The position numbers were made by a program, and so were the translations under genes. This document shows positions 1 to 64,000 of a DNA stretch of 64,000 nucleotides, piece by piece; within the stretch, counting starts at the first letter, position 1; each line of letters opens with the position of its first letter. Under the pieces are notes generated by a model that had not been told where the DNA came from, made no database searches, and saw only the letters and a program-made list of their open reading frames with translations. Source of the stretch: a virus; IMG/VR virus record IMGVR_UViG_3300042868_012479, positions 18,524 through 82,523 of that record, one strand, 5' to 3'.

Positions 1-1
1 C

Positions 2-493
2 TCAAAGAAGTTTGCCAAGTGGGATCGCGTTGCTAAGACCCTTCGGGACAACCCAGACTTTCCGGCAGACGGAATCCCCGCCATTCTTGGAGATGCAAAC
101 TTTCACCTTGGGGTTAGCGATTACCTTCGCCCAAATGATTATGGCCTGGCAAAGGTCAAGTGGATCGGCACCGGTGTGATGCTTGTAGCAAGGAGCACAC
201 TGCAAAAGATTATGGCAGACAACCCGGATGACAAGACCATGGTGAACGGAAAAATCATTCACGAGTTCTTCCGGTACGACATGGAGTGGGCCGAAAAAGA
301 TGGAGTAAAATACAAAGACTACGCCGGAGAAGATGTATCTTTTTGCAACCTTGCAAGGAAGTCCGGATTCAAGGTGTACGCAAAGCTTGACGCGCTAACA
401 ACGCATGTTGGGTTTAGCTTGTACCGCTTTGATGCTACGGCAGTAGCTCGTCTAAAGAACGTTCCAAGCCAGCTGGAATCGCAGAAGAAGTAA
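2..493 (+). CDS. Glycosyltransferase, C-terminal part (truncated by window edge)
   Basis: The reading frame is open from the first bases of the window, so the N-terminus lies outside; 163 residues are visible. The segment GTGVMLVARSTLQKI, then YAGEDVSFCNLARKSGFKVY and a closing HVG, is the C-terminal half typical of GT-A fold transferases: the ED pair is the usual catalytic or metal site and the late His the last metal ligand. It would move a sugar from a nucleotide-sugar donor to an unseen acceptor. A second GT-A gene and an epimerase follow 1.2 kb downstream, suggesting a shared sugar pathway for virion or DNA decoration. Its 3' end overlaps the opposing gene by 59 bp. Fold assignment is fairly sure; substrate unknown. 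Confidence 0.7.
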   Translation, partial: SKKFAKWDRVAKTLRDNPDFPADGIPAILGDANFHLGVSDYLRPNDYGLAKVKWIGTGVMLVARSTLQKIMADNPDDKTMVNGKIIHEFFRYDMEWAEKDGVKYKDYAGEDVSFCNLARKSGFKVYAKLDALTTHVGFSLYRFDATAVARLKNVPSQLESQKK

Positions 494-929
494 CCCGGGC
501 CTCTTTTAGGGGATAGGCGTATACAAGCCAGTCTGACCTAATCTCTCGACCAGGAAGGTCCTCCCCTTCAATAATAGGTATGTAAGCGCAAACATTTGGG
601 AGCTTTGATAGTTCCCGCAGTGCCTCATGCGCCTTCTCCCTGGTTGTCTCAAGGATTTGATCAGGCTTGGGTATAAGGCCGATCTTTGACCAGCCAATCA
701 TGTGCTCAGAAACGGCATCGCCAAAATCAAGGGCAACAATCATTGGCTGGGGGAGTATTACCGTTGTGAACTCTTCCTCTGCGCGGATTCCCAAATTATG
801 CAAAATAAAAGAAACGCGCTGCTTGCTAATGCCCATCATCCTGCCAATCTCGTTGGCGGTATAGCCGTCTAAGAAAAGCTCGCCGATTTCTAGGTTCCGC
901 TCGACCTTAATGCCCTTACGAACAGTCAC
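435..929 (-). CDS. Helix-turn-helix protein of unknown target
   Basis: 164 residues from GTG at 929, chosen because GGAGG lies 6 bases upstream; a TTG at 977 would read through the neighbouring gene. Residues 19-40 (FLDGYTANEIGRMMGISKQR) form a clear helix-turn-helix of the sigma region 4 or resolvase type. The rest, including a stretch around IIEGEDLPGREIRSDW, is not recognised. It is the last gene of a three-gene leftward group with overlapping starts and stops, and its tail runs 59 bp into the opposing glycosyltransferase. A regulator or DNA-binding assembly factor is possible; function is inferred only from the HTH. Confidence 0.6.
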   Translation of the reverse strand: MTVRKGIKVERNLEIGELFLDGYTANEIGRMMGISKQRVSFILHNLGIRAEEEFTTVILPQPMIVALDFGDAVSEHMIGWSKIGLIPKPDQILETTREKAHEALRELSKLPNVCAYIPIIEGEDLPGREIRSDWLVYAYPLKEARVTSSAIPAGLERSLDELLP

Positions 930-1086
930 CGCACGCCTCCACAGACCCTTCATGCTCCGGGCACACAAAGAAAGCAATCAAGCAGACTTCACATAGGCGG
1001 GAGACAAGGTGCTCGGCGCACGGGTCGCCACAGCCCTCATCTTTCCACTCAAGGTCGTCCAGGGTCACTTCTGTTCCTGTGGTCAT
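916..1086 (-). CDS. Small cysteine-rich protein
   Basis: 56 residues, starting at ATG 1086 inside an ATGA overlap with the upstream gene and ending 14 bases inside the next one. It has seven cysteines arranged as CGDPC, CEVC, VC and ACGDC, with a His in CAEHL and another in PEH, so it probably binds one or two zinc ions. It shows no signal peptide. The tight overlaps on both sides show translational coupling and argue that this short frame is real. No family recognised. Confidence 0.65.
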   Translation of the reverse strand: MTTGTEVTLDDLEWKDEGCGDPCAEHLVSRLCEVCLIAFFVCPEHEGSVEACGDCS

Positions 1087-1268
1087 GAGCACTTCTTGTG
1101 TCTGTGGATGTAACGCTTAGTGGCCGAGCCGGCCGCGCTAATAACAATTGACAAAATAGTAGTAATTTCATTAGAAAACATAGGCTTGTCGCAAGACGCG
1201 CAGCGTTGGCCGGTCAGGGCCGGAGCCTTTTTCTCTTTGCTTACCGAAGTTTTACCTTTTGGTGCCAT
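1083..1268 (-). CDS. Small basic zinc-finger-like protein
   Basis: 61 residues from ATG 1268, picked for the GGAGGAG ribosome site 2-3 bases upstream. A Lys-rich N-terminus is followed by CASC, a hydrophobic stretch (ILSIVISAAGSA) and HRHKKC at the end, which together could make a Cys/His zinc site across a membrane-like or buried helix. First gene of the leftward three-gene group. Function unknown. Confidence 0.6.
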   Translation of the reverse strand: MAPKGKTSVSKEKKAPALTGQRCASCDKPMFSNEITTILSIVISAAGSATKRYIHRHKKCS

Positions 1269-1498
1269 AGCTCCTCCAGTATTGGCGGAGGGCAGCAATT
1301 ACGGCCCGGCAGTTCGTCCGTCGACGTACCTTGGCCAATTACTCACCCAACCGACTGGGTTGAACCCCCCGCCTCACCTTGGATCAACGTCCAAGGGCGC
1401 CGTATCGCGGTCGGAAGGCGATACCAAACCAAAGTACCGATACCAATAGTCTGGGTCAACAAACGCAAAATCTACGCTAGCTGTGGTATAGTCCAGCC
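1269..1498. promoter_or_regulatory. Divergent intergenic region with extended -10 promoter
   Basis: The 230-bp gap between divergent genes. On the + strand TGG-TATAGT (1484-1492) is an extended -10 box placed exactly 6 bases before the ATG at 1499, so the transcript should start at or next to the start codon. A GCTAGC palindrome lies at 1476-1481. I see no convincing -10 box for the leftward genes. Confidence 0.6.
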
Positions 1499-1726
1499 AT
1501 GAATCAGCACACACCGCCCACGCCTAAGGCAGCGGCAATCTGGTACCTGTGGTCTTCGGCATTTCACATGTCGATGAAGCTTGAGCCGCGATGGCCAGAT
1601 GACCTAGAGCCGTACTCTGTGCAATTTCCCGGAAACTATGATTCGGGAGATTTTGTTCGGCTTTCTGAAGCTGAGGCCCAATGGCTTATTGAAATCAAAA
1701 CTAGGAGGGACCATGGACAGGCGTAA
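1499..1726 (+). CDS. Small protein, probably translated from a leaderless mRNA
   Basis: 75 residues. There is no ribosome site; instead TATAGT ends 6 bases before the ATG, the spacing expected if transcription starts on the start codon. The protein has a Pro-rich start, a Trp-rich segment (IWYLWSSAFHMSM) and an acidic end. Its 3' end overlaps the next gene by 14 bases. Not recognised; it leads the glycosyltransferase-epimerase operon. Confidence 0.65.
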   Translation: MNQHTPPTPKAAAIWYLWSSAFHMSMKLEPRWPDDLEPYSVQFPGNYDSGDFVRLSEAEAQWLIEIKTRRDHGQA

Positions 1727-2369
1727 CCTACTTATTGTGCCCACAAGGAATCGTCCGGAAAGCGCACTAGAGCTTCTTCATGAATTCAATAAAACAGCAG
1801 TGATGTCTGACATTGTTTTTGGGCTTGATGACGACGACGTCAGCGACTACTCTGCAGAAGTCCTTGAGCGCTCCGAGCGCAACCCGAGGCTTCGGATGGG
1901 TGGGACGCTCAACCTTCTTGCAGTTAAGTATGCGGAAAAGTACGACTATTTATCGTTCATGGGCGACGATCACCGGCCTCGAACCAAGAGCTGGGATCTT
2001 CGCCTTGCAAATATGATCGACGAAGGTCCTGGGCTTGCATATGGCAACGACTTGCTTCAGGGGGCAAATCTACCAACAGCTGTGATGATGTCGGCTAGCA
2101 TTGTTGAGGCCATCGGGTACATGGTGCCGCCAGTTTTGGTCCACATGTACATGGATAACTTCTGGAAAGATCTCGGCACGGCGCTTGGCTCGCTCTGCTA
2201 CCGTCATGACGTAGTCATTGAGCATATGCATTACCTGGCCGGAAAATCAACGATTGATGCCGGATACAAAGAGGTCAATCACCAAAGTGTTTATGAAAAA
2301 GACGAAGAGTCTTATCGTAAATATACGGAAAGCCAATTCCAGAAAGATGTAAGGAAAATCCAAAAATGA
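1713..2369 (+). CDS. GT-A type glycosyltransferase
   Basis: 218 residues from ATG 1713, preceded by AGGAGG at ideal spacing; a longer frame upstream lies inside the previous gene. The start NLLIVPTRNRPESALELL is the Rossmann-like donor-binding strand of family 2-like transferases. GLDDDD near residue 36 is the metal-binding DxD, and FMGDDHRP near residue 85 a second acidic motif. The protein is short for the fold but appears complete. It overlaps the epimerase by 4 bases (ATGA), so both are made together and may supply and attach the same sugar. Acceptor unknown. Confidence 0.75.
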   Translation: MDRRNLLIVPTRNRPESALELLHEFNKTAVMSDIVFGLDDDDVSDYSAEVLERSERNPRLRMGGTLNLLAVKYAEKYDYLSFMGDDHRPRTKSWDLRLANMIDEGPGLAYGNDLLQGANLPTAVMMSASIVEAIGYMVPPVLVHMYMDNFWKDLGTALGSLCYRHDVVIEHMHYLAGKSTIDAGYKEVNHQSVYEKDEESYRKYTESQFQKDVRKIQK

Positions 2370-3241
2370 ATATCCTCATTACCGGACACCGTGGATTTGT
2401 TGGCAGGCATTTTCAGAAGTTTTACGAAGAGCAGGGGCACACCATTCTTGGGGTAGACATCGTTGACTCAATGGACGTGCGAAAATTCTTTAGCCTGGCA
2501 AACCACACAAAGTTTGATCTGGTAATTCATCTTGCTGCAGTCGTTGGCGGCCGGGCGAAGATTGAGGGGCATCCGCTATCGGTTGCCGTTGATCTTTCTA
2601 TTGATGCAGAGATGTGGCAGTGGGCCATTAGGACGAAGCAGCCACGAGTTGTGTACTTCTCCTCATCGGCAGCCTACCCAATAAAGCTTCAAACAAAGCA
2701 GTCGCATAAGAAGCTTAGCGAGTCAGACATTAACCTTAACGACATCAGCAACCCAGACCTGACCTACGGCTGGTCAAAGCTTACAGGGGAATACCTGGCG
2801 CAATTCGCGGAGGCAGAGGGCGTGCGCACGCACGTATTCCGACCGTTCTCCGGCTACGGCGAGGATCAGGCGCTTGATTACCCATTCCCATCATTTATCC
2901 AGCGAGGGAAGAATCGAGATAACCCGTTTGTGATTTGGGGCGACGGAACGCAAACGCGGGATTTTGTGCATATTAGCGACATAGTTCGGTGCGTTGACGC
3001 AGCCGTAAAGCAAGATTATGTCGGGCCCTTAAACATCGGCACTGGTCACCCGACAAGCTTCCAGCAGCTTGGAGAAATGGTGGCTAAGGCAGAGGGCTAT
3101 TTCCCCAAGTTCCAATTCCTCACCGACAAGCCCGAAGGGGTGAATTGGCGGGTGGCCGACATATCCTCTATGCTGAAGCTATACACGCCAAAGATTGACC
3201 TTGAAACAGGGATCAAGCGCGCACTTAGCGCAAGGGAGTAG
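2366..3241 (+). CDS. NAD-dependent epimerase/dehydratase
   Basis: 291 residues, a full-length extended short-chain dehydrogenase/reductase. GHRGFVG at residues 7-13 is the GxxGxxG NAD-binding loop; SSSAAYP near 99 gives the catalytic Ser region and YGWSK has Tyr134 and Lys138. GYGEDQ, RDFVH and NIGTG match nucleotide-sugar epimerases of the GalE or GDP-fucose synthase type. It would interconvert an NDP-sugar in the host cytoplasm for the adjacent transferases. Start ATG overlaps the upstream stop. Family assignment is firm; the exact sugar cannot be read. Confidence 0.9.
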   Translation: MNILITGHRGFVGRHFQKFYEEQGHTILGVDIVDSMDVRKFFSLANHTKFDLVIHLAAVVGGRAKIEGHPLSVAVDLSIDAEMWQWAIRTKQPRVVYFSSSAAYPIKLQTKQSHKKLSESDINLNDISNPDLTYGWSKLTGEYLAQFAEAEGVRTHVFRPFSGYGEDQALDYPFPSFIQRGKNRDNPFVIWGDGTQTRDFVHISDIVRCVDAAVKQDYVGPLNIGTGHPTSFQQLGEMVAKAEGYFPKFQFLTDKPEGVNWRVADISSMLKLYTPKIDLETGIKRALSARE

Positions 3242-3242
3242 C

Positions 3243-3662
3243 ATGAAGACTGTTGATTACCCAGAACTTGTAGTTGGTGGAATCTCCGCGCCAAGGGGTA
3301 GCTTTGAGGAAGAGTTTCAAGCGATATTCTCCGAGGCCCTCAATCTTCTCATTCGCAAGCAAGCGCGCTACGGAAATACAAACATTGACCAGCTGGGAAT
3401 TCATGGTGTTGTCAGCAGGATCGCGTTTGACAAGGTCTCACGAGCGCAAAAGTTTCTTCAGGGCCGGGTCATTGATGGCAAAGTGGTCCTTGACGAAATT
3501 GATGGCGAGACAGAAGAATCCCTTGAGGACACCTTGATGGACATGGCAAACTATTCTCTAATTGCAATCTCTCTTCTGCGAGGCACCTGGGGAAAGCCAC
3601 TTGCGCTCGGGGAGACTGACGATCTATTCCTAGAGGGAGAATCTGAGGGCGATAGCAAGTGA
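3243..3662 (+). CDS. Nucleotide-modification-associated (Nmad1-like) protein
   Basis: 139 residues from ATG 3243 with GGGAG upstream. The pattern LLIRKQARYGNTNIDQLG, then GVVSRIAFDKVSR and ESLEDTLMDMANYSLIAISL, resembles the all-helical domain called nucleotide modification associated domain 1 (DUF1599-like), related in shape to MazG-type NTP pyrophosphohydrolases. Acidic residues in ESLEDTLMD could bind metal. This family has been linked by gene context to phage base modification; here it follows a sugar gene pair, which fits modified nucleotides or glycosylated DNA but does not prove it. The role could equally be dNTP pool control. Confidence 0.6.
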   Translation: MKTVDYPELVVGGISAPRGSFEEEFQAIFSEALNLLIRKQARYGNTNIDQLGIHGVVSRIAFDKVSRAQKFLQGRVIDGKVVLDEIDGETEESLEDTLMDMANYSLIAISLLRGTWGKPLALGETDDLFLEGESEGDSK

Positions 3663-4093
3663 GCTCTTTGATGACCTTTGACGACCTTGAGCAAGAGCTT
3701 GAACTCATGTTCCCGGGGACTAGCCGAAAAGTTTCGGCTGACAAACTTGCGGAAATTATGCCTAACTTTACGGCCCGAACCATCCAGGCATATATTTATG
3801 GGCACAGGAATATCGTCGACAGGTTCAAAGACGAGTTTATCCAGGTTCTGCAGGCAAAAAGCCCTGAGCGCGCAAGCGTCCTGCGTGAAAGGTTTGCATC
3901 AAGGCCAAAGGACGTGCAGGAAATTGCTTCCAGCGCTCGGCACACAAAGCTGCAAATGGCGATAGATAAGATGTGTATATCTTGCTCTGGCAATACCCCC
4001 GACGACGGCGGCTACTGCTGGGACAAAACCTGTCCGCTTGCAATGTTTACAAAAATGCCGCTACGGCACGAGGTCCCAGATGAAGATTTTTGA
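3659..4093 (+). CDS. HTH-like protein with C-terminal cysteine cluster
   Basis: 144 residues from GTG 3659 in a GTGA overlap with the previous stop (ATG at 3671 is the alternative). Residues ~25-50 (ADKLAEIMPNFTARTIQAYI) look like a helix-turn-helix. The end carries CISCSG, then GYCWDKTC, a four-Cys set likely to hold zinc. It is part of a run of six tightly packed rightward genes. No family recognised; DNA binding is inferred. Confidence 0.55.
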   Translation: MSSLMTFDDLEQELELMFPGTSRKVSADKLAEIMPNFTARTIQAYIYGHRNIVDRFKDEFIQVLQAKSPERASVLRERFASRPKDVQEIASSARHTKLQMAIDKMCISCSGNTPDDGGYCWDKTCPLAMFTKMPLRHEVPDEDF

Positions 4094-4280
4094 AAGCGAC
4101 AAAGAGGACTATTACCTAATTTTTGAGAAAGAACCCAAGACAGGGTTGACTCTTTGGGCCGTATTTGATACAAGTACTCGAACATTTAAGGCAACGGGTT
4201 TTTCTGAGAAGTGGGACGACGCGGCTGTTCATGCTCGTGAAGTCATGAGGGGGAATGCAAATGAAGCCAAAAACCCTTAA
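4080..4280 (+). CDS. Small hypothetical protein
   Basis: 66 residues from ATG 4080, which sits inside the last codons of the preceding gene and implies coupled translation. Begins MKIFESDKEDYYLIFEKE and contains alternating strands (LTLWAVFDTSTRTFKATG) suggestive of a small beta sheet. No known motif. Confidence 0.55.
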   Translation: MKIFESDKEDYYLIFEKEPKTGLTLWAVFDTSTRTFKATGFSEKWDDAAVHAREVMRGNANEAKNP

Positions 4281-4608
4281 AACAATGCGTGACGCATTTA
4301 GCATGTCCGGATATTCACGTCGCCCAGATACAACCAAGGAAATCCATAACACGAGCGACGACATCTTGGAATTTGTTGACATGATGGCGCACGTAATTTC
4401 TTTGAAGAGCGCTATTGGCGGCCCATCGCAGGGCATGTGCACCATTCAGAAAAACAAGAAAACCTCAAAGCTGCACATGTATGTCGGCGTTACGATTGGC
4501 TCAGACCATCGAGGCTATGCGGCAAAGCACTCGACCCTGGAGGATTGCGAGCTGGCCGCCTACATGTGGATTAACCAAGTTGCTGCTTCATACCAGGCCC
4601 CGGCATGA
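4261..4608 (+). CDS. Hypothetical protein
   Basis: 115 residues. ATG 4261 is preferred over 4255 because AGGGGG lies 7 bases before it. The protein is polar with a central segment (IQKNKKTSKLHMYVGVTIG) and a helical end. It overlaps both neighbours (20 bases before, ATGA after), so belongs to the same operon. Not recognised. Confidence 0.6.
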   Translation: MKPKTLKTMRDAFSMSGYSRRPDTTKEIHNTSDDILEFVDMMAHVISLKSAIGGPSQGMCTIQKNKKTSKLHMYVGVTIGSDHRGYAAKHSTLEDCELAAYMWINQVAASYQAPA

Positions 4609-4961
4609 GCGACGTTGTAAAAAGCGCAGTCCTAAAAATGCTTAAAGATCGAGAAAATACCTGGGTGCCCCAAAGCCTTATCCAAAAAACACTAGGTAAA
4701 GATGAGCGTTTTGCCCCGGCAATTGCCCAGCTGCGAAAAGAAGGTCACGAGATTGCCAATAAACATAGCAGCGTAAATGGCAAGCAGATGTGGGAATACA
4801 TGCTTGTAGCACGAAAGACCGCCATAGCTCCAGGGTGGTACTGTAGCTCCTGCAACGGGCGAGTTGCGCCAGCAGATATGCAAGCAAATACGTTGTCAGA
4901 TCGGCACTCAAACAATTACTGTGTGTCGTGTGCGAAGAAGCGCTTATTTACTCTGAGGTAG
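4605..4961 (+). CDS. Winged-helix-like protein with zinc ribbon
   Basis: 118 residues starting in an ATGA overlap. Residues 1-65 (VKSAVLKMLKDRENTWVPQS, then LRKEGHEI) resemble a winged helix found in small phage DNA-binding proteins. Residues 82-112 hold CSSCNG and CVSCAKK, a treble-clef or zinc-ribbon set. The two modules suggest nucleic acid binding. Sits midway in the operon; partner unknown. Confidence 0.6.
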   Translation: MSDVVKSAVLKMLKDRENTWVPQSLIQKTLGKDERFAPAIAQLRKEGHEIANKHSSVNGKQMWEYMLVARKTAIAPGWYCSSCNGRVAPADMQANTLSDRHSNNYCVSCAKKRLFTLR

Positions 4962-4963
4962 AA

Positions 4964-5299
4964 ATGATAGAAAAAATTGAAGACGTCTTGTACGCTGACG
5001 GGTGGGAAGAGTGCCTTGTTGGGCACGGCACAATCTTTCATGGAAGCGACGGGCCGAAAACCGTAGCCATCTATGACCGAGACAAGATGGTCAGGAAGAT
5101 GGCCCAAGAGATTATTGAGCAGGAGCAGAGCCGCGACCAAGATCAGGCAGAAGACTTTGACCCGTACCTTGAGGCTGACGAATACATCTCGTTCAATGTA
5201 GAGGGGGCATTCATTCAGCCCGGAATGCCGGTATTTGCCACATTTGACGAGCAGGTAGATTTTACTAAGGTAGCTACATGCGAATGCGGGAAATGCTAA
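4964..5299 (+). CDS. Acidic hypothetical protein with Cys-rich tail
   Basis: 111 residues from ATG 4964 with GAGGT upstream. Strongly acidic (runs such as EQEQSRDQDQAEDFD) and ends in CECGKC, a possible metal site. Overlaps the start of the subtilase gene by 22 bases. No family recognised. Confidence 0.6.
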   Translation: MIEKIEDVLYADGWEECLVGHGTIFHGSDGPKTVAIYDRDKMVRKMAQEIIEQEQSRDQDQAEDFDPYLEADEYISFNVEGAFIQPGMPVFATFDEQVDFTKVATCECGKC

Positions 5300-6279
5300 C
5301 AAAGATTATTGCGGCCATCGCAGTGATGGCAATGGCAACGCCCCCAGTCACGCAGCAGGATGTTGTTTTTTCCGGAGAGGACAACTGGGGTCTTGATCGA
5401 ATCTATCAACCGCAAGGTGACGCCTGGATTGGCGGCAGGCTTTTCCGCAGCGATGGTTTTGATTGGGCCGGAGAGGGCTATGGTGGCGGCATTGTTGTAT
5501 ATGTTGTTGATAGTGGCATAAACAATGACCAGCTGTTCAATGACGTGGGCGCCGGTTTTGCCGCAGTAGGCAAATCTACGGCAGACTGCGGAAATCTACA
5601 TGGCACAAAGGTCGCCTCTCTCATTGCTGGAATTGGCTACGGGATTGCCGAGCAGGCAACAATTATTCCGGTGCGTGTGCTGAAGTGCAACGGGGCAGGA
5701 ACGCAAAGCGCCATAGTTGCCGGACTAAAGTGGATATTAGCGAATGCAGACCCCACAGTATCCGTGGTTAACATCAGCGCTGGCGGATCAAAAAATAAGG
5801 CCATCGACGCCGCTGTAAAGAAGTTAACTAATGCCGGAATACCCGTAGTGATTGCCGCCGGGAACAACGGGTCCAACGTAAACCGCTACAGCCCAGCCCG
5901 GGTAAGCTGCACGGAAGACCTTGCAATCTCTGTTGGCGCATCAACACTTTTTGACCTGCCCTGGACAGGTTCAAATTATGGCGACTGCCTAACCCTTTAT
6001 GCCCCAGGGGTCAGCCTGGTTGCATCCTATGGTGCAGGGGACACAAATGTAAACGGAACTTCGTTCTCTGCCCCATATGTCTCTGGGGCAATTGCTGCCT
6101 ACGCATCCTTTTACGGGATTTCAACGGAAGACGCTTTCTATGAAATGGCAAGCTACTTTGATCCGTCAATCACCATCGCGGCCCGAAGGGACACCACCAG
6201 CTCGGTCCTGCAAATGTTCCCCATTGAAGATGATTGGTCTGGCGATTATTGCTGGGAGTATTACGGTTGCTGGCCTTAA
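5278..6279 (+). CDS. Secreted subtilisin-like serine protease (S8)
   Basis: 333 residues. Residues 1-21 (basic start, then IIAAIAVMAMATPP) look like a Sec signal peptide, so the enzyme is probably exported. The catalytic triad is complete: Asp78 in VVDSG, His108 in LHGTKVASLIAG and Ser262 in NGTSFSAPYVSG, with the oxyanion Asn196 in AAGN. No long propeptide is evident, which places it nearer the proteinase K-like branch. Cysteines at 104, 137, 211 and 237 may form disulphides. Its stop shares the palindrome TTAA with the stop of the opposing terminase gene. Possible roles: damage to host surface proteins, processing of virion proteins, or defence against competing phage or host factors. Confidence 0.88.
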   Translation: MRMREMLTKIIAAIAVMAMATPPVTQQDVVFSGEDNWGLDRIYQPQGDAWIGGRLFRSDGFDWAGEGYGGGIVVYVVDSGINNDQLFNDVGAGFAAVGKSTADCGNLHGTKVASLIAGIGYGIAEQATIIPVRVLKCNGAGTQSAIVAGLKWILANADPTVSVVNISAGGSKNKAIDAAVKKLTNAGIPVVIAAGNNGSNVNRYSPARVSCTEDLAISVGASTLFDLPWTGSNYGDCLTLYAPGVSLVASYGAGDTNVNGTSFSAPYVSGAIAAYASFYGISTEDAFYEMASYFDPSITIAARRDTTSSVLQMFPIEDDWSGDYCWEYYGCWP

Positions 6280-7703
6280 TACCTTCGGGCAGAAGTAAAG
6301 TAAAAGCCAGATCCGCCAAGATCAGAAGCGTAAACAAGCGCATCAACCAAGTCGTCATGAGAGCCGTTTGGGAATGCCATCATTTCGGCCTCAAGCTCAT
6401 CAATGCCCGGAGCATTGCTTACGTGGAAAACCTTCCCCCCCTCATACCGTGCCGCAAGCGCCCGTGAGCGCGTCACCTTATCGCGGTCCGGTCGAACGGG
6501 TCGGGCAGGCAGGGTAGTTGCTGAGAGCATTTCTCGCACAAAAGTGCTTTGGTGCTGCACAGCTTCAATGTTTAACGACTCAAAAAATCGAGGATCTTCA
6601 GACTCCGGGTCAAGCCCCTTGATGGCCAAGAGGCGCTGTGGCCAGCCCATGCGTGGGCCACGTGCGTCATTGATGCTTCCGTCGTTGTTGAAGCCGGTAA
6701 GCCAAGCACGATGGCCCTCAGTCAGCCGGGCCTTCCAGGCCCCAACGATGTAAAGGTTATGCTCAGAATCCTCAACTACCTCTACTGCGGAGGTGTAGTC
6801 GCTTCGTTCGCTAGCTGAGGATGCAAGGTCAACGCCAATGCGCCTAGCGCCTTCTGGGACGCGGTCAACCCGCTTAAACCACTCGTATCGGAAGATGTTC
6901 CCGCCCATCGATGTAACGTCATTCTGAAACTGCAACATAAAGATTGGCGTGCCAAGCTCCATGCGTTTCTGCTCCATGTCGGCGACCGTGTACATTTCAG
7001 GCCAAAGGACTTTGTCCTCCTCAAGGGCTCGGCGCTGATAGTGGGCTACATGCTTGGCGATTAGTTCGGCGTAGAAATCATCCTCGTGCCAACGGGTTCC
7101 GATGTACCAGCGTTTTGATTTTGGCACAAGCATTGGGTCAACAACTTGCCAATACGTGTCGCTAGCTTTCTGCCGCTGCATGGCGGTGGCATTTTCCTTC
7201 ATGCCAACCATGTCGTCCGCAAACAAGATGTCAAGACGCGCGCCAGGCTTGATTGATCCAAGGCCGTCGGCGAAACATGTTGAGTCTTTGCCAAGGTTTG
7301 CTCCCTTTACCGTCCAAACTTCATCAGTCCACTTTGAACCAATAACGCCATCTTGTGCCCACGGAAAGATTTCAGCAAAATGCGGGGACTCAATGAGAGA
7401 TTTAATTGCCCTGGATCGAGCAAGCGCGTCAGACATGACGGCAGTAAGAACCCCAATGCGCACTTTTCCTTTGGTTACCCCAATCATCCGAGCAGCCCGG
7501 TGGATAAGCTGAGTAGTCTTTGCGTGGCCGCGAGGCATCAAAACAAGACCACGGTCGTTCTGGTCAAGGAACTGTTCCATTTCTCGCAAGTGGCGAGGAA
7601 AGACCAGGCCGCTCATATACTCGGCAAACGCAGCATCCGATGTTTGCGCCTTGACGCGCAACCATTCCCGATAGCTATTGTTAACGCTCTTCGGCTGTTC
7701 CAT
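6276..7703 (-). CDS. terL: Terminase large subunit
   Basis: 475 residues from ATG 7703 (AGGTGA 7 bases upstream). The ATPase half has a Walker A-like loop LMPRGHAKTT at 55-64, a Walker B ILFADD at 159-164 and the GTRWHEDD motif near 202. The nuclease half begins at RRIGVDLASS with Asp292 as a metal ligand and ends with GSHDDLVDALVYA, the usual last acidic motif. It packages DNA into proheads, docking on the portal. Its start lies 23 bases inside the small-subunit gene, showing coupling. The portal gene is 38 kb away on the other strand, an unusual separation. Confidence 0.93.
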   Translation of the reverse strand: MEQPKSVNNSYREWLRVKAQTSDAAFAEYMSGLVFPRHLREMEQFLDQNDRGLVLMPRGHAKTTQLIHRAARMIGVTKGKVRIGVLTAVMSDALARSRAIKSLIESPHFAEIFPWAQDGVIGSKWTDEVWTVKGANLGKDSTCFADGLGSIKPGARLDILFADDMVGMKENATAMQRQKASDTYWQVVDPMLVPKSKRWYIGTRWHEDDFYAELIAKHVAHYQRRALEEDKVLWPEMYTVADMEQKRMELGTPIFMLQFQNDVTSMGGNIFRYEWFKRVDRVPEGARRIGVDLASSASERSDYTSAVEVVEDSEHNLYIVGAWKARLTEGHRAWLTGFNNDGSINDARGPRMGWPQRLLAIKGLDPESEDPRFFESLNIEAVQHQSTFVREMLSATTLPARPVRPDRDKVTRSRALAARYEGGKVFHVSNAPGIDELEAEMMAFPNGSHDDLVDALVYASDLGGSGFYFTSARRY

Positions 7704-8196
7704 CAATCACCTGAATTTGATCCGTAAGCTCGCTGGCCCACATAGTAAGACGCTTTGCTAGGTCCTCAGGAGCAAGCGTATCAATTTCATGAATGTTTTG
7801 ATTAATCTGAATAGCAACATTTGTACTCCCTGTCTTGATTTGGGCAAACTCATTGGTATATGCGCCCGTGAGCTTTGCCAGTCGATCAATGACTTCAAGC
7901 TGCAACTTCAGAAACATGGCCTCTTCCTTGGTGCCCCGAGCCCGAGCGGCTCCCCCAGCTGCCATTTTCCCAACCAGGTTTGCCCGCTGTATAAGCTCCA
8001 TGCGGCTAGAGGCGGCATCAGGGCCCTCTTCTGACCATTGCTTTCTAATCACATAAATATGCTTTCGCACAGTTTCTGTAGATAATTGCATCGCCGTGGC
8101 GATTTCCGGCAAAGGCACACCTTGGAGGTGCAGGCCCTTAATCTTCTCCCTTAGAGCAGTTAGCTGCTCAGCGCCTACGCGCCCACGCTTTGCCAT
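7681..8196 (-). CDS. terS: Putative terminase small subunit
   Basis: 171 residues. An N-terminal helix-turn-helix (residues ~29-50, VPLPEIATAMQLSTETVRKH) precedes a helical middle and tail, the layout of small terminases that recognise the packaging site. Position directly before terL with overlapping ends is the main support. There is no ribosome site: a TATACT box ends 6 bases before the ATG, so the message is probably leaderless and shares a symmetric -10 with the rightward gene at 8217. No sequence signature beyond the HTH, so assignment rests on synteny. Confidence 0.72.
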   Translation of the reverse strand: MAKRGRVGAEQLTALREKIKGLHLQGVPLPEIATAMQLSTETVRKHIYVIRKQWSEEGPDAASSRMELIQRANLVGKMAAGGAARARGTKEEAMFLKLQLEVIDRLAKLTGAYTNEFAQIKTGSTNVAIQINQNIHEIDTLAPEDLAKRLTMWASELTDQIQVIDGTAEER

Positions 8197-8216
8197 AGTC
8201 GTAGTATACTTGCATC
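8197..8216. promoter_or_regulatory. Bidirectional leaderless promoter with palindromic -10
   Basis: AGTATACT at 8203-8210 is its own reverse complement. Read rightward, TATACT (8205-8210) is followed by 6 bases and ATG 8217; read leftward, TATACT (8208-8203) is followed by 6 bases and ATG 8196. Both genes therefore appear to use the same -10 and to start transcription on their start codons. Confidence 0.7.
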
Positions 8217-8465
8217 ATGACTGAAAGCAGGTCCTGTAATTTCTGCGGTGGATCTTCCCCTGATGTTGCCTTTAAGTGTATAAAGTGCAAAAAATACAGT
8301 GACTCGTGCTCATTTCACGGCAAGGAGAACGCAATATGCTACGATTGCCGCCATACGGATGCCCTGGTGCGGACTTGCCTGAACTGTGGGCAACAGATGC
8401 GAGACGAGAAGTGCAAGCTGGTTTGCCAATGTGGCTACTTTGCTTCGTGCTCGGATTATTATTGA
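8217..8465 (+). CDS. Multi-zinc-ribbon small protein
   Basis: 82 residues with twelve cysteines in pairs: CNFC, CIKC, CSFH, CYDC, CLNCG and CQCG, the pattern of two or more tandem zinc ribbons or treble clefs. Leaderless start (TATACT six bases before ATG, no ribosome site). It is divergent from terS and just upstream of the fibre genes. Possible nucleic-acid or protein adaptor; no family recognised. Confidence 0.7.
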   Translation: MTESRSCNFCGGSSPDVAFKCIKCKKYSDSCSFHGKENAICYDCRHTDALVRTCLNCGQQMRDEKCKLVCQCGYFASCSDYY

Positions 8466-8472
8466 GGTGTCT

Positions 8473-8814
8473 ATGATTCGAGTGGCAATCACCGGGGGCG
8501 ACCTCCAGCGCATACTTGCAAGGGACTTTGCCCAATACCCAAGCATAAAAGAGGCTTGCGAGCATGCCTGCGCTGAATACGGGCTAACAGCCGAGACCAT
8601 GCGCTGCTATGCGTCCGGGGGCGTGCCTATGAGGAGCCGAGCCTACCCAAAGATCCGAAAACGACTGACGGAAATTGAGCAAGAAGAGGTCACGGCCATG
8701 GTCAGCGTGACCGTGGCAAGCAAAAAGCTAGTTGAGTCTCTTACGGCCCAGATTCAAGCATACGAGACAGCAGCCGATTCCCTGCGTAAGATTAGGGACA
8801 ACATCGCCCAGTAG
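8473..8814 (+). CDS. Hypothetical protein with helical C-terminus
   Basis: 113 residues from ATG 8473, with GAGGTG placed 3 bases upstream. The first 70 residues are mixed and basic (RSRAYPKIRKRLTEIEQ); the last 40 (VASKKLVESLTAQIQAYETA) are a likely coiled coil. Sits between the zinc-ribbon gene and the fibre cluster. Function unknown; a small virion or scaffolding component is possible. Confidence 0.6.
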   Translation: MIRVAITGGDLQRILARDFAQYPSIKEACEHACAEYGLTAETMRCYASGGVPMRSRAYPKIRKRLTEIEQEEVTAMVSVTVASKKLVESLTAQIQAYETAADSLRKIRDNIAQ

Positions 8815-8832
8815 TGCATAGAGGAGTCCCCC

Positions 8833-9180
8833 ATGGCTGCATCAACATATAATATTTCTGCCGAACAAGGCACGGACTACACCGCTGCCCTTACGTATGC
8901 CAACTCTGCCGGAACCGCCATTAACATTACTGGCTATACCGCCAGGATGCAGGTTCGGCGAACTGCTGGTTCTCCAAACGCCGTCTTGACGCTAACAAAT
9001 ACGAGCGGGATTACTTTGGGCGGAGCAGCAGGAACGGTTGCCATTGCGATCCCTGCCGCTGCGTTGGCTATTATTGACTCAGGAAACTATCGATATGATC
9101 TTGAGCTTGTCTCTGGCGCTGGGGTTGTTACCAAGCTAATCTCCGGAGACTTTGTAGTCACCGGAGAAGTAACGAGATGA
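8833..9180 (+). CDS. Tail/baseplate-associated beta protein
   Basis: 115 residues with GAGGAG upstream. Beta-rich, opening with YNISAEQGTDYTAALTYANS and a middle ITGYTARMQVRR, the pattern of the small N-terminal attachment domain of upper baseplate (BppU-like) proteins. Overlaps the collagen-like fibre gene by 4 bases and is probably a connector for the fibres that follow. Confidence 0.6.
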   Translation: MAASTYNISAEQGTDYTAALTYANSAGTAINITGYTARMQVRRTAGSPNAVLTLTNTSGITLGGAAGTVAIAIPAAALAIIDSGNYRYDLELVSGAGVVTKLISGDFVVTGEVTR

Positions 9181-9629
9181 GCCCGGATGTAAACATTGTC
9201 GACATCAATCTAACCGTCACCGAAGAGGCAGACAATACGGTTAGCGTCGCTCAGACAAGCAATGCCATCACTGCGGTCGAAACAACCAATAGCGTTACTG
9301 TGGCATCTGTTGGGCTTCAAGGCCCTAAAGGCGACACCGGATCAACCGGATCAACCGGAGCAGCCGGATCACAGGGGCCACAAGGGCCACAGGGTGAGAC
9401 TGGATCCCAGGGCCCGCAGGGAACTGGAGCTTCTCACACCACCTATACGCACAATCAAAACACTGCCTCGTCTACCTGGAGCGTTACGCACAATTTGAAT
9501 TGTTTTCCGTCTGTCATGGTTGTAGATTCAGCCGGTAGTGTCGTTTACGGCAACATTGAGTATCTTGACAACAACAGCCTGCGGCTTACGTTCGTTGCCG
9601 CCTTTGGCGGTAAGGCATACCTAAACTAA
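9177..9629 (+). CDS. Collagen-like tail fibre protein
   Basis: 150 residues. A ~40-residue beta start leads into eleven to thirteen Gly-X-Y triplets (GPKGDTGSTGSTGAAGSQG and onward, residues ~43-83), then a compact C-terminal domain ending GGKAYLN. Such repeats form a trimeric collagen-type stalk in phage fibres. The C-terminal part (TWSVTHNLNCFPSVMVVDSA) resembles fibre-tip or head-decoration domains. Likely a short virion fibre. Confidence 0.75.
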   Translation: MSPDVNIVDINLTVTEEADNTVSVAQTSNAITAVETTNSVTVASVGLQGPKGDTGSTGSTGAAGSQGPQGPQGETGSQGPQGTGASHTTYTHNQNTASSTWSVTHNLNCFPSVMVVDSAGSVVYGNIEYLDNNSLRLTFVAAFGGKAYLN

Positions 9630-9638
9630 GGGGGAAGC

Positions 9639-11414
9639 ATGAAGTTCTTAACCAATCTTGACCTTCAGAAAAATGAGCTGCAGAACGCCACGCTACAGAA
9701 CCTTGCCACCGACCCGGCATCGCCAGTTCAGGGCCAGATTTATTACAACACCGCCTCTGACGCCATCAAGGTCTACGACGGTGCCGCATGGATTACATTG
9801 GCCACCGGCGGCGGAACAGTTACTTCGGTAACCGCCTCCAGCCCGCTCGCCTCTTCCGGCGGCAATACGCCAAACATTACTATCCAGGACGGCACGACCA
9901 GCCAAAAGGGTGCCGTACAGCTTGAAAACTCCACCTCCAGCACCTCAACGACCACGGCTGCTGTTCCGGCCTCCGTCAAGTCTGCTTACGACCTGGCCGC
10001 AAGCAAGGCAAGCACCTCAAACAAGTTAAGTGATTTTGCAGCAACCTCTTCTACCGAGCTTGCTGGCGTTATCTCTGACGAGACCGGCACAGGCGCTCTG
10101 GTGTTTGCCAACAGCCCAACGCTCGTTACGCCTGCACTTGGCACGCCATCAAGCGCTACCCTTACAAATGCAAGCGGTCTTCCAATTAGTACTGGTGTTT
10201 CTGGCCTTGGAACCGGTGTTGCCACGTTCCTTGCAACACCATCTTCTGCAAATCTGATTTCTGCTATTACCGATGAGACCGGGACTGGCGCGCTAGTTTT
10301 TGCCAATACCCCAACGCTTAACGGCGCGACTATTACTGCAACAGGGCAGACGCCAACAATTCACGGTATCTACCTGCCAGAAACGCACGGTATTTACTTT
10401 GAGGGCGCAACTGCTGACGCTCACGAGACATTCCTATACGTTGTAGACCCAACCGCAGACCGAACAATTACCCTTCCAGATGCGACGGGTACGGTTGCGT
10501 TGACCGCAAACAAGCTGAGCTCCTTTGCAGCAACTTCTTCAAGCGAACTCGCTGGTGTCATCTCCGACGAGACGGGCACTGGTGCGTTGGTATTTGCCAA
10601 TACGCCAACACTCGTTACGCCAAACATTGGAGCAGCAACCGGAACAAGCCTTGTTCTTTCTGGAGATCTAACGGTAAACGGAACCACGACAACCATCAAC
10701 TCAACCACCCTTACGGTGGACGACAAGAATATTGAGCTTGGATCAACGGTAACCCCAAGCGATGCCGGTGCGGACGGCGGCGGTATTACCCTCAAGGGAA
10801 CAACGGATAAGACCCTCAACTGGGTTGACGCTACGGACGCATGGACTTCTTCGGAGCACTTCAACCTGCTCACCGGGAAGAAGTTTTATATTGCGGGGAC
10901 TGAAGTTCTTAGCGGAACGACCCTTGGCAGCGGAGTCACCGGCTCAAGCCTGACCTCTGTCGGCACAATCGCCACCGGCGTGTGGAACGGCACGGCGATT
11001 GCCATTGCAAACGGTGGTACTGGCGCAACTGACGCTGGCGCTGCCCGCACGGCCCTCGGCCTTGCAATCGGCACGGACGTCCAGGCATATAACAGCACAC
11101 TTGCTGCCGTTGCTGGTGGAACCTATACCGGAGATGACAGCATTACAACCGTTGGCACGATCTCTGCTGGTACGTGGAACGGCACGGCAATTGGTGCCAA
11201 CTACGGCGGAGCGCTTCGCTACAACACCAGCGCCACCTGGACTGCTGGAGAAGCTAAGACGGTTACCCACAGCCTTGGAACCAAGGCAGTAGTCGTTTCC
11301 GTGTACGATTCTGGCGATGCGGCAGTGATTTGTGACGTAGTAACGGCCACGACCGACACCCTGACCGTCACGATCAGCCTGGCCGGGACGTATCGAGTCG
11401 TCGTTCTAGGGTAA
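9639..11414 (+). CDS. Large repetitive tail fibre protein
   Basis: 591 residues, ribosome site GGGGGA. The N-terminus (MKFLTNLDLQKNELQNATLQ) is the usual tip of side-tail-fibre proteins. The body contains three repeats built around ELAGVISDETGTGALVFANS plus TPTLVTPxxGTPS, and later WNGTAIAIANGGTGAT and WNGTAIGANYGG, the beta-helix repeats of phage fibres. The C-terminal ~80 residues (SLGTKAVVVSVYDSGDA) repeat the fold of the end of the preceding fibre. Probable receptor-binding or side fibre. Confidence 0.8.
   Translation: MKFLTNLDLQKNELQNATLQNLATDPASPVQGQIYYNTASDAIKVYDGAAWITLATGGGTVTSVTASSPLASSGGNTPNITIQDGTTSQKGAVQLENSTSSTSTTTAAVPASVKSAYDLAASKASTSNKLSDFAATSSTELAGVISDETGTGALVFANSPTLVTPALGTPSSATLTNASGLPISTGVSGLGTGVATFLATPSSANLISAITDETGTGALVFANTPTLNGATITATGQTPTIHGIYLPETHGIYFEGATADAHETFLYVVDPTADRTITLPDATGTVALTANKLSSFAATSSSELAGVISDETGTGALVFANTPTLVTPNIGAATGTSLVLSGDLTVNGTTTTINSTTLTVDDKNIELGSTVTPSDAGADGGGITLKGTTDKTLNWVDATDAWTSSEHFNLLTGKKFYIAGTEVLSGTTLGSGVTGSSLTSVGTIATGVWNGTAIAIANGGTGATDAGAARTALGLAIGTDVQAYNSTLAAVAGGTYTGDDSITTVGTISAGTWNGTAIGANYGGALRYNTSATWTAGEAKTVTHSLGTKAVVVSVYDSGDAAVICDVVTATTDTLTVTISLAGTYRVVVLG
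10021..10640 (+). repeat. Internal repeats of the fibre gene
   Basis: Three imperfect copies (about 10030-10140, 10255-10330 and 10520-10630) of a segment coding for SELAGVISDETGTGALVFAN. They are in frame and diverged at the DNA level, so gain or loss by recombination would change fibre length without breaking the frame. Confidence 0.65.
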
Positions 11415-11423
11415 GATACCCCT

Positions 11424-12146
11424 ATGGTAAAAATTCTTAGCGACGTTCAGCTTGACGCAACGACGGACGATCTGACCGTTGATGGAACAATTGTGGCCAC
11501 GGGCGGGAACGCCACCACAGAGACTGATACCGCAAGCATTAACGCCGTTGGGTATAACCAACGCGGTGGTGTTGGCTATCACGGATTCCTTGACATCAAG
11601 AATACATATGGGTCTGCAACAAACCCCAAGAAGTTCTTCAGGCTCAACTCCTCTGGGGCAATTGAGATTATCAACAACGCCTACACGACAAACCTTTTTA
11701 CTCTTGATAACGACGGAGACCTTACCGTCCCGGGTTATATTAAAAGCGGCATGACTGCCCAGCGATATAACAACGGCGGTAGTGTAACAAACACAACTGG
11801 GGTTGGCACTAGTTACGTTGATATTGCTGGTCACACGGTAACGTTTACGCCAAACTATGTTGGTCAGCGGTGGCTGATTACCTTCACGGGGGCATCTTAC
11901 ACAAATACAAACACCGACCAATATATTATTTATCAAATTTTTGTTAACGGCTCTAACCTTTTCTATACGAGAACAGTCAACATTGAAAGCGGAATTAACT
12001 ACTCAACCAACGTCAGCGGAATGGATGTCTACACATCTGTTGGCACAACCGCAGTAGAAGTTACGGTTGGTGTTCGTATGCAGACAACAACTAACGTTAC
12101 CGTAAGCACAACATATGCTCGTCTTAACGCCGTACCGCTAACATAA
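11424..12146 (+). CDS. Tail fibre / receptor-binding candidate
   Basis: 240 residues of beta-rich sequence. The first ~115 residues (SDVQLDATTDDLTVDGTIVA onward, with FFRLNSSGAIEIINN) resemble beta-helix fibre segments; the last ~125 (GTSYVDIAGHTVTFTPNYVG onward) resemble a compact tip domain. There is no ribosome site. TAAGAT ends six bases before ATG 11424, so the message may be leaderless, though TAA of this box is also the upstream stop, so the match could be chance. Role inferred from position after two fibres. Confidence 0.6.
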   Translation: MVKILSDVQLDATTDDLTVDGTIVATGGNATTETDTASINAVGYNQRGGVGYHGFLDIKNTYGSATNPKKFFRLNSSGAIEIINNAYTTNLFTLDNDGDLTVPGYIKSGMTAQRYNNGGSVTNTTGVGTSYVDIAGHTVTFTPNYVGQRWLITFTGASYTNTNTDQYIIYQIFVNGSNLFYTRTVNIESGINYSTNVSGMDVYTSVGTTAVEVTVGVRMQTTTNVTVSTTYARLNAVPLT

Positions 12147-12155
12147 GGAGGGGCC

Positions 12156-12320
12156 ATGAGCGAGATTGCTTTGATTATTACAGCTACGTGCAAAACCCCT
12201 GGGTGCAGCCAGCTTGGTATTGCTAACGTATTTGAGCAGGAGTCCGGCATTGATTTTGTGGTACACTGCGGACAGTGTCAACATGCAATTGAAGACATCA
12301 CAGCGACACCAAAGGAGTAA
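12156..12320 (+). CDS. Small zinc-ribbon protein
   Basis: 54 residues, with GGAGGGG just upstream of ATG 12156. Cysteines in CKTPGC and HCGQCQH make a four-ligand zinc ribbon. It lies between the fibre gene and a small coiled-coil gene 2 bases downstream. No family recognised. Confidence 0.6.
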   Translation: MSEIALIITATCKTPGCSQLGIANVFEQESGIDFVVHCGQCQHAIEDITATPKE

Positions 12321-12322
12321 TC

Positions 12323-12499
12323 ATGGAGCAACGAGTAACAACTGAGCAGCTGATTTACAAAATCGGCGCACTTACGCTAGAAAACGATATCTTGCGCGCG
12401 CAGATCGAGCAGCTGCAGAAGCAAATCGCAGCTCTTCCAAAGCCAGAAGAACATGTTCATCCAACAACAACGGTGAGCTTCAACAGCATCAGCGATTAA
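12323..12499 (+). CDS. Small coiled-coil protein
   Basis: 58 residues, ATG 12323 with AAAGGAG upstream. Residues ~5-40 (LIYKIGALTLENDILRAQIE, then LQKQIAAL) have clear heptads and would form a coiled coil; the end is polar (EEHVHPTTT). A hairpin terminator follows directly. Function unknown, possibly a virion or chaperone factor. Confidence 0.6.
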   Translation: MEQRVTTEQLIYKIGALTLENDILRAQIEQLQKQIAALPKPEEHVHPTTTVSFNSISD

Positions 12500-12523
12500 T
12501 TAGTTAATCGTTTTGTATTAAAG

Positions 12524-12557
12524 AGTCTGTCGGTTTTTGCCGGCAGACTTTTTATTT
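12524..12557 (+). terminator. Intrinsic terminator of the fibre operon
   Basis: GTCTGTCGG pairs with CCGGCAGAC (one G-T pair) around a T-rich loop and is followed by TTTTTATTTG. Confidence 0.85.
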
Positions 12558-12631
12558 GTTGTTCGTTACGTTTTCATTATGTATATTGTGTACGTCAACC
12601 CCTGCTTGCGCTAAATGTTTGAGGTACAGAT

Positions 12632-12817
12632 GTGACTGCCAACCAATCCCAACAAATTCTTCAGCGTCTTGAAAAAATTGAAGAGGAGATCACTGCTATG
12701 CGCGTTGAAATGGCAGAGACTCGTGGCGCATATCGACTTGCCAAGTTTGTCCTTGGCATTCTTGGGCTAACCGGCATTAGCGGCTTTATGGCCTGGATGT
12801 CAGGGCAGTCAAAATGA
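12632..12817 (+). CDS. Small membrane protein, XhlA/holin-like
   Basis: 61 residues from GTG 12632 (GAGGT upstream). An amphipathic coiled coil ([20 protein letters not shown]) is followed by one membrane helix ([20 protein letters not shown]). This is the layout of XhlA-type haemolysins and some holin partners. It overlaps the next gene by ATGA. Involvement in lysis is inferred from topology and the nearby endolysin. Confidence 0.6.
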
Positions 12818-14265
12818 ACACTAAGATAATGACTACCCTTGCCACTTTGTGGCTTATCTTGGCGACGCTTGCATATGGCCTGGTTGCCAGCCCGGCATCT
12901 GGAAGCCAAAACAACTATGTCGACCGAACGCAAGATTTCTGGATTAATCTTCCAGAGCAGGGCGAGCTTCACCTGTGGACCGACTTGTGCGACGACACCA
13001 CTGCACCCTGGTGCCCCGGAACAGTTGACTCAATGCTCTGGCTTTATGACGGCACTGGAACGCTCCTTACTGCCAACGATGACTCGTTTACCGAGCACAC
13101 TGGCGGCTACTCTCTTGCTTCAACAATTCGCATCTCCCTGCCCGCTGGCGAGTATCGAGTCCGTGCTGGCGTCTGCTGCGGCGACCCAGCGGCCGACCGT
13201 TTTGGTGGCAACCACTACTACCTAATCAGCAACTTTGCGGCCGAGCTTGCCCCAGGAACGCCATCAGCTACGTGGACACCAACGCCACCGCCTACTCCGA
13301 CGCCTACTCCCACACCAACACCTGAGCCGACGCCTACGCCAACTCCTGAGCCAACCCCAACGCCCGTGCCGGACCCATACCTGAACGCGCCAACCGGTCT
13401 TATGGTGACCGTTTACACCGATGGGAATGTTTATCTAACGTGGAATGCCCCAGAAGCAAGCGGCACCGACATTGAGCGGTACGGAGTGTTCTGGACCACC
13501 GGGGACTTTGCGGGCTGGGCTGCCGCTTCCAGCGAAACCAATATGGGCATTAGCAGCAACGTCTTTGCCATTACCGGCGGCACTGATCAAACCTACACAT
13601 TTTGGATCAGGGCTGACAACGACACGCTAGGCATTTTTTCACTTATCTCGGCGACGGTTTCTGTGTTTGTTCCGGCCCCGCCACCGCCAACCCCAAGCCC
13701 TACACCTGAGCCAACCCCAACGCCGACCCCAGAGCCAACGCCTACGCCAACCCCTACGCAGACACCAGAACCGCCAACACCTAGCCCTAGCGTGGCTCCT
13801 ACGCCCACGCCAGAGCCTTCTGTGACGCCGTCCCCGACCCCGCGTCCCAGCCCTAGCCCGGAGGTAACAAATGAGCCAACCCCCGAGCCGACGCCTACCC
13901 CCGAGCCATCTGTGGCCCCTTCTCCTGATCCCAGCCCTGTACCTACTGACACACCTGGACCAATTGATCCAGGCGCTGCAGTAGAGGCAGTGAGCGAGGC
14001 AATCGGAGAAGCTGCGGCAGCTATTGCTAATACTATTGGTGATAGTGTAGAAAACGTCGGTAAAGCCGTCACTGCGGTTACCAATCTCGGCAAGGATCTC
14101 AGCCCAGAGGAGAGGGAGAAGGCTGCGCCAGTCGTGGTTGCAGCTGTCGTGGTGACACAAGTAGCCCAAGCTGCAGCCGCAGCTGCGGCGGCCGCAAGCG
14201 CGGGTAGTTCAGGTGGAGGCGGCGCAAGTGGCTCGTCTTCTAGCGGAAGAAAAGGGAGGAGATAA
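12814..14265 (+). CDS. Secreted surface protein with PPC-like, Pro/Thr-rich and Fn3 segments
   Basis: 483 residues. Residues 1-29 are a signal peptide ([20 protein letters not shown]). Residues ~32-145 resemble the bacterial pre-peptidase C-terminal beta domain ([18 protein letters not shown] and [11 protein letters not shown]). Two long Pro-Thr-Glu linkers (~150-190 and ~290-385) flank a fibronectin type III domain (~192-285). The end has an Ala/Val-rich helix that could span a membrane and closes with RKGRR; there is no LPxTG. Such architecture is bacterial surface-protein style and unusual in a phage. It could anchor to the infected cell, alter adhesion, or be a virion spike. Overlaps its neighbour by 4 bases. 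Confidence 0.7.
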
Positions 14266-14267
14266 AC

Positions 14268-14444
14268 ATGCTTAAAAACGCAATCAACGATGTTATCGCT
14301 GGAGGCTGGACGATCTTCGGATTGGCTATCGCCTGGGCGGTGCTTCCAGAAGGCGAGACCCGCGACGTAGTGGGCTCGATCCTGCTTGCCCTTTCCGGTG
14401 CATGGCTGATTACCGGGCCACTTCGCTGGCGCGAAGACGACTAA
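14268..14444 (+). CDS. Small two-helix membrane protein, holin candidate
   Basis: 58 residues, ATG 14268 with a strong GGGAGGAG ribosome site. Two hydrophobic helices, WTIFGLAIAWAVLP and VVGSILLALSGAWLITGP, are joined by a short charged turn, and the tail is charged (RWREDD), the topology of a class II holin. A bidirectional terminator follows. The other holin candidate lies on the opposite strand just beyond, so this could be a partner or antiholin. Confidence 0.6.
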   Translation: MLKNAINDVIAGGWTIFGLAIAWAVLPEGETRDVVGSILLALSGAWLITGPLRWREDD

Positions 14445-14460
14445 CTAGTTCCTAGCAAAC

Positions 14461-14500
14461 AAAAAGAGGAGGGGCCTCACGGGGCCCCTCCTCTTTTATT
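14461..14500. terminator. Bidirectional terminator between convergent operons
   Basis: GAGGAGGGGCC (14466-14476) pairs perfectly with GGCCCCTCCTC (14483-14493). AAAA precedes and TTTTATTTT follows, so it works as an intrinsic terminator from both sides. Confidence 0.92.
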
Positions 14501-14514
14501 TTACCCTATTACAA

Positions 14515-14910
14515 TTATCCCTGGTGGTTTTCGTCTCCAGGATTCTCACCGGCAAGGCTGCCAGCAAGCTCGTCTGCGATTCCATCTCCGTCAGTGTCAA
14601 TTGCACTACCGGTAATGTGGGCCGTGCTCTCGGTGGCTGCCTTCTCGTCCGCTCGTGCAGCCTTAGCCTTGCCGACGCCGAACTTGGAGTCTTCAGGGTT
14701 CAGGGCTCGAACAATGACCTGCAGGCAGGCCGCCAATCCCGCAGAGACGACAACTCGGAAGTCGCTACCAGAGATGTCAAGCAACGGGATACCAAGGCCA
14801 AGCGCAACGGCGATTGACGTTGCGATAAAAGCCCGCATGGCCTCCAGAAGCATCTCGTCGATGCCCGTGTTTGCCATGATCCATAGAACTGCGTTCTTAA
14901 TGGCGCTCAT
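14515..14910 (-). CDS. Holin
   Basis: 131 residues with AGGAG upstream. Two membrane helices (AFIATSIAVALGLGIPLL and VVVSAGLAACLQVIVRAL) are followed by ALNPEDSKFGVGKAKAA, the tail motif common in holins of actinobacteriophages. The soluble end has a calcium-loop-like DTDGDGIADE. It lies immediately downstream of the endolysin on the same strand. It would open the membrane at lysis time. Confidence 0.75.
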   Translation of the reverse strand: MSAIKNAVLWIMANTGIDEMLLEAMRAFIATSIAVALGLGIPLLDISGSDFRVVVSAGLAACLQVIVRALNPEDSKFGVGKAKAARADEKAATESTAHITGSAIDTDGDGIADELAGSLAGENPGDENHQG

Positions 14911-14924
14911 GTTTACTCCTTCTA

Positions 14925-15641
14925 TTACTTACCGCAGGCCGGGCACTTTGCCGGCACGGCTGGTGCTACTGGTGCCACTGGGGCCACAGGAGCTGCCGCA
15001 GGCTTGGGCGCAACCCAACCCTTTGGTGCTGAAATGATAATAACATGCTTATGCGGTGGCGCAACGTGCTTCTTGCTTACGCGCTTAGAGTCGGCGAGGA
15101 TCTTGAGGGTTGCCTCATCAATCTTGACGCCAAACTGCTCGGCACCCTTGCCGGAACGCGTTGGGCACGCCCACTGCCAGCCATCAATTGGGTCGTAGAC
15201 AGCCGCAGTCATGTGGCCGTACGTTCGAGTAGGCTGCTTCTGCTTGACCCACCACCACCTCTGCCACTTGGCATGCCACGCGGAAACTTCTAGGCCCTTA
15301 GGATAGCCGGCAGGCTGCTCAACCCACACGCCTAGAGCCGCACCGGCCTTGGCGGAGTTGATGACGTCGTTCCAGTCCGTTGCCCAGCGGGCTTCGGCAC
15401 CAAGAACCCGTGCGGTCTTAATAAGGTCCGCAAGCGTTGAGCCGTTGTCGCTAACGCCTTGCTTTTCAACAAAGCCGGTAGCCTTTGCCTTGGCGGCAAT
15501 GCCGTCTGCGGCGGAAAAATCTTTGCCCGGAGCGTACTTAAACGCCCAAGACACTGCTGCAGCCATAGAAGACGGGCCGCAATCGTCGAGAATCCCACCC
15601 TTTTCCTCGTGGTCGAGCTGGGACTTAACCTTAAATTTCAT
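14925..15641 (-). CDS. Endolysin with C39-like cysteine peptidase fold
   Basis: 238 residues. DDCGPSS contains Cys21, YGHMTAAVYD contains His143 and Asp150: the papain/C39-type arrangement seen in the N-terminal peptidase of many actinophage LysA proteins. Residues ~205-230 are a Pro-Ala-Val linker, and the end CPACGK is half a zinc knuckle. It would cut peptide links in host peptidoglycan. No separate amidase, muramidase or LysM domain is present, so wall binding may rely on the short tail. Starts with a strong AAAGGGG site. Confidence 0.75.
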   Translation of the reverse strand: MKFKVKSQLDHEEKGGILDDCGPSSMAAAVSWAFKYAPGKDFSAADGIAAKAKATGFVEKQGVSDNGSTLADLIKTARVLGAEARWATDWNDVINSAKAGAALGVWVEQPAGYPKGLEVSAWHAKWQRWWWVKQKQPTRTYGHMTAAVYDPIDGWQWACPTRSGKGAEQFGVKIDEATLKILADSKRVSKKHVAPPHKHVIIISAPKGWVAPKPAAAPVAPVAPVAPAVPAKCPACGK

Positions 15642-15700
15642 GGGGTACCCCTTTCATATATGTGCCCCTCGGCTAGCACATCATACGGAAGATGGCAAGG

Positions 15701-18592
15701 TTAGGCACCGGTCTCGAGTTCTGCGAGCCTGGATTCAAGCTCATCAATGCGGGAACGCAGCTTACGCATGGCAGAGTGCAGGGGAACAACCAGGCGGCTG
15801 TACTGAATGGCTTCGGGGGTGCCATCTTCGTTGTAAACCACGTAAGATTGACCGTCAACGTTTTCGGCCATTTCCTCAGCAAGGAACCCGTACTGACGTG
15901 GAGACTCTTCGCCCATCTCTTCAAATTGCACTTTGTCATGATAGGTAATAGGCACAACGTCAAGAATGTTGTCGGAGTCAGTAATGTTAACGACGTTTGT
16001 TTTGTAACGAAGTGAAGAGGAGTCTCGGAAGATCCTCCATTGAATGTTATTCCCAGAAGTTGTGCCAAAGAAAATTCTTACGTCCTGAGAGTTAGTAATT
16101 GTAGAGGTATTGTAAAGGCTGGTCGCCTTAATTACATCACCTGACTCATTTCCAAGGGTAACGTCATCTGTAAATGTTGCAGCACCGCTCACGCTCAGGG
16201 TCGTTGTTGTAACGCTCGTAAATGTTGGAGTTGTGTCCGCAGTTAGCGTAACTGTTGTGCCCTCACCAGCACCCCCGCTAACTGAAATAAGTGAGTTTGC
16301 AGATGTGACGCCGGCAACATAGTTACCATTTGTATCAGTTCCTAGGGTAAGGACACCGACTGTCGACGCACTGTGATTGTGGCTATCATCGGCAACCGCA
16401 ACGGAATAGCTATTGGCCCCTCCAACAGTAAGCGCAGCGGCGGTCATACTGACGTCTCCGGTCAGGTCAAATGTGGTTCCGGTCAAATTAGATTTTAGCG
16501 CAACCTCTGATCCATTGGCCATAACTACTCCAGTACCAGTAGAATCTAGGTTAATGTTTCCGCTACTTGCGCTAAGTGTAATCGTAGGATTAGTTCCGCT
16601 CGCGCCCAACTCGTTGGCCCTGATCCACATGGTGCCGCTATTGAGGTAGATGACGCCGTAGCCGTAGGCGCTCGGGTCTACTTGATCGGCGAGGAGAAGC
16701 TGAATAAGCCCTCGGTCGTAGCGAATCTCTGTAAGGTCTACGGTAAGCTCGCTTGTTGGGGCAACATTTACTACGACCCCCGCAGCAATGCGAAGGTACG
16801 CTGCGTCCTCCGGAATTGCCCCAGTTACATTAGGATTAGCCTGAGTTTCATACGCATAAGTTGCGCCGGCAATAGTAGAAAAGGTCTGTTCGTTGTTTCC
16901 GGCGGTGCCAGTGGCGGTGGTGGAGTCGTTCCTGTAGTACTGCGTTCGAATCGCTACTGATGCCTGTGTCTTTGTGGTGCCGGTGGCATTCCTCCACGCT
17001 GCTCGTGGCTGATTAGTCCAGGTCCTTGCGGCAGAGCCGGGAACTGCAACATACCGATACACGCGACATACGTCGCCAACGTTGGCACTCGTTGGGATAG
17101 TAAAACGCAAGACATAGCCAGACGCAGCCGTCGCGTCAGCAACAGCTTTAACAGTAATAGTTGTTCCAGCCGTGCTCTCTACGGAGAAATACGGCAAACG
17201 ATTCGTGGAGTTATTTATGGCTGAGCCAACAGTTGGGGGAGTTGAGCCAAAGTCCCCGTTAATAATGCCCGTCTCAATCGCCCGGTTTAATGATGGCCCA
17301 AGAGCGTATGAGTTGCCCCCATCGCTTTGGGTGTCTAGGAGCTCAACCCCAACATCGTTGGTAATTCGTGTTTGCTGCAGCACCAAGTCATCAGTGAGTT
17401 GACCACCTGTGCTAAGGCTAAAATCACCAATGGTAATGCTGCCACCAGTGACCGTGAGGTTGCTTGCTGTTACGGCTCCGGATGTATTGGCTGAGAACTC
17501 AGCCGTAGACGGGTTGGCACTTCCTGCCCAAATGCCTTGGAATGTAGGGGAGATAGCATCTGGGTAGCTGCCAACGCGCACAACGCCTTCCCCGGAGCCA
17601 ATTGTAATTTCTGTGGCTGCAATCTCGCCGACGATGAGCGTGGAGTCGACCGTACCGGAGGTAATGTGAATCGATCCGTCGGCATTCTGGGTGTAGGACT
17701 TGAGTACCTTGATGGCCACGGGGGCCCCAAGGGTTGGGAGGGAAATACCGGTAGAGGTTCCGTCAAATGTAACGTCATCGCCAAATCGCTGCTTGAAGGT
17801 AAACGTTGTGCTAGTCGGTACGGTGGTGACGTAGGCAACGCCATCCATAGTCTGGATTGTTCCCGTAAGCTCAATGTAGTCTCCGACAGAAAACCCGTGG
17901 GCAGCGCCGGTGGTAACGGTGACCGTGCTTAGCTCTGCAGGATTATCTGGGTCATCCAAAACGCGAGAAATAGTAGAGATGGCAAGAGCTTTGCCCACAT
18001 AAACAATCGAAGCCGTAGAGGCAGTTAAGCCGCTGGTGATGTCGGCCTTGCTGTAGGTCAGCGTGTTTGTAGCAACAGTGGCTGAGGCATAGTCGAGTGG
18101 GCCATTGGTGGGAAGGTTGAGCCCAACCCCGCCAAGAAGGGTGCCAGTAGTGAAGTACAGCCCAGAAACGCGGACATAGTCGCCAGTCGTTAGGCCGTGG
18201 CCACCGGGGAGTGTAAGGCTGACAGTGCCGCTGCCCGTTGAGACGGCTGTCGCCGCAATAGAGCCGCCGGTAAAGCCCATCTGCACTGCCGCGTGGTCTT
18301 CTGGGGCGCCGTACCACTTGGTGTTCCAGGAAGGGACGGTCTGAATAAGTCCTGCGCGCATGAGGTTGGCATCAATGACGCCCGTTTTGATGTAGCTTGC
18401 GTTAATCGTGCTGCCTGTGTCGCTCCGAACGCTAATAATGGACTGGCTGCCAGCCTGATATGTCTGGCCAGTCGAATCGCGCTCCTCGGCCGCATTGACA
18501 ACCTCAAAGCCGTCTCCATTGATCTCCACGGCAGAGAAGGACTGCCCCTGCCCGGTAATGATGACTGGAGAAGAGATTCGCTCGACAGACAT
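15701..18592 (-). CDS. Tail spike/fibre with C-terminal S74 self-cleaving chaperone
   Basis: 963 residues, start codon adjacent to the upstream stop (TAAATG). The N-terminus is baseplate-like and the body is beta-rich with repeated ubiquitin-like strand segments. Residues ~855-963 form an intramolecular chaperone domain: SLRYKTNV carries the Ser-Lys catalytic pair, and QYGFLAEEMAENV plus a C-terminal coiled coil (LRSRIDELESRLAELE) are diagnostic of peptidase S74. The chaperone trimerises the spike and then cuts itself off. Likely a receptor-binding or depolymerase-type fibre of the tail tip. Confidence 0.85.
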   Translation of the reverse strand: MSVERISSPVIITGQGQSFSAVEINGDGFEVVNAAEERDSTGQTYQAGSQSIISVRSDTGSTINASYIKTGVIDANLMRAGLIQTVPSWNTKWYGAPEDHAAVQMGFTGGSIAATAVSTGSGTVSLTLPGGHGLTTGDYVRVSGLYFTTGTLLGGVGLNLPTNGPLDYASATVATNTLTYSKADITSGLTASTASIVYVGKALAISTISRVLDDPDNPAELSTVTVTTGAAHGFSVGDYIELTGTIQTMDGVAYVTTVPTSTTFTFKQRFGDDVTFDGTSTGISLPTLGAPVAIKVLKSYTQNADGSIHITSGTVDSTLIVGEIAATEITIGSGEGVVRVGSYPDAISPTFQGIWAGSANPSTAEFSANTSGAVTASNLTVTGGSITIGDFSLSTGGQLTDDLVLQQTRITNDVGVELLDTQSDGGNSYALGPSLNRAIETGIINGDFGSTPPTVGSAINNSTNRLPYFSVESTAGTTITVKAVADATAASGYVLRFTIPTSANVGDVCRVYRYVAVPGSAARTWTNQPRAAWRNATGTTKTQASVAIRTQYYRNDSTTATGTAGNNEQTFSTIAGATYAYETQANPNVTGAIPEDAAYLRIAAGVVVNVAPTSELTVDLTEIRYDRGLIQLLLADQVDPSAYGYGVIYLNSGTMWIRANELGASGTNPTITLSASSGNINLDSTGTGVVMANGSEVALKSNLTGTTFDLTGDVSMTAAALTVGGANSYSVAVADDSHNHSASTVGVLTLGTDTNGNYVAGVTSANSLISVSGGAGEGTTVTLTADTTPTFTSVTTTTLSVSGAATFTDDVTLGNESGDVIKATSLYNTSTITNSQDVRIFFGTTSGNNIQWRIFRDSSSLRYKTNVVNITDSDNILDVVPITYHDKVQFEEMGEESPRQYGFLAEEMAENVDGQSYVVYNEDGTPEAIQYSRLVVPLHSAMRKLRSRIDELESRLAELETGA

Positions 18593-21500
18593 TTAAGGGG
18601 TATCCTCCGCGCTAATAGCCGGCGATCCGGAGACGTTTAGGTCTCGAGTGACATATAGCCAAGCGCTATTGTCAGTTGTGTTGGCGTAGTTATTTGGAAG
18701 GTATGTGTAGTCGCCACGACGGATTCCGCCAGCAGCGTCTTTAGTAATGGCCCGAACTCGATACTGGTAACGATACTTGTAAGAGGCGCTGCTGTCAGTA
18801 TAGGTGTTATTTACAACTGCCTGGTTATCCGATGTGAGCAAGTCGCCCCACCCGGTCTTGGCGGTCTTGACAACCTCATACCAAGAGAATACAAGGTTGG
18901 TCGGGGCATTGGCCTTTGTCTTGCTAATAGCTGTAATTGGAAGGCTAGATCCGGCGTATATTTGGAATGTAACAGTAGTCAAATTAGACGCCTTGCTAAC
19001 AGACTGAATTTCCCACGTGCCGTTTAGTGAGCCATTCTTTTCACCAGTAATTTTCCAGCCCGTAACGGTAATAAATGTATTTTCGCTAATCGCAAGGTTC
19101 CCAGCGAAGACAACCGACACAGTAGAGATCCCCCCAACTGCTGCTGCGGTCCGGCTAACGGCTGTGCCGGTTTTCCTGAGATATGCTCGAGACTTTACTG
19201 ACTGCTGCAGCTCCTCGCGGCGGCGTTGAACTTCAAAGTTAGTAAAAAGCTTGTTCCGTGGGTCATTTCGATCAAAAACCCAACGAAGCACAATGCTGAG
19301 ATCAGCGGTTGTTGGCTTGCCATCAACGTCAATAGTGTTAGCAACAAGGTTGTTAATTGGGCTTGGCTTTGTAAACTGAAGCTGTCCTGGCCCAAGGCTT
19401 TGCGTAATCTCATCGCGCTGCACGAGAATGATTGCATCTTTTGTAAAAGCAGGCTCACTTCCAAGCGTTACCTGATAGTAAATTTCCCCGCCAAGAATTT
19501 CTGTTTGCTGGGATTTTACAACAATGGGTTCCGCGATCCCGGCCTGAGACCAAAGGTACGGGATAACGCTACCGGTTGTCAGACGCCCATCCGAGGCATG
19601 GGTAGGGTGAGAAAACTCAAAAGATTGCAGTTTTTTTCCAGATGAGGAAAATTGAGTTGCGGCAGCAAGGACTGCATCTTCTTGAGTTTCAACTGCGGTG
19701 TTCACGGTGCTCGACTCAATGATTTTTCCGTGCGTTTGCCAAACTCCCTGAACGTAGTCAAACGTGTACCGAATGACTTGGCCGGTAACCACGTCTGCAG
19801 TTAGAAGGTCGCCGCTTGCATCTTTCGTGATTGCTTTTGCGTATACATGCACACGGTTAGTGACGCTGCCAGCTTGTGAAATGTTTCCCGGGGACTCGAA
19901 TGGCTTCAGCGGAATGACGCTAGTGAGGGCCGTGTCAAACATGTATTCAGCAGTTGAACCGGGTGCAACACCGTAGTCTGCAAATCCAAACTCGCCAGTA
20001 ATTTTAGTGACAAATGGGTTTGCCCAGAAGTCTGTGTAAGACTGTGCTGCGTGTTCAAATATAAGCGCAGCTTGAGTGATTCCGGCCGTGCTAGGAACTG
20101 TGCACATCCCCCACATTTTCTCCCAAACATTAGCAGAAGACAGGGCGCCACCAATGGTGACATCAGAGCCAACCTGAGTTCCGCCAGCATCGTAGAATCG
20201 AATTTTTAGCCGAGGGTGAGCAGCATTTGTTGACTTTATCGTTGCGGATGCCCATAGTATTTCGCTAGCAGAAACGTCAAATTTTTTAGATTGAGCACGT
20301 TTTACCGTGGCGCCAGTTGCAGTCAAAGAGTATCCATAGCCGTAAGGCCCGCCCGTTCGTGAAGTTAGCGTAAAGCTATTCAATGTCCAGCCGGTTGTGC
20401 CGGCGTTACCAAACGAGTCCTCAAAAACTGAGTTAGATACGTAATTTTTTACTTCTCGCAATTTATAATGCAAATTCTTCTCTGCATCAACCCAATACTG
20501 GCATCCTGTTTTCTTTGCAAGGTAGTCCAGCGCTTGCCGCAGGGTCATTCCGTTAAACGGCTCCTTTAGCTTGCTGGCCGCAGACTTCCCAGGAAGGTTT
20601 GCAAGGTATCGGTAGTCGTTATCCTCGTTGAGAAGGTCGCCACGGGTGTACCAGTGGGCCATCCACGCAACGAGCTGCTCTCGCTCGGTGTCGCCAAGGG
20701 CCCGGTCAAAGATAAAGATATCTCCAATCAAGCCGTCAAAGAAGTGCCTAGGGGTACTTGAGCCGTAGCCATATCCAATGGTGAAATTTTCATGCCCAGT
20801 ATCGGCTGGAGTTACCGCAGCCAGTTGCTTTACCACTGTCTCGTCATTCTTTTGAAACGTTAAATCGCCAGTGGCATGGTCGTAAGAAAAGTATATAATG
20901 GCGGTCTCTCCGGCGGCTACAGAAATACCAGAGTTGATACCTGCACTGCTATTTGTGGTCTGTGTGTCAAAGTAAACAATATTTCCACTTGCGTTAAGCT
21001 TGAGCTCTTTTCGCCCCGGGGATGAGCCGCTAAGGCTTCCATGATGCCAAATTGTTTTGAAGTCTCCAGAGAGCGTAGCTGGCCGGATTAGGCATGCAAT
21101 CGTTGTGCTCTTTGCCATAGACCTAAACCCAATGCCGTGCCCGACTGCAGTCCCGGTGGCGGCCCCGGATGCAGTGGGCAAGCCAGCACCAGTAAAGTCC
21201 AGAGAAAATGTCAATGCAGTGGCTGCGGTAATCGTTCGGGCCGTGTCGTTGTAGGTCCCAACTGATGTGAGCTTTAGGACTACGCTTTCTCCGATAGCAA
21301 AACCATGGGCGTGGCTTGTTGTAAGAGTCAAGATCCCAGAAGTGCCATTCATAGAAAGGGCCGTAACGTCAGCAAGCCTACTTGAGGAAAGTCCTTGATA
21401 CTTAGATGCGGTGAATGACACGGCTTGCCGTCCGCCAATATAGGTAAGCGTGTCGTCAGGCATGGTGACAAATGTTGCGCTCGGGGTTGCGGCGGCTCGG

Positions 21501-23665
21501 CCGGCGCCTGCGCTTGCGGGCCAGGCGTAGTTAAACGTTGTGATGATCGCAGACTGCCCAATTGTTTGTGGCCCATCGCTATCATCAGTTCGGCTGTCGG
21601 CAAACTGTACATACGAGTACCCAGCGCTGCTAAGCGCCATTGTCGAAGCCCCGCGTTGCGCCTTGGTAAGCGGAGACCAGTTGTTCAGGTTGGTATTTGT
21701 TCCATTTTTGGCGTATACAGGGTATATTCCGCCCCTAAGCTCAGTGATAGTTAGTCCCGTTCCGCCCAATCCGCTATAGGGGCCTGAGATTGATACGTTA
21801 ACGATGTCGCCAACCTTAAATGGGTGAGTTGCCTTTTTAGTGCGGGAGTTATATGCAAGGCTCCACGGGGTAGTCTGCGCCCCAACGCCAATCTCTACCA
21901 GGTTGCTCTTTCGGTACGCGGAGTAGACGTGAAATGGGTTGGAGGCGCTAGCCGCCCCGTCACCAACCTGGGTGACCACAAATTTGCCGTTATAAGAGCC
22001 CGAACCAGAAACATGTATGACGTCATTGATGTCAAACCAGCCAGCCGGGCCATTGTGCCAGAGCGTAGTGACGCCGTTCACTCGCTTTCCGGCAATGATT
22101 TTGTACTTCTGGGCATGAGCCTGAACAAATTGAGTTTGCGCCACTTCGACGTACGAAACGTACGCATACCCACCGGATGTCCATGTGTTTGTCGATGAGT
22201 TTTTGATTTTAAAAGTAGTTGGCGTCGCTTCTTCTATGATTGAGTATGCAATGTTTAGTGTTCCGGAAGAGCCAGATTGGGTAATACCATAAATGCCAAC
22301 TGGGTCTCCCGCAAAGAACGTATTCGCTGCGGTGTATGTTGCGTACGTGCCGTCTGTAGACACACCTGTAATTGCCCCACTTGACCTGATGGCAAATCCA
22401 GGGTCAACCGGCGTGTATGCTCGCACGTTTGTTGCGCCGGTTGTAGCAACCCGGAAACCAGAGCTGTATGTGCCAGGGTTGTTGTACTCAATATTTCCCA
22501 AAGAGACAACCTGCCCGTCAGAGAGGCTGTGGTCTCCAATGGTTGTAAAGTCGATGTAGTCAGACGTTGAGTTGTAGGCCCCAACCGAGCGAACGATGTA
22601 TCGCTCAACAATCTCGCTATCAACTCGGGCAACACGAAGATCTTTCCGTGCGTCCATCGCCCTTGGGTCAAACGAGCTTCGCCCCGACTCGGTCTTTGGG
22701 TTTGACAGGGGAATCCAAGACTTTGCGCCCAGCTGTAGCGGGTAGCCGGCGTCAGGCAAATAAGTAATCGGGCTAAACCGTTTCTCATTAGTGTTTTCCT
22801 CAACATACGTAGTGTAGTTAATGCCAAGGCTGTAGCTTGCATTTGAGTACGGATCGGTTGTCCGGATGTCAGTGAAAAGAGAGGCGGTGTACGGAGTGCT
22901 GCGGCCAGATGACTCATCGGCAACGTTGGTATACGTCAAGGCGGTGTTGTCTGCCGTGTAGCTCACCACCGAGTCAACCGAATATACGGTCCAGGTTGAG
23001 TTGTAATTGGTGGTTCGATCAATGATTACCTGCTGCCCAACGATTAAATCGTGGGAGTCGTTAAGGGCAACAGTAATGCGTCGCTTGCCGGAACCGTTAT
23101 TCCCATCAGAGATCTTGGTGATTTTAAGGCCGTTCTTCTCCTTGTCGGTTGCATAGCCGCCACGGATGAGCTCATGGTCCAGGGTGTCGTATGGGGCTTT
23201 GTACTGAGTTATTACAACCTCGTCAAGAAGTGCAGTGTAGTCGGAGCACTTTACCTTTGTGATGATTGCGCTACCGGTACCGCGCCCACCGCCGGTACTT
23301 TCTCGGGACACCTGGGTAACAACGCCACCAAAGATCAGTACACCGGCCTCATATACCTCCACCTCTGTCCGGGAGGGGATGTCCAGCGCATACGTGTGGT
23401 CGTCTAGGGCAGCCTGCGCCTTTGCGTCAACATCTGCCCCAGGGTAGGCGGACCAGTCCAATGTTGAGTTTGGGAACATAGTAAAGATAGAAAAATCAAG
23501 AGAGGAGAGGGAGCCGTCGGTGCTCTCAGTAAAAGTAAACGACGACGAGCTTCCGTCCATAAACGCCACACGCTTCGTGATGTCAAGGAACCCATCACCA
23601 ATAGGGGTATGGCCCAGTAGGCGTGCCTTGATTTTTACTGTGATGGTTCCAGTATAGCTAGCCAT
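18593..23665 (-). CDS. Tail-tip hub / minor tail protein with LamG-like and Fn3 domains
   Basis: 1,690 residues. The opening ~130 residues (LDIPSRTEVEVYEAGVLIFG) match the start of tail-associated hub proteins. Multiple beta domains follow; residues ~860-1010 look like a concanavalin/LamG sandwich ending in FFDGLIGDIFIFDRALGDTE, a sugar-binding fold. Then comes the conserved hub segment MTLRQALDYLAKKTGCQYW, and residues ~1370-1690 hold Fn3-like strands. It probably forms the baseplate hub and helps glycan recognition. GAGGT ribosome site; start 3 bases after the tape-measure stop. Confidence 0.8.
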   Translation of the reverse strand: MASYTGTITVKIKARLLGHTPIGDGFLDITKRVAFMDGSSSSFTFTESTDGSLSSLDFSIFTMFPNSTLDWSAYPGADVDAKAQAALDDHTYALDIPSRTEVEVYEAGVLIFGGVVTQVSRESTGGGRGTGSAIITKVKCSDYTALLDEVVITQYKAPYDTLDHELIRGGYATDKEKNGLKITKISDGNNGSGKRRITVALNDSHDLIVGQQVIIDRTTNYNSTWTVYSVDSVVSYTADNTALTYTNVADESSGRSTPYTASLFTDIRTTDPYSNASYSLGINYTTYVEENTNEKRFSPITYLPDAGYPLQLGAKSWIPLSNPKTESGRSSFDPRAMDARKDLRVARVDSEIVERYIVRSVGAYNSTSDYIDFTTIGDHSLSDGQVVSLGNIEYNNPGTYSSGFRVATTGATNVRAYTPVDPGFAIRSSGAITGVSTDGTYATYTAANTFFAGDPVGIYGITQSGSSGTLNIAYSIIEEATPTTFKIKNSSTNTWTSGGYAYVSYVEVAQTQFVQAHAQKYKIIAGKRVNGVTTLWHNGPAGWFDINDVIHVSGSGSYNGKFVVTQVGDGAASASNPFHVYSAYRKSNLVEIGVGAQTTPWSLAYNSRTKKATHPFKVGDIVNVSISGPYSGLGGTGLTITELRGGIYPVYAKNGTNTNLNNWSPLTKAQRGASTMALSSAGYSYVQFADSRTDDSDGPQTIGQSAIITTFNYAWPASAGAGRAAATPSATFVTMPDDTLTYIGGRQAVSFTASKYQGLSSSRLADVTALSMNGTSGILTLTTSHAHGFAIGESVVLKLTSVGTYNDTARTITAATALTFSLDFTGAGLPTASGAATGTAVGHGIGFRSMAKSTTIACLIRPATLSGDFKTIWHHGSLSGSSPGRKELKLNASGNIVYFDTQTTNSSAGINSGISVAAGETAIIYFSYDHATGDLTFQKNDETVVKQLAAVTPADTGHENFTIGYGYGSSTPRHFFDGLIGDIFIFDRALGDTEREQLVAWMAHWYTRGDLLNEDNDYRYLANLPGKSAASKLKEPFNGMTLRQALDYLAKKTGCQYWVDAEKNLHYKLREVKNYVSNSVFEDSFGNAGTTGWTLNSFTLTSRTGGPYGYGYSLTATGATVKRAQSKKFDVSASEILWASATIKSTNAAHPRLKIRFYDAGGTQVGSDVTIGGALSSANVWEKMWGMCTVPSTAGITQAALIFEHAAQSYTDFWANPFVTKITGEFGFADYGVAPGSTAEYMFDTALTSVIPLKPFESPGNISQAGSVTNRVHVYAKAITKDASGDLLTADVVTGQVIRYTFDYVQGVWQTHGKIIESSTVNTAVETQEDAVLAAATQFSSSGKKLQSFEFSHPTHASDGRLTTGSVIPYLWSQAGIAEPIVVKSQQTEILGGEIYYQVTLGSEPAFTKDAIILVQRDEITQSLGPGQLQFTKPSPINNLVANTIDVDGKPTTADLSIVLRWVFDRNDPRNKLFTNFEVQRRREELQQSVKSRAYLRKTGTAVSRTAAAVGGISTVSVVFAGNLAISENTFITVTGWKITGEKNGSLNGTWEIQSVSKASNLTTVTFQIYAGSSLPITAISKTKANAPTNLVFSWYEVVKTAKTGWGDLLTSDNQAVVNNTYTDSSASYKYRYQYRVRAITKDAAGGIRRGDYTYLPNNYANTTDNSAWLYVTRDLNVSGSPAISAEDTP

Positions 23666-23668
23666 GTA

Positions 23669-26600
23669 TTACCTCGGCCGTGCGTAGCCCATGGCCCGAA
23701 GTGATCGGGTCTGAGCTGCTGCAACTTTTTCAGCCAGCCGGTCGATGTCGGCTGCAGAGTTTAGCTGCGGATTATTGATAACAACGGAGGCGCTGATTGT
23801 ACCACTGCCACCACCGATTGACATGCTCCCAGGGCCACGTAGTTTGTGGTTTGGAACGATGCTGCCAAGGTTGGATGGAACCATAATCTCTGGCCCACGC
23901 TCGCCCACAAGGTAGGCGTTGCCAGGGAAGACAGAGCCGCCAAGGGCTCGGGCACCAGTAACATTTTGATACAGCTTCTTGTCAACGTTAAAGATTCCCT
24001 TGCCGCCGGCCATGACAAAGCCTTGGGTTTGCTTCTGGAACTTGTTTTGCATCATGTTTGTGTAGATCCAATCACCAATAAACCCGCCAATCAAGCTGCC
24101 AACCCAACCGCCAACAAACGGAATAGGCAACAAGCCGCCAAGGAATTCGCCAACTCCTGATCCAAGCATGCCAACCATCGTTCGATCAACGCTTCCCCCG
24201 CCAAGAAGGGTTGCGGCAATGCCAGCAAATTTTGCAAGGCTGCCGCCAATTCCAGGAAGCATCGTCAGAAGATTCATGAATACGGACGATCCAAGGGTTG
24301 CAATATTGAGGTTTCCGGTAGCCCACATCGTTGCTATGTCGGCGACAATGCCCGCAATTCCTTGAGCCTTCTTGGACGCGCCAAACTTCAGGTCCATGCT
24401 CTTAAGCTTAGAGTTTGCTTTTGGCAGGGATGCAGGAGCGCCTGGAACTCGCCATCCTTCTGCGGCGGCAAGGTTGTCAACAAGTTTTTGAGCTTTCTTT
24501 GGATTTACTGCCTCTTGGTCTAAATTATCGAGGCGAGTATTTGGAAGAACTCCATTCTGCCTTGCAAATCGAACGAATGCCTCCGCATATGTTTCATGAG
24601 GGAAGGTATTGTATGAGCTTGTGGCCGATTTCAGGAAATTAAACGAGCCAGCAGCTCTAATAACTTTCCCGGCTGATCCAAGCATATTTCCAAGCATATT
24701 TCCCTTAGTTCCGGGGCGATTTCGTGGATTCCTCATGTCGACAATATGGCCGATTTCGTGAACCAGCGTTTCCATCATTCCAGACTTTGCATCATTAAGC
24801 TTTTCACTTCGGAAAAGAGGGTCCAAACTTTGCAGCCTTGCCTCGGAGCCTTTCCTTACTGGCCTTGTGGCCATAGCAATTTGATCAGGGCCAAACTGTC
24901 GAGTATAGGCATTTCCGGCAACACCCCATCCCAGCGTGTATTTTTCATCGTTAAGGAAATCGATAACAAAATTTGGCTTAAAGTCTTCCGGTGCAATCTT
25001 CAATACATTTCGAACAAGTTCGTCAATTTCTGGAACAGAGAAAGGCAAGCGTACTCCGTCATCAACTTTAATTTTTCCCCATGGAAATTCATACATTGTT
25101 GAAGCAACTGGAGTTTTTCGAAGAGGAAGCTCAAGATTTAGGAAATCAAGAAGCTTGCCTTGCTGCGTCATCTTTGCTGGCTGACGAGTGCCGCCATCTT
25201 CCAGCCAGCTATAATCAGTGCCAGTGCCATCAGCAAATCCGCCCATGATTGGGCCGGAGCCAGGTCGGGCCTTCTTGTTGTTTCCCTTGCCGGTTCCAGG
25301 ATTAGTGTAAGAACGAATCATTTCTTTGATTTCTTGCATGCGGTTGAGCCGGTCAGTGTAGCTATTTACCGCCACTTCATCCCAAATTCTGCTATACCCC
25401 CCGATGGAATGTCCCCCATATGAACCATCTTTAGCCCAGTACTTGTCAAAATTTTTCGGGTGGGGTGGGTATGCTAACCAATTTTGATGACTCGCTCTGC
25501 GAGATCGAGTAAACCGCATAGCCTTGTCGACAACATCTGTGTCAAAAACCAAGCCTCGAAGGATGTCAATAACTGTAAGCCCGTGATCCATAATTGCTGA
25601 TTCACTTGCGCGGTCTCTAGCGGATGTTGTGCCCATTCGCAGGTTTGCTGCGTGCAATGCATTGCTGCGCTCTACGTCAGCAACCATATCCATGTTCTGA
25701 AATTGTTTAGCCCACTCTAAATACTGCTCGTTTTCTGAGCGATCTTTCTGGTCAGGAAGTAAAGCTGTTTTTCGAGCATATTCTGCAAGATATGATTGAG
25801 GAAGTTTTATTCTATCGTCCAGCCGCAGGCTGGCGATTTTTTCTTTAAGCGGATGGCCGGCATTAACAAACCAAGATTTTGCAAGCCCAATAGCATCAGA
25901 AACCAAAGGAATTTCAAAATAATCTCTGTTGTATGGAGCTAGCGCTATGTTAAACTCTGGGAAATACGTTGGCCAAGTTGCGGCCCAGCGGCGATCTCTC
26001 TCCGCCCACGGGTTTACCCTATCGGAGTCATCCATGCGGACCCGCGAGGCCCCCGGTGTGCCTGCGGCAAATCCGCGCATGCGGCCCGTCTTTCCGGCCA
26101 TAAGGGCGCCGGCTGAGGACTTGAGGTAGGTAGGAAGCATGTGGTTAGGGACAATGTCGAGTTGGCCGCTTCCGCCAACGCTGAGCATCTCTGGGCCACG
26201 CTCGCCGACCATGTACTTGCCACCGGGAACAATTGATCCACCGGCTGCCTTATTTGCGTTTGGCAGGGTGATATTAGTAAGGAGCGCGGCGATCTGGTAA
26301 AGGATAGCGTCAACGTTTGTATCAAGGCCAGAGAGAAGCAAAGAATTTTGTTCTGGGCCAACAAGACCCTTCAGCTGTGCTTCTAGCCTTTGGATTTCCA
26401 TTCGTGCCAGTACGCCGGCTGCGGAAACGGCTGGGCCGTATTTCTTTTTTGCAGCCGGGTCGGTTTCAAGCTCGACGAGCTTGGCCTGAATTTGCTGCTG
26501 CTTAACTCGCAAGGAAGCAAGCTTGCCTGTAATTGCATCCTCGACCCTTTGGGTCGGAACGTACGTTTGCTTTGGCTCTGTGGCAGCTGCAAGAAGGGCC

Positions 26601-29600
26601 TGTGCGGCCTTGAGGTCGCTATCCGCCTTGAGCTTTGCAGCAGCAGCGCGAACATATGGGCCAAGCGCCTTAAACGCGGCGTCTATGTTGGAGGTAAGGC
26701 CTGACCAGAATCCGTCGCCAAAGTTTGCGCCGACGCCGGTTCCCTGAACTTTAAGCGCCGCAACATCGATCCCCGCGTCTGAGAAGGCGTCGTTAAGCTC
26801 TGCCTTTGCGCCAGCAAGAGTAATCTTTCCTTCTTCAATCTTCTTTTGCAGGTCTTGGATTCGCTCATCAAGTTTGCGCTGTCGCTCTGACTGATCGGTC
26901 TCAAGCTGCTTGAGCTTCTGTTCGTAGAAATCAACAGTGTCCGTAAACGGCACGCTGGCTTCTCCGGCCGTAATGGCGGCCTGCATATCGTCAGCCTGCC
27001 TCTGGCTCTCACCGTCATAAAGAGTACGAGCCGCGTCGCGTGCGGCAACAGCTCGCTGCAACGGGTCAACAGTGGCATCGAACATGGCTGCCGCAGCCTC
27101 AGCAGCAGCTTGGCGGTCCTTCTCAAGTGCCTTAAGCTTCTCAACCTCTTCGCGCTGGGCAACGAGCGCCGCATGCTGCTCTTTAAGGGTTCCAAGGCGA
27201 ATACTCTCGCCGTTGTAAAGGACGGCAACGTTATCAAGCGCCTTGTTCTTCTCGGTTTCAAGGGCCTTCTTCTCGTCCTCAAAGACAGCGCGCAGTACGT
27301 CTGTGGCGCGAGTCAGGAGGCGGTTGAGTGGCTTCTGGAACCCTTCAGATGCCTTGCTGAGCGCCTCAGCTGCGTTCTCAGCGATCTCTCCGCTTGAGTC
27401 CACGGCGCCCTGGAGCAGCTTCAGCGTGGCTTCGGCCTCGGAAGTGCCAGCCGCACCAGCAATCGCGTCTGTAACCCGCTTTTTGGTTGCAGCAGTGACT
27501 GAACCAAAGATGGTTTGGGCAACGGATTCGATGCTTGATCCCATCGCAGTGAGGCGCAAGATTTCGTTGTCTTCCGCGCGGGCTATTGCCTTCTGCCCAC
27601 CGGCGGTACGTCGTGCTGGTGCTGGTCCGTAGACAAGGTCCAGTTCTTTTGCGGTGCGATTTGCGTCGTACTGGCGCATTTCCGCCAGGGCCGCAGGCGA
27701 AACTGTTCGCATCTTATCAATGCGCATCTTGAGGTACTCAAATCCTTCTCCACCAAAACCACCTTGCGACTGGTTGTACTTGAACAAAAGGTCGTCCTGC
27801 GACATTGCGGCGACTTCTTCTGGCTTGTACCCGTGGTTGGCAATAAGCACCTGTCGGGCATAATCAAGCATGCCCTTCTGGACAAGCGGATTGTTAAAAT
27901 CTTCAGCTGTTGTTGGGTTTGCAGCCATGATACGGTCCGAAACTGACTGGCCGTATTTTTCCGCAAACGTCTTTGCATATGCCTCATCCGCAATGACACT
28001 TTTCCCGTACGTAGTTTCTGCGGCAAGTTTCTTAAGCTTCTTATCTGCCTCTGAGGCCGCAACCCCAAGACCCACAACGGCAATAGTGCCTGCGGCCATA
28101 GCGGCGGCAAGGGCCAGATTTACTCCAGGGATGAACATGAACAATGCGATCAACGCCTGCAAGCCCATGGCAAACAGTCCGAGGTTTGTCATGACCCCGC
28201 CAAGCGACTGCAGGAACTCGTTATTCAACATAGTCCCTAGCGCGGTAAATCCAATACCGACACCAAGCAATGACTGACCTACAGTGCCAAGGTTTGAGGC
28301 AATTGCCTTTGCGGCACTGGAAAGTGCGGTCCTAAAATTTGCAAAGCTGCTGAATGTTGACCTAAGTGCCTGCCCAAATCCTCGGACTCCTTCTTTTACC
28401 GCAGCCAGCTCTCCGGCCAGTCGCTTTGCCTCTTCGGCGCCAACCTTCTTTTCAAACTCTATTTTCTCTGGGCTATTCCCCCTAAGAAATGCCAACGTGT
28501 CCTTTGCGTCCTTAGTGCTGACCGCTCCGGCACGCTCTTCTGGCGAGATGGCGGTTGGCACGATTACTGGCTTCCCTGTCTTTGCCGCCTCTTCTCGAGC
28601 CAGCATTTGCATGCGCGCAAAATTTGCTTCAGCAAGAGCTGGGCCACCCTGGAATCCAGAGCCTGGGCCGATTGGGGTCATGCTGTACACTGCCGGACCA
28701 CGAACTGGGCGCCCGTCTTCGCCATAGATCGGCCTACCATCTGGGCCCCTGAGCTTTTCGCCTTCCATTCGGGTCGCCTGGTAGCGGGTTTCAAATCGGC
28801 GCTCGGTTGCGCCAAACATTGACGCCATTGCCCCGGAGAACCGGAAGTTGCTCATTGCCGCCTTGACCTTATCTGCGGCGGTGGCGACCTTGAGCATTGA
28901 TGCTGCGATACCGTCGATCAGTAGGCGCTTTCCGATCCACGCCCCAAAGAATGCGCCAATGAGAGGCGCAAGAGACTGGAAGGTTCCGCCAAAGGCCGCA
29001 AACATCCCAATTAATGTCTCGATAATTGGAAGGATTGACTTGACTGCGGCGAGGAGCATTGCACCAACAACTTCGAGACTTGAGGAAATTGCAGTGGTAA
29101 TTGTTGGAACAATAGAGTCCGCAGTTTGCGACAGGGCTCCCTGGACAGATTCAACGAAGCCAGAAATCGTGTCCTTCATGCCAAACAGGTTTTGCTCTGC
29201 GGCATTGCCTAGGAACCCTACAAGTGCCGTTCCGCCGATGATCGCCGCAAGCAGCGGGTTGGACGCCATGGCGCCAGTGAGCACCTTCATCGCTACTCCG
29301 GTAGCAACAAGCTTACCAATTACCTGGTTTGATAGAATCTCCCCAACAATTCCCAGCCCCTTGGCGAAGGAGTCAAAGAATCCAAGTACGGTGCTGCCCG
29401 GCCCAGAGAGGTTTTGGGTAAAGCCAGAGATGACGTTTGCGAACGCGTCAACAAATGTCTCGAGTACCTTTGTGGCTCCTGGCAAGCCGCTTGCAATGCC
29501 GTCGGTAATTCCCTTAATCACCTCGCCCATTTGTTCCGCTTGCGCCGTAGCGGCCGGCGTCTGAAGGAACAGAGAGAGCTGGTAGGTTTGGTCTCGCACC

Positions 29601-32600
29601 ATTTCGAAGAATGGCTTGAATGCTGTGGCAATAAGGAACTGCGACGTGTCGGCGATGGTCGTCATAGCCCCACGGAATGTGCGGGCAAACGCCTTCATTC
29701 CCCCGCCGTAACGCTCCTCAAGTCCCTGCAAGATGGCCTGCACTGCAGCTGGTCCACCAATTTTTCCAACCTTAGACAGCTGCCGAACTGCGTCAACGGC
29801 AGTGCTTGGGTCCAGAAGCTTGTTGTACAGAACCGCATTGGCCTTCTTTAGCGCAGGGTCAGATTCCAGCTGCCGCAAAAGAGCCTTAGAAAGAATCTCA
29901 TAGCCCGCGATTCCTGCGTTAGACAGCTGCATCATGTCGTTTTGGTAGACGCGCCCAGCTGAGTTCATCTGGCCAAGGGCGTACGTTACTCGGCGAAGCT
30001 TGTCATCTTCAGCGCCAAGGGCCGCAACTGCGTCTCCGATATTAACAAGTGCGCCACGGAACTCCAGGGGAGCGTCAGGATTAAACTTGTTTGAGAGCAT
30101 CTCAAGAATTGGCATTTGGCCCTTGGCTTTTGCCGTAGCCGTATCAATTTCAAAGCCGAACGCCTTCATGCGCAAGGCAGCTGTTTGCAGATCACCGAAT
30201 CGGAAGTTTGTTACGTTTGCAAACTTGACAAGGGTCTCGATAGTTTCATTTGTTTTCATCCTTGCCTGGTCCATGGTCATTCCGGAGTTCTTAAACAGTG
30301 TTGTAAACCCTACGGCTGCAGCTTCAAGATCTGCGTTAAACTTGATAATGCCGCCACGGAAATGATCAAATACCTGGATGATGGTCATAGTAATTTGTCG
30401 ACCAAATGCAAGGGCCGTTGCGAACTTCAATGTGTTGATAGTCGAGAACATCATGCCGGTTCCGGTCGCCGTGACAGCTTTTGCAAGCTGGCCGAACTGA
30501 ACGTGCCCGTCTCGAACAATCATGTTTAGCCGGCTGTTTGCGGATGCTGCAGCCTGAGCCTGGAGCTGCTGCTCAACAAACGCCTGCTTTGCGAAATGCT
30601 TCCTTCCATCCTGGGAGAACTGGCCTTCCTGGTAGTTTGCGTACGCGCTCTGATATTGCGGAATGATGCTGCCGACCGTAGCCTGGTATGCAGCATTGAG
30701 ACGATTGCCAAACTGGGTGCGGCGCTGCTGGCTTAGCTGTTCAGGAGTGTATTTCTCGCTAAGGGTTTCCCCGCTTGCCGATGTGACTCGCTCAGATGGG
30801 GCGCCAAGGCCGCCATACCGTGGGATACCGTGTCCGGCGGTAAACTTGATGAACTGCGAAACCTGCGCGCCATTAGTCGCCCACCAGTTACGGAAGTCAT
30901 CAAATGGTCCACCGCCAATGGTGTATCCGCCGCCAGATCCGCCACCAGATCCGCCGCCACCGCTACCTGGCCTCCGGGCATTGCCACCGCCGCCGCTTCC
31001 GCCGCCGCCTGTTGGTACAAGCGCACCGCCACCAACAGAACCACCAGCCCCATCGCCCGGCCCCAGTTGTAGTGGGGCTCCTGAAGCGATTGTGACTGGT
31101 GGCAATTGCGGCGCTCGTGAGGATGGCGGCAATACATTTGAAACGCTTGGTGGCGCATTAGCCTGGGTCTGGCCGCCAGCGACTTGTGCTCGGGCTACCT
31201 CTGAGGATGTTCCGAAAGCGCTTACAGCCTTAGATGCTTTCTCAAAATCGCTTACCAATCCAAGCAGCGAAGCGCGCAAGTCATCACCTGGCTTTCCGCT
31301 AAGCGCCTCCATTACCTTAATCTTTCCCGTGGCCGCACTGGTAATGTCGTGAATTGACTGCAGCATCTCAAGGGGTGCGATTGCGATAAACGTGCGCATT
31401 TGTTCTGCAAGTTGAGGGCTCTGTGCGTTGGCATACGGGAGCATTCGCCCGGTTCCGACCATGCGGCTAAGAGCGTCCTCGAGCAGCCCGATAGTCTGCC
31501 CTCCAAGACCAGGTGCAGTTCGATTAGCGGTAGGAAGGTTGGCGTAACCAGTGTATAGCTTAGATGCGGCCTCAAGCGCATACGTTGCGCGACCAGCCAT
31601 CGGGGCGGTAAGCCCGGCAAATTGTATAACTGCATCTTTGAATAGCGAGAATGCGGCTGGCTGCCCGCCAGTGGCAAAAGCCCTAGCAATTTGAGCGCCA
31701 GTATCCATGATGAATTTTGCAACTTCTTCTGCGCGCGCAAACGCAGCTGGGCCAAGAGCTGCCTGTGCCCCTTCCACATACATTTTTTGCTGAGCGTGCA
31801 TTTTCATGGCGCCAGCATCTTGGGCTTGGGCCATAATGTAGTCTTCTGGAGCCGCTGCGGCCTTGCCGGTTATAAATTTCTTCGAGGCAACAAAAGGCAT
31901 CATCCCTAGAAGTTTTTCAATTGCCATCGGCATTAACATCTTTTCTCGTTCTGCCATCTGAAATTGCAGTTGTATAAATCGAGGGTCGGCTTCTACCCCT
32001 TTTGGAACACCGCTTGCCCCGTAGTATCCAGCCCTATCACCAAACTTAGCTCGCATAGAAGTATGCGAGATCTCGTGAATCAACGTGGTCATTAAAGAGG
32101 TAGCTGTTGCACCCTTTAGGTTGTTCAGTGACAGCGTTGTGAGGCCCTGATCCCCCATCGGACCGCTGCCGGCAGCCACGATTGCTCCCGCTTCTCCGCT
32201 TTGTTGCCTAGCTCCTCGAAGCTCTACGCCAATAAGGCCAGCTTGCCTCCGGCGGAAGCGCATTTTTTCAAATGTTTGCTGAATGTCGCTGATGGTAAAG
32301 CGGCCATTCTTTGCAGGGACGTTTGCTTCTTGGAACGGATTAAATGTCTGAGACGGGCTGTAAAGGTATTCCTCAAGCATTGGCCTCATTGCCGCAAATA
32401 GGGCATCGCCACGTTGCTGCGTCATCCCGGTGACGCCGACGGCGGTGTGCTTGAACTTGTCGGGAACGTTATACGCAAGCGTCTTTGGGTCAAACTTCCC
32501 CTCAAAAGGCAACGAACCAAATGGGCCCAATTCGGCAGGTCCTCCAGGAGCAATCTGTGCAGATGCCGCTCGGCGTGTTTTAGCCGCAAATTCTTCTAGA

Positions 32601-35143
32601 ACTCCGCGAGATCCAAGCAGTTCATAATTTGCCTTAAGGATTTTGCCAATTTTTCGCATTGACTCTCTCATCTCAGCCATAACTTTGTCTATTGGCATCC
32701 CTGTGCGCAAAGAATTCAAGTAGTACTCTGGAAGTCCCGCATCCCCGACGCTGGCCCCAGCCTTAAGGGCGCGCGAAGCATTCGCTAGGGCCCGCACATA
32801 GTCTCGGTATCTTTCCATCCCGGCCATAAGCGCCTTGTTGAACTCCGCCTGGGCCTCTGCGGTAGCCTGGAGGTAGTCGTAGTTTGGGGCTGTTCCAATA
32901 AGCCGTGGGTTGATGCCAAACGTGCGAAGATCTTCCCCTCGCGCGCGCAATAGTGCGTCCTCTTTTGTAAATGGCGAACCGTTAGTTGGGGTTGGTGGTG
33001 GCGGGGCCGCCGGCGGAGCTGCCGGTCGCGCCGCTGGAACTGCAGCTGCCAATTGCGCTGCCTGCTGCTCTGCAATCTTGGTAAGCGTGCTAGAAACTGC
33101 ATCGTTAAGCATCTGGGCCAACTGCGCAGCAGGAACAGCCCTTGCGCCTGGGTTTGTTTTTTTAATTTCTGCAAGGGCAGCTGCAATGTTCTGTTGGTAC
33201 TTTGTAGCGGCATCCATTCCGGCCGCAATCATCTGATTAAAGTTTCCAGAAATCTGCGTTGGGTCTGGGAACATTGTTGGGCGCATCTCATCGCGGACTC
33301 GAGCAGCATACTGAGACACGGCGGTCATGAATGCCCCAAAGTTCTTTTCGCCGCTAACAAGCATTCCTTGGGCCAAGGCAATAGAGCGGTTATCCGGCCT
33401 CAGCTCCTGGAATGCTTGTGATCCAAGCGCTCCCTCAATCTGCTGAAGCGCCATTGCTGGATTTCCGCGCGAAGCCTCCATCCCTCTTGAATCATAGATC
33501 TTGCGCACATCTCCAAGAATGGCCATTGCTTTCCCAAGCGTGCCGTGCAGCGGGTCAAGTTCAGGGCTAATAGCGCCGGACTCAATTCTAGCCCGGACCC
33601 CAAGCTGGGCCCCTACGGAGTCTCGCAAAGCTGCGGACATGCCTGCGCTAAGCGAACCTTTGGCGCCCTTGCTTTCAAACACCGAAGAGATAAGGCGCTG
33701 AGTATCGGCATCTCCACCATAGGCTCGGGCAAAAAGGGTGCGCTCAAGAAGCTTTGCAAATTCTGGAGATTCTGCCCCGGCGGGGGTCATATAAGACTTT
33801 TCAAATCTGTTCTTGCCGATAATGCTTGCCACTTCAGCTTTAAACGCCGCAATGGGGTCACTTTGCCCTGAAATCAGCTTAGCGGCGCTCCCGGTCCCGA
33901 GGTTGGGCGAACGCCCAAGAAGTCGAGCAACTGCGCTAGCCTCTTCCGACGCGGTTAGTCCGGTGCGGTTATTCAGCTGCAGGGCCATTCGGCCTACGCC
34001 AAGATCCCCACCAAGCCCCTCATAGTTACCAGCAATCTGGCGGAGCAGCACAGGCGTCTTGCCGGAGCCAAGCAATGCGGCCATCTGCTTCATTATTTCT
34101 GAGGTGTCGCCGCCAAATAGCTGCGGGTTTGATTTAATAAAGTCTGCTTGCTCCTTAAAGAACCGAGCACGTACCTCTTTAATTTGCGCAACCTGCGCTG
34201 ATGAGGAGCCTGCTGCTGGCATTGTTGCTCCGCGCATAGCCATGACGCGACCGTTTCCAGAGATTACGGCCATCCGGCCGTCAGGCAATGCAACAGTTAC
34301 CGGCGTACCCTCCTCAAGGTGCGGGAAGTCTCGCAGGATTTTAGACGGGTCAAAGTTCTTGATCATGCCCTGGACTTGACGGTCTGACATTGCGCTGGCG
34401 CGATTTCGCGGCTGGAGCGCAGCTGGGTAGCTTGGCTGGTTGGAAGAAAGGATTTCTTCTAGGGTTCCGGCAATATACCGAGCCATAATTTGACCGGAGC
34501 CACTCGGATGCTCAAAGGGGCGCAGGCTTGGCTCAGCCCCAAAGAACCCTTGGTTCTGCTCTCTAACGCGCACACTCTGCGGGTAGGGAGACCCAGATGG
34601 CATGTGGTAGCTACGGCTACCGGCAGTATCGCGCAGCTGTGTGAGGTACGCGCGCTCTTGTCGAAGTCGCTCAGCGCTGTCTCGGGCCATTGCGACTGCG
34701 GACCGTGAGTCCTCTAGGCGTGCTTGCCTGGCTGCCTTGCGGGCTTCTTCTTGCACCTTGAGCTGGGCAACCTGTGCCTGCGTCTCTGCGCGAACGGCAG
34801 ACATACGCTGCTGGCTTGCTGCGGTAAATGCAGCTACGGAACTTGCCTGTAATTCATTTTGCTTTACAAGAGAGGTGTTAATAAGGCGAACTTGTCGATC
34901 CATGGCGCGAAGCGCAGGGATAGTAGTTCGTTGGATATCACGGGCAATCTGAAGCGGGGCCGATTGGCCACCTGGGCCAAGAAGGCTTGAACCAATGCTT
35001 GACCCCGTTGAGCCGAGTTTACGGAGTCCGGAAAGGAGGCTCTCAATGTCGGCAAGGGTTCGCTGGACGCCAGAACGGAAAGCCGTAGAGTCAAGCGATA
35101 GCCCAACCCTTGCGACATTTCCGCCCTGCTGTTCCTCTGCCAC
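23669..35143 (-). CDS. Tape measure protein with ParB-like and two zincin-like domains
   Basis: 3,824 residues from GTG 35143 (GGGGGT upstream), the largest gene here. Tape-measure features: position after the frameshift chaperone pair, long helical and coiled segments, hydrophobic stretches (residues ~2280-2350) and repeated GERGPE motifs near 2980 and 3750. Unusual additions: around residues 275-305 PVTVALPDGR and ISGNGRVMAM match the DdrB-like ParB domain of polyvalent phage proteins; HEISH at 1023-1027 and HEIGH at 3462-3466 (the latter followed by HETYAEAFVRFA) are zinc-protease motifs. Gly-rich linkers (~1370) separate modules. It sets tail length and is probably ejected into the cell, which would deliver these domains. 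Length without them would still imply a very long tail. Confidence 0.9.
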   Translation of the reverse strand: MAEEQQGGNVARVGLSLDSTAFRSGVQRTLADIESLLSGLRKLGSTGSSIGSSLLGPGGQSAPLQIARDIQRTTIPALRAMDRQVRLINTSLVKQNELQASSVAAFTAASQQRMSAVRAETQAQVAQLKVQEEARKAARQARLEDSRSAVAMARDSAERLRQERAYLTQLRDTAGSRSYHMPSGSPYPQSVRVREQNQGFFGAEPSLRPFEHPSGSGQIMARYIAGTLEEILSSNQPSYPAALQPRNRASAMSDRQVQGMIKNFDPSKILRDFPHLEEGTPVTVALPDGRMAVISGNGRVMAMRGATMPAAGSSSAQVAQIKEVRARFFKEQADFIKSNPQLFGGDTSEIMKQMAALLGSGKTPVLLRQIAGNYEGLGGDLGVGRMALQLNNRTGLTASEEASAVARLLGRSPNLGTGSAAKLISGQSDPIAAFKAEVASIIGKNRFEKSYMTPAGAESPEFAKLLERTLFARAYGGDADTQRLISSVFESKGAKGSLSAGMSAALRDSVGAQLGVRARIESGAISPELDPLHGTLGKAMAILGDVRKIYDSRGMEASRGNPAMALQQIEGALGSQAFQELRPDNRSIALAQGMLVSGEKNFGAFMTAVSQYAARVRDEMRPTMFPDPTQISGNFNQMIAAGMDAATKYQQNIAAALAEIKKTNPGARAVPAAQLAQMLNDAVSSTLTKIAEQQAAQLAAAVPAARPAAPPAAPPPPTPTNGSPFTKEDALLRARGEDLRTFGINPRLIGTAPNYDYLQATAEAQAEFNKALMAGMERYRDYVRALANASRALKAGASVGDAGLPEYYLNSLRTGMPIDKVMAEMRESMRKIGKILKANYELLGSRGVLEEFAAKTRRAASAQIAPGGPAELGPFGSLPFEGKFDPKTLAYNVPDKFKHTAVGVTGMTQQRGDALFAAMRPMLEEYLYSPSQTFNPFQEANVPAKNGRFTISDIQQTFEKMRFRRRQAGLIGVELRGARQQSGEAGAIVAAGSGPMGDQGLTTLSLNNLKGATATSLMTTLIHEISHTSMRAKFGDRAGYYGASGVPKGVEADPRFIQLQFQMAEREKMLMPMAIEKLLGMMPFVASKKFITGKAAAAPEDYIMAQAQDAGAMKMHAQQKMYVEGAQAALGPAAFARAEEVAKFIMDTGAQIARAFATGGQPAAFSLFKDAVIQFAGLTAPMAGRATYALEAASKLYTGYANLPTANRTAPGLGGQTIGLLEDALSRMVGTGRMLPYANAQSPQLAEQMRTFIAIAPLEMLQSIHDITSAATGKIKVMEALSGKPGDDLRASLLGLVSDFEKASKAVSAFGTSSEVARAQVAGGQTQANAPPSVSNVLPPSSRAPQLPPVTIASGAPLQLGPGDGAGGSVGGGALVPTGGGGSGGGGNARRPGSGGGGSGGGSGGGYTIGGGPFDDFRNWWATNGAQVSQFIKFTAGHGIPRYGGLGAPSERVTSASGETLSEKYTPEQLSQQRRTQFGNRLNAAYQATVGSIIPQYQSAYANYQEGQFSQDGRKHFAKQAFVEQQLQAQAAASANSRLNMIVRDGHVQFGQLAKAVTATGTGMMFSTINTLKFATALAFGRQITMTIIQVFDHFRGGIIKFNADLEAAAVGFTTLFKNSGMTMDQARMKTNETIETLVKFANVTNFRFGDLQTAALRMKAFGFEIDTATAKAKGQMPILEMLSNKFNPDAPLEFRGALVNIGDAVAALGAEDDKLRRVTYALGQMNSAGRVYQNDMMQLSNAGIAGYEILSKALLRQLESDPALKKANAVLYNKLLDPSTAVDAVRQLSKVGKIGGPAAVQAILQGLEERYGGGMKAFARTFRGAMTTIADTSQFLIATAFKPFFEMVRDQTYQLSLFLQTPAATAQAEQMGEVIKGITDGIASGLPGATKVLETFVDAFANVISGFTQNLSGPGSTVLGFFDSFAKGLGIVGEILSNQVIGKLVATGVAMKVLTGAMASNPLLAAIIGGTALVGFLGNAAEQNLFGMKDTISGFVESVQGALSQTADSIVPTITTAISSSLEVVGAMLLAAVKSILPIIETLIGMFAAFGGTFQSLAPLIGAFFGAWIGKRLLIDGIAASMLKVATAADKVKAAMSNFRFSGAMASMFGATERRFETRYQATRMEGEKLRGPDGRPIYGEDGRPVRGPAVYSMTPIGPGSGFQGGPALAEANFARMQMLAREEAAKTGKPVIVPTAISPEERAGAVSTKDAKDTLAFLRGNSPEKIEFEKKVGAEEAKRLAGELAAVKEGVRGFGQALRSTFSSFANFRTALSSAAKAIASNLGTVGQSLLGVGIGFTALGTMLNNEFLQSLGGVMTNLGLFAMGLQALIALFMFIPGVNLALAAAMAAGTIAVVGLGVAASEADKKLKKLAAETTYGKSVIADEAYAKTFAEKYGQSVSDRIMAANPTTAEDFNNPLVQKGMLDYARQVLIANHGYKPEEVAAMSQDDLLFKYNQSQGGFGGEGFEYLKMRIDKMRTVSPAALAEMRQYDANRTAKELDLVYGPAPARRTAGGQKAIARAEDNEILRLTAMGSSIESVAQTIFGSVTAATKKRVTDAIAGAAGTSEAEATLKLLQGAVDSSGEIAENAAEALSKASEGFQKPLNRLLTRATDVLRAVFEDEKKALETEKNKALDNVAVLYNGESIRLGTLKEQHAALVAQREEVEKLKALEKDRQAAAEAAAAMFDATVDPLQRAVAARDAARTLYDGESQRQADDMQAAITAGEASVPFTDTVDFYEQKLKQLETDQSERQRKLDERIQDLQKKIEEGKITLAGAKAELNDAFSDAGIDVAALKVQGTGVGANFGDGFWSGLTSNIDAAFKALGPYVRAAAAKLKADSDLKAAQALLAAATEPKQTYVPTQRVEDAITGKLASLRVKQQQIQAKLVELETDPAAKKKYGPAVSAAGVLARMEIQRLEAQLKGLVGPEQNSLLLSGLDTNVDAILYQIAALLTNITLPNANKAAGGSIVPGGKYMVGERGPEMLSVGGSGQLDIVPNHMLPTYLKSSAGALMAGKTGRMRGFAAGTPGASRVRMDDSDRVNPWAERDRRWAATWPTYFPEFNIALAPYNRDYFEIPLVSDAIGLAKSWFVNAGHPLKEKIASLRLDDRIKLPQSYLAEYARKTALLPDQKDRSENEQYLEWAKQFQNMDMVADVERSNALHAANLRMGTTSARDRASESAIMDHGLTVIDILRGLVFDTDVVDKAMRFTRSRRASHQNWLAYPPHPKNFDKYWAKDGSYGGHSIGGYSRIWDEVAVNSYTDRLNRMQEIKEMIRSYTNPGTGKGNNKKARPGSGPIMGGFADGTGTDYSWLEDGGTRQPAKMTQQGKLLDFLNLELPLRKTPVASTMYEFPWGKIKVDDGVRLPFSVPEIDELVRNVLKIAPEDFKPNFVIDFLNDEKYTLGWGVAGNAYTRQFGPDQIAMATRPVRKGSEARLQSLDPLFRSEKLNDAKSGMMETLVHEIGHIVDMRNPRNRPGTKGNMLGNMLGSAGKVIRAAGSFNFLKSATSSYNTFPHETYAEAFVRFARQNGVLPNTRLDNLDQEAVNPKKAQKLVDNLAAAEGWRVPGAPASLPKANSKLKSMDLKFGASKKAQGIAGIVADIATMWATGNLNIATLGSSVFMNLLTMLPGIGGSLAKFAGIAATLLGGGSVDRTMVGMLGSGVGEFLGGLLPIPFVGGWVGSLIGGFIGDWIYTNMMQNKFQKQTQGFVMAGGKGIFNVDKKLYQNVTGARALGGSVFPGNAYLVGERGPEIMVPSNLGSIVPNHKLRGPGSMSIGGGSGTISASVVINNPQLNSAADIDRLAEKVAAAQTRSLRAMGYARPR

Positions 35144-35156
35144 GTTTTACCCCCAC

Positions 35157-35396
35157 TCAATTCGCTCCGGGCCGTCCAAATATTTGGATCATTTGCTCGA
35201 GAGACCCGACATTTTTGTTGCCGTCTTTTGCTTCGGCAAACTTCGCACGGTTCTTTGATGGGGATGAGCCTGAAGATTCGCCCTTCATTTCTGCGTCACG
35301 TTGTTCAGCATACTTGGCGAATGCGTTCAGTTGAGGAAGAGTAAGCTCCATGAATTGGGCTGGGGTATACCCGAATGCATCGGCATACGATGCCAT
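35157..35396 (-). CDS. Tail assembly chaperone, frameshift extension (T part)
   Basis: 79 residues counted from its first Met, but probably expressed by -1 frameshifting from the upstream gene: after the slippery site the -1 frame reads SSGGVSWSDIDWGS and runs into MASYADAFGYTPAQF without a stop. The segment AFGYTPAQFMELTLPQLNAF is typical for the second half of siphophage chaperones. The tape-measure start follows 14 bases later. The long product would chaperone the tape measure during tube assembly. Confidence 0.78.
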   Translation of the reverse strand: MASYADAFGYTPAQFMELTLPQLNAFAKYAEQRDAEMKGESSGSSPSKNRAKFAEAKDGNKNVGSLEQMIQIFGRPGAN

Positions 35397-35425
35397 GATG
35401 CTTCCCCAGTCAATGTCAGACCAGC

Positions 35426-35719
35426 TTACGCCTCCGGAGCTTTTCCCTCGCTGATACCTTCCTCATCGTTGCCGATCAGGCCGCTGGAGCGAAGAACCTT
35501 GTCGATTTCGTCGCGCATGGTGTCAAGAGAAAACTTGTCGCCAACCGCGCGCTCATCGTAAGTCTTGTCATCCTTGCGGAGTACAAGCCACAAGATGTAG
35601 CGAAGTACAGTAAACTTGGTAAGGTCGACCTTGTCAAGGCCACCAAACTTCTCCTCGATGTCGGCGAGGTCATTAAGGGTAAGCACGCGCTTAGCACGCA
35701 CCTGGTTAAGGTCTGCCAT
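35426..35719 (-). CDS. Tail assembly chaperone (G part)
   Basis: 97 residues, GGAG upstream. Helical, acidic protein between the tail-tube genes and the tape measure, the conserved position of lambda gpG equivalents. A slippery heptamer lies in its last codons. Sequence similarity is weak, as is usual in this family; synteny and the frameshift site carry the assignment. Confidence 0.78.
   Translation of the reverse strand: MADLNQVRAKRVLTLNDLADIEEKFGGLDKVDLTKFTVLRYILWLVLRKDDKTYDERAVGDKFSLDTMRDEIDKVLRSSGLIGNDEEGISEGKAPEA
35441..35447 (-). other. Programmed -1 frameshift site (GGGAAAA)
   Basis: On the minus strand the frame reads GAG GGA AAA GCT, giving the canonical X-XXY-YYZ heptamer G-GGA-AAA, one base different from lambda's GGGAAAG. 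The -1 frame is open from here into the 79-residue downstream gene. The zero frame stops 13 bases later. Confidence 0.85.
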
Positions 35720-35766
35720 GTGAACTCCTTATTCCCCGCGATGGGGAGTTTGCCAGCTAGCAGCGA

Positions 35767-36630
35767 TTAGGCTGCAATCGACACAATCTGCGCCGTGCTG
35801 GAATCATACTGCAGGTTGAACTCAAGATCAACCTTGATGATGTCCTCTCGTGTGAACGGAATGTTGTGCTGGTAAATGCACGCCTTATAGGCCGTAATGG
35901 CCACCGTCTGCGAGGGGTCGTCCGAGCGGGTGTGCGTGAATTCAGCGCGAACCGGCCGGTTGCGAAGCATTGACAAGTCCAGTGGGTTGACAGCCGCCGT
36001 ACCAAAGTTAAGGCTTTCGCGGAAGTTCAACGTGCCTGGGTAAATAGAGGTGCTTGCGTTGTTTGACGCAGTAACGCTAAACAAACGCTGGAATCGCATC
36101 GGGTCCATCTCAAGGCCGCGAACACGGATGGTTGACTTACCACCAAAGTGGGCTTTGGCAATTGGGAAGTTGTACTGGCCAGAGAACTCACGCTCCTGGA
36201 AGGTAATCTCGAACTCGACGTCGCCGCCGATTTCTCCGATGTCCTGCATACCCTTGTACTGCGCAAGATCAGCGCCTGCCGGGTCGGCAAGGGATGTAAC
36301 GCTAAGAGTTGTAGTACCGGCGCCTACAGATCCCTGAAGCCAGTCGTAGTTATTTACAGTTCCAACATAGACGTCATAGCCCGAAGTTGCGCCCGTGAGG
36401 GCCGTCCAGGAGACATCAAGCTTTCCGGTAGCGCTTAGGACGACGATGTACGTCGCCGAAGGGCTGGCGACGCCAGCGGCGTTCTTTCCGGCGACACGTA
36501 CATAGTACGTGCCGGCCGGAACTGAACCGCTAGCAGTAGAGGGGGTCACAGACACGCCGGACACCTGTGTATACAGGCCGCCGCTGAGCCATGTTCCGAG
36601 CTTAAGACGACCGCTTCCGAGAGTAAACAT
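35767..36630 (-). CDS. Major tail (tube) protein paralogue with Ig/Fn3 insertion
   Basis: 287 residues. Residues ~118-175 (GGDVEFEITFQEREFSGQYN, FPIAKAHFGGKSTIRVRGLE) align closely with the next gene, marking both as tube proteins. Residues ~20-108 are an inserted Fn3/Ig-like domain (GSVPAGTYYVRVAGKNAAGV) absent from the paralogue, of the sort that decorates tube surfaces. The C-terminus (FTREDIIKVDLEFNLQYD) matches the paralogue too. One of the pair is likely the main tube subunit and the other a variant or tail-tip ring. Confidence 0.75.
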   Translation of the reverse strand: MFTLGSGRLKLGTWLSGGLYTQVSGVSVTPSTASGSVPAGTYYVRVAGKNAAGVASPSATYIVVLSATGKLDVSWTALTGATSGYDVYVGTVNNYDWLQGSVGAGTTTLSVTSLADPAGADLAQYKGMQDIGEIGGDVEFEITFQEREFSGQYNFPIAKAHFGGKSTIRVRGLEMDPMRFQRLFSVTASNNASTSIYPGTLNFRESLNFGTAAVNPLDLSMLRNRPVRAEFTHTRSDDPSQTVAITAYKACIYQHNIPFTREDIIKVDLEFNLQYDSSTAQIVSIAA

Positions 36631-36653
36631 ATCCGTGACCCCCTAATCTACTA

Positions 36654-37337
36654 TTACGCTTCGATGACGACGACCGATGGGGTCGCTGTCGAAGAGCCAG
36701 ATGTAACCTTGCAATCGCGGTCCACAATGGCCGAGAAGTTAATGTCCTGACGGGCAATATCTTCACGGGTGAACGGCATTGTCAGCTGCATGCTGTATGC
36801 CTTCGGAAGGTGAATGATCACCGACTTCGAAGGGTCATCCGAGCGAATGTGCTCAAACTTTACATACAGAGGGCGTGGCAGACCCATGAGGGCCGTCACG
36901 TTGCTGATGGTATTGTTTGGACGGCCGCCATCTGGGTCAAAGTTGACCGAGTACTGCCCGCCGCTGAAGTTGTCATGTGCATAGCCATACGCCGTATCGC
37001 TAAGGGTAAGGTCCGTGCTGTTCGTGGTCTTCGACTCACCGAGCGAAACGTGGAAGAGGTTCTTCACGTTGTCCCAGTTGATCTCGACGCCACGTGCGCG
37101 GATTTCGGCCTTGCCGCCGAAGAACGCCTTAGCGATTGGGAAGTTTGACTGACCAAAGAACTCACGCTCCTGGAAGTTGATGTCGAACTCGACGTCGCCG
37201 CCGACTTCGCCAACTGTTACCAGCTCGTTAGTATTGCCATAGCCATTCGTGCTACTAAAATACTGTGATGTCTGACCGATGACCGCTCCGGACTTCCAGA
37301 ACGCCACCTTGACCACACCAGATCCAAGTGTAAGCAT
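36654..37337 (-). CDS. Major tail (tube) protein paralogue
   Basis: 227 residues, AGGAG upstream. Shares the start MLTLGSGVVKVAFW, the core GGDVEFDINFQEREFFGQSN and the end FTREDIARQDINF with the downstream gene. It lacks the Fn3/Ig insertion. Lies between the tail terminator and the second tube protein. Assignment comes from position, the pair's similarity and beta-rich composition; no external match could be checked. Confidence 0.72.
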   Translation of the reverse strand: MLTLGSGVVKVAFWKSGAVIGQTSQYFSSTNGYGNTNELVTVGEVGGDVEFDINFQEREFFGQSNFPIAKAFFGGKAEIRARGVEINWDNVKNLFHVSLGESKTTNSTDLTLSDTAYGYAHDNFSGGQYSVNFDPDGGRPNNTISNVTALMGLPRPLYVKFEHIRSDDPSKSVIIHLPKAYSMQLTMPFTREDIARQDINFSAIVDRDCKVTSGSSTATPSVVVIEA

Positions 37338-37347
37338 TTTATTTCTC

Positions 37348-37746
37348 CTATGTTTTGATGACGCTGTATCGGATCACTCGCCGATACTCCAGACTCGGGT
37401 CGTCGTAATAGTCCCGTTCTGCCACTTTATGCGAAAGATGCAGCACTATTCCATTCGGCCCGGAGAGGCGTTTCCTATTAAGCACCACATCTACTCGGTT
37501 GCCAATAGTGTTCATCTCTGCGGCACTGGCTCTGCTGGTTACCAACACATCCACGACCGGGCGGTCAACGTTCAGGGCAACATCGCTGCCCCCTGAGTAG
37601 ATAGCCACACGGATGGAGGGCGGGTTGCTCTTTCCCTGGTGGTATACTGGATACACCTTTTTGTCCGTGCTGGTGCCGCCAAGCAGCGTTTGAAGCTGCG
37701 TGTCGGTGCTTAGCGCGGAGAAAAATGCTTCATATATTCCTACCAT
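37348..37746 (-). CDS. Tail terminator / tail completion protein
   Basis: 132 residues from ATG 37746; an in-frame ATG at 37770 would lie inside the palindromic operator. No ribosome site is seen, and TAAAAT ends 7 bases before ATG 37746, so it may be leaderless. The composition (IYEAFFSALSTDTQLQTLLG, VYPVYHQGKSNPPSIRVAIY, then NRPVVDVLVTSRASAAEMNT) fits DUF3168-type terminators that cap the tube. It opens the leftward tail operon. Confidence 0.68.
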   Translation of the reverse strand: MVGIYEAFFSALSTDTQLQTLLGGTSTDKKVYPVYHQGKSNPPSIRVAIYSGGSDVALNVDRPVVDVLVTSRASAAEMNTIGNRVDVVLNRKRLSGPNGIVLHLSHKVAERDYYDDPSLEYRRVIRYSVIKT

Positions 37747-37763
37747 GCTGGCTATTTTAGTGG

Positions 37764-37843
37764 TTGACATAGACTGGGTCTATGTTCAAAACATCTACAT
37801 TTTCCACACTTACCACACATTCGGTGTTTGATTGTGATATGCT
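37764..37843. promoter_or_regulatory. Divergent control region with palindromic operator
   Basis: ACATAGAC-TGG-GTCTATGT (37767-37785) is a perfect 8+8 inverted repeat just upstream of the leftward tail operon. To its right TGA-TATGCT (37835-37843) is an extended -10 for the rightward pair, with transcription expected about 26 bases before ATG 37876. A repressor site is the simplest reading of the palindrome. Confidence 0.6.
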
Positions 37844-37875
37844 GTCATCGGCCAGTAGGCCAGAAGGAGCAAAAC

Positions 37876-38025
37876 ATGGGTTTCAAAGAAGTGTTCGCAA
37901 AGCTTTTCCGCAAGGGCGGCAAGGCAAAGGTGGCAAAGGCCGCCAAGGCAAAGAAGGGCCCTACGAAGGCCCCAGTCAAGGCCGCAACTCGGGTTGCGAA
38001 GAAGCCTGCTTCTAGCAAGAAGTAG
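37876..38025 (+). CDS. Histone H1-like Lys/Ala-rich basic peptide
   Basis: 49 residues, AAGGAG upstream. After a short amphipathic start (MGFKEVFAKLFRKGGKAK) it is almost only Lys, Ala, Pro and Thr, with repeats like KAAKAKKGPTKAPVKAATR. This is the composition of histone H1 tails and of bacterial Hc1/HU C-termini, so non-specific DNA or RNA binding is likely. A rightward insertion inside the leftward structural genes, 11 bases before the phosphoesterase. It might condense phage DNA or help its partner bind DNA. Confidence 0.65.
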   Translation: MGFKEVFAKLFRKGGKAKVAKAAKAKKGPTKAPVKAATRVAKKPASSKK

Positions 38026-38036
38026 TTGGAGGCCTG

Positions 38037-39317
38037 ATGACTCAACCGTACAAGGCAATTCGACCCTGGACGGCCTCTGAGAAGCAGGACGCTGTTCGCC
38101 TTGAAATTAAAGAGTTCCTCAGTGCTCACCCGGACCGTACTGCTACGGCATACCGGCTGATGAGGGGCCGACTTCTTCGGGGCGAAAAGTCGTTTATTGA
38201 TCGGCGTAAGTTTAATGGCCGTTCGCGGGACATTATCCCGAACACGCTCGGCTCAGTGATTGCCTCAATTGGCAAACAGGAGGTTGACGTGGTTCACGAG
38301 GTTGCTGAGAAAGAGATTGCTTCCTATGAGGCAATTAGCGAAATTGAACGTCTAAAGTCCGCTCATCGCAAGGCATTGAAGAAGTTAGACGACAAGGAGC
38401 GGGACCGCAGCGAGTTGATCGAAGCGGTGTATCAGGCGGCCCGAGAGGCAGCCACGGCAATGCACCTTGCTCCAGTAAAGCCGCCAAAGTCAGACAATCG
38501 AAAGACTGATGACGAGACCGCAATTTTAATTCTTTCTGACTGGCAGCTTGGAAAAATTACCCCTACGTATAGCTCTGAGGTTTGTGCAGAGCGCATTGAA
38601 AAGCTTGCCGGAAAGGTGCAGCGCCTGGTCGATATCCAGCGCAAGGCACACCCGGTAAAGGAGCTACGCGTGTATCTCCTTGGCGACTTGATTGAGGGAG
38701 AAGATATTTTCCCAGGTCAGGCGCATCTTGTAGATGCATCCTTGTACAACCAGGTGTTCCACGGGGGCGAAATTCTTGCGGGGCTTATTCGTAAGCTTAG
38801 CGGGGACTTTGAAAAGGTTCGAGTTGTTGGTGTTATCGGTAATCATGGCCGGCTTGGTAGGAAGGGCACATTCCACCCTGAGTCCAATGCCGATGCAATG
38901 ATGTACCGGATCGCCTCAATGCTTGTAAAAGAGCAGGCAAACGTGGAGTGGGTTGAAACGCTTGCCAAGGGCGAGCGAGCATGGTTTGCCACTGACGAGG
39001 TCAAGGGTAAGACGTGGTTCCTATTCCATGGTGATCAGGTCTCCGGCGGCTTTGCCGGATTCCCTTGGTATGGCTTCGGCAAGAAGCTGCAGGGGTGGAA
39101 CATGACTGTAGCGCGGTTTGATTACAGCGTTGCAGGGCATTTCCATACACCAACCCGAATGTACCTAAACGGAATTACGCACTGGAGCGGTGGTTCAACC
39201 GAAAGCTCCAATACGTATGCGCAGGAGCAGCTTGCTTCTGCTGGTGAGCCGTGCCAATGGCTGCTGTTCCAGCACGAATCTGGGGTTACGGCAGAGTATT
39301 TGGTACGCCTCGACTAA
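38037..39317 (+). CDS. Metallophosphoesterase (calcineurin-like)
   Basis: 426 residues, GGAGG upstream. Phosphoesterase motifs: SDWQLGK (Asp168, with Gln where most have His), LLGDLIEGED (Asp217), GVIGNHG (Asn269-His270), FHGDQ and VAGHFHTP. The spacing suits the SbcD/Mre11-like or phage DNA-arm phosphoesterases. The ~90-residue N-terminus (TAYRLMRGRLLRGEKSFIDR) looks helix-turn-helix-like, then a coiled segment. Could be a nuclease or nucleotide phosphatase. Its stop overlaps that of the opposing connector gene by 4 bases, and it behaves as a moron between tail and neck genes. Confidence 0.8.
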   Translation: MTQPYKAIRPWTASEKQDAVRLEIKEFLSAHPDRTATAYRLMRGRLLRGEKSFIDRRKFNGRSRDIIPNTLGSVIASIGKQEVDVVHEVAEKEIASYEAISEIERLKSAHRKALKKLDDKERDRSELIEAVYQAAREAATAMHLAPVKPPKSDNRKTDDETAILILSDWQLGKITPTYSSEVCAERIEKLAGKVQRLVDIQRKAHPVKELRVYLLGDLIEGEDIFPGQAHLVDASLYNQVFHGGEILAGLIRKLSGDFEKVRVVGVIGNHGRLGRKGTFHPESNADAMMYRIASMLVKEQANVEWVETLAKGERAWFATDEVKGKTWFLFHGDQVSGGFAGFPWYGFGKKLQGWNMTVARFDYSVAGHFHTPTRMYLNGITHWSGGSTESSNTYAQEQLASAGEPCQWLLFQHESGVTAEYLVRLD

Positions 39318-40006
39318 GCGAGGCCGGCCTTACGAAGTTTGTAGCGGCGCTGACGCATGATCTTGAGATATTGAGATCTGCTCAGCCCGCTCAGCTTCTT
39401 ATAGCCAAACCCGCGCCCAGACTGAGTCCCAACGGCCCCAGCGCCAAACTTCTTTGCAAGACGCTGGATGGATCGCGGAGAAAGCTTTTGCTTTACTGCA
39501 CCGTATGGAGAAGCCCCCTCGGCAGCCGCCTGAACCGCCTGTGCAATATTTACTGCCATCGATGCGGCAAGGGCGGCGGCAATTCCCTGAAGTGTCGGCA
39601 TAAACTTTGCGGACGGCTCGCTCAAGAAATCAATTCCGGTGCTATCCCCATACGGGTTGCCCTTTTGGGTCGGATCTGTGCCGTACTCAACGCCAATGAC
39701 CGCCACGGCGCCGGCGCCACTTGCCTGCACGGAAAAGATAGACTGGGACTGCCTTTTCTTTGCAAACCCTTCGTTTGAGTCTGGGGAGACAAGGCCGGCC
39801 ACAAGGGCCCCGGTATCAACGGGCGCAAGCTCTGCCGCCATTGCGGCCAACCCATCCCCATCGGAGTACACAGCGGCCTCTACAAGGGGCAATGCAGCCT
39901 GCGTAAAGGCCTGCGCGGAAGTATCTGAGGAGTATTGCAGGGCCTGCCCAACCGCCCTGAGTTTCTTTGTTGCTGAGGACACATTGATATTAACCCTTGC
40001 GGCCAT
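39314..40006 (-). CDS. Head-tail neck protein, HK97 gp10-like
   Basis: 230 residues, AGGT upstream. The segment AAELAPVDTGALVAGLVS is the hallmark of the HK97-gp10 family that joins head to tail. The C-terminus is very basic (YLKIMRQRRYKLRKAGLA). Follows the head-closure gene by 2 bases. In most siphophages it directly precedes the tail terminator; here two opposite-strand genes intervene. Confidence 0.75.
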   Translation of the reverse strand: MAARVNINVSSATKKLRAVGQALQYSSDTSAQAFTQAALPLVEAAVYSDGDGLAAMAAELAPVDTGALVAGLVSPDSNEGFAKKRQSQSIFSVQASGAGAVAVIGVEYGTDPTQKGNPYGDSTGIDFLSEPSAKFMPTLQGIAAALAASMAVNIAQAVQAAAEGASPYGAVKQKLSPRSIQRLAKKFGAGAVGTQSGRGFGYKKLSGLSRSQYLKIMRQRRYKLRKAGLA

Positions 40007-40008
40007 AA

Positions 40009-40338
40009 TTACCTTTCAACAATCCAGGCCTCAACCAACAGATGATGCTTCAAAGATTCCTCGTTAACAGAAGCAACAGTAAACTCGCTGCCGTTGGACA
40101 AGAGCGTGTCGTTGACCTGTGGCCGGTCTGAGCCGGAAACATACGGTATCCAAAATTTAAACACCGATTTGGCTGTTCGCCCAGCTGGGCTTGGCTGATC
40201 GTTGCCATAAGCCTGCTGATAATGGCCCTTCTTTGTCCAGACCAGAGTGTTAACAATGACTGGTGAGCCCATAGAATCTTGCGACACTTGGCCTTTTCTC
40301 TGAAGAGAGATTTGACTAATGAAACCAGGGAGGCTCAT
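40009..40338 (-). CDS. Head closure / head-tail stopper protein
   Basis: 109 residues of beta sequence, start in an ATGA overlap with the adaptor gene. Patterns FISQISLQRKGQVSQDSMG and DRPQVNDTLLSNGSEFTVAS fit SPP1 gp16/HK97 gp7-like stoppers. Identified mainly from its place between the adaptor and gp10-like genes. Confidence 0.7.
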   Translation of the reverse strand: MSLPGFISQISLQRKGQVSQDSMGSPVIVNTLVWTKKGHYQQAYGNDQPSPAGRTAKSVFKFWIPYVSGSDRPQVNDTLLSNGSEFTVASVNEESLKHHLLVEAWIVER

Positions 40339-41267
40339 CGAATTGCCGTCCGGATGTAGGCATCAAGCATCAACGTAGCTGCAAGCGGGATAGATGCAAG
40401 TGGGTCTCGTTTGCTTCGGGTTCCTCCCGCACCGGACTGGTCTGCGTAAATTTCCATCTCGCCCACGCGGAGGCGGCTAATCCCCTGAAGTCCTTGCTTT
40501 GCCACATTGTCCTTGGCAAGAAGGTCTATTGTAATCAGCGCAGCAGCGTCCTTAATGTCCTGGGGAATTAGGACGTTTCCATGCCTGTAGGTAATTTCCG
40601 CAACGGGCTCAATCATTCCCAGAGCAACAATTGCAGGGAATAGTGAGTACGTTACATTGGCAAGACTGGTGATTTCAACGTAGCCACGGTCGTCATTAAT
40701 AAAAATGTCATTAACGGTAAACGCAGCGGACTGGAGCGCGCTAACGTAAATCCTAACCGACTCAACGCTCACAATCCCTTTATGCCGAGGGTAAATGCGC
40801 CGAGTTGCCTGGTCCCACTTGTGCCGCTCAACGGACCTGCGGTGGTCAAATGAATACCCAACATACGAGTCAATCATCGAGCTGGCCATTTTTACAACTG
40901 CCCGAATCTTCTGATCGCTAACTTCGGTTCCATCTGGAAGGGAAAGGTCTCCAAGCTCGTACTCTCTAAACTCTGAAACCGTTAGATACCCCTCAACTCT
41001 GCCAATAATGTTAGAGCTCCAGGCACCGTTTGCCCCAGAGCCAGAGTTATTTAGCCTATATGCGTAATAGTGAGTTAAGTCTCCCTCTGCGTCGCTATAG
41101 GTATAGGACGACACATTGGCCACAAGGGAAACATACCCGAGAAGCTCCCAGGTACCAGACTTTGCCGTAGCATCGGTCTCATTATCTGCCCGGCCAACCT
41201 GAATGCGGTTGTACGTGCTGATATCCGAGATAATGCCTGGAACCGAGAGCGTTACAAGACTGGCCAT
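40335..41267 (-). CDS. Head-tail adaptor with N-terminal beta domain
   Basis: 310 residues. Residues ~105-310 contain SDQKIRAVVKMASSMIDSYV and IPQDIKDAAALITIDLLAKD, the helical fold of gp6/gp15-type adaptors that ring the portal. Residues 1-100 add an Fn3/Ig-like domain (WELLGYVSLVANVSSYTYSD, YAYRLNNSG) not normal for the family, probably displayed on the outside. Followed by the stopper with 4-base overlap. Confidence 0.72.
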   Translation of the reverse strand: MASLVTLSVPGIISDISTYNRIQVGRADNETDATAKSGTWELLGYVSLVANVSSYTYSDAEGDLTHYYAYRLNNSGSGANGAWSSNIIGRVEGYLTVSEFREYELGDLSLPDGTEVSDQKIRAVVKMASSMIDSYVGYSFDHRRSVERHKWDQATRRIYPRHKGIVSVESVRIYVSALQSAAFTVNDIFINDDRGYVEITSLANVTYSLFPAIVALGMIEPVAEITYRHGNVLIPQDIKDAAALITIDLLAKDNVAKQGLQGISRLRVGEMEIYADQSGAGGTRSKRDPLASIPLAATLMLDAYIRTAIR

Positions 41268-41291
41268 TGTCTACCGCCTTTGTTTTGCTAA

Positions 41292-41606
41292 TTACAACGA
41301 ACGAACGTGCTCAACCCACTTTGCAGGTACTGCTGCGCGGGTCTCGCCGCCGGACTGAACTGGGCGAACCCAGGTGCCATCTGGAAGCGTGAACGAGTGC
41401 GTAATGTTAAGGGCGATATTCCAGATCCCTGGAAGTGCCTCAAAGTCTTCGCCACGAGCTTGTACCTGGGTCGCAGCAGCCACTGGAGCGGCTACAGGAG
41501 CAACCACAGGCGCTGCTGCTGGGGTTTCGGCAACAACTACCGGCTCAGCCTCTGGCTCGGCGTCTGGTGCCTGATTAATGCCAAATAGATTGTTAATGTC
41601 TACCAT
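41292..41606 (-). CDS. Ala/Pro/Val-rich small protein of the head region
   Basis: 104 residues, GGGAG upstream. Residues ~13-50 are low-complexity (APVVAPVAAPVAAA), followed by a short beta domain (NIALNITHSFTLPDGTWVRP). The linker-plus-domain form suggests a head decoration or connector protein. Not recognised. Confidence 0.6.
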   Translation of the reverse strand: MVDINNLFGINQAPDAEPEAEPVVVAETPAAAPVVAPVAAPVAAATQVQARGEDFEALPGIWNIALNITHSFTLPDGTWVRPVQSGGETRAAVPAKWVEHVRSL

Positions 41607-41620
41607 TTTTTATCTCCCTG

Positions 41621-41851
41621 CTAGATGCGCTTGCATCCGTGATGCTGCGCCTCCTGAAGAAGGCGTAGCGGAATCTTGGACCGATTGCCACGGAACTGTG
41701 CGGATGAACCATCCGAAAACATGATCCGTGTGCCGCCGGCCCATTCGATTTCTACCAAGTATGACGGGTCTTGCGCAACAGCGAAAGCAATTGCTTTTCT
41801 GGCCATAAGCTCGTCAAAGGTAATTTTCCTGTTCTTACGTCGTTTTGCCAT
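41621..41851 (-). CDS. Small basic protein
   Basis: 76 residues, GAGGT upstream. Starts MAKRRKNRKITFDEL, then a helix and a beta hairpin (YLVEIEWAGGTRIMFSDGSS) rather like KTSC or small phage head-associated domains. Lies between the capsid terminator and the Ala-rich protein. Function unknown. Confidence 0.6.
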   Translation of the reverse strand: MAKRRKNRKITFDELMARKAIAFAVAQDPSYLVEIEWAGGTRIMFSDGSSAQFRGNRSKIPLRLLQEAQHHGCKRI

Positions 41852-41862
41852 GGATAACCTCT

Positions 41863-41897
41863 AATGCAAAGGGGGCGGGGTCACTCACCCCGCCCCC
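41863..41897 (-). terminator. Terminator after the capsid gene
   Basis: GGGGGCGGGGT and ACCCCGCCCCC form a perfect 11-bp stem with a 5-base loop, followed on the minus strand by TTTGCATT. It probably reduces read-through so that capsid message is in excess over connectors. Confidence 0.82.
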
Positions 41898-41922
41898 CAG
41901 GCATTTCAGAGACCTGCGTCGA

Positions 41923-43152
41923 TTAGATCGAAACGCGGATCTTCCCGTTGAACTGCGGAGCCTTGTTCGCAAGACCAAACATGCAGTACATGATGTACAG
42001 GCGTGAAAGCGAGCCGTTCACACCAACTGGAATCTCGAGCGTGGTGATCGAGTCCGAACCAAGGTACGGCATCGACCAGACCGACTCGTCCACGACATAC
42101 ATGTCGCGGTAAGCTACCGAGCTATAGGTATACGTCCCGATTGCGGTGCCAGGGATAGCCAGGAGCGGAAGCTCGCCAGCAGCCGTGACAACGGAACCAA
42201 GAGCAAGACCCGCTACTTCGCTTGAGCGGCTCGCGCCGTTGTAGCGAACAAGGTTCGTGACTTCGTTGACCAAACCAGCGTAGTCGGTTGGGTTCAAAGC
42301 GATTGCCGAAGGATTGCCACCGGCGCTAAGGATATCAGCAACGTTGTTGTTGATAACGCTTAGGTAGGAAGCAGTTCCCTTGTTGGCAATCTGAGCCTGA
42401 GCAGCAGTTGCGCCAAGGAGCTTGCGGAGACCATCGAATCCGTTCGCATCGTATGCGCCGAATTCAGTGGCCGCGCCAGCGCCCGAGGTGACTGTTGAGT
42501 TACCCTGGAAGAGAGTCTTCTGGAGCTTGTTTGCGATGGCAGTGACGCCACCCTCAAGCTCGGTCGAAAGGCCCTGCTGCCCCGGAGCGCCGCCCTGGGT
42601 AATCGCAAACTGCGACTTCAGGGTGATACCACGGCGGGTTGCCAAGACGGACACGTTGGTCGTCTGGCGCGCATAGGTGTTTACATCGTCTGTAACGGTG
42701 CCGGTCTCCGTCTGGAAGACTGCATCGCCATAGGCCGACTGCTGGTTGAACGCATGCACGAGGCCGTTTGCTGGCTCCTTGCGAAGGCGGTCAAACATTG
42801 GGAACTTCTTTACGAAAAGAGCGTAAAGAATTGGCTCAAGATCCTGGCGGATAAGCGCTGCGCCACCGCTGGCATCAAGAAGCTTGGCAATGTTCGGGTT
42901 CGCAACCGCAAGGCGGTTAAGAACGTCGGACGAAGCCTGCTTGCCCGTCTCGCGGGTAGCCTGGATGTCAAGCATTTCGCCAAGTTCCGAGCGATTCATC
43001 TTCGTGAACTTCTTGCGAAGCTCGCGCTGAGTCGCATAGGCCTCGGCGACGTCGATATTTTCGTCAGCAACACGGCCGACGAGGTGAGGGGCGGTGCCAA
43101 GGGCATCAAGGCCCTTCTGCACTTCCTGCAGTTTCTCGTTAATTTCACTCAT
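41923..43152 (-). CDS. Major capsid protein, HK97-like
   Basis: 409 residues from ATG 43152 (GGAGT site); a longer frame upstream runs into the protease gene. Residues 1-110 are helical and charged (MSEINEKLQEVQKGLDALGT), an HK97-type delta/scaffold region that the neighbouring protease may remove. The core shows HK97-fold patterns: FPMFDRLRKEPANGLVHAF, TLKSQFAITQGG, LVRYNGASRSSEVAGLALG and the closing LANKAPQFNGKIRVSI. Placed directly after the protease and before a strong terminator. Would form the icosahedral shell. Confidence 0.83.
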   Translation of the reverse strand: MSEINEKLQEVQKGLDALGTAPHLVGRVADENIDVAEAYATQRELRKKFTKMNRSELGEMLDIQATRETGKQASSDVLNRLAVANPNIAKLLDASGGAALIRQDLEPILYALFVKKFPMFDRLRKEPANGLVHAFNQQSAYGDAVFQTETGTVTDDVNTYARQTTNVSVLATRRGITLKSQFAITQGGAPGQQGLSTELEGGVTAIANKLQKTLFQGNSTVTSGAGAATEFGAYDANGFDGLRKLLGATAAQAQIANKGTASYLSVINNNVADILSAGGNPSAIALNPTDYAGLVNEVTNLVRYNGASRSSEVAGLALGSVVTAAGELPLLAIPGTAIGTYTYSSVAYRDMYVVDESVWSMPYLGSDSITTLEIPVGVNGSLSRLYIMYCMFGLANKAPQFNGKIRVSI

Positions 43153-43157
43153 GATTT

Positions 43158-44924
43158 TTACTCCTGGTTGTCCAGCATGCGCTGGATGACGGGCGAAAGC
43201 CAAGGGGCATTCGTCCCGGAATTGTTTGCAGCAACAGAATACGACTTGCGGCCCGATGGAAGATCCATCAGTCGCCCGACGACATCAAGTGCCTTAGCGA
43301 GGTCAGCCTCGACCGTGGCCTTCTGGCTAAGTAGTTCGGTCAGCTGAGCCTTAACGGCCGCGACCTCCTGCTGAGCCGCAAAGGCTGCATCCAGTGCAGA
43401 CTTAGCGATAGCGGTCACCTCATCGATAGCCGAAGCTTCGACAGCAACCTCGGCCTCAGGCTCCACAGGGGCCACAACGGGCTCCTCTGCAACCTCAGGC
43501 GCAACTTCGGGCTGCGGCTCTTCAGCCACAACCTCAGCTACAGGCTCGCCATCAGAGACGAGCTCAGCAACCTTAGAAATGATTCGCGCGCGCTCATCAG
43601 CGCTGGCGCGAACAAGGACGGCCCCAAGGTCCTGCAGAGCCTGAACGGCCGGATCAACGACCTCTTCAGCGGCAGGCTCCTCAGCGGCAGGCTCGTCAGC
43701 AACTGGCTCAGCGGCCGGCTCCTCGACGACTGGTTCCGCTACGGGCTCAACATCAGACTTGGCTACAGCGGCAGGTGCCTCTGCGCCTTCGGCCACCATG
43801 GCCTCGTTCTCTTCAGCAGGCTTAACCTTTTCCTTGTCATCGCTCTGCGTGACAGTGACGGTAACCCGCGTGGCTTTTTCAGCTTCCACGATAGTTTCTC
43901 CTTCAGCGAGCAAGGAATTAGCGGAACTATCCACATCGACCTTTTGCTCATATCCATCAACAACCCCCGCAGCGTCAATTGAAGCTGCTGGCGTAGACTC
44001 AATTCCCGAAGGAGTTTCCTCCAAGGAATTATTAGTTTCGGCGGCACCTAGGCTGTCGCCATTGGAATCTTCGAAAACAGTAACAACCTGGCCCTCAAAA
44101 TCTAGAACGCTTTTAAGCGCTTCAATTTTGCGCAAGGTAGAGAATTTGTGCCCAACAAGCCTGTCGCTCGGCGCCCACCCTTCGGACCCCTTTCGATAAA
44201 CCCTAATTAGCGCAGCTGGGTCTTCTGGTGTCCCCGTAATCGTAAAATCAGAGTCAGGCACGTTAATATTGCCGTCTCGAACAACGCGGGTAATTTTGCC
44301 CCGGGCCGTTCCGCCGCTTGAGCCCCAGGCAACAAAATCACCGGTAGATAGACCTTCGGCCTTCTCGTCAACGACAATTTCGCCGGAATTCTCTGCAGCC
44401 TTTAGGCTCTTGATGGCGTTCTGAAGATACGAACGCTGATTGGCGGGGATCCCGACGACCGACGCCTCCATCAGCTTGACAGAGTCAATAACGTAGCTAT
44501 CCTCGCCGGTCTTTGCGTCCTTTCGCTTGGAGACGCGGTCGACGCGAGCGCCAATAGAAAGACCAAGCTTAACGCCACGCTTAATTGCCTTAAAGGCACG
44601 CATTGCCTCAGGGTTCTCGTCTTCTTTACAGACAAGAACATCGATGTCCAGGTCATATACTTCTTGGCTAGTTTCCGCATCAAAACGCTTTACAATTCGA
44701 GCTTCGGTGACTGAGCCAAAAAGGTCCTCGGGAACGTTGTAATTGTGGTTAAGGAAGATTGTCATATTCTGCCGGGCTGTCTCTGCCATAGAAGAAATGG
44801 CGTTAAGAGTCATCTCGTCGCCGTGAAGGTCACGGATCGTCGAGGAGGTTGTCCCGGTAACGATGAGGTCGCCGTTTGGGGCCTCGTACGCCTTAAGCGC
44901 ATTTGTATAAACCTTGAAATCCAC
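43158..44924 (-). CDS. Prohead protease fused to an acidic scaffold-like domain
   Basis: 588 residues from GTG 44924, chosen because GGAGGT lies 4 bases upstream and homologues begin close to VDFKVYTN; ATG 44951 is the alternative. Residues ~1-165 are a U35/HK97-type protease: IFLNHNY gives the His, KLGLSIGARV the Ser, EASVVGIPANQRS the conserved end. The middle (~300-500) is very rich in Ala, Val, Glu and Pro (repeats like EPVVEEPAAEPVADEPAAEE), and the end is helical. Such a tail can act as an internal scaffold that the protease destroys after assembly. There is also a small beta module (SAWGSSGGTARGKITRVVRD) like those in other phage proteases. Confidence 0.82.
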   Translation of the reverse strand: MDFKVYTNALKAYEAPNGDLIVTGTTSSTIRDLHGDEMTLNAISSMAETARQNMTIFLNHNYNVPEDLFGSVTEARIVKRFDAETSQEVYDLDIDVLVCKEDENPEAMRAFKAIKRGVKLGLSIGARVDRVSKRKDAKTGEDSYVIDSVKLMEASVVGIPANQRSYLQNAIKSLKAAENSGEIVVDEKAEGLSTGDFVAWGSSGGTARGKITRVVRDGNINVPDSDFTITGTPEDPAALIRVYRKGSEGWAPSDRLVGHKFSTLRKIEALKSVLDFEGQVVTVFEDSNGDSLGAAETNNSLEETPSGIESTPAASIDAAGVVDGYEQKVDVDSSANSLLAEGETIVEAEKATRVTVTVTQSDDKEKVKPAEENEAMVAEGAEAPAAVAKSDVEPVAEPVVEEPAAEPVADEPAAEEPAAEEVVDPAVQALQDLGAVLVRASADERARIISKVAELVSDGEPVAEVVAEEPQPEVAPEVAEEPVVAPVEPEAEVAVEASAIDEVTAIAKSALDAAFAAQQEVAAVKAQLTELLSQKATVEADLAKALDVVGRLMDLPSGRKSYSVAANNSGTNAPWLSPVIQRMLDNQE

Positions 44925-45141
44925 AGATACCTCCATGTGATCAGCTGCCATCTTGTGGCCGCCCTGGCTATCAGTCAACCATATACTAATCTTTACGAGC
45001 ACTATATGGTGCCGATAAATTGACCCCGTTGTGGTAGATGATTAACAGATATTAACCACAAAAACAAAGCTGCGGACAATACGTGGATATTCTACGTCAA
45101 TGTTGCCTCTTGGCAGCTTGACGGTTTGCTATGATGCCAGC
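44925..45141. promoter_or_regulatory. Divergent control region between protease and portal operons
   Basis: Rightward: TGC-TATGAT (45127-45135) ends six bases before ATG 45142. Leftward: TTAGTATATGG around 44980-44990 gives a TAGTAT -10 candidate for the protease. Between them TTGTGGT (45029-45035) and ACCACAA (45055-45061) are an inverted repeat enclosing two ATTAAC copies, a possible operator. Confidence 0.5.
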
Positions 45142-45567
45142 ATGGACATTGAACACGATAAGCATTACTGGGAAAATAGCAACCCGAATCCGGAGGCGTG
45201 CGTCCTGTGCGCAGAAATCCGTGAGCGCGGCCGAGAGGTCCGCGAGTTGGCGTCTGCTTTGATTCGCCTCCAAAAGACAATTGCTCCAGTCCTTGAGGAG
45301 TATCAAAAAAATAAGCGGTCGCATCCAAAGTGTGCGTCTTGCGGCATTATGTCTGGCCCACACCATTGGGTCATAGGCCTTACGCCAGAGCCGATGGTCC
45401 CCCGCGCTAAGGGGCAAAAACGTTATTCGGTCTGCAAGTGGTGCTATACTGATCTAAAGACATCGCGGCGAAGCGTTCCCCAGCAACGCAAGCACGACAT
45501 TGACAATAATGAAGCATTTAAGCGCCTAGACGAAACGGATGGCCTTGGTGAGGACCATGAGCTGTGA
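45142..45567 (+). CDS. Zinc-finger protein, HNH-like
   Basis: 141 residues from ATG 45142, fixed by the leaderless arrangement (TATGAT six bases before). Cys pairs CVLC, CASCG and CKWC, with HHW in the middle, suggest a treble-clef zinc fold; the set CASC...HH...CKWC is reminiscent of HNH nucleases but the catalytic DH is not evident. Leads the portal operon. Confidence 0.6.
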   Translation: MDIEHDKHYWENSNPNPEACVLCAEIRERGREVRELASALIRLQKTIAPVLEEYQKNKRSHPKCASCGIMSGPHHWVIGLTPEPMVPRAKGQKRYSVCKWCYTDLKTSRRSVPQQRKHDIDNNEAFKRLDETDGLGEDHEL

Positions 45568-45785
45568 TTCCCGGGATCGAAGGGACAATTGAGGTTGATT
45601 TCACAGACGCACGCCATGTAGTTCCAGCATATTGGGCCAAGTATCTGCTAGCATACACAGAGGGCTACCGTGGGGGTAGACGGGTCGTCTCTTGCACAAG
45701 AGCAGAGATGCAGGACATTATAAACCGACGCATGACCGACGACATCTTCTGGTCGGCAATTCGGCAAAGCAAAAACGGAAGGTAG
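45564..45785 (+). CDS. Small hypothetical protein before the portal
   Basis: 73 residues from GTG 45564 in a GTGA overlap with the previous gene. Begins with a small beta segment (IPGIEGTIEVDFTDARHVVP) and has a helical end. One base before the portal start. Not recognised. Confidence 0.55.
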   Translation: MIPGIEGTIEVDFTDARHVVPAYWAKYLLAYTEGYRGGRRVVSCTRAEMQDIINRRMTDDIFWSAIRQSKNGR

Positions 45786-45786
45786 T

Positions 45787-47961
45787 ATGGCCGAAAATCG
45801 CTCCCTTTTGAATCGAATCCTTAACAACGTAGGCATTAGCTTTGGTTCATCCGAAAAGGCCATGACTACGGTTCCGGATAGCAGCTCTTCGCCATACGCC
45901 CGTGGCGTTGCCGGCGTTGCCCACGTGCAAAAGCGCAGCAGCGGCCAGTTGCGCCGCTGGTCCCGAAACAACCCTTGGATTCGTGCCGCAATCAACCTTC
46001 GCCGAACTCAGGTTAGTCGCTCAAAGTGGGACATTGTCGCCCTAGATTCTGACAGCCCGGTGAACCCGGCAAAGGTCGCGCAAATTAAGCAGCTGCTGCG
46101 CCAGCCAAACTCAAAGATGGAATCCTGGCGCTCACTCATTGAGCCGGTCATTGAGGACATCCTCGTCCTCGACCAGGGCTGCCTTGAGGTTGAAATCACA
46201 CGTGGCGGCAAGCTTGGCCTAAAGAGCAATCCGGTTGCTGGCCTACACTCCAAGGATGCTGCCCGCATTGTTTTTGACGCAAGCTGGGACGGTAGCGACT
46301 CAAAGGCCCCTCGATACTACGAGATAGACGAAGCCGGCCGGCAAGTCAACACTTTCCTCAACCATGAACTTATTGTAATTATCTCCAACCCGGTAACCTA
46401 TACCCCCCTTGGCCTGTCCCCGCTTGAAGTGCTTGCAGACACAATTGAGTCTGACCTTGCAGCAGCCGCATACAACGCAAAGGCAGTTATGGCAGCGGCC
46501 CCACCTGGCGTGCTCCACCTTGGCGAGGGCGTTCGCCCAGATCAAGTTGATGCATTCCGGGCATATTGGGATGCCGAGATTGCCGGGCGCAGCCAAATTG
46601 CCATTACGGGCGGCGGCAAGGGAATGCAGTGGATGCCACTTGCCTCCTCTAATCGGGACATGCAGTTCATGGAGTGGCAGGTATATCTTGCCCGCAAGAT
46701 TTGTGCCGTCTTTGGCGTTCAGCCACAGGACATCGGCATTGGAATGGACGTCAACCGAAGCAGCTCCGAGACTGGTGCGGCCTTTACGCAAGACGTTGGC
46801 ATTGCGCCGCTCCTTGACCTGGTTGCCGAATACGTAACCCGGGAAATTGTTTGGCGCTTTGATGAAAACTTGCGATTTGCCTACACGGATATGGGTCGCC
46901 AGAGCCAGGGCGAAATGTCTGCCTATTACAAGCAGGCACTTGCGGGGCTTCCATGGCTTCGCCTCAACGACGCCCTTCGAGAGCGCGGACAAGACGGCGT
47001 TGGAGAGCAGGGCGAACAAATCTGGGTTCCAACTCCTCAGGGTTACATGCCAATGGATGTCTACATGAAGTATTTGGACAACCTTGTTGCTGGCGGTGCC
47101 CAGCCGTCCCCGGATGGAAATACGCCACCAACAGCAAATAATCCTCAGGGTGTCCCTACCCCGCCGCAGGGCTCTGACGTGACCCCAGACAACACTCCGC
47201 CTAACTCGCCACAGTCTCAGACCTCCAAGGCCGCTAGCGACCCGATCATTGTTTGTGATATCGATGGCACGCTGACAACGCAAGACGGGAGCACCGACCC
47301 CAACCCTGCAGTTATCGCCCATCTTCAGCGACAATCAGAAAACCACCGGATCTTTATTGTCAGTGCGCGATCAATCAAGCGCCGTGATGAAACCCTTGCC
47401 TGGCTTGAGGAGAACGAGGTGCCCAACGACGAGCTTTACCTGTCTGATTTCCCAGCCGGAGCAGGTCTGCAGTTCAAGCGAAATAAGATTTCCCATATTC
47501 TTAAGGACCACGGTGTTGTCGTTGAGGCAATTGAGAATGATGCGGAGGTCCGTGATGCCTATAAGGCAGCTGGAGCGCAGAATGTTCACGGCCCAGAGGA
47601 TATTGCAAAGAATTACGCTGCGGCAGACTATTCTGGCATTAGCCTAAATGTTCCTGCTGCAGTAAAGGCCGAGGCGGCACGTGGCCTCAAGTGGCGAGAA
47701 GAGTTTGGCCGTGGCGGCATTGGGCCTGGCCAGGCAACGGCTCGCATGCTCATTGGCAACAAGATGACTATTGCTCGAGTCCGAAAAATGCGCGCGTTCC
47801 TTGCTCGGCACGAAGTTGACAAGCAGGGCGAAGGGTTCAACCCGGGGCAGGCTGGTTATCCATCTGCTGGCCGGATCGCGTGGGCCCTCTGGGGCGGCAA
47901 CGCCGGGCAGTCTTGGTCTAACAAGGTAATGCGCCAGGTCGAAGCGGCCGAGAAGGCGTAA
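45787..47961 (+). CDS. Portal protein fused to HAD phosphatase and HEVDK/AGRIAW domain
   Basis: 724 residues. Residues ~40-420 are an HK97-family portal: NPWIRAAINLRRTQVSRSKW, FLNHELIVIISNPV, GLSPLEVLADTIE, the wing WQVYLARKICAVFGVQPQDI and NRSSSETGAAF. A Pro/Asn linker (~430-480) leads to a HAD domain at ~487-615 with nucleophile Asp491 and Asp493 in CDIDGTL, then SARSIKRRD, as in polynucleotide kinase 3'-phosphatase-type or AphA-type enzymes. The last ~90 residues (RARHEVDK-like LARHEVDK and SAGRIAWALWGG) are a domain seen at the ends of other phage proteins. Starts 1 base after its neighbour. The portal is the DNA gate; the added enzyme would sit in or on the neck. Confidence 0.85.
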   Translation: MAENRSLLNRILNNVGISFGSSEKAMTTVPDSSSSPYARGVAGVAHVQKRSSGQLRRWSRNNPWIRAAINLRRTQVSRSKWDIVALDSDSPVNPAKVAQIKQLLRQPNSKMESWRSLIEPVIEDILVLDQGCLEVEITRGGKLGLKSNPVAGLHSKDAARIVFDASWDGSDSKAPRYYEIDEAGRQVNTFLNHELIVIISNPVTYTPLGLSPLEVLADTIESDLAAAAYNAKAVMAAAPPGVLHLGEGVRPDQVDAFRAYWDAEIAGRSQIAITGGGKGMQWMPLASSNRDMQFMEWQVYLARKICAVFGVQPQDIGIGMDVNRSSSETGAAFTQDVGIAPLLDLVAEYVTREIVWRFDENLRFAYTDMGRQSQGEMSAYYKQALAGLPWLRLNDALRERGQDGVGEQGEQIWVPTPQGYMPMDVYMKYLDNLVAGGAQPSPDGNTPPTANNPQGVPTPPQGSDVTPDNTPPNSPQSQTSKAASDPIIVCDIDGTLTTQDGSTDPNPAVIAHLQRQSENHRIFIVSARSIKRRDETLAWLEENEVPNDELYLSDFPAGAGLQFKRNKISHILKDHGVVVEAIENDAEVRDAYKAAGAQNVHGPEDIAKNYAAADYSGISLNVPAAVKAEAARGLKWREEFGRGGIGPGQATARMLIGNKMTIARVRKMRAFLARHEVDKQGEGFNPGQAGYPSAGRIAWALWGGNAGQSWSNKVMRQVEAAEKA

Positions 47962-48107
47962 TGGCGGACAAGCTCTATCATATCCAGCCATGCTTCTGCA
48001 TTCCTTGCCGCGTCTTGCGTGCAACGCCACCGCAAAAGCCGTCTGCGTCTGATACCATGACCAGCGATGAAGCGAAAAAGCCCAAAGCCAAGCGCAAGCG
48101 CCCTTAG
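47961..48107 (+). CDS. Small Cys/Lys-rich peptide between portal and methyltransferase
   Basis: 48 residues starting in the portal stop (TAATG) and overlapping the next gene by 41 bases. Contains CFCIPC and a basic end (KKPKAKRKRP). Short but tightly coupled on both sides. May act as a translational link; function unknown. Confidence 0.5.
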   Translation: MADKLYHIQPCFCIPCRVLRATPPQKPSASDTMTSDEAKKPKAKRKRP

Positions 48108-49197
48108 CCACTTTTCCACATTCAGTGGAGTCGGCGGTATTGATTTAGGTCTAGAGGCAGCCGGCTGGCACACTGTTGCATTTTGTGAAAATGCGGCGTA
48201 CCAGTCAGCAATACTTGGGCGGCAATGGCCAGGAATCCCCAATCTTGGGGATATCACCTCAATCAGCACAGAGAAGACAGGTGATGCATGGCAATCTGCT
48301 AGGCTCTGGTCGGCTGGGTTTCCCTGCCAGGATTTGAGCAGCGCAGGAAAGCGAAAGGGGTTTGGCGGTGAGCGTTCGGTCCTCGCGTTCTCGTTCCTCA
48401 ACCTCGTCGAAACCTTTGGGCCAGAATGGGTCCTCCTTGAAAACGTCCCCGGACTCTTTACCTCCAGCTCCGGACGCGACATGGGGCGACTCCTCCAGGA
48501 AATGGATGAACTCGGGTATGGCGTGGCGTGGCGAACTATTGATGCGTCGGGCGCCGGAAGCTGTGAACTGCATGGGCGAAGGCGCCCAGTGCCGCAACCG
48601 CGCCGTCGAGTCTTCCTTCTTGGACATCGTGGAACCGCTCGTGCCGGCGAGGTTCTTCTTGACACGGGAGGAAGCAATGAATTACCTTGGGCGTTCGGTC
48701 GTGAAGACCGGACCTGGGATCAAGAACGGCTTTACGCCGGACCTACACCAAGCAATCCAGGAAACTATCGACCAGCAGCGTTTGATTTTGCGAAGGTTGA
48801 CTACACTGGAGATGGAGCGCCTGATGGGCTGGCCGGACGGCCACACGCTCGTCCCAGGATTCCGACGTCTGCACGCCAAGCACACCAGCTCGTAGAGCTT
48901 CCAAACTCAGAGGGTGGGGACATCCGCCTGTACCGAAAATCCGAGCGAAACCAGCGAGATGGGTTTTTTGAGCGGTGGGCTGAGGACGGAAGGTTCTCCA
49001 CCCTAACTGCCTTTTCATCTTCTGGCGTATTTGGCCAACACCTCCTGCGAAGCGGCGCGTGCATTGAGCACCCATTGCTAGACCGCAATAATGAATCTAC
49101 CAGGGCTGATGCTTGCGGTAATGGGGTAGCCAGCCTAGTTGCAGAGTGGATTGGCCTGCGAATCGTAGAAAACATGCGGTTGCACGGCGAAATTTGA
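48067..49197 (+). CDS. DNA (cytosine-5) methyltransferase, apparently frame-disrupted
   Basis: 376 residues in one frame. Motif I FSGVGGIDLGLEAAGW, motif IV GFPCQDLS with the catalytic Cys, motif VI LLENVPG, motif VIII PQPRRRVFLLG and motif X GNGVASLVAEWIG identify a C5 methyltransferase. However, the expected motif IX, RRLTTLEMERLMGWPDGHT, is in another frame (48791-48850, open until a stop at 48893), and this frame reads low-similarity Arg/Pro sequence over the same bases. Either two compensating indels, a sequence error, or a decaying gene. A functional enzyme would methylate phage DNA against host restriction. Confidence 0.72.
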   Translation: MKRKSPKPSASALSHFSTFSGVGGIDLGLEAAGWHTVAFCENAAYQSAILGRQWPGIPNLGDITSISTEKTGDAWQSARLWSAGFPCQDLSSAGKRKGFGGERSVLAFSFLNLVETFGPEWVLLENVPGLFTSSSGRDMGRLLQEMDELGYGVAWRTIDASGAGSCELHGRRRPVPQPRRRVFLLGHRGTARAGEVLLDTGGSNELPWAFGREDRTWDQERLYAGPTPSNPGNYRPAAFDFAKVDYTGDGAPDGLAGRPHARPRIPTSARQAHQLVELPNSEGGDIRLYRKSERNQRDGFFERWAEDGRFSTLTAFSSSGVFGQHLLRSGACIEHPLLDRNNESTRADACGNGVASLVAEWIGLRIVENMRLHGEI

Positions 49198-49199
49198 TG

Positions 49200-49214
49200 T
49201 GATACACTCCTGGT
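49200..49214 (+). promoter_or_regulatory. Leaderless extended -10 promoter for the HNH gene
   Basis: TGA-TACACT (49200-49208) ends six bases before ATG 49215; no ribosome site is present. Confidence 0.6.
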
Positions 49215-49529
49215 ATGCCTCATAAAGACCCGGTAACCCCGGAACTCCGCTACGCAGTCATGAAGCGCGACCACATTTGTGTGGGGGCGAAAATTGGCAT
49301 GGGCGAAGCATGCGGCAGCCAGTTTGGTTCAGGTAGCAATATTGTTTGGGAGCTTGATCACGTAGACAATGCCGGGCTTGGGCGTCGCGGCCCCAGCACA
49401 ATGGACAATCTTGTCTTGATCTGTGGGTATCACCATAGGGTAAAGACCGAGTCGTCAAAGACATGGCGACCAAAGCTAAGGGAGTACCTTGATGCGAAAT
49501 CCAGCACTTCAGTATCCGGGGGATCGTAG
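49215..49529 (+). CDS. HNH endonuclease
   Basis: 104 residues. WELDHVDN (His of the metal site) and NLVLICGYHHRVKT (Asn and second His pair) are the HNH core, preceded by CVGAKIGMGEAC as structural Cys pair. Leaderless. Such enzymes near terminase or portal genes can aid packaging or act as homing nucleases; here it follows the methyltransferase, so a role in a small modification or homing unit is also possible. Overlaps the next gene by 38 bases. Confidence 0.78.
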   Translation: MPHKDPVTPELRYAVMKRDHICVGAKIGMGEACGSQFGSGSNIVWELDHVDNAGLGRRGPSTMDNLVLICGYHHRVKTESSKTWRPKLREYLDAKSSTSVSGGS

Positions 49530-49740
49530 TTGTTCGTACCATCTTTGCCCCAATAGGAAGCTTGCAAAAGTGAAGCGCGGATATTTTATTCCGCTGGGAG
49601 AGATTAAAAGTTTCTCAGCCGGAATGGCAATCCATGTCCAGTGCATGAGGCAAATCACACGCGGCAGCGGCGGAACGCTTGACGATTTGGCCGGGCCAGA
49701 CGATACTACGGAAGTATCATCCAACAAGGAGGGTGTATGA
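49492..49740 (+). CDS. Hypothetical protein with CxxC-like motifs
   Basis: 82 residues from ATG 49492 (GGGAG upstream), beginning inside the HNH gene and ending in an ATGA overlap. Contains CSYHLCPNR and a further Cys (HVQCMRQ), a probable zinc site. Not recognised. Confidence 0.55.
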   Translation: MRNPALQYPGDRSCSYHLCPNRKLAKVKRGYFIPLGEIKSFSAGMAIHVQCMRQITRGSGGTLDDLAGPDDTTEVSSNKEGV

Positions 49741-50015
49741 GTAGCGAAGTGGCAAGCATCGAGAACCTAAAGGTTGGCGTAGGCGCTGTTGAGGAAACCC
49801 TCAAAGAGTTTGACTCAACATTTGGCGACCAGACCCACCGCGCGCAAATTGCATCATGGGTTTTCCATAGCACATCTGCTCGCCTTCGGGAGGGCCAGTT
49901 TGCTGGGGTTGAGCCAGAGCGCTGGTGGCAGATTGCTGAGGGGATACAGCTTGGTGTTGATCATTGGGTCGATACCGGTGCACCATATAACTGGGCGGTA
50001 GAAGTAGATGAGTAA
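49737..50015 (+). CDS. Hypothetical protein
   Basis: 92 residues. Helical and acidic with a Trp-rich half (WVFHSTSARLREGQ, WWQIAEGIQLGVDHWVD). Overlaps both neighbours, so part of the recombination operon. No known motif. Confidence 0.55.
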   Translation: MSSEVASIENLKVGVGAVEETLKEFDSTFGDQTHRAQIASWVFHSTSARLREGQFAGVEPERWWQIAEGIQLGVDHWVDTGAPYNWAVEVDE

Positions 50016-50256
50016 GCAAAGCGGCGAAGCCCATGTTGAGTTGCGCAAGAAGCAACGCCAGCAGCATGAGCGGGTATGGAAGCTTATCCGCGACTCCGGG
50101 GTGAAGCGACGATTCGTCGCAAGGCATCTTGGTGTATCCTACGGTTATCTAAACCAGGTCCAGTATGGACACGCGCCGATGACGGCAGAGATGCAACGAC
50201 GATTGTCGGAGTATCTTGGTCTTAGTGAAGTCGAGCTGTTTAGCTCGGAGAAGTGA
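50008..50256 (+). CDS. Cro/Xre-type helix-turn-helix regulator
   Basis: 82 residues. VKRRFVARHLGVSYGYLNQV followed by YGHAPMTAEMQRRLSEYLGL is the lambda-repressor-like HTH of small Cro/Xre proteins. Highly basic N-terminus. It precedes the recombination and replication genes and may control them; the palindromes at 37.77 and 45.04 kb are candidate targets. Confidence 0.75.
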   Translation: MSKQSGEAHVELRKKQRQQHERVWKLIRDSGVKRRFVARHLGVSYGYLNQVQYGHAPMTAEMQRRLSEYLGLSEVELFSSEK

Positions 50257-50264
50257 GGTTAGAA

Positions 50265-50870
50265 ATGGCATACGATACGGCCCCTAAGAAGAAGTTTGCA
50301 GAGGATTATATTGATGTAGCGGAGCGTCTCCGCGCTTGGTACGAAGCATATCCAAACGCTCGAATTGAAACGAGCATTGTTTCGCACACTGATAGCCGCG
50401 TGACGGTAAAGGCCCTAGCATTTCGTGGAGAAACGGAGGAGCGCCCCGCAGGTGTTGGCCACTCGTCCATGGCAATTCCAGGGAGCACGCCATATACGCG
50501 AGGATCAGAGCTAGAGAACTGCGAGACCTCAGCTGTTGGACGAGCGCTTGTTATGGCCGGTCTTCCTTCTAAGAAGGTTGCATCGAGCGATGAGATTCGC
50601 TCAAAGGGTGGCACGACAATCAAGCCCTCTCCAGCAATGCAGGAGCGCGATAAGTCAAAGGCTGATGACGAGGCTATTTTGCGCGCTGCGCAAGAAAGCT
50701 TTGGCGACAACCCAGCACTTATCGAATGGCGCGATGCAATCAATTCATGCGCAAGCTCTGGAGACCTGACAAAGGTTGCCCAAGAGATTGCTGCGTCTGC
50801 GCTTGATGCCGAGCAGAAGCGCTGGCTGGGTCAGTACTACACAACGCGCAAGACCGAGCTCAGCGCCTAA
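50265..50870 (+). CDS. Putative single-strand annealing protein (Rad52/ERF-type)
   Basis: 201 residues from ATG 50265 with GAGG upstream. The pattern YIDVAERLRAWYEAYPNARI, a central beta region, and ELENCETSAVGRALVMAGLP match phage proteins that carry the SAVGRAL signature related to ERF/Rad52-superfamily annealing proteins. Directly followed by a RecB-like nuclease, the usual exonuclease-annealase pairing, then DnaC, RusA and SSB. Likely mediates recombination at phage DNA ends. Superfamily placement is an inference. Confidence 0.6.
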   Translation: MAYDTAPKKKFAEDYIDVAERLRAWYEAYPNARIETSIVSHTDSRVTVKALAFRGETEERPAGVGHSSMAIPGSTPYTRGSELENCETSAVGRALVMAGLPSKKVASSDEIRSKGGTTIKPSPAMQERDKSKADDEAILRAAQESFGDNPALIEWRDAINSCASSGDLTKVAQEIAASALDAEQKRWLGQYYTTRKTELSA

Positions 50871-51730
50871 TGCGCGAGCACGTTAGCGTTAGCGAGATCC
50901 GCGAGTTTCAGGCCTGCCCTCTTAGGTGGTGGTACCGCTACGAGAATGGCCTGTGGACTGAAAAGACAAGCTCGTTCTTCGCGCTTGGAACTGCGGTTCA
51001 CGCCGGCCTTGCAAATTGGTATGAGCCACTAAACGGCGGAAAGAAAGACGGCGACCTGACTATGCCGCTAAGGCTCTACAAGGCAGCATTTGCCGATGAG
51101 TCCGCCAAGGTCAACTGGGCTAATGAGTCCGACAAAGACCCTATTAGCCAGAGCGCCCTTGGAGAAGAAATGCTGAAGGCTGCAATCTTTGAGGGCGACG
51201 ACTGGACGGCGAAGGCTGTCGAGCGCTCCTTCATGGCTGACATTAAGCATAGCCGCCTTGGAACTCTTCCGATTAAGCTGAAGTCTGTTCTTGACATGGT
51301 GACGACTACGAACGATGTGGTCGAGCACAAGACTGCAGCTCGTAAGTGGGAAGAGGGACGCGAGCACGGAGACGTGCAGGCAACTGCCTATGTCTCTGTT
51401 GTTCGGCAGAACTACGACCATGATCCTAAAGTGACGTTCAATATTGTCAGCAAGCACTCAAAAGGTCCAAATGTAGAGCGCCGGACCACAACTCGCACGA
51501 CAGACGATATTGACCGGCTGTACATTACGGTCCGTGCGATGCTGGATGCCAAGGAGAAGGGCGCAATCTACCCAAACCCAACCGCGTTCGCACATGCGAC
51601 GTGTGAATTCAGGAAGTTGTGTGACAAATGGGAATCTCATCCACAGCCCCTGCCGGAGACGGCACGTGGCATGCTTACGGTGCTGCCGTCCATCCGCCAG
51701 TCGTCGCTGACGAAGATTTACGGCGAGTGA
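50870..51730 (+). CDS. RecB/Cas4-like PD-(D/E)XK exonuclease
   Basis: 286 residues, start overlapping the upstream stop. VSVSEIREFQACPLRWWYRY and LGTAVHAGLANW are the N-terminal signature; SVLDMVTTTNDVVEHKTAAR gives the Asp and Glu-x-Lys catalytic residues and HGDVQATAYV the following Gln. C107-like Cys residues for a Fe-S cluster (CEFRKLC near 251-258) are partly present, as in Cas4. Would make 3' overhangs for the annealing protein. Confidence 0.82.
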   Translation: MREHVSVSEIREFQACPLRWWYRYENGLWTEKTSSFFALGTAVHAGLANWYEPLNGGKKDGDLTMPLRLYKAAFADESAKVNWANESDKDPISQSALGEEMLKAAIFEGDDWTAKAVERSFMADIKHSRLGTLPIKLKSVLDMVTTTNDVVEHKTAARKWEEGREHGDVQATAYVSVVRQNYDHDPKVTFNIVSKHSKGPNVERRTTTRTTDDIDRLYITVRAMLDAKEKGAIYPNPTAFAHATCEFRKLCDKWESHPQPLPETARGMLTVLPSIRQSSLTKIYGE

Positions 51731-52035
51731 GCGACCTCGCCTGGTGGCGCAAGGAGATCGAATCAGCGCCAAACAAGCAGGGTCGCATGGGCGACTTCTA
51801 TGAGGCGATGACCGGCAAGAAGCTTAAGCGCTCTGAATACGGTAGGATCTTCAAGTTGATGCAATCGTTCCCGGGCAGCATCCCGGGGCTAATGTCAGCA
51901 ATATGTGAGGCGGCAATCCGTGATCTTGACGGTGATCCGCTGGCATATGTGCAAAAACTCGCGGATAGTCCGCGATGGAAGGCCCCAGTGGCCGGTAGGA
52001 AGAAGGAGAATTACGATGGGATTATCCAAGATTGA
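51727..52035 (+). CDS. Hypothetical replication-module protein
   Basis: 102 residues from GTG 51727 in a GTGA overlap; an upstream ATG (51628) would extend it deep into the nuclease gene and has less natural sequence. Helical, basic (KKLKRSEYGRIFKLMQSFPG). Overlaps the helicase-loader gene by 20 bases. Could be a helicase or primase partner; no family recognised. Confidence 0.6.
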   Translation: MSDLAWWRKEIESAPNKQGRMGDFYEAMTGKKLKRSEYGRIFKLMQSFPGSIPGLMSAICEAAIRDLDGDPLAYVQKLADSPRWKAPVAGRKKENYDGIIQD

Positions 52036-52687
52036 TCCAAACCTCGACTTTGCGTACATCATGACGCCAGAAGGCGCCGTAAAGCGTCGTCAGGACGAGC
52101 CGCCAGCCCCAAACGTCGCTAATGACCGACTGGAAAAGGCTGGAGTGTCAAAAAGGTACATGCATGCGTCGTTCAACTCGCTCAAAGAGCTGCCAGAGGC
52201 AAAAACGGCCGTAAAAGTAGCAAAAGAGTGGGCCGATGCACCGCTTACGGACCGGGGATTCTTCTTTGTCGGCACTCCGGGTGTCGGAAAGACCCATTTG
52301 GCCGTTGCTGCACTCCGGCACAAGGTTGAAAACGGGCTATTGAACGCGCGGTTCATCAATGTGCCGCTATTTTTGGATGCAGTGCGGTCCAGCTTCAAGT
52401 TTTCGGACGATTCCGTGCAGGCGGACTTCCAATTTATCTGCAACCGAGCCTCTGTTGTCGTTTTGGACGACTTTGGCAAGGAGCGCGCGACGGATTGGGC
52501 GACCGAACGGCTCTATGTGATCGTTGAGAGCCGGTATTCGGCGATGCTACCCACCGTAGTGACGTCAAACCGCACGCTCGATGAGCTAAACGACCTTGGG
52601 TACGGCGCAACGGTCTCTCGTTTGACCGAAATGTGCACCGTTGTCAAGTTTGGCGGCTCTGATTTGCGCCCAAAGATCAATCGGTAA
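52016..52687 (+). CDS. DnaC-like replicative helicase loader ATPase
   Basis: 223 residues from ATG 52016 (AAGGAG upstream). Walker A GTPGVGKTH at 86-94, Walker B VVVLDDFGKE at 147-156 and sensor PTVVTSNRTLDELND place it in the DnaC/IstB branch of AAA+ ATPases. It would load a replicative helicase, probably the host's, since no helicase is in the window. Start lies inside the preceding gene; RusA follows with overlap. Confidence 0.85.
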   Translation: MGLSKIDPNLDFAYIMTPEGAVKRRQDEPPAPNVANDRLEKAGVSKRYMHASFNSLKELPEAKTAVKVAKEWADAPLTDRGFFFVGTPGVGKTHLAVAALRHKVENGLLNARFINVPLFLDAVRSSFKFSDDSVQADFQFICNRASVVVLDDFGKERATDWATERLYVIVESRYSAMLPTVVTSNRTLDELNDLGYGATVSRLTEMCTVVKFGGSDLRPKINR

Positions 52688-53061
52688 TGCACAAACCGCT
52701 GGTGATTACGCTGTTAGGGCGTCCACCCAGCTGGAATTCCGCCTATCGCGCGCGAAAATCGTACATCTACATGACACGAGAAGCAAAAGCGTGGAAAAAG
52801 CTCACGACGATCATCACCGGCGAAGTTGCAAAGCAGCAAAACTGGTCATGTGGGCGTGATACAATGCTCATCGTTGACGTTTGGATCTACGTAAAGCGTA
52901 CGATTGATGCGGACAACATTTTGAAGCTCACACTCGATGCCGTAGCGGCCGGGTTGGGCGTTAATGATGCTCGGTTCCTGCCAAGGGTGTGGGAGCTGAA
53001 TAAGAAGTGTGACGGCGAGAAGGTCGTCCTTAGTATTACGGAGGTAGCAAACGATGATTAA
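52687..53061 (+). CDS. RusA-like Holliday junction resolvase
   Basis: 124 residues starting in a TAATG overlap. GRPPSWNSAYRARK and KRTIDADNILKLTLDAVAAG with the following GVNDAR are the RusA family acidic site (Asp residues near 77 and 86). Would cut four-way junctions made during replication and recombination. Overlaps the SSB gene by 8 bases. Confidence 0.83.
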   Translation: MHKPLVITLLGRPPSWNSAYRARKSYIYMTREAKAWKKLTTIITGEVAKQQNWSCGRDTMLIVDVWIYVKRTIDADNILKLTLDAVAAGLGVNDARFLPRVWELNKKCDGEKVVLSITEVANDD

Positions 53062-53437
53062 GGTTCAGTTGATTGGTTATGTCGGTGCAAAGCCGCAGAT
53101 TCGCGCAACGCAGAAGGGCCGCCAGGTAGCAAACTTCAACGTTGCAGTCCACGGCTCAAAGGATGCTAACGGCGAAGAGAAGTCGACGTGGTATCCAATC
53201 GCCTGTTGGGATGGCCGAGCAGAACTCGCCGACAAGATTGTCCAGAAGGGCGATTTGATTTGGGTTGAGGGAACGCCGGAGATTTCATCGTGGACCGACA
53301 AGAACGATGTCGAGCACACGGAAATCGCCATTACCGCAAAGTTCATCCAGGTCCTCAAGCGTTCCGCAAAGGGCAAGGAGGAGGGAGAGTCCTCACGTGC
53401 AACCATGCAGGAGTCACTTGAGGAGCTTCCGTTCTAA
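53054..53437 (+). CDS. ssb: Single-stranded DNA-binding protein
   Basis: 127 residues of OB-fold: VQLIGYVGAKPQIRATQKGR, VANFNVAVHG, TWYPIACWDGRAELADKIVQ, KGDLIWVEGTPEI. The acidic C-terminal tip ESLEELPF is the SSB tail that recruits partners (usual DDDIPF). Short for bacterial SSB, normal for phages. Coats ssDNA during replication. Confidence 0.93.
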   Translation: MIKVQLIGYVGAKPQIRATQKGRQVANFNVAVHGSKDANGEEKSTWYPIACWDGRAELADKIVQKGDLIWVEGTPEISSWTDKNDVEHTEIAITAKFIQVLKRSAKGKEEGESSRATMQESLEELPF

Positions 53438-53658
53438 TGCCAAAAGAGTTTGATTTACAGAAGATCTCGGCCGATGTTAAACGTGCGTTATCCATGCCAG
53501 AGGGTGAAGCAAAAAACACACTTACTAACTCGGTCATGGTTGAACTATCCGGGTTGCTAGACGTTATGGCCAAAATAGCTAATCGAATGAGTGAGCCGAT
53601 GGAAAACTCCTCACATAAGATTGGTACATCAGGGTCTGGACGAAGCAAGGCTAACTAG
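53437..53658 (+). CDS. Small hypothetical protein after ssb
   Basis: 73 residues starting in a TAATG overlap with ssb. Helical, polar, with a Ser/Gly-rich end (IGTSGSGRSKAN). Unknown; likely co-expressed with SSB. Confidence 0.6.
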   Translation: MPKEFDLQKISADVKRALSMPEGEAKNTLTNSVMVELSGLLDVMAKIANRMSEPMENSSHKIGTSGSGRSKAN

Positions 53659-53795
53659 CGTACTATTCGGGGTCCTCGCGCAGCGCAGCTAAAATTTTTT
53701 AAATTTTGGTAGGGGCTGTACTAGGTACTATCCACCACACAGAGGGGTTGGAGAAATCCAGCCCCTTTGCTGTCCCATCTGTAAGGAGCACCAAC
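53659..53795 (+). promoter_or_regulatory. Leader region of the thioredoxin gene
   Basis: An AT-rich block (TTTTTTAAATTTT) precedes GTACTAGGTAC and a -10-like TACTAT. A hairpin GGGGTTGGA-GAAA-TCCAGCCCC (53744-53765) with TTT after it lies before the ribosome site TAAGGAG; it could be an attenuator or a terminator of the upstream operon. Confidence 0.5.
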
Positions 53796-54101
53796 ATGCC
53801 AAAGGCAGCCCATACCCTAAACATCGCCGCTGAACTCAAGAAAGGGCCGACGGTCCTGGACTTTTACGCAGATTGGTGCCAGCCCTGCAAGGCCATCAGC
53901 AAAGAGCTTGAGCGACTTAAGGTGCTGCGTCCGGCACTCAACATCGTCAAGATCAACGTTGACAAGCACCAAGAGCTTGTTCAATCCTACGACATCAAGA
54001 GCATCCCCTTTGTCCTGTACTATGAGGGTGCTGATGCGGCTCCAAAGCAGCTCAACGGATTGGTCGCGGCAGAGGAGCTTATTCGACGATTTGGGCTCTG
54101 A
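53796..54101 (+). CDS. Thioredoxin
   Basis: 101 residues from ATG 53796 with TAAGGAG at 7 bases. DFYADWCQPCKAI has the WCxxC redox centre (Cys28, Cys31; Gln-Pro in place of the usual Gly-Pro), VKINVDKHQELVQSYDIKSI and the cis-Pro in SIPF complete the fold. Could supply electrons for a ribonucleotide reductase or serve as a polymerase processivity factor as in T7; neither partner is in the window. Confidence 0.92.
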   Translation: MPKAAHTLNIAAELKKGPTVLDFYADWCQPCKAISKELERLKVLRPALNIVKINVDKHQELVQSYDIKSIPFVLYYEGADAAPKQLNGLVAAEELIRRFGL

Positions 54102-54151
54102 TACCAGAAGGGGGAGAAAGGGCCCTCTGCGTGGCTCCTAGGGGCATCTAC

Positions 54152-54227
54152 GGGGGTGTAGCTCAACGGTTAGAGCACTGAGCTTATATCTCAGCGGCTC
54201 CTGGTTCGAGTCCAGGCTCCCCTACCA
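54152..54227 (+). tRNA. tRNA-Ile (anticodon UAU)
   Basis: Full cloverleaf: D-stem GCTC/GAGC, anticodon stem CTGAG/CTCAG with loop CTTATAT giving anticodon TAT, T-stem CCTGG/CCAGG with TTCGAGT, and encoded CCA. Acceptor has one mismatch and one G-U. Reads the rare codon AUA without lysidine modification. Confidence 0.88.
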
Positions 54228-54233
54228 TCTATC

Positions 54234-54349
54234 TGCTATGCTTTTCCTAGCACGCTGGACCTGAAAGTTTAGCCCCTACTTTCCTTGGAGGGGCGACCAT
54301 ATCGGACCTTTAAGCGTCAGCGCTGCCCCCTGCGGGTTGGTCCAGGTGC
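54234..54349 (+). ncRNA. Candidate structured small RNA with own promoter
   Basis: TGC-TATGCT (54234-54242) predicts a start near 54249. The downstream bases are closed by CTGGACC (54255-54261) and GGTCCAG (54339-54345), a perfect 7-bp stem. Inside are a GCCCCT/AGGGGC hairpin and AGCG-TCAG-CGCT. No ribosome site or frame is present. An identical TGC-TATGCT box follows at 54347-54355 for the HNH gene. Confidence 0.45.
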
Positions 54350-54361
54350 TATGCTCCCCCT
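54347..54361 (+). promoter_or_regulatory. Leaderless extended -10 promoter for HNH gene
   Basis: TGC-TATGCT (54347-54355) is followed by six bases and ATG 54362. Its nine bases are identical to the box at 54234-54242. Confidence 0.6.
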
Positions 54362-54757
54362 ATGAAGTCTATCTCACGCTTTATGCACTACGTCGAAATC
54401 AACCAGGCCAACGGCTGCTGGGAGTGGACCGGCGCCTTTGACCGGAGTGGGTATGGTGCATTCAAGGATCAGGGCAAAAAAATAAATTCGCACCGGTGGA
54501 GCTACCGTCATTTTAAGGGCGAGCCACCGAAGGGGTTGGACATCGATCACCTCTGTCGCATCAGGAAGTGTGTCAGCCCAGAACATTTAGAGGCAGTCAC
54601 GCGAAAAGTCAACGTCCAGCGTGGTCTTGCTGCACAGGAGCGAAAAACCCACTGCATTCATGGACACGAATATACGCCAGAGAATACGTACCGATATCCG
54701 AGTGGCGGACGTGAGTGTCGGACGTGCAAGTACGATAATGGACGCATTCCGGAGTAG
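54362..54757 (+). CDS. HNH homing-type endonuclease
   Basis: 131 residues, leaderless. GCWEWTGAFDRSGYGAF, HRWSYRHFKGEPPKGLDIDH, LCRIRKCVSPEHLEAVTRKV are the HNH_3 pattern of homing endonucleases from phage; a C-terminal zinc set CIHGHEYT...CRTCKYDN follows. Its stop TAG is formed by the first bases of tRNA-Asn, so the gene ends inside the tRNA. A free-standing homing enzyme inserted between tRNA genes is plausible. Confidence 0.85.
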   Translation: MKSISRFMHYVEINQANGCWEWTGAFDRSGYGAFKDQGKKINSHRWSYRHFKGEPPKGLDIDHLCRIRKCVSPEHLEAVTRKVNVQRGLAAQERKTHCIHGHEYTPENTYRYPSGGRECRTCKYDNGRIPE

Positions 54758-54822
54758 CTCAGTGGTAGAGCGGGCGACTGTTAATCGCCTGGTCGTAGGT
54801 TCGAGCCCTACCTCCGGAGCCA
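54748..54822 (+). tRNA. tRNA-Asn (anticodon GUU)
   Basis: Acceptor TCCGGAG/CTCCGGA pairs perfectly; anticodon loop CTGTTAA gives GTT; T-loop TTCGAGC; CCA is encoded. The first ten bases double as the last codons of the HNH gene. Confidence 0.93.
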
Positions 54823-54826
54823 TCAC

Positions 54827-54901
54827 GGGCCGGTAGCTCAGCGGTAGAGTAGGGGTCTTTTAAGCCCTAGGTCGTGGGTTCGATCCCCACCCGGCTCTCC
54901 A
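54827..54901 (+). tRNA. tRNA-Lys (anticodon UUU)
   Basis: Acceptor GGGCCGG/CCGGCTC (one G-T), anticodon loop CTTTTAA giving TTT, T-stem GTGGG/CCCAC with TTCGATC, encoded CCA. Starts five bases after tRNA-Asn. Confidence 0.93.
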
Positions 54902-55180
54902 GGTATTTTAAAAAAATCCAGGCGCTCTTGTTGCCCCCAGCTGTTGTGTGTGGGGAGAGGGGTTGAGGGGATCTGGTGAAATCTTGATTATTGCGCAGTG
55001 AGCTCGTGTGGGCGGGGCTGTTCTGGTCTGGGCGAGGGGTTGGGGCGGGCTATGTCGATGTTCGGGCAACGGCGGGCAGCCAGCACATACACCCCCCATA
55101 GCCACCGATGAAACTTTCTCCGAGCTTCTCGCTGCCACCCCCACCCCCCGTAGCGGCCGACACGATTTCCGGCACGCGGG
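54902..55180. other. GC-rich spacer between convergent blocks
   Basis: No believable gene. Holds G-runs and, near 55049-55096, a degenerate copy of the cassette element in reversed orientation (CTATGTCGATGTTCGGGCAA followed, after a longer gap, by CCCCCCATAG). It marks the meeting point of the rightward tRNA block and the leftward cassette array. Confidence 0.5.
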
Positions 55181-55221
55181 CAACAAGAAACCCCCCGCTC
55201 GACCGATGCCGAGCGAGGGGC
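55181..55221 (-). terminator. Terminator of the last cassette
   Basis: CCCCTCGCTCG pairs with CGAGCGGGGGG, followed on the minus strand by TTTCTTGTTG, the tail shared by most terminators of the array. Confidence 0.8.
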
Positions 55222-55240
55222 GAAGATTTCCGGGGAGCGG

Positions 55241-55456
55241 TCAGCCGATTAGACCGAACTCCTCTGCCACGATCCAGACCGCGACGAACGCGCCGAACCC
55301 CGCGAACCCGCCGATGATGGCGAACGCTGGCGAGAACCAGAACGCGAACGAGCCGACCACCAAGCCGATGCCGCCTTCATACCCGAAGGCTGCGCCGAGT
55401 CCGATAGCCGACACCGCGACTACCACGGTCATCATTGTTGCTGCTACCTTGCTCAT
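55241..55456 (-). CDS. Small membrane protein
   Basis: 71 residues, GAGGTG upstream. Two or three hydrophobic helices (MMTVVVAVSAIGLGAAFGY, GLVVGSFAFWFSPAFAIIGG, FGAFVAVWIVAEEFG). It has its own promoter (55506-55534), a 5' stem-loop and terminator, so forms a one-gene unit. Not recognised; possible superinfection-exclusion or holin-like protein. Confidence 0.65.
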   Translation of the reverse strand: MSKVAATMMTVVVAVSAIGLGAAFGYEGGIGLVVGSFAFWFSPAFAIIGGFAGFGAFVAVWIVAEEFGLIG

Positions 55457-55505
55457 CTGTTCACCTCTTTGTCGGTTCGGGTCTGTGCCTACCCCCGACT
55501 ACTGA

Positions 55506-55534
55506 ATACTACGCCACCCACTCAACCAAGTCAA
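55506..55534 (-). promoter_or_regulatory. Sigma70-type promoter
   Basis: TTGACT, 17 bases, TAGTAT. The transcript would begin near a TCGGG/CCCGA stem, followed by GCACAGA and the ribosome site. Confidence 0.75.
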
Positions 55535-55597
55535 ACCACTCGACCTAGTCCGACCGAGCCGACCCAACGCCCGACCGACCGCATGACCGAACCGCGC

Positions 55598-55644
55598 GGG
55601 GGTATGGGGGGGAATACAAACGCCCTAATAGGTCTGCGAAAAAA
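55598..55644 (-). repeat. Cassette element, copy 1
   Basis: Minus strand: TTTTTTC, 6 bases, CTATTAG, 19 bases, ATA within CCCCCATACCCCC. Lies between the upstream terminator and the promoter, 64 bp before the -35. Confidence 0.8.
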
Positions 55645-55700
55645 TGACCCGACCCACAAAATCCGGCGAGCGGTCAGCAGAAAAAAAAGAAGCTCCGAAA

Positions 55701-55734
55701 GCAAGAAGCCCCACCCCCGAAGGGGTGAGGCTTC
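55701..55734 (-). terminator. Cassette terminator
   Basis: GAAGCCTCACCCC-TTCG-GGGGTGGGGCTTC, a near-perfect stem with UUCG loop, followed by TTGCTTT. Confidence 0.85.
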
Positions 55735-55753
55735 GTTGCGCCCGACCGACCGA

Positions 55754-56233
55754 CTAGCAGCCGAGCGGGGAGTCCTCGCCAAGAGGCTGCGACTCGCCGC
55801 CGATGACCCACGCCGTCAAGCGGGTGAGGTTCACCGTTCGGTGAGAGTGGAAGGGTCGTCGCTTCTCGCACGCCGACCCCGCCTTCCCTGCGTTCGGACA
55901 AGCGACCGTGTAGCCGTACTCGGTCGGAGCCATCACGACGAGGTCAACCACAGGCTCGCCCTTCTTGGTGAGATAGACCCCCGTGGCGTGAACATCACGA
56001 TTCACCTGACCCGCTACGGAGAAGTGGAACACCTCGCCTTTCGGCGTGGTGAACGCTTCGCCTGTGGTCTTGACTCGACCAAGCGCACGATGCTCGGCGA
56101 AGTTGGCGGCGGCGTTCGCCTCTCGGCGCGCCTTCTCCTTATCGCTAGTTGGCGCGCTCCACGCCTCGACCTTGATGATTTTTCCGCCACTCTTGGCGGC
56201 TGCGGCTAGCCCCGCTGCGTAGGTCATTGCCAT
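55754..56233 (-). CDS. Paralogous orphan family, member A
   Basis: 159 residues from ATG 56233 (GGGAG site 7 bases before). The core HRALGRVKTTGEAF, VNRDVHATGVYLTKKGEP, APTEYGYTVACPNAGKAGSA and CEKRRPFHSHRTVNLTRL is shared with the genes at 58934 and 61263. Two Cys and two His (CPN..C..H.H) could bind zinc. Promoter and terminator of its own. No known family; three copies in 6 kb point to gene duplication and a dose- or target-dependent role. Confidence 0.7.
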   Translation of the reverse strand: MAMTYAAGLAAAAKSGGKIIKVEAWSAPTSDKEKARREANAAANFAEHRALGRVKTTGEAFTTPKGEVFHFSVAGQVNRDVHATGVYLTKKGEPVVDLVVMAPTEYGYTVACPNAGKAGSACEKRRPFHSHRTVNLTRLTAWVIGGESQPLGEDSPLGC

Positions 56234-56292
56234 CTGGCTTCTCCCTGTCGGAGCGGAACCGAGCGGCTCCGTCTGTGTTCCCCGACCTGTTG

Positions 56293-56321
56293 ATTGTCGC
56301 AGGTCGCACGCCCGAACGCAA
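56293..56321 (-). promoter_or_regulatory. Sigma70-type promoter
   Basis: TTGCGT, 17 bases, GACAAT, the weakest -10 of the array. Confidence 0.65.
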
Positions 56322-56437
56322 GCCCGACGCATCAGGCGCAACGCTATCCATCAGCCGCCGTTGCCCAGCCGCCGGCATAGCCTATGAAGCTCCAAACAGA
56401 ATGAATAATGAATGAATGAATAGCGAATGAATACAAA

Positions 56438-56610
56438 GGGGTATGGGGGGGAGTGAGTCGCCCTAATAGATGCCCGAAAAAAATGATGCCCGTTCGCCGG
56501 GTAAACGCTAGGCCGAGCATTGCCCGAACATCGACACGGCTGGAGCTATTCGCAGTCAGCGGGGGTATGGGGGGGGAACCGAGGCCGAGCAGTAGAGGCC
56601 TCAACAAAAA
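56438..56610 (-). repeat. Cassette elements, copies 2 and 3
   Basis: Copy 2 (56438-56483) is canonical, CTATTAG spaced 18 from the ATA. Copy 3 (56561-56610) keeps the C-rich core but its second box is degenerate and merges with the terminator's T-tract. GCCCGAACATCGACAC lies between them. Confidence 0.75.
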
Positions 56611-56640
56611 GACCCCACCCCCGAAGGGGTGAGGCCTTGT
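56602..56640 (-). terminator. Cassette terminator
   Basis: CCTCACCCC-TTCG-GGGGTGGGG followed by TCTTTTTGTTG on the minus strand. Confidence 0.83.
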
Positions 56641-56661
56641 TGCCCGTTCGCCGGCGAGCGG

Positions 56662-57045
56662 TCAGAACGGAGCGGGTTCCTCGTTCTGGTAGGTGTACGC
56701 CTTGCGCGCCATCGTCCGCATCTTGCGGATGGTGCGCTCATAGCGCGTGCTGCTCTGCTGGTAGCAAGAGGCCACCCACTCGGTCAGTTCGGCGTCGGTC
56801 GTCCACTCCCAGAAGTCGAGAGGAAGGACGCCGAGGAGCGGGGCGGCGTCGCCACCCTGCCAGAGGTGAACCTCGTTCACAGGCGCAGCCATCCCGTAGA
56901 GGATGGCCTCATAGCGGATGACCTCGCCGTTGCCCGAATCCCGGCGAACGACCACCGACCGCTGCCAGAGCGAACCGCTGCGCTCGCCTTCCTGCTCATC
57001 TCCGAGAACTACCGAAAGGGTAGCCTTCTCATTACTCTTGGCCAT
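56662..57045 (-). CDS. Orphan cassette protein
   Basis: 127 residues from ATG 57045 with GAGGAGG upstream. Beta-rich start (TLSVVLGDEQEGERSGSLWQ) and helical end with Trp and Tyr (FWEWTTDAELTEWVASCYQQ). No recognised family. Single-gene unit with promoter at 57095-57123. Confidence 0.65.
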   Translation of the reverse strand: MAKSNEKATLSVVLGDEQEGERSGSLWQRSVVVRRDSGNGEVIRYEAILYGMAAPVNEVHLWQGGDAAPLLGVLPLDFWEWTTDAELTEWVASCYQQSSTRYERTIRKMRTMARKAYTYQNEEPAPF

Positions 57046-57094
57046 TGTTGGCCTCCTCTGTGCTTGGCGACGGAACACGGCCGCCGCTAGGTGA

Positions 57095-57123
57095 AGATTA
57101 CCGGAGCGCAGGCAACAACGCAA
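57095..57123 (-). promoter_or_regulatory. Sigma70-type promoter
   Basis: TTGCGT, 17 bases, TAATCT; leader contains a GC-rich stem and AGCACAGAGGAGG. Confidence 0.72.
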
Positions 57124-57218
57124 ATACGACGCACCAGGCACAACAGCGAAGGCGAAGCGCAGACCATACCTATCGAATCGAGTGGATGTATGTATATATA
57201 GATGAACAAAGAATAGAA

Positions 57219-57419
57219 GGGGTATGGGGGGGAATATGTTTGGAGTAATAGCCCATGGAAAAAACCTGCGAGCTGGAATCGTGGGGGTATGGGGGATTGC
57301 CCGAGTCTCGACATAGCTGGGTGAACGAACATCGGTGCGGCCGGTGGCGGTCATCGGCGTTGCAGCTGTGAAAGGGGGTATGGGGGGGAGCGGTCAGCGT
57401 CTAATAGGGGCATGAAAAA
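57219..57419 (-). repeat. Cassette elements, copies 4, 5 and 6
   Basis: Copies 4 (57219-57264) and 6 (57374-57419) are canonical, spacing 19. Copy 5 (57283-57316) has CTATGTC in place of CTATTAG at the same spacing. This is the only boundary with three copies. Confidence 0.78.
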
Positions 57420-57430
57420 TCGAGACGGGG

Positions 57431-57470
57431 GCAACAAGAAGCCCCCACCCCGAAAGGTGAGGGCTTCGTT
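57431..57470 (-). terminator. Cassette terminator
   Basis: GCCCTCACCTTTCGGGGTGGGGGC hairpin followed by TTCTTGTTG on the minus strand. Confidence 0.8.
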
Positions 57471-57491
57471 GCGGCCGGTAGCGGTCAGCGG

Positions 57492-57821
57492 CTAGTCGTC
57501 TAGGCTCTCCCCGAACTCGTAGCCGCAGGGCTCGCAGTAGTCGCCCGACCAGCCAGCCATCGCGTCGCACTTGGGGCAAACGCCCGAGGTGCTCATCTCG
57601 GTACAATCGACCCACGCCGAACGCTCGTCATCGAGCAGGAACTCTCGGGCATCGTCGGCGGTGTCGGCGTTGTACGCCGCCAACTCCGAAGCCAACTCGA
57701 TGAGGGCTGCCGTTGCCTCTGACCGGCCAGCGTGCCACGAGCGGTGCGTCTCGTTCTCCCAGACCACCTCGACCAGCCAGAGCACCTTCTCTTGTGCCGG
57801 AGTTTCTACCTTGTCTGCCAT
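57492..57821 (-). CDS. Orphan cassette protein with zinc ribbon
   Basis: 109 residues, AGGAG upstream. Helical acidic body (ALIELASELAAYNADTADDA) and a C-terminal ribbon CPKCDAMAGWSGDYCEPCGY, four Cys for zinc. Own promoter (57865-57894) and a CCAGCA/TGCTGG stem at the expected transcript start. Not recognised. Confidence 0.68.
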   Translation of the reverse strand: MADKVETPAQEKVLWLVEVVWENETHRSWHAGRSEATAALIELASELAAYNADTADDAREFLLDDERSAWVDCTEMSTSGVCPKCDAMAGWSGDYCEPCGYEFGESLDD

Positions 57822-57864
57822 CTTGGTTCTCCTCTCTGTGCCACCAGCAACTGCTGGCTATGCC

Positions 57865-57894
57865 ATCTTACACGGCCGGACAGGGGCAACGCAA
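57865..57894 (-). promoter_or_regulatory. Sigma70-type promoter with 5' stem-loop
   Basis: TTGCGT, 18 bases, TAAGAT. GCCAGCAGTTGCTGG begins at the predicted +1. Confidence 0.78.
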
Positions 57895-58017
57895 GTCCAG
57901 CGAACGAAGCCCCAGCGAGTTGCCCAAGTCTCGACATCGCTGCCCGCGCCCAGGAATCGTGTGTGTAGAGCTGCGCGTAATAGGTATCCCTAATAGATAA
58001 CCGAATGAATAGGAGAC

Positions 58018-58117
58018 GGGGGTATGGGGGGGAATGTTAGTCCAGTAATAGCCCACGGAAAAAACGCTGACCACTACCGGTGTGGGGGTATGGGGGAAAC
58101 TCGAGCCACGGACAATG
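58018..58117 (-). repeat. Cassette elements, copies 7 and 8
   Basis: Copy 7 (58018-58064) canonical, spacing 19 with CTATTAC. Copy 8 (58084-58117) keeps CCCCCATACCCCC but has CATTGTC as second box and no T-tract. Confidence 0.75.
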
Positions 58118-58125
58118 AGCGCGCA

Positions 58126-58166
58126 TAAAGAAACCACCCCCACCCCGAAGGGTGAGGGTGGCCTCG
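58126..58166 (-). terminator. Cassette terminator
   Basis: CCACCCTCACCC-TTCG-GGGTGGGGGTGG followed by TTTCTTTATG. Confidence 0.85.
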
Positions 58167-58186
58167 TTGCCTCTTACCGGTGTAGG

Positions 58187-58543
58187 CTACCCCTCGAAGT
58201 GTGTTGGCCAGACCTTTCGTGGCTCCTCTACGGCTACGACGAAGGCCAACGGCTTTCCGTCCGCCTCAACCCACGAGCCGTTCAGCCCATCAACGCTGGC
58301 CTCGGTCATCACCTCAACAGCCCAAGCAGGAGCGGCTTCCTCGGAGTCGGACTCGGGGCCGAACTCACGAACCGAGTCAATCTCAAGCACCGCGCCGATG
58401 GCCTGAATCATACCTCGAACCGTGGGCATCACATCACCGAAGGCCTCGGCCTCGGTTTCGTCATACGACCACCCACTCGCCAGATTGACCCGCTGACCGC
58501 TACCGGTGTCGGGCTTTGGTACGAAAACCAAGAAACGCCACAT
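58187..58543 (-). CDS. Orphan cassette protein
   Basis: 118 residues, GAGGGGG upstream. Begins MWRFLVFVPKPDTGSG, has a central helix (TVRGMIQAIGAVLEID) and a beta end (KPLAFVVAVEEPRKVW). Acidic. No family recognised. Own promoter and terminator. Confidence 0.65.
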   Translation of the reverse strand: MWRFLVFVPKPDTGSGQRVNLASGWSYDETEAEAFGDVMPTVRGMIQAIGAVLEIDSVREFGPESDSEEAAPAWAVEVMTEASVDGLNGSWVEADGKPLAFVVAVEEPRKVWPTHFEG

Positions 58544-58594
58544 AGCGTTCCCCCTCTCTGTGCTACTCGGCGAAGCAGGGCCGCCGAGGAGTCA

Positions 58595-58623
58595 AGTATC
58601 CCACCACGCAGGGGGCAAGTCAA
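58595..58623 (-). promoter_or_regulatory. Sigma70-type promoter with 5' stem-loop
   Basis: TTGACT, 17 bases, GATACT. CTCGGCG/CGCCGAG stem near +1, then AGCACAGAGAGG. Confidence 0.75.
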
Positions 58624-58743
58624 ATCCGCTGCCCGTGCCGCAAGGTGAGGCCAATCACGGGTGCTGACCGCTCATCAACATAAGCCATTCACTCGTGTAG
58701 CTGCGTATGTAGAGAGGAATGAAAAATGAACTAATGAATGAAA

Positions 58744-58840
58744 GGGGGTATGGGGGAATGAATGCCGGCCTAATAGCAGCCGGAAAAAATCGTGGGGGGT
58801 ATGGGGGGAATCCGGCAGGCCTAATAAGAGCACGAGAAAA
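58744..58840 (-). repeat. Cassette elements, copies 9 and 10
   Basis: Two near-identical copies in direct tandem (58744-58789 and 58794-58840), both with spacing 18; copy 10 has TTATTAG and a shortened T-tract. Confidence 0.82.
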
Positions 58841-58871
58841 TCGAACGCCGGTCAACAGCTTTACACGGGCA

Positions 58872-58911
58872 ATGAGAAGCCCCGCCGCCGGCACAGCACC
58901 GACGACGGGGC
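58872..58911 (-). terminator. Cassette terminator
   Basis: GCCCCGTCGTCGG pairs with CCGGCGGCGGGGC (two mismatches), then TTCTCATTG. Confidence 0.8.
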
Positions 58912-58933
58912 GACCGGCCGAGGCCGGCGACGA

Positions 58934-59401
58934 CTAGCAGCCCTGCTGCCGGTTGGCCTGCTCCTCTCCGGCAATCAGCCACGACACGAGCCGGGTGAGG
59001 TTGATGGTGCGGTGGCAATGGAACGGCCGTCGCTTGACGCACGCGCTCCCCAACTTGCCGGCGTTAGGGCAGGCCGTCGTATAGCCGTACTCCGTCGGAG
59101 CGGATACCACGATGTCCACGCAAGGCTCGCCCTTCTTGGTCAGGTACACACCGGCAGGGTGAATGTCGCGGTTCACTTGGCCGGCCACCCGGAACTCAAA
59201 GGTAATGCGGCCGGCTTCATCGGTGAACGCCGCGCCGGTCGTCTTGACTCGGCCAAGGGCGCGATGGTCGGCGTGGCGGCCGGCTGCGGCCGTTGCCCTA
59301 TCCTCGAACTCCTTCGGCTTGGTCGGTGCGCTCCACGCCGTCAGGACGACGACTTTGCCGGCACTCTTGGCCGCTGCTGCTAGGGCTTCCGTGTAGTCCA
59401 T
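58934..59401 (-). CDS. Paralogous orphan family, member B
   Basis: 155 residues, GAGGAG upstream. Aligns throughout with the genes at 55754 and 61263: ALGRVKTTGAAF, VNRDIHPAGVYLTKKGEP, SAPTEYGYTTACPNAGKLGS, CVKRRPFHCHRTINLTRL. The N-terminal ALAAAAKSAGKVV helix is also shared. Conserved Cys/His set suggests a zinc-stabilised fold. Closest to member A in the middle region. Function unknown. Confidence 0.7.
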   Translation of the reverse strand: MDYTEALAAAAKSAGKVVVLTAWSAPTKPKEFEDRATAAAGRHADHRALGRVKTTGAAFTDEAGRITFEFRVAGQVNRDIHPAGVYLTKKGEPCVDIVVSAPTEYGYTTACPNAGKLGSACVKRRPFHCHRTINLTRLVSWLIAGEEQANRQQGC

Positions 59402-59448
59402 ACCGGTTCTCCTCTCTGTGCTGCCGGCTCATCAGACCGGCTGCTGCC

Positions 59449-59478
59449 ATCTTACACCCGCCGGTGGCCACGAGTCAA
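59449..59478 (-). promoter_or_regulatory. Sigma70-type promoter with 5' stem-loop
   Basis: TTGACT, 18 bases, TAAGAT; GCCGGT...GCCGGC stem at the predicted start, then AGCACAGAGAGGAG. Confidence 0.78.
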
Positions 59479-59535
59479 GCCGGCGCGCTGGCCATTGACC
59501 GGCTCTTGATTGGCCGGCTCCGAACCGAACCGCGC

Positions 59536-59582
59536 GGGGGTATGGGGGGCTGGCCGGCTCGTGTATAGGGGCGCGAAAAAAA
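59536..59582 (-). repeat. Cassette element, copy 11
   Basis: C-rich core intact, spacing 18, second box CTATACA instead of CTATTAG, full T-tract. Confidence 0.78.
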
Positions 59583-59603
59583 CTGGCCGCCGGTATCAAC
59601 GGA

Positions 59604-59637
59604 CAACAGAAAGGCCGCCCCCGAAGGAGCGGCCTCT
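59604..59637 (-). terminator. Cassette terminator
   Basis: GAGGCCGCTCC-TTCG-GGGGCGGCCTTTC followed by TGTTG. Confidence 0.82.
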
Positions 59638-59662
59638 CGTTGCCCGAGTGTCGATCAGCGGC

Positions 59663-60157
59663 CTAGCCGGTGATGATCGCACCCTTCCGGCGGTTCTCAA
59701 TGCCCAACGCCCAAGCCAGATCTCCGTACGAAGTCCGAGCGTCGGCGAGCATCTGGAGATCCTCTGGACGCTGCTCCCAGAGCGCGACGATGGTACGGCG
59801 TGCCGACTCGGTGAGATCTCCGAAGTCCTCTTCGTCGTAGCCCGTTGAGTAGTGGGCAGCGTCATCTACCAACTCGCGGAACTCTGCCGGATTCATCGCC
59901 AAGACCACCCAACCCTCGTTGGTGCCGTTCGTTGACCGAATCTCGACAGAGACGAAGTCAAGGTCGCGGCTCGTGTGGTCATCCCAGAAGCGACCGGGAA
60001 CCAAGATCGCCTTCGCGGCCTTGCCGAGCGAGCGGCGAGCCGCATTCGCAGCGGCGTGCTCCTCATCAGTGATGGAGAGCAGGACGGCGCGGATGATTGA
60101 CCGCACCTCGATCAGACGCTTCTGGTTGCTCTCGTTGCTGAACGGATTTCCTTCCAT
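59663..60157 (-). CDS. Orphan cassette protein
   Basis: 164 residues; AAAGGGG upstream. Helical, acidic C-terminal half (YDEEDFGDLTESARRTIVAL); N-terminus opens NPFSNESNQKRLIEVRSIIR. No family recognised. Own promoter and terminator. Confidence 0.65.
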   Translation of the reverse strand: MEGNPFSNESNQKRLIEVRSIIRAVLLSITDEEHAAANAARRSLGKAAKAILVPGRFWDDHTSRDLDFVSVEIRSTNGTNEGWVVLAMNPAEFRELVDDAAHYSTGYDEEDFGDLTESARRTIVALWEQRPEDLQMLADARTSYGDLAWALGIENRRKGAIITG

Positions 60158-60208
60158 TGCGAACCCCTTTCGTCAGGGCGGGTCTGTGCCGACAACCCCA
60201 ACACCAAG

Positions 60209-60237
60209 AGAGTACATCGACACACGGGCAAGGTCAA
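60209..60237 (-). promoter_or_regulatory. Sigma70-type promoter
   Basis: TTGACC, 17 bases, TACTCT; leader contains GGCACAGA. Confidence 0.72.
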
Positions 60238-60286
60238 GTCCGACGCAGAGCCGGTACACCCCCCCCTAGGGGTGGCCTCTGGTCAA

Positions 60287-60388
60287 GGGGGTATGGGGGA
60301 AATAGCCGGCGGTAATAGGTGGCCTGAAAAAAACAGGGGCAGGGGGTATGGGGGAAATGATCGCGCGAGCAATAGCACCCGGAAAAAA
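60287..60388 (-). repeat. Cassette elements, copies 12 and 13
   Basis: Tandem pair (60287-60333, 60342-60388), spacings 17 and 19, second boxes CTATTAC and CTATTGC. Confidence 0.8.
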
Positions 60389-60430
60389 CGTTGCCCGTGT
60401 GAAGCTCGGCATTGCCCGTGTGAAGCTCTA

Positions 60431-60476
60431 CAAAGAGAAAGAGGCCGCCCCCCGCACAGATGGGGAGCGGCCTCGT
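60431..60476 (-). terminator. Cassette terminator
   Basis: GAGGCCGCTCCCC and GGGGGGCGGCCTC form the stem, followed by TTTCTCTTTG. Confidence 0.82.
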
Positions 60477-60493
60477 AGAAAACCCGGAGAGGC

Positions 60494-60952
60494 CTAGCGG
60501 TAGTCGCTCGGCATCACAGGCTCGGTGAGCGAGTCAATCCACACCGCACCAATCAGCGGCGTATCCAAGAGCGAAGACTCAACGGCCTCAAAGACCTCGG
60601 CACCGATAGCCGAAGTTTCTCCGCCCATAGCGTCTACGAAGTTGGCGAACTCGACCGGACTATCGGCAAAGGTAGCCGCCTGTGCCGGAGTCATAGTCTT
60701 CCAGTCGCTACCCTCGTAGTACGCCCAGAAGGAGCCGCCGCGCTCGTCGTCAGCCCAACCAATCAGAACCGCAAGAGCGGTGCCGTAGGTAGGTACATAG
60801 GCGATAAGGTCGTCGCCGTCGCCGTAGCGGACATAGACGCGATAGGCCGCGTCAGCCGGGAGCGTCTGGCGGCAAGCCGGGCAGGTTCCCTGCGACTGGT
60901 TGCCGAGGTACTTGCGAACCCACTTCTGCGCCGTAGTTGTGAGGTCTTCCAT
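60494..60952 (-). CDS. Orphan cassette protein with CxxC site
   Basis: 152 residues from ATG 60952 (GGAAGGAA upstream). CPACRQTL near residue 24 is half a zinc ribbon or rubredoxin knuckle; the middle is beta-rich (AAYRVYVRYGDGDDLIAYVP) and the end acidic. Not recognised. Confidence 0.65.
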   Translation of the reverse strand: MEDLTTTAQKWVRKYLGNQSQGTCPACRQTLPADAAYRVYVRYGDGDDLIAYVPTYGTALAVLIGWADDERGGSFWAYYEGSDWKTMTPAQAATFADSPVEFANFVDAMGGETSAIGAEVFEAVESSLLDTPLIGAVWIDSLTEPVMPSDYR

Positions 60953-61001
60953 CTGTTCCTTCCTTCCTGTGCCTGTGCCGTTGGCAAGTGCCAACACCAG
61001 A

Positions 61002-61029
61002 AAGGTAGCAGGTCTACGGCGGAAGTCAA
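61002..61029 (-). promoter_or_regulatory. Sigma70-type promoter with 5' stem-loop
   Basis: TTGACT, 16 bases, TACCTT; GTTGGCACTTGCCAAC at the predicted start. Confidence 0.73.
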
Positions 61030-61076
61030 GTCGAGGTGCGCCGGTCGCAACCGGTAGGGAAGGCCGCCGGTAGGAA

Positions 61077-61171
61077 GGGGGGTATGGGGGAACGCGCGCC
61101 CCTGTATAGAGGCGTGAAAAAAACAGGGGGTATGGGGGAATAAATGAACTCCTAATAAGAGCCGGAAAAAA
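61077..61171 (-). repeat. Cassette elements, copies 14 and 15
   Basis: Tandem pair (61077-61123 and 61126-61171), only 2 bp apart, spacings 17 and 18, second boxes CTATACA and TTATTAG. Confidence 0.82.
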
Positions 61172-61201
61172 CCAAGCTGGACAGGCGAACTAGTCCGGCA
61201 A

Positions 61202-61246
61202 CAAAGAGAGGCCGCCACTCCCGCACAGATGAGAGCGACGGCCTCG
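61202..61246 (-). terminator. Cassette terminator
   Basis: GAGGCCG..CGGCCTC outer stem with an inner CTC/GAG pair, followed by TCTTTGTTG. Confidence 0.75.
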
Positions 61247-61262
61247 GAGATAACGCGAGCGG

Positions 61263-61718
61263 CTAGCCCTCGACTTGTTCCTCACCCGCGATGACCCACG
61301 ACACGAGGCGCGTGAGGTTCACGCTCCGGTGCGCGTGGAACGGCTTCCGCTTCTCGCAAGCAGTACCGAGCTTCCCCGCGTTCGGACAGGCCGTAGTGTA
61401 TCCGTACTCCGTAGGTGCTCCAATGATGAGCGAGAGCGTAGGCTCGCCCTTCTTGTTCAGCACGATTCCGGTGGCCTCTTGCGTGCGGTCAAGCATACCG
61501 GAAGCCGTGAACAGGAACGATACGCGCCCCCTCTCATCGTAGCGAGCTTCACCGGACACCTTCACGCGACCAATCGCGCGGTGTTCGGCCTGCCGGCCTG
61601 CTGCGCCTTCCTCGCGACGCTCCAATGTTCGCGGCGTTGTCCAATCGCTCCACGCCGTCAGGGTGGTAATCTTACCTGCGGCCTTCGCCGCTGCTGCTAG
61701 TGCTTGCTGTGTGTTCAT
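61263..61718 (-). CDS. Paralogous orphan family, member C
   Basis: 151 residues, GGAAGGAA upstream. Third copy of the family (ALAAAAKAAGKITTLTAWSD, AIGRVKVSGEA, GAPTEYGYTTACPNAGKLGT, CEKRKPFHAHRSVNLTRLVS). The middle is the most divergent: VLNKKGEPTLSL replaces VYLTKKGEP. Shares its transcript with no other gene; promoter 61762-61791. Confidence 0.7.
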   Translation of the reverse strand: MNTQQALAAAAKAAGKITTLTAWSDWTTPRTLERREEGAAGRQAEHRAIGRVKVSGEARYDERGRVSFLFTASGMLDRTQEATGIVLNKKGEPTLSLIIGAPTEYGYTTACPNAGKLGTACEKRKPFHAHRSVNLTRLVSWVIAGEEQVEG

Positions 61719-61761
61719 AGGTTCCTTCCTTCCTACTACGCCGGAAAGCTCCGGTGATTAG

Positions 61762-61791
61762 ATACTACACCCAACCACCGGAGCGCGTCAA
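61762..61791 (-). promoter_or_regulatory. Sigma70-type promoter with 5' stem-loop
   Basis: TTGACG, 18 bases, TAGTAT; CCGGAGCTTTCCGG at the predicted start. The -35 touches the upstream stop, and this short boundary has neither terminator nor element. Confidence 0.77.
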
Positions 61792-61792
61792 A

Positions 61793-62191
61793 TCAGGCCA
61801 CCGACTCGCGGAGTGTGTACCCGCCGGCAACGAGAACGCCGGAAATCTTGTCGGCCTCATCAGCCGTGAAGCTTCGGTGGTCGCTCCCTTGATTCACTAG
61901 TAGAACAGCATGACCAACAAGGCCGCCGCCGAATAGATACGCCGGAGCCGAGTTCGTCGCTTCTGCGAGCAAATCACACGCCGCCAAGTTCATCAGTACC
62001 GGCTGATGGTAGAGGCCTTCCTCATCAACCCAGAGAATCACCGGAACACCCGCAAGCTCGCCGGTGCCGGCAATCTCCACAAGGTCGCACCCAATCGTGC
62101 GGTACATCTCGCCGAGGCCTTCCTCATTATTCCAAGAAATCCGCTCAATCCACGAGCCGGACTCGTCTACCTTTACGACAAATGCGAACAT
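61793..62191 (-). CDS. DUF3846-like protein
   Basis: 132 residues, GGAG upstream. TIGCDLVEIAG, WVDEEGLYHQPVLMNLAAC and YLFGGGLVGHAVLL follow the pattern of the DUF3846 family, found in phages and plasmids with no known function. Own promoter; lacks a terminator, so read-through into member C is likely. Confidence 0.72.
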   Translation of the reverse strand: MFAFVVKVDESGSWIERISWNNEEGLGEMYRTIGCDLVEIAGTGELAGVPVILWVDEEGLYHQPVLMNLAACDLLAEATNSAPAYLFGGGLVGHAVLLVNQGSDHRSFTADEADKISGVLVAGGYTLRESVA

Positions 62192-62234
62192 CTGCGCTCT
62201 CCTTCCTTACTCATCGGGAAGCCCCGACACAGAG

Positions 62235-62264
62235 AGAATACACCCAACCGATAGGCCGCGTCAA
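62235..62264 (-). promoter_or_regulatory. Sigma70-type promoter with 5' stem-loop
   Basis: TTGACG, 18 bases, TATTCT; TCGGGGCTTCCCGA at the predicted start. Confidence 0.78.
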
Positions 62265-62309
62265 ATCCGGCAAGTCGAGCTACGGCTACCGGTACGCGAC
62301 CGGCGAGCT

Positions 62310-62355
62310 GGGGGGTATGGGGGGAGTCGCGCCCGTGATAGAGCGCATGAAAAAA
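62310..62355 (-). repeat. Cassette element, copy 16
   Basis: C-rich core; second box CTATCAC, about 17 from the ATA. Its T-tract is also the tail of the upstream terminator hairpin. Confidence 0.76.
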
Positions 62356-62382
62356 CCCCCAGCTGGGATGAGCAGCTGGGGG
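62350..62382 (-). terminator. Cassette terminator fused to element copy 16
   Basis: CCCCCAGCTG and CAGCTGGGGG form a perfect 10-bp stem followed by TTTTTT. Confidence 0.92.
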
Positions 62383-62412
62383 CGTAGTCCGGTGGAAAGG
62401 ATCACCGGCGTA

Positions 62413-62697
62413 TTATTCGGGGCTGATGAAACGGCCTTCCTCTCCGTTCTCCATCAAGATAAAGTCGGCCAAGCGGCGCGCGATAGTGTCGGCGTTCTCG
62501 TGGCGGCCTAGCACCGGATACCCTGCCGTACAACCGGCGGAGTAGTCGTAGCCGTCATTAGCGCGCTGCCAAAGCGTACCGCCAAAGTTCACGCCATCCG
62601 TACTCATCAAGGCCACCCACGAATCATCCGCTAGGTCAATGCGAAGGTATCCGGCCTCGCTCATCTCGTATAGTTCAGTTCCTTCTAATCCCATCAT
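62413..62697 (-). CDS. Hypothetical protein
   Basis: 94 residues (start ATG 62697, or the next codon; AGGAGAGAG upstream). Beta-rich with GYLRIDLADDSWVALMSTDG and YDYSAGCTAGYPVLG. Last gene of a three-gene unit read from 63166-63195, ending at a strong terminator. Not recognised. Confidence 0.62.
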   Translation of the reverse strand: MMGLEGTELYEMSEAGYLRIDLADDSWVALMSTDGVNFGGTLWQRANDGYDYSAGCTAGYPVLGRHENADTIARRLADFILMENGEEGRFISPE

Positions 62698-62709
62698 CTC
62701 TCTCCTATC

Positions 62710-62883
62710 TCATCCTGCCGGAGCACAAACGGCATCCGCGCAAGGCCATCCTAGCACTACTGCTACCAATGACGCAAGTACGAGCAGCGCGAACACAAGC
62801 TTCACTCGTTCCATACGACGCTGATGTGCGAACCACGCTTCGGACTCGCGTAGGTACTCGGCCTTCGTAATAAGGCTACGCAT
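62710..62883 (-). CDS. Small single-pass membrane protein
   Basis: 57 residues starting in a TAATG overlap with the preceding gene. One membrane helix (VKLVFALLVLASLVAVVLGW) with a basic cytoplasmic side before it and two Cys after it. Short and unrecognised, but the coupling supports it. Confidence 0.58.
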   Translation of the reverse strand: MRSLITKAEYLRESEAWFAHQRRMERVKLVFALLVLASLVAVVLGWPCADAVCAPAG

Positions 62884-63122
62884 TATTCGTACTCCTCATC
62901 GCTCAACGGATAGCCGGCCTCATCAAGAACCGCTAGCGCGCACTCGGCAATCGCATTGCGGTAGTCGCCGATGGTCGCCTTATCTCCGGGGTAGAACCCA
63001 CGGAAGTCCACATCAGGCAAGTCGTCAGGGGTCAGGCCACACGCGCCCTCAACCTTGCGAGCTACCGCGACATAGAACTTGCTGAACGGAACCGACAAGA
63101 CCTCGTTTACATCTCTGCTCAT
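62883..63122 (-). CDS. Hypothetical protein
   Basis: 79 residues, AAGGAG upstream. Mainly helical with an acidic end (AGYPLSDEEYE) and a motif DLPDVDFRGFYPGDKAT. First gene behind its promoter. Not recognised. Confidence 0.62.
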   Translation of the reverse strand: MSRDVNEVLSVPFSKFYVAVARKVEGACGLTPDDLPDVDFRGFYPGDKATIGDYRNAIAECALAVLDEAGYPLSDEEYE

Positions 63123-63165
63123 CGTTTACTCCTTCCTTCCTACACCGGCAACTGCCGGCTATGCC

Positions 63166-63195
63166 AGATTACACCCAACGCTATACAGAAGTCAA
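63166..63195 (-). promoter_or_regulatory. Sigma70-type promoter with 5' stem-loop
   Basis: TTGACT, 18 bases, TAATCT; GCCGGCAGTTGCCGG at the predicted start, identical in plan to the promoter at 57865. Confidence 0.8.
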
Positions 63196-63198
63196 ATC

Positions 63199-63435
63199 TC
63201 AGGTCGTCTCAATAAACTTAAACTCGGCTTCCTCGGTCGGGTCAAACGCAATAGGCCGACCGGCTGCCACCCAAGCGTCAAGCTCTACGCGCCACTTCCA
63301 CGGACTCTCAATGAGGTCAAGCAACAAGTCGCACCGGTCAGTAGTATTCGCATACTCGGCATAGCCGCCGTGAACCATTGCGCGAGCAAACGCCAACACA
63401 TCAGATTCGTCGTAAGGCCAATCAAATGTTCCCAT
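63199..63435 (-). CDS. Hypothetical protein
   Basis: 78 residues from ATG 63435 (GGAAGG upstream). Contains ESDVLAFARAMVHGGYAEYA and a Trp-rich segment (SPWKWRVELDAWVAAGR). Overlaps the zinc-ribbon gene upstream by 14 bases. Not recognised. Confidence 0.62.
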   Translation of the reverse strand: MGTFDWPYDESDVLAFARAMVHGGYAEYANTTDRCDLLLDLIESPWKWRVELDAWVAAGRPIAFDPTEEAEFKFIETT

Positions 63436-63574
63436 TATCCCTTCCTTCCTGTACGCCAATCTCCTCTAACGATGATACCTGCGCGTCAGCAAAGCACTCG
63501 GCACAGATACGCGATTCGTACTGCCGGTCGTCCTCTACTTCACTCCCGCACCAAGAACAAGCGTTCCTACTCAC
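63422..63574 (-). CDS. Small zinc-ribbon protein
   Basis: 50 residues from GTG 63574 with GGAAGGAG upstream. CSWCGSEVEDDRQYESRICA followed by ECF makes a four-Cys ribbon (CxxC, CxxC). Overlaps both neighbours. Function unknown. Confidence 0.6.
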   Translation of the reverse strand: MSRNACSWCGSEVEDDRQYESRICAECFADAQVSSLEEIGVQEGRDNGNI

Positions 63575-63935
63575 CTGATACTCCTTCCTTATGAGCCGCA
63601 TACTCATCGGCTACCCTACGAGCATACTGCTTGGCTTCCTCAAAGTCAATAAAGACCTCGCCCTCGTCGTTGTCGTGATAGACGACCTCGAACCACGCAT
63701 TATTGTGGAACTCAAGCGTGCCGGCCTTCTCGGCATCAGCGAGCTTCTCGTCGGTATCAAGCCCCTTCGCGTCAAGGTCGTTAGTATACCGGAGAACGCT
63801 CGTGCTGCCGTCTGGCTCGGTAAGGTGAACCCTCATCTCGCCGTTCCGGTAGATGACGATTTCCTTATCATCAGAGAACCACACCGGTTCGCAATCGTGA
63901 TACGGCGTAAAGAAGGCCGCGTCGTTCCTGCTCAT
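63567..63935 (-). CDS. Hypothetical protein
   Basis: 122 residues from ATG 63935 in a TAATG overlap. Beta-rich (KEIVIYRNGEMRVHLTEPDG) with a helical end (FEEAKQYARRVADEYAAHKE), very acidic. Not recognised. Coupled to the partial gene at the window end. Confidence 0.62.
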   Translation of the reverse strand: MSRNDAAFFTPYHDCEPVWFSDDKEIVIYRNGEMRVHLTEPDGSTSVLRYTNDLDAKGLDTDEKLADAEKAGTLEFHNNAWFEVVYHDNDEGEVFIDFEEAKQYARRVADEYAAHKEGVSGE

Positions 63936-64000
63936 TAGTTCCACCCAACTTCCTGCCACGCGACAAAGCACTCGTCGCACAAATCCACCGACTCCTCATA
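63935..64000 (-). CDS. Zinc-ribbon-like protein, C-terminal fragment
   Basis: Only the last 21 residues are inside the window, including LCDECFVAWQEVGWN. The CDEC pair suggests another small zinc ribbon. Start outside. Confidence 0.5.
   Translation of the reverse strand, partial: YEESVDLCDECFVAWQEVGWN

What the first reader, a model, noticed from the sequence alone, without database searches (positions are those of the whole stretch)
55598..62355. Sixteen copies of an undescribed ~47-bp intergenic element in a gene-cassette array
Reading the minus strand, each boundary that has a terminator carries 1-3 copies of TTTTTTC-6-CTATTAG-(16-19)-ATA inside CCCCCATACCCCC, always in the orientation of the genes and always between a terminator and the next promoter. 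The 6-base gap between the T-tract and CTATTAG is nearly fixed (7 in copies 12 and 16), while the gap to the C-rich core varies by only about three bases, as expected for two protein contacts. The 13-bp core resembles mycobacteriophage stoperators in size, one-way orientation and intergenic placement, but not in sequence. Alternatives: promoter of a phage-specific sigma or RNA polymerase (CTATTAG and CATACC at sigma-like spacing), or a seam for cassette swapping.
Basis: partly seen in the sequence, partly recalled or inferred. Interest (0 to 1): 0.9.

Follow-up and report, generated by a model that had tools for sequence, protein, structure and literature searches.

The report
C-rich spacers after phage gene terminators
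In an uncultured phage family, a row of small genes, each with its own promoter and terminator, is separated by one-way, C-rich, G-poor DNA spacers that look like a second, back-up stop signal for transcription, probably for the protein Rho; the spacers are real and conserved, but nobody has tested what reads them.

Summary
The minus strand at 55598-62355 holds 16 copies of C(5-8)-ATA-C(4-6) and the plus strand none; chance expectation is 0.002. Thirteen copies carry the T-tract and a CTATTA-like box at fixed spacing (a fourteenth more loosely), but only 4 have exact CTATTAG. At 62310-62355 the "T-tract" is the terminator's own U-tract. The exact 47-bp form is confined to one clade (window, L018/L029, L019/L032, L007). 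In about 20 further related contigs the same junctions carry other sequences of one kind: a G-poor UCAUUAUUCA-like stretch, then 2-7 C4+ tracts, usually 3 nt apart, on the coding strand only. The element tracks terminators (92 of 96 junctions with one, 11 of 154 without; promoter-only junctions 3 of 18). A C-rich, G-poor bubble also follows the array's last terminator, where no co-directional promoter follows.

I read the spacers as rut-like (Rho-utilisation) back-up terminators that insulate monocistronic units which are shuffled as promoter-gene-terminator blocks. Rho itself is inferred, and the host is unknown. The invariant ATA and T-tract/CTATTA box in the window's clade exceed what rut needs and may mark a sequence-specific reader. 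Promoter, G-quadruplex and strict-stoperator readings fit worse.

The parts
62310..62355 (-). element copy 1; its T-tract is the U-tract of the preceding terminator (62383-62355)
61126..61171 (-). element copy (T6C, CTCTTATTAG, C5ATAC5)
61077..61123 (-). element copy (CTATACA variant)
60342..60388 (-). element copy (CTATTGC variant)
60287..60333 (-). element copy (CTATTAC)
59536..59582 (-). element copy (CTATACA variant)
58794..58840 (-). element copy (T4C, CTCTTATTAG)
58744..58789 (-). element copy (exact CTATTAG)
58084..58096 (-). core only, no T-tract/CTATTA box
58018..58064 (-). element copy (CTATTAC)
57374..57419 (-). element copy (exact CTATTAG)
57283..57295 (-). core only
57219..57264 (-). 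element copy (CTATTAC)
56561..56610 (-). element copy, loose (T-run belongs to the terminator; CTACTG; T-end to ATA 37 nt)
56438..56483 (-). element copy (exact CTATTAG)
55598..55644 (-). element copy (exact CTATTAG)
54985..55062 (-). C-rich, G-poor 78-nt bubble (C/G 3.0) after the last terminator of the array; no ATA core and no co-directional promoter after it (coordinates approximate)
55190..55221 (-). last terminator of the array (no element core after it)
55754..56230 (-). array gene, family A paralog (cassette)
56662..57045 (-). array gene, family T
57492..57821 (-). array gene, family K
58187..58543 (-). array gene, family J
58934..59401 (-). array gene, family A paralog
59663..60157 (-). 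array gene, family G
60494..60949 (-). array gene, family F
61263..61718 (-). array gene, family A paralog; preceded by a promoter-only junction (61718-61792) with no terminator and no element
61793..62191 (-). array gene, family E (DUF3846-like, below cut-off)

Best explanation
The spacers are one-way transcription insulators. Each small gene has its own sigma-70-type promoter, 5' leader, gene and intrinsic terminator. RNA polymerase that runs past the terminator transcribes a ribosome-free, G-poor, C-tract-rich RNA, which acts as a Rho-utilisation (rut) site. Rho loads there and ends transcription in the roughly 125 nt before the next start codon, so neighbouring units do not read into each other and cassettes can be reordered freely. 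In the window's clade this rut-like spacer has been standardised into a repeated module (T6C - N6 - CTATTA - N16-19 - C5ATAC5) with extra sequence conservation. Shown here: position, strand bias, terminator association, C>G bubble, cassette shuffling, and purifying selection on core and T-tract.
For: Coding-strand C4N3C4 clusters number 15-53 in most array-bearing loci and 0 on the other strand. The element is at 92 of 96 junctions with a terminator, 11 of 154 without, and 3 of 18 with a promoter only (Fisher p 4e-50 and 2e-11). In the whole 82.5-kb record the co-directional terminator-then-promoter junctions of 200 nt or more are the array junctions, and all nine carry it. A published rut rule (78 nt, C>G, C every 11-13 nt; PMC6407284) finds windows with C/G>3 in 73% of relatives' spacers and 43% of window-clade spacers, versus 0% of coding sense and 0% of spacer antisense. 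Spacer maximum C-G over 80 nt is 21-27 (median) versus 4-4.5 in coding sequence. C-tracts are mostly unpaired in the window clade (0.70 versus 0.53 for C in shuffles). The array's last terminator, with no co-directional promoter after it, is also followed by a C-rich G-poor bubble in all 8 arrays examined (C/G 3.0 to 18), with different sequence. Sequences differ between clades while composition and place persist.
Against: No experiment, no RNA-seq, host unknown. Rut sites need no fixed sequence, yet in the window clade the core is 99-100% conserved between orthologous junctions against 75-81% in flanks, ATA never varies, and T-end to ATA spacing is fixed at 31-34 nt. In relatives the gap between C-tracts is 3 nt in 253 of 418 cases, which rut does not require. 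The last C-tract sits about 50 nt upstream of the -35 box, tighter in relatives than its distance to the terminator. Three of 21 window-clade spacers have overall C/G of 1 or less. Accessibility of C-tracts in relatives is barely above shuffles (0.62 versus 0.58). Rut prediction from sequence alone is known to be unreliable (PMC12350095).
Confidence: 0.5

Rival explanations
1. Sequence-specific site for an unknown phage or host protein that stops or slows RNA polymerase in one direction (works like a stoperator), with T-tract and C-core as two contacts about three helical turns apart.
For: Core and T-tract under strong purifying selection, ATA invariant, fixed T-to-ATA spacing with random intervening sequence; one-way orientation after terminators; clade-specific flavour of the site (within-genome 4-mer similarity exceeds between-genome, permutation 0 of 2000, but small effect, 0.048). 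HTH proteins of unknown role are encoded.
Against: Relatives with the same genes keep composition but variable sequences. No integrase or recognised immunity repressor was seen in the record. Sites occur only in the array. Some copies are bare or loose cores.
Confidence: 0.25
2. A second class of promoter (middle/late) for each transcription unit: T-tract as UP-like element, CTATTA as -35, CATACC as -10.
For: Placed at the start of each terminator-bounded unit; absent from the two promoter-only junctions, which read-through could serve; 16-19 nt spacing between boxes.
Against: No sigma-70 region 2 or RNA polymerase among scanned proteins, only HTH/region-4-like hits. CATACC is not conserved in relatives, whose inter-tract trinucleotides vary widely. 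A C-rich bubble also follows the last terminator, where no co-directional gene follows. A -10 surrounded by C-tracts would melt poorly (established knowledge).
Confidence: 0.08
3. Recombination seam or hotspot at which cassettes are swapped.
For: Gene order in the element-bearing part is reshuffled between relatives while the nearly element-free upstream block keeps its order. For gene 56662-57045 the homologous block shared with L017 at a different array position runs from about the -35 box to just past the terminator and stops short of the element.
Against: The element also stands at junctions whose order hardly changes (after M and after D in most arrays), and G and S are found in both orders with no element between them. 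Strict coding-strand bias and terminator association are not predicted. No recombinase tied to it was found.
Confidence: 0.1
4. G-quadruplex on the template strand that blocks RNA polymerase.
For: Most relatives have clusters (up to 10 per locus) with at least four G4 tracts and short loops on the template strand.
Against: None in the window, L029 or L032, where each element has only two tracts, although these are the most conserved elements.
Confidence: 0.04

Closest known systems
Rho utilisation (rut) sites / Rho-dependent terminators
   Same: C-rich, G-poor, ribosome-free stretches of about 80 nt on the transcribed strand, followed by room for termination before the next gene.
   Different: Systematically paired with an intrinsic terminator at every unit of a phage gene array; in the window clade built from a repeated, sequence-conserved module; Rho dependence untested.
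Mycobacteriophage (Cluster A) stoperators
   Same: About 13-bp core, many copies, oriented with transcription, intergenic, would limit read-through.
Cluster O mycobacteriophage 17-bp repeats and Cluster DJ 50-bp motifs (PMC4351075, PMC9671010)
   Same: Repeated short phage motifs, many intergenic, of unknown or presumed regulatory role.
   Different: Cluster O repeats are palindromic and not oriented; the DJ motif contains a TATAAT promoter and sits at the start of genes; neither resembles this one.
SPO1 host-takeover module
   Same: Cluster of small genes in many short transcription units (from general knowledge).
   Different: SPO1 gaps show few and weak sense-strand C>G bubbles (best C/G 2.2, most 0), though the comparison is with a phage of different base composition.

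Membership tests
Rho-dependent terminator (rut site) | 78-nt C>G region with regularly spaced C on the transcribed strand | tested here: met
   Present in 20/21 window-clade and 48/52 relatives' spacers; C/G>3 in 43% and 73%, 0% in coding sense and in spacer antisense
Rho-dependent terminator (rut site) | Unstructured, ribosome-free RNA | tested here: inconclusive
   Intergenic, after the stop codon; C-tracts unpaired 0.70 versus 0.53 in shuffles for the window clade, only 0.62 versus 0.58 in relatives
Rho-dependent terminator (rut site) | Pause site within 150 nt downstream | not tested
   A 5'-leader hairpin lies downstream but pausing was not scored
Rho-dependent terminator (rut site) | Termination that depends on Rho | not testable with these tools
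   No host, no transcript data
Cluster A stoperator | Short non-palindromic site oriented with transcription, many copies | tested here: met
   16 cores, one orientation
Cluster A stoperator | Copies distributed across the phage genome | tested here: not met
   All copies lie in the array, none elsewhere in 82.5 kb
Cluster A stoperator | Bound by the phage's immunity repressor in a temperate phage | tested here: inconclusive
   No integrase among Pfam matches; only HTH/region-4-like proteins; binding not testable
Phage sigma-factor or RNA-polymerase promoter | Cognate sigma factor or polymerase encoded | tested here: not met
   No sigma-70 region 2 or RNA polymerase in about 80 scanned proteins; the record may be incomplete
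Phage sigma-factor or RNA-polymerase promoter | Transcription start at the element | not testable with these tools
   No transcript data
Template-strand G-quadruplex | Four G-tracts with short loops | tested here: not met
   0 in window, L029 and L032; up to 10 per locus in most relatives
Recombination cassette site | Breakpoints of rearrangement at the site, and site only at rearranged junctions | tested here: inconclusive
   Shuffled order in the element-bearing part, but elements also at conserved junctions and a swap without an element

The most novel reading that the evidence does not exclude
A dedicated, sequence-specific insulator module used once or more per transcription unit in a family of uncultured phages: an unknown protein reads T6 - CTATTA - C5ATAC5 (as RNA or DNA) and stops polymerase one way, replacing a looser C-rich signal seen in relatives, so that independent gene cassettes can be stacked and shuffled.
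Probability: 0.27. Interest if true: 0.85.

Novelty: new variant of a known kind. Interest (0 to 1): 0.6.

Why it matters
Phages that pack many small, separately expressed genes side by side must keep neighbouring units from reading into each other. Here is a natural, strongly patterned solution (hairpin terminator plus one-way C-rich spacer at each junction) that can be tested directly in a reporter, and a natural experiment in which gene order and spacer sequence vary across more than 20 relatives.

Tried and rejected
Isolated phages: no megablast match to the array, no tblastn match for the array paralog or the major capsid candidate; terminase and portal only remotely similar. Literature: no paper found that holds the core in a phage context; stoperator, Cluster O and DJ motifs differ. 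Rfam: no family in 55000-64000 at E 0.1. Host: the phage tRNA-Asn shares 50 exact nt with a few Verrucomicrobia/PVC and Terriglobus MAG contigs, which are otherwise unrelated to the phage, so the host stays unresolved; a Rho search among relatives of those MAGs could not be started. A collection scan for C4NNA repeats hit, apart from known relatives, unrelated contigs with (CCCCTGA)n-type heptamer repeats in other contexts; this warns that heptamer slippage can make 7-nt C4N3 registers. An RNA hairpin between the C-cluster and the G-run before the -35 box was considered; G-runs of 5 or more are common in relatives but occur at only 3 of 21 window-clade junctions, so it was not pursued. An enrichment of reverse-strand stop triplets (CTA, TTA, TCA) in the G-poor stretch was considered and not tested.
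Full report
What is there. The window is positions 18524-82523 of an 82.5-kb virus record. On its minus strand, 55.2-64 kb, lies an array of small genes read one way. Nine junctions between a terminator and the next promoter carry 16 copies of C(5-8)ATAC(4-6), 1-3 each, and the plus strand has none. A first-order Markov model of the array predicts 0.002. Thirteen copies have a T-run ending 31-34 nt before ATA and a fourteenth 37 nt before it; CTATTAG is exact in four. At 62355 the T-run is the preceding terminator's U-tract, which suggests that the module begins where a terminator ends.

Selection. Between orthologous junctions of the window and two diverged relatives (L029, L032), the C-core is 99.4% and 100% identical, the T-tract 98% and 92%, CTATTA 91% and 80%, N7 79% and 56%, flanks 81% and 75%. 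Between copies within the window the N positions are near chance identity (0.28-0.33 versus 0.26) while the T-to-ATA length stays fixed. So core, T-tract and spacing are constrained; CTATTA more weakly.

Relatives. Pattern and protein scans of viral contigs gave about 24 contigs with the array. The exact module is found only in the window's clade. Elsewhere the same junctions carry a G-poor stretch rich in UCA/UUA followed by a cluster of C4+ tracts, CCCCATACCCCACACCCC-like. C4N3C4 clusters are on the coding strand only, 15-53 in most array-bearing loci (fewer in short pieces; L050 has 1) and 0 on the other strand. Gaps between tracts are 3 nt in 253 of 418 cases, mostly ending in A.

Terminator, not promoter. 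In 12 arrays, 92 of 96 junctions with a called terminator have the element, 11 of 154 without; among promoter-bearing junctions 74 of 78 with a terminator and 3 of 18 without. Promoter-only junctions are short (about 75 nt), so length is a confounder. Outside the array the record has no long co-directional terminator-then-promoter junction. The last terminator of the array faces convergent genes, with no co-directional promoter; in the window it has no ATA core, yet in all 8 arrays examined a C-rich, G-poor stretch lies downstream on the coding strand, with C/G from 3.0 to 18 and different sequences. This is the observation that best separates a stop signal from a promoter or operator.

Rut-like composition. 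Using the published rule for RUT sites (PMC6407284), spacers give 78-nt windows with C/G above 3 in 73% (relatives) and 43% (window clade), coding sense 0%, spacer antisense 0%. C-tract bases are mostly unpaired in the window clade. Rut features and their limited predictive value are as in PMC12350095. From the last C-tract to the start codon is typically about 50 + 75 nt, room for Rho to act.

Cassettes. Gene families show an upstream block with conserved order and almost no elements, then an element-bearing part (families E, A, F, G, J, K, T, A in the window) whose order differs between relatives, always in the same orientation. For gene 56662-57045 the block shared with L017 at another position (about 92% identity) runs from near the -35 box to just after the terminator. 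The moving unit therefore looks like promoter-gene-terminator, and the spacer tends to have the flavour of its genome, though this effect is small. Elements at junctions that hardly change argue against a pure recombination role.

What does not fit. Invariant ATA and the T-tract/CTATTA box in the window clade go beyond composition and leave room for a sequence-specific reader. The steady distance of about 50 nt to the next -35 box is unexplained. Heptamer slippage, seen in unrelated contigs, could contribute to the 3-nt gap.

Verdict. A real, undescribed-as-far-as-searched, family-wide one-way spacer; most likely a rut-like insulating terminator (0.5), with a sequence-specific stop site as the main rival (0.25).

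Noticed in passing
window 55241-63200, minus strand; relatives L026-L033: Most array genes have the same kind of leader: a short hairpin at the predicted transcript 5' end followed by GCACAGAGAGGAG-like sequence and the start codon.
   Followed up: partly
L033, L028, L027 and others, just upstream of -35 boxes: Runs of 5-10 G directly upstream of the -35 box at many relatives' junctions (e.g. GGGGGGGGGGC-TTGAC), about 40-50 nt after the C-cluster; rare in the window.
   Followed up: partly
window 55754-56230, 58934-59401, 61263-61718, minus strand: Three paralogs of one protein family (57-67% identity to the first) with conserved APTEYGY and ACPNAGK; 26 members in 11 arrays, no Pfam match, no isolated-phage match.
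   Followed up: partly
window 54152-54901, plus strand: tRNA-Ile(tat), tRNA-Asn(gtt), tRNA-Lys(ttt) convergent to the array; tRNA-Asn shares 50 exact nt with some Verrucomicrobia/PVC and Terriglobus MAG contigs.
   Followed up: partly
array end, window about 54905-55062 minus strand; L026, L027, L029, L033, L055: A conserved stretch like CAACATTTCACCAGATCCCCTCAACCCCTC near the end of the array in most relatives.
   Followed up: no
window 45787-47961, plus strand: Portal protein whose C-terminal part matches polynucleotide-kinase and phosphoheptose-isomerase phage families, an unusual extension.
   Followed up: no
window 23669-35143, minus strand: A 3824-aa open frame in the structural region, not further analysed.
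   Followed up: no
L078, L080, L095, L112, L082: Viral contigs without detectable relation to this family that carry long (CCCCTGA)n-type heptamer repeats.
   Followed up: partly
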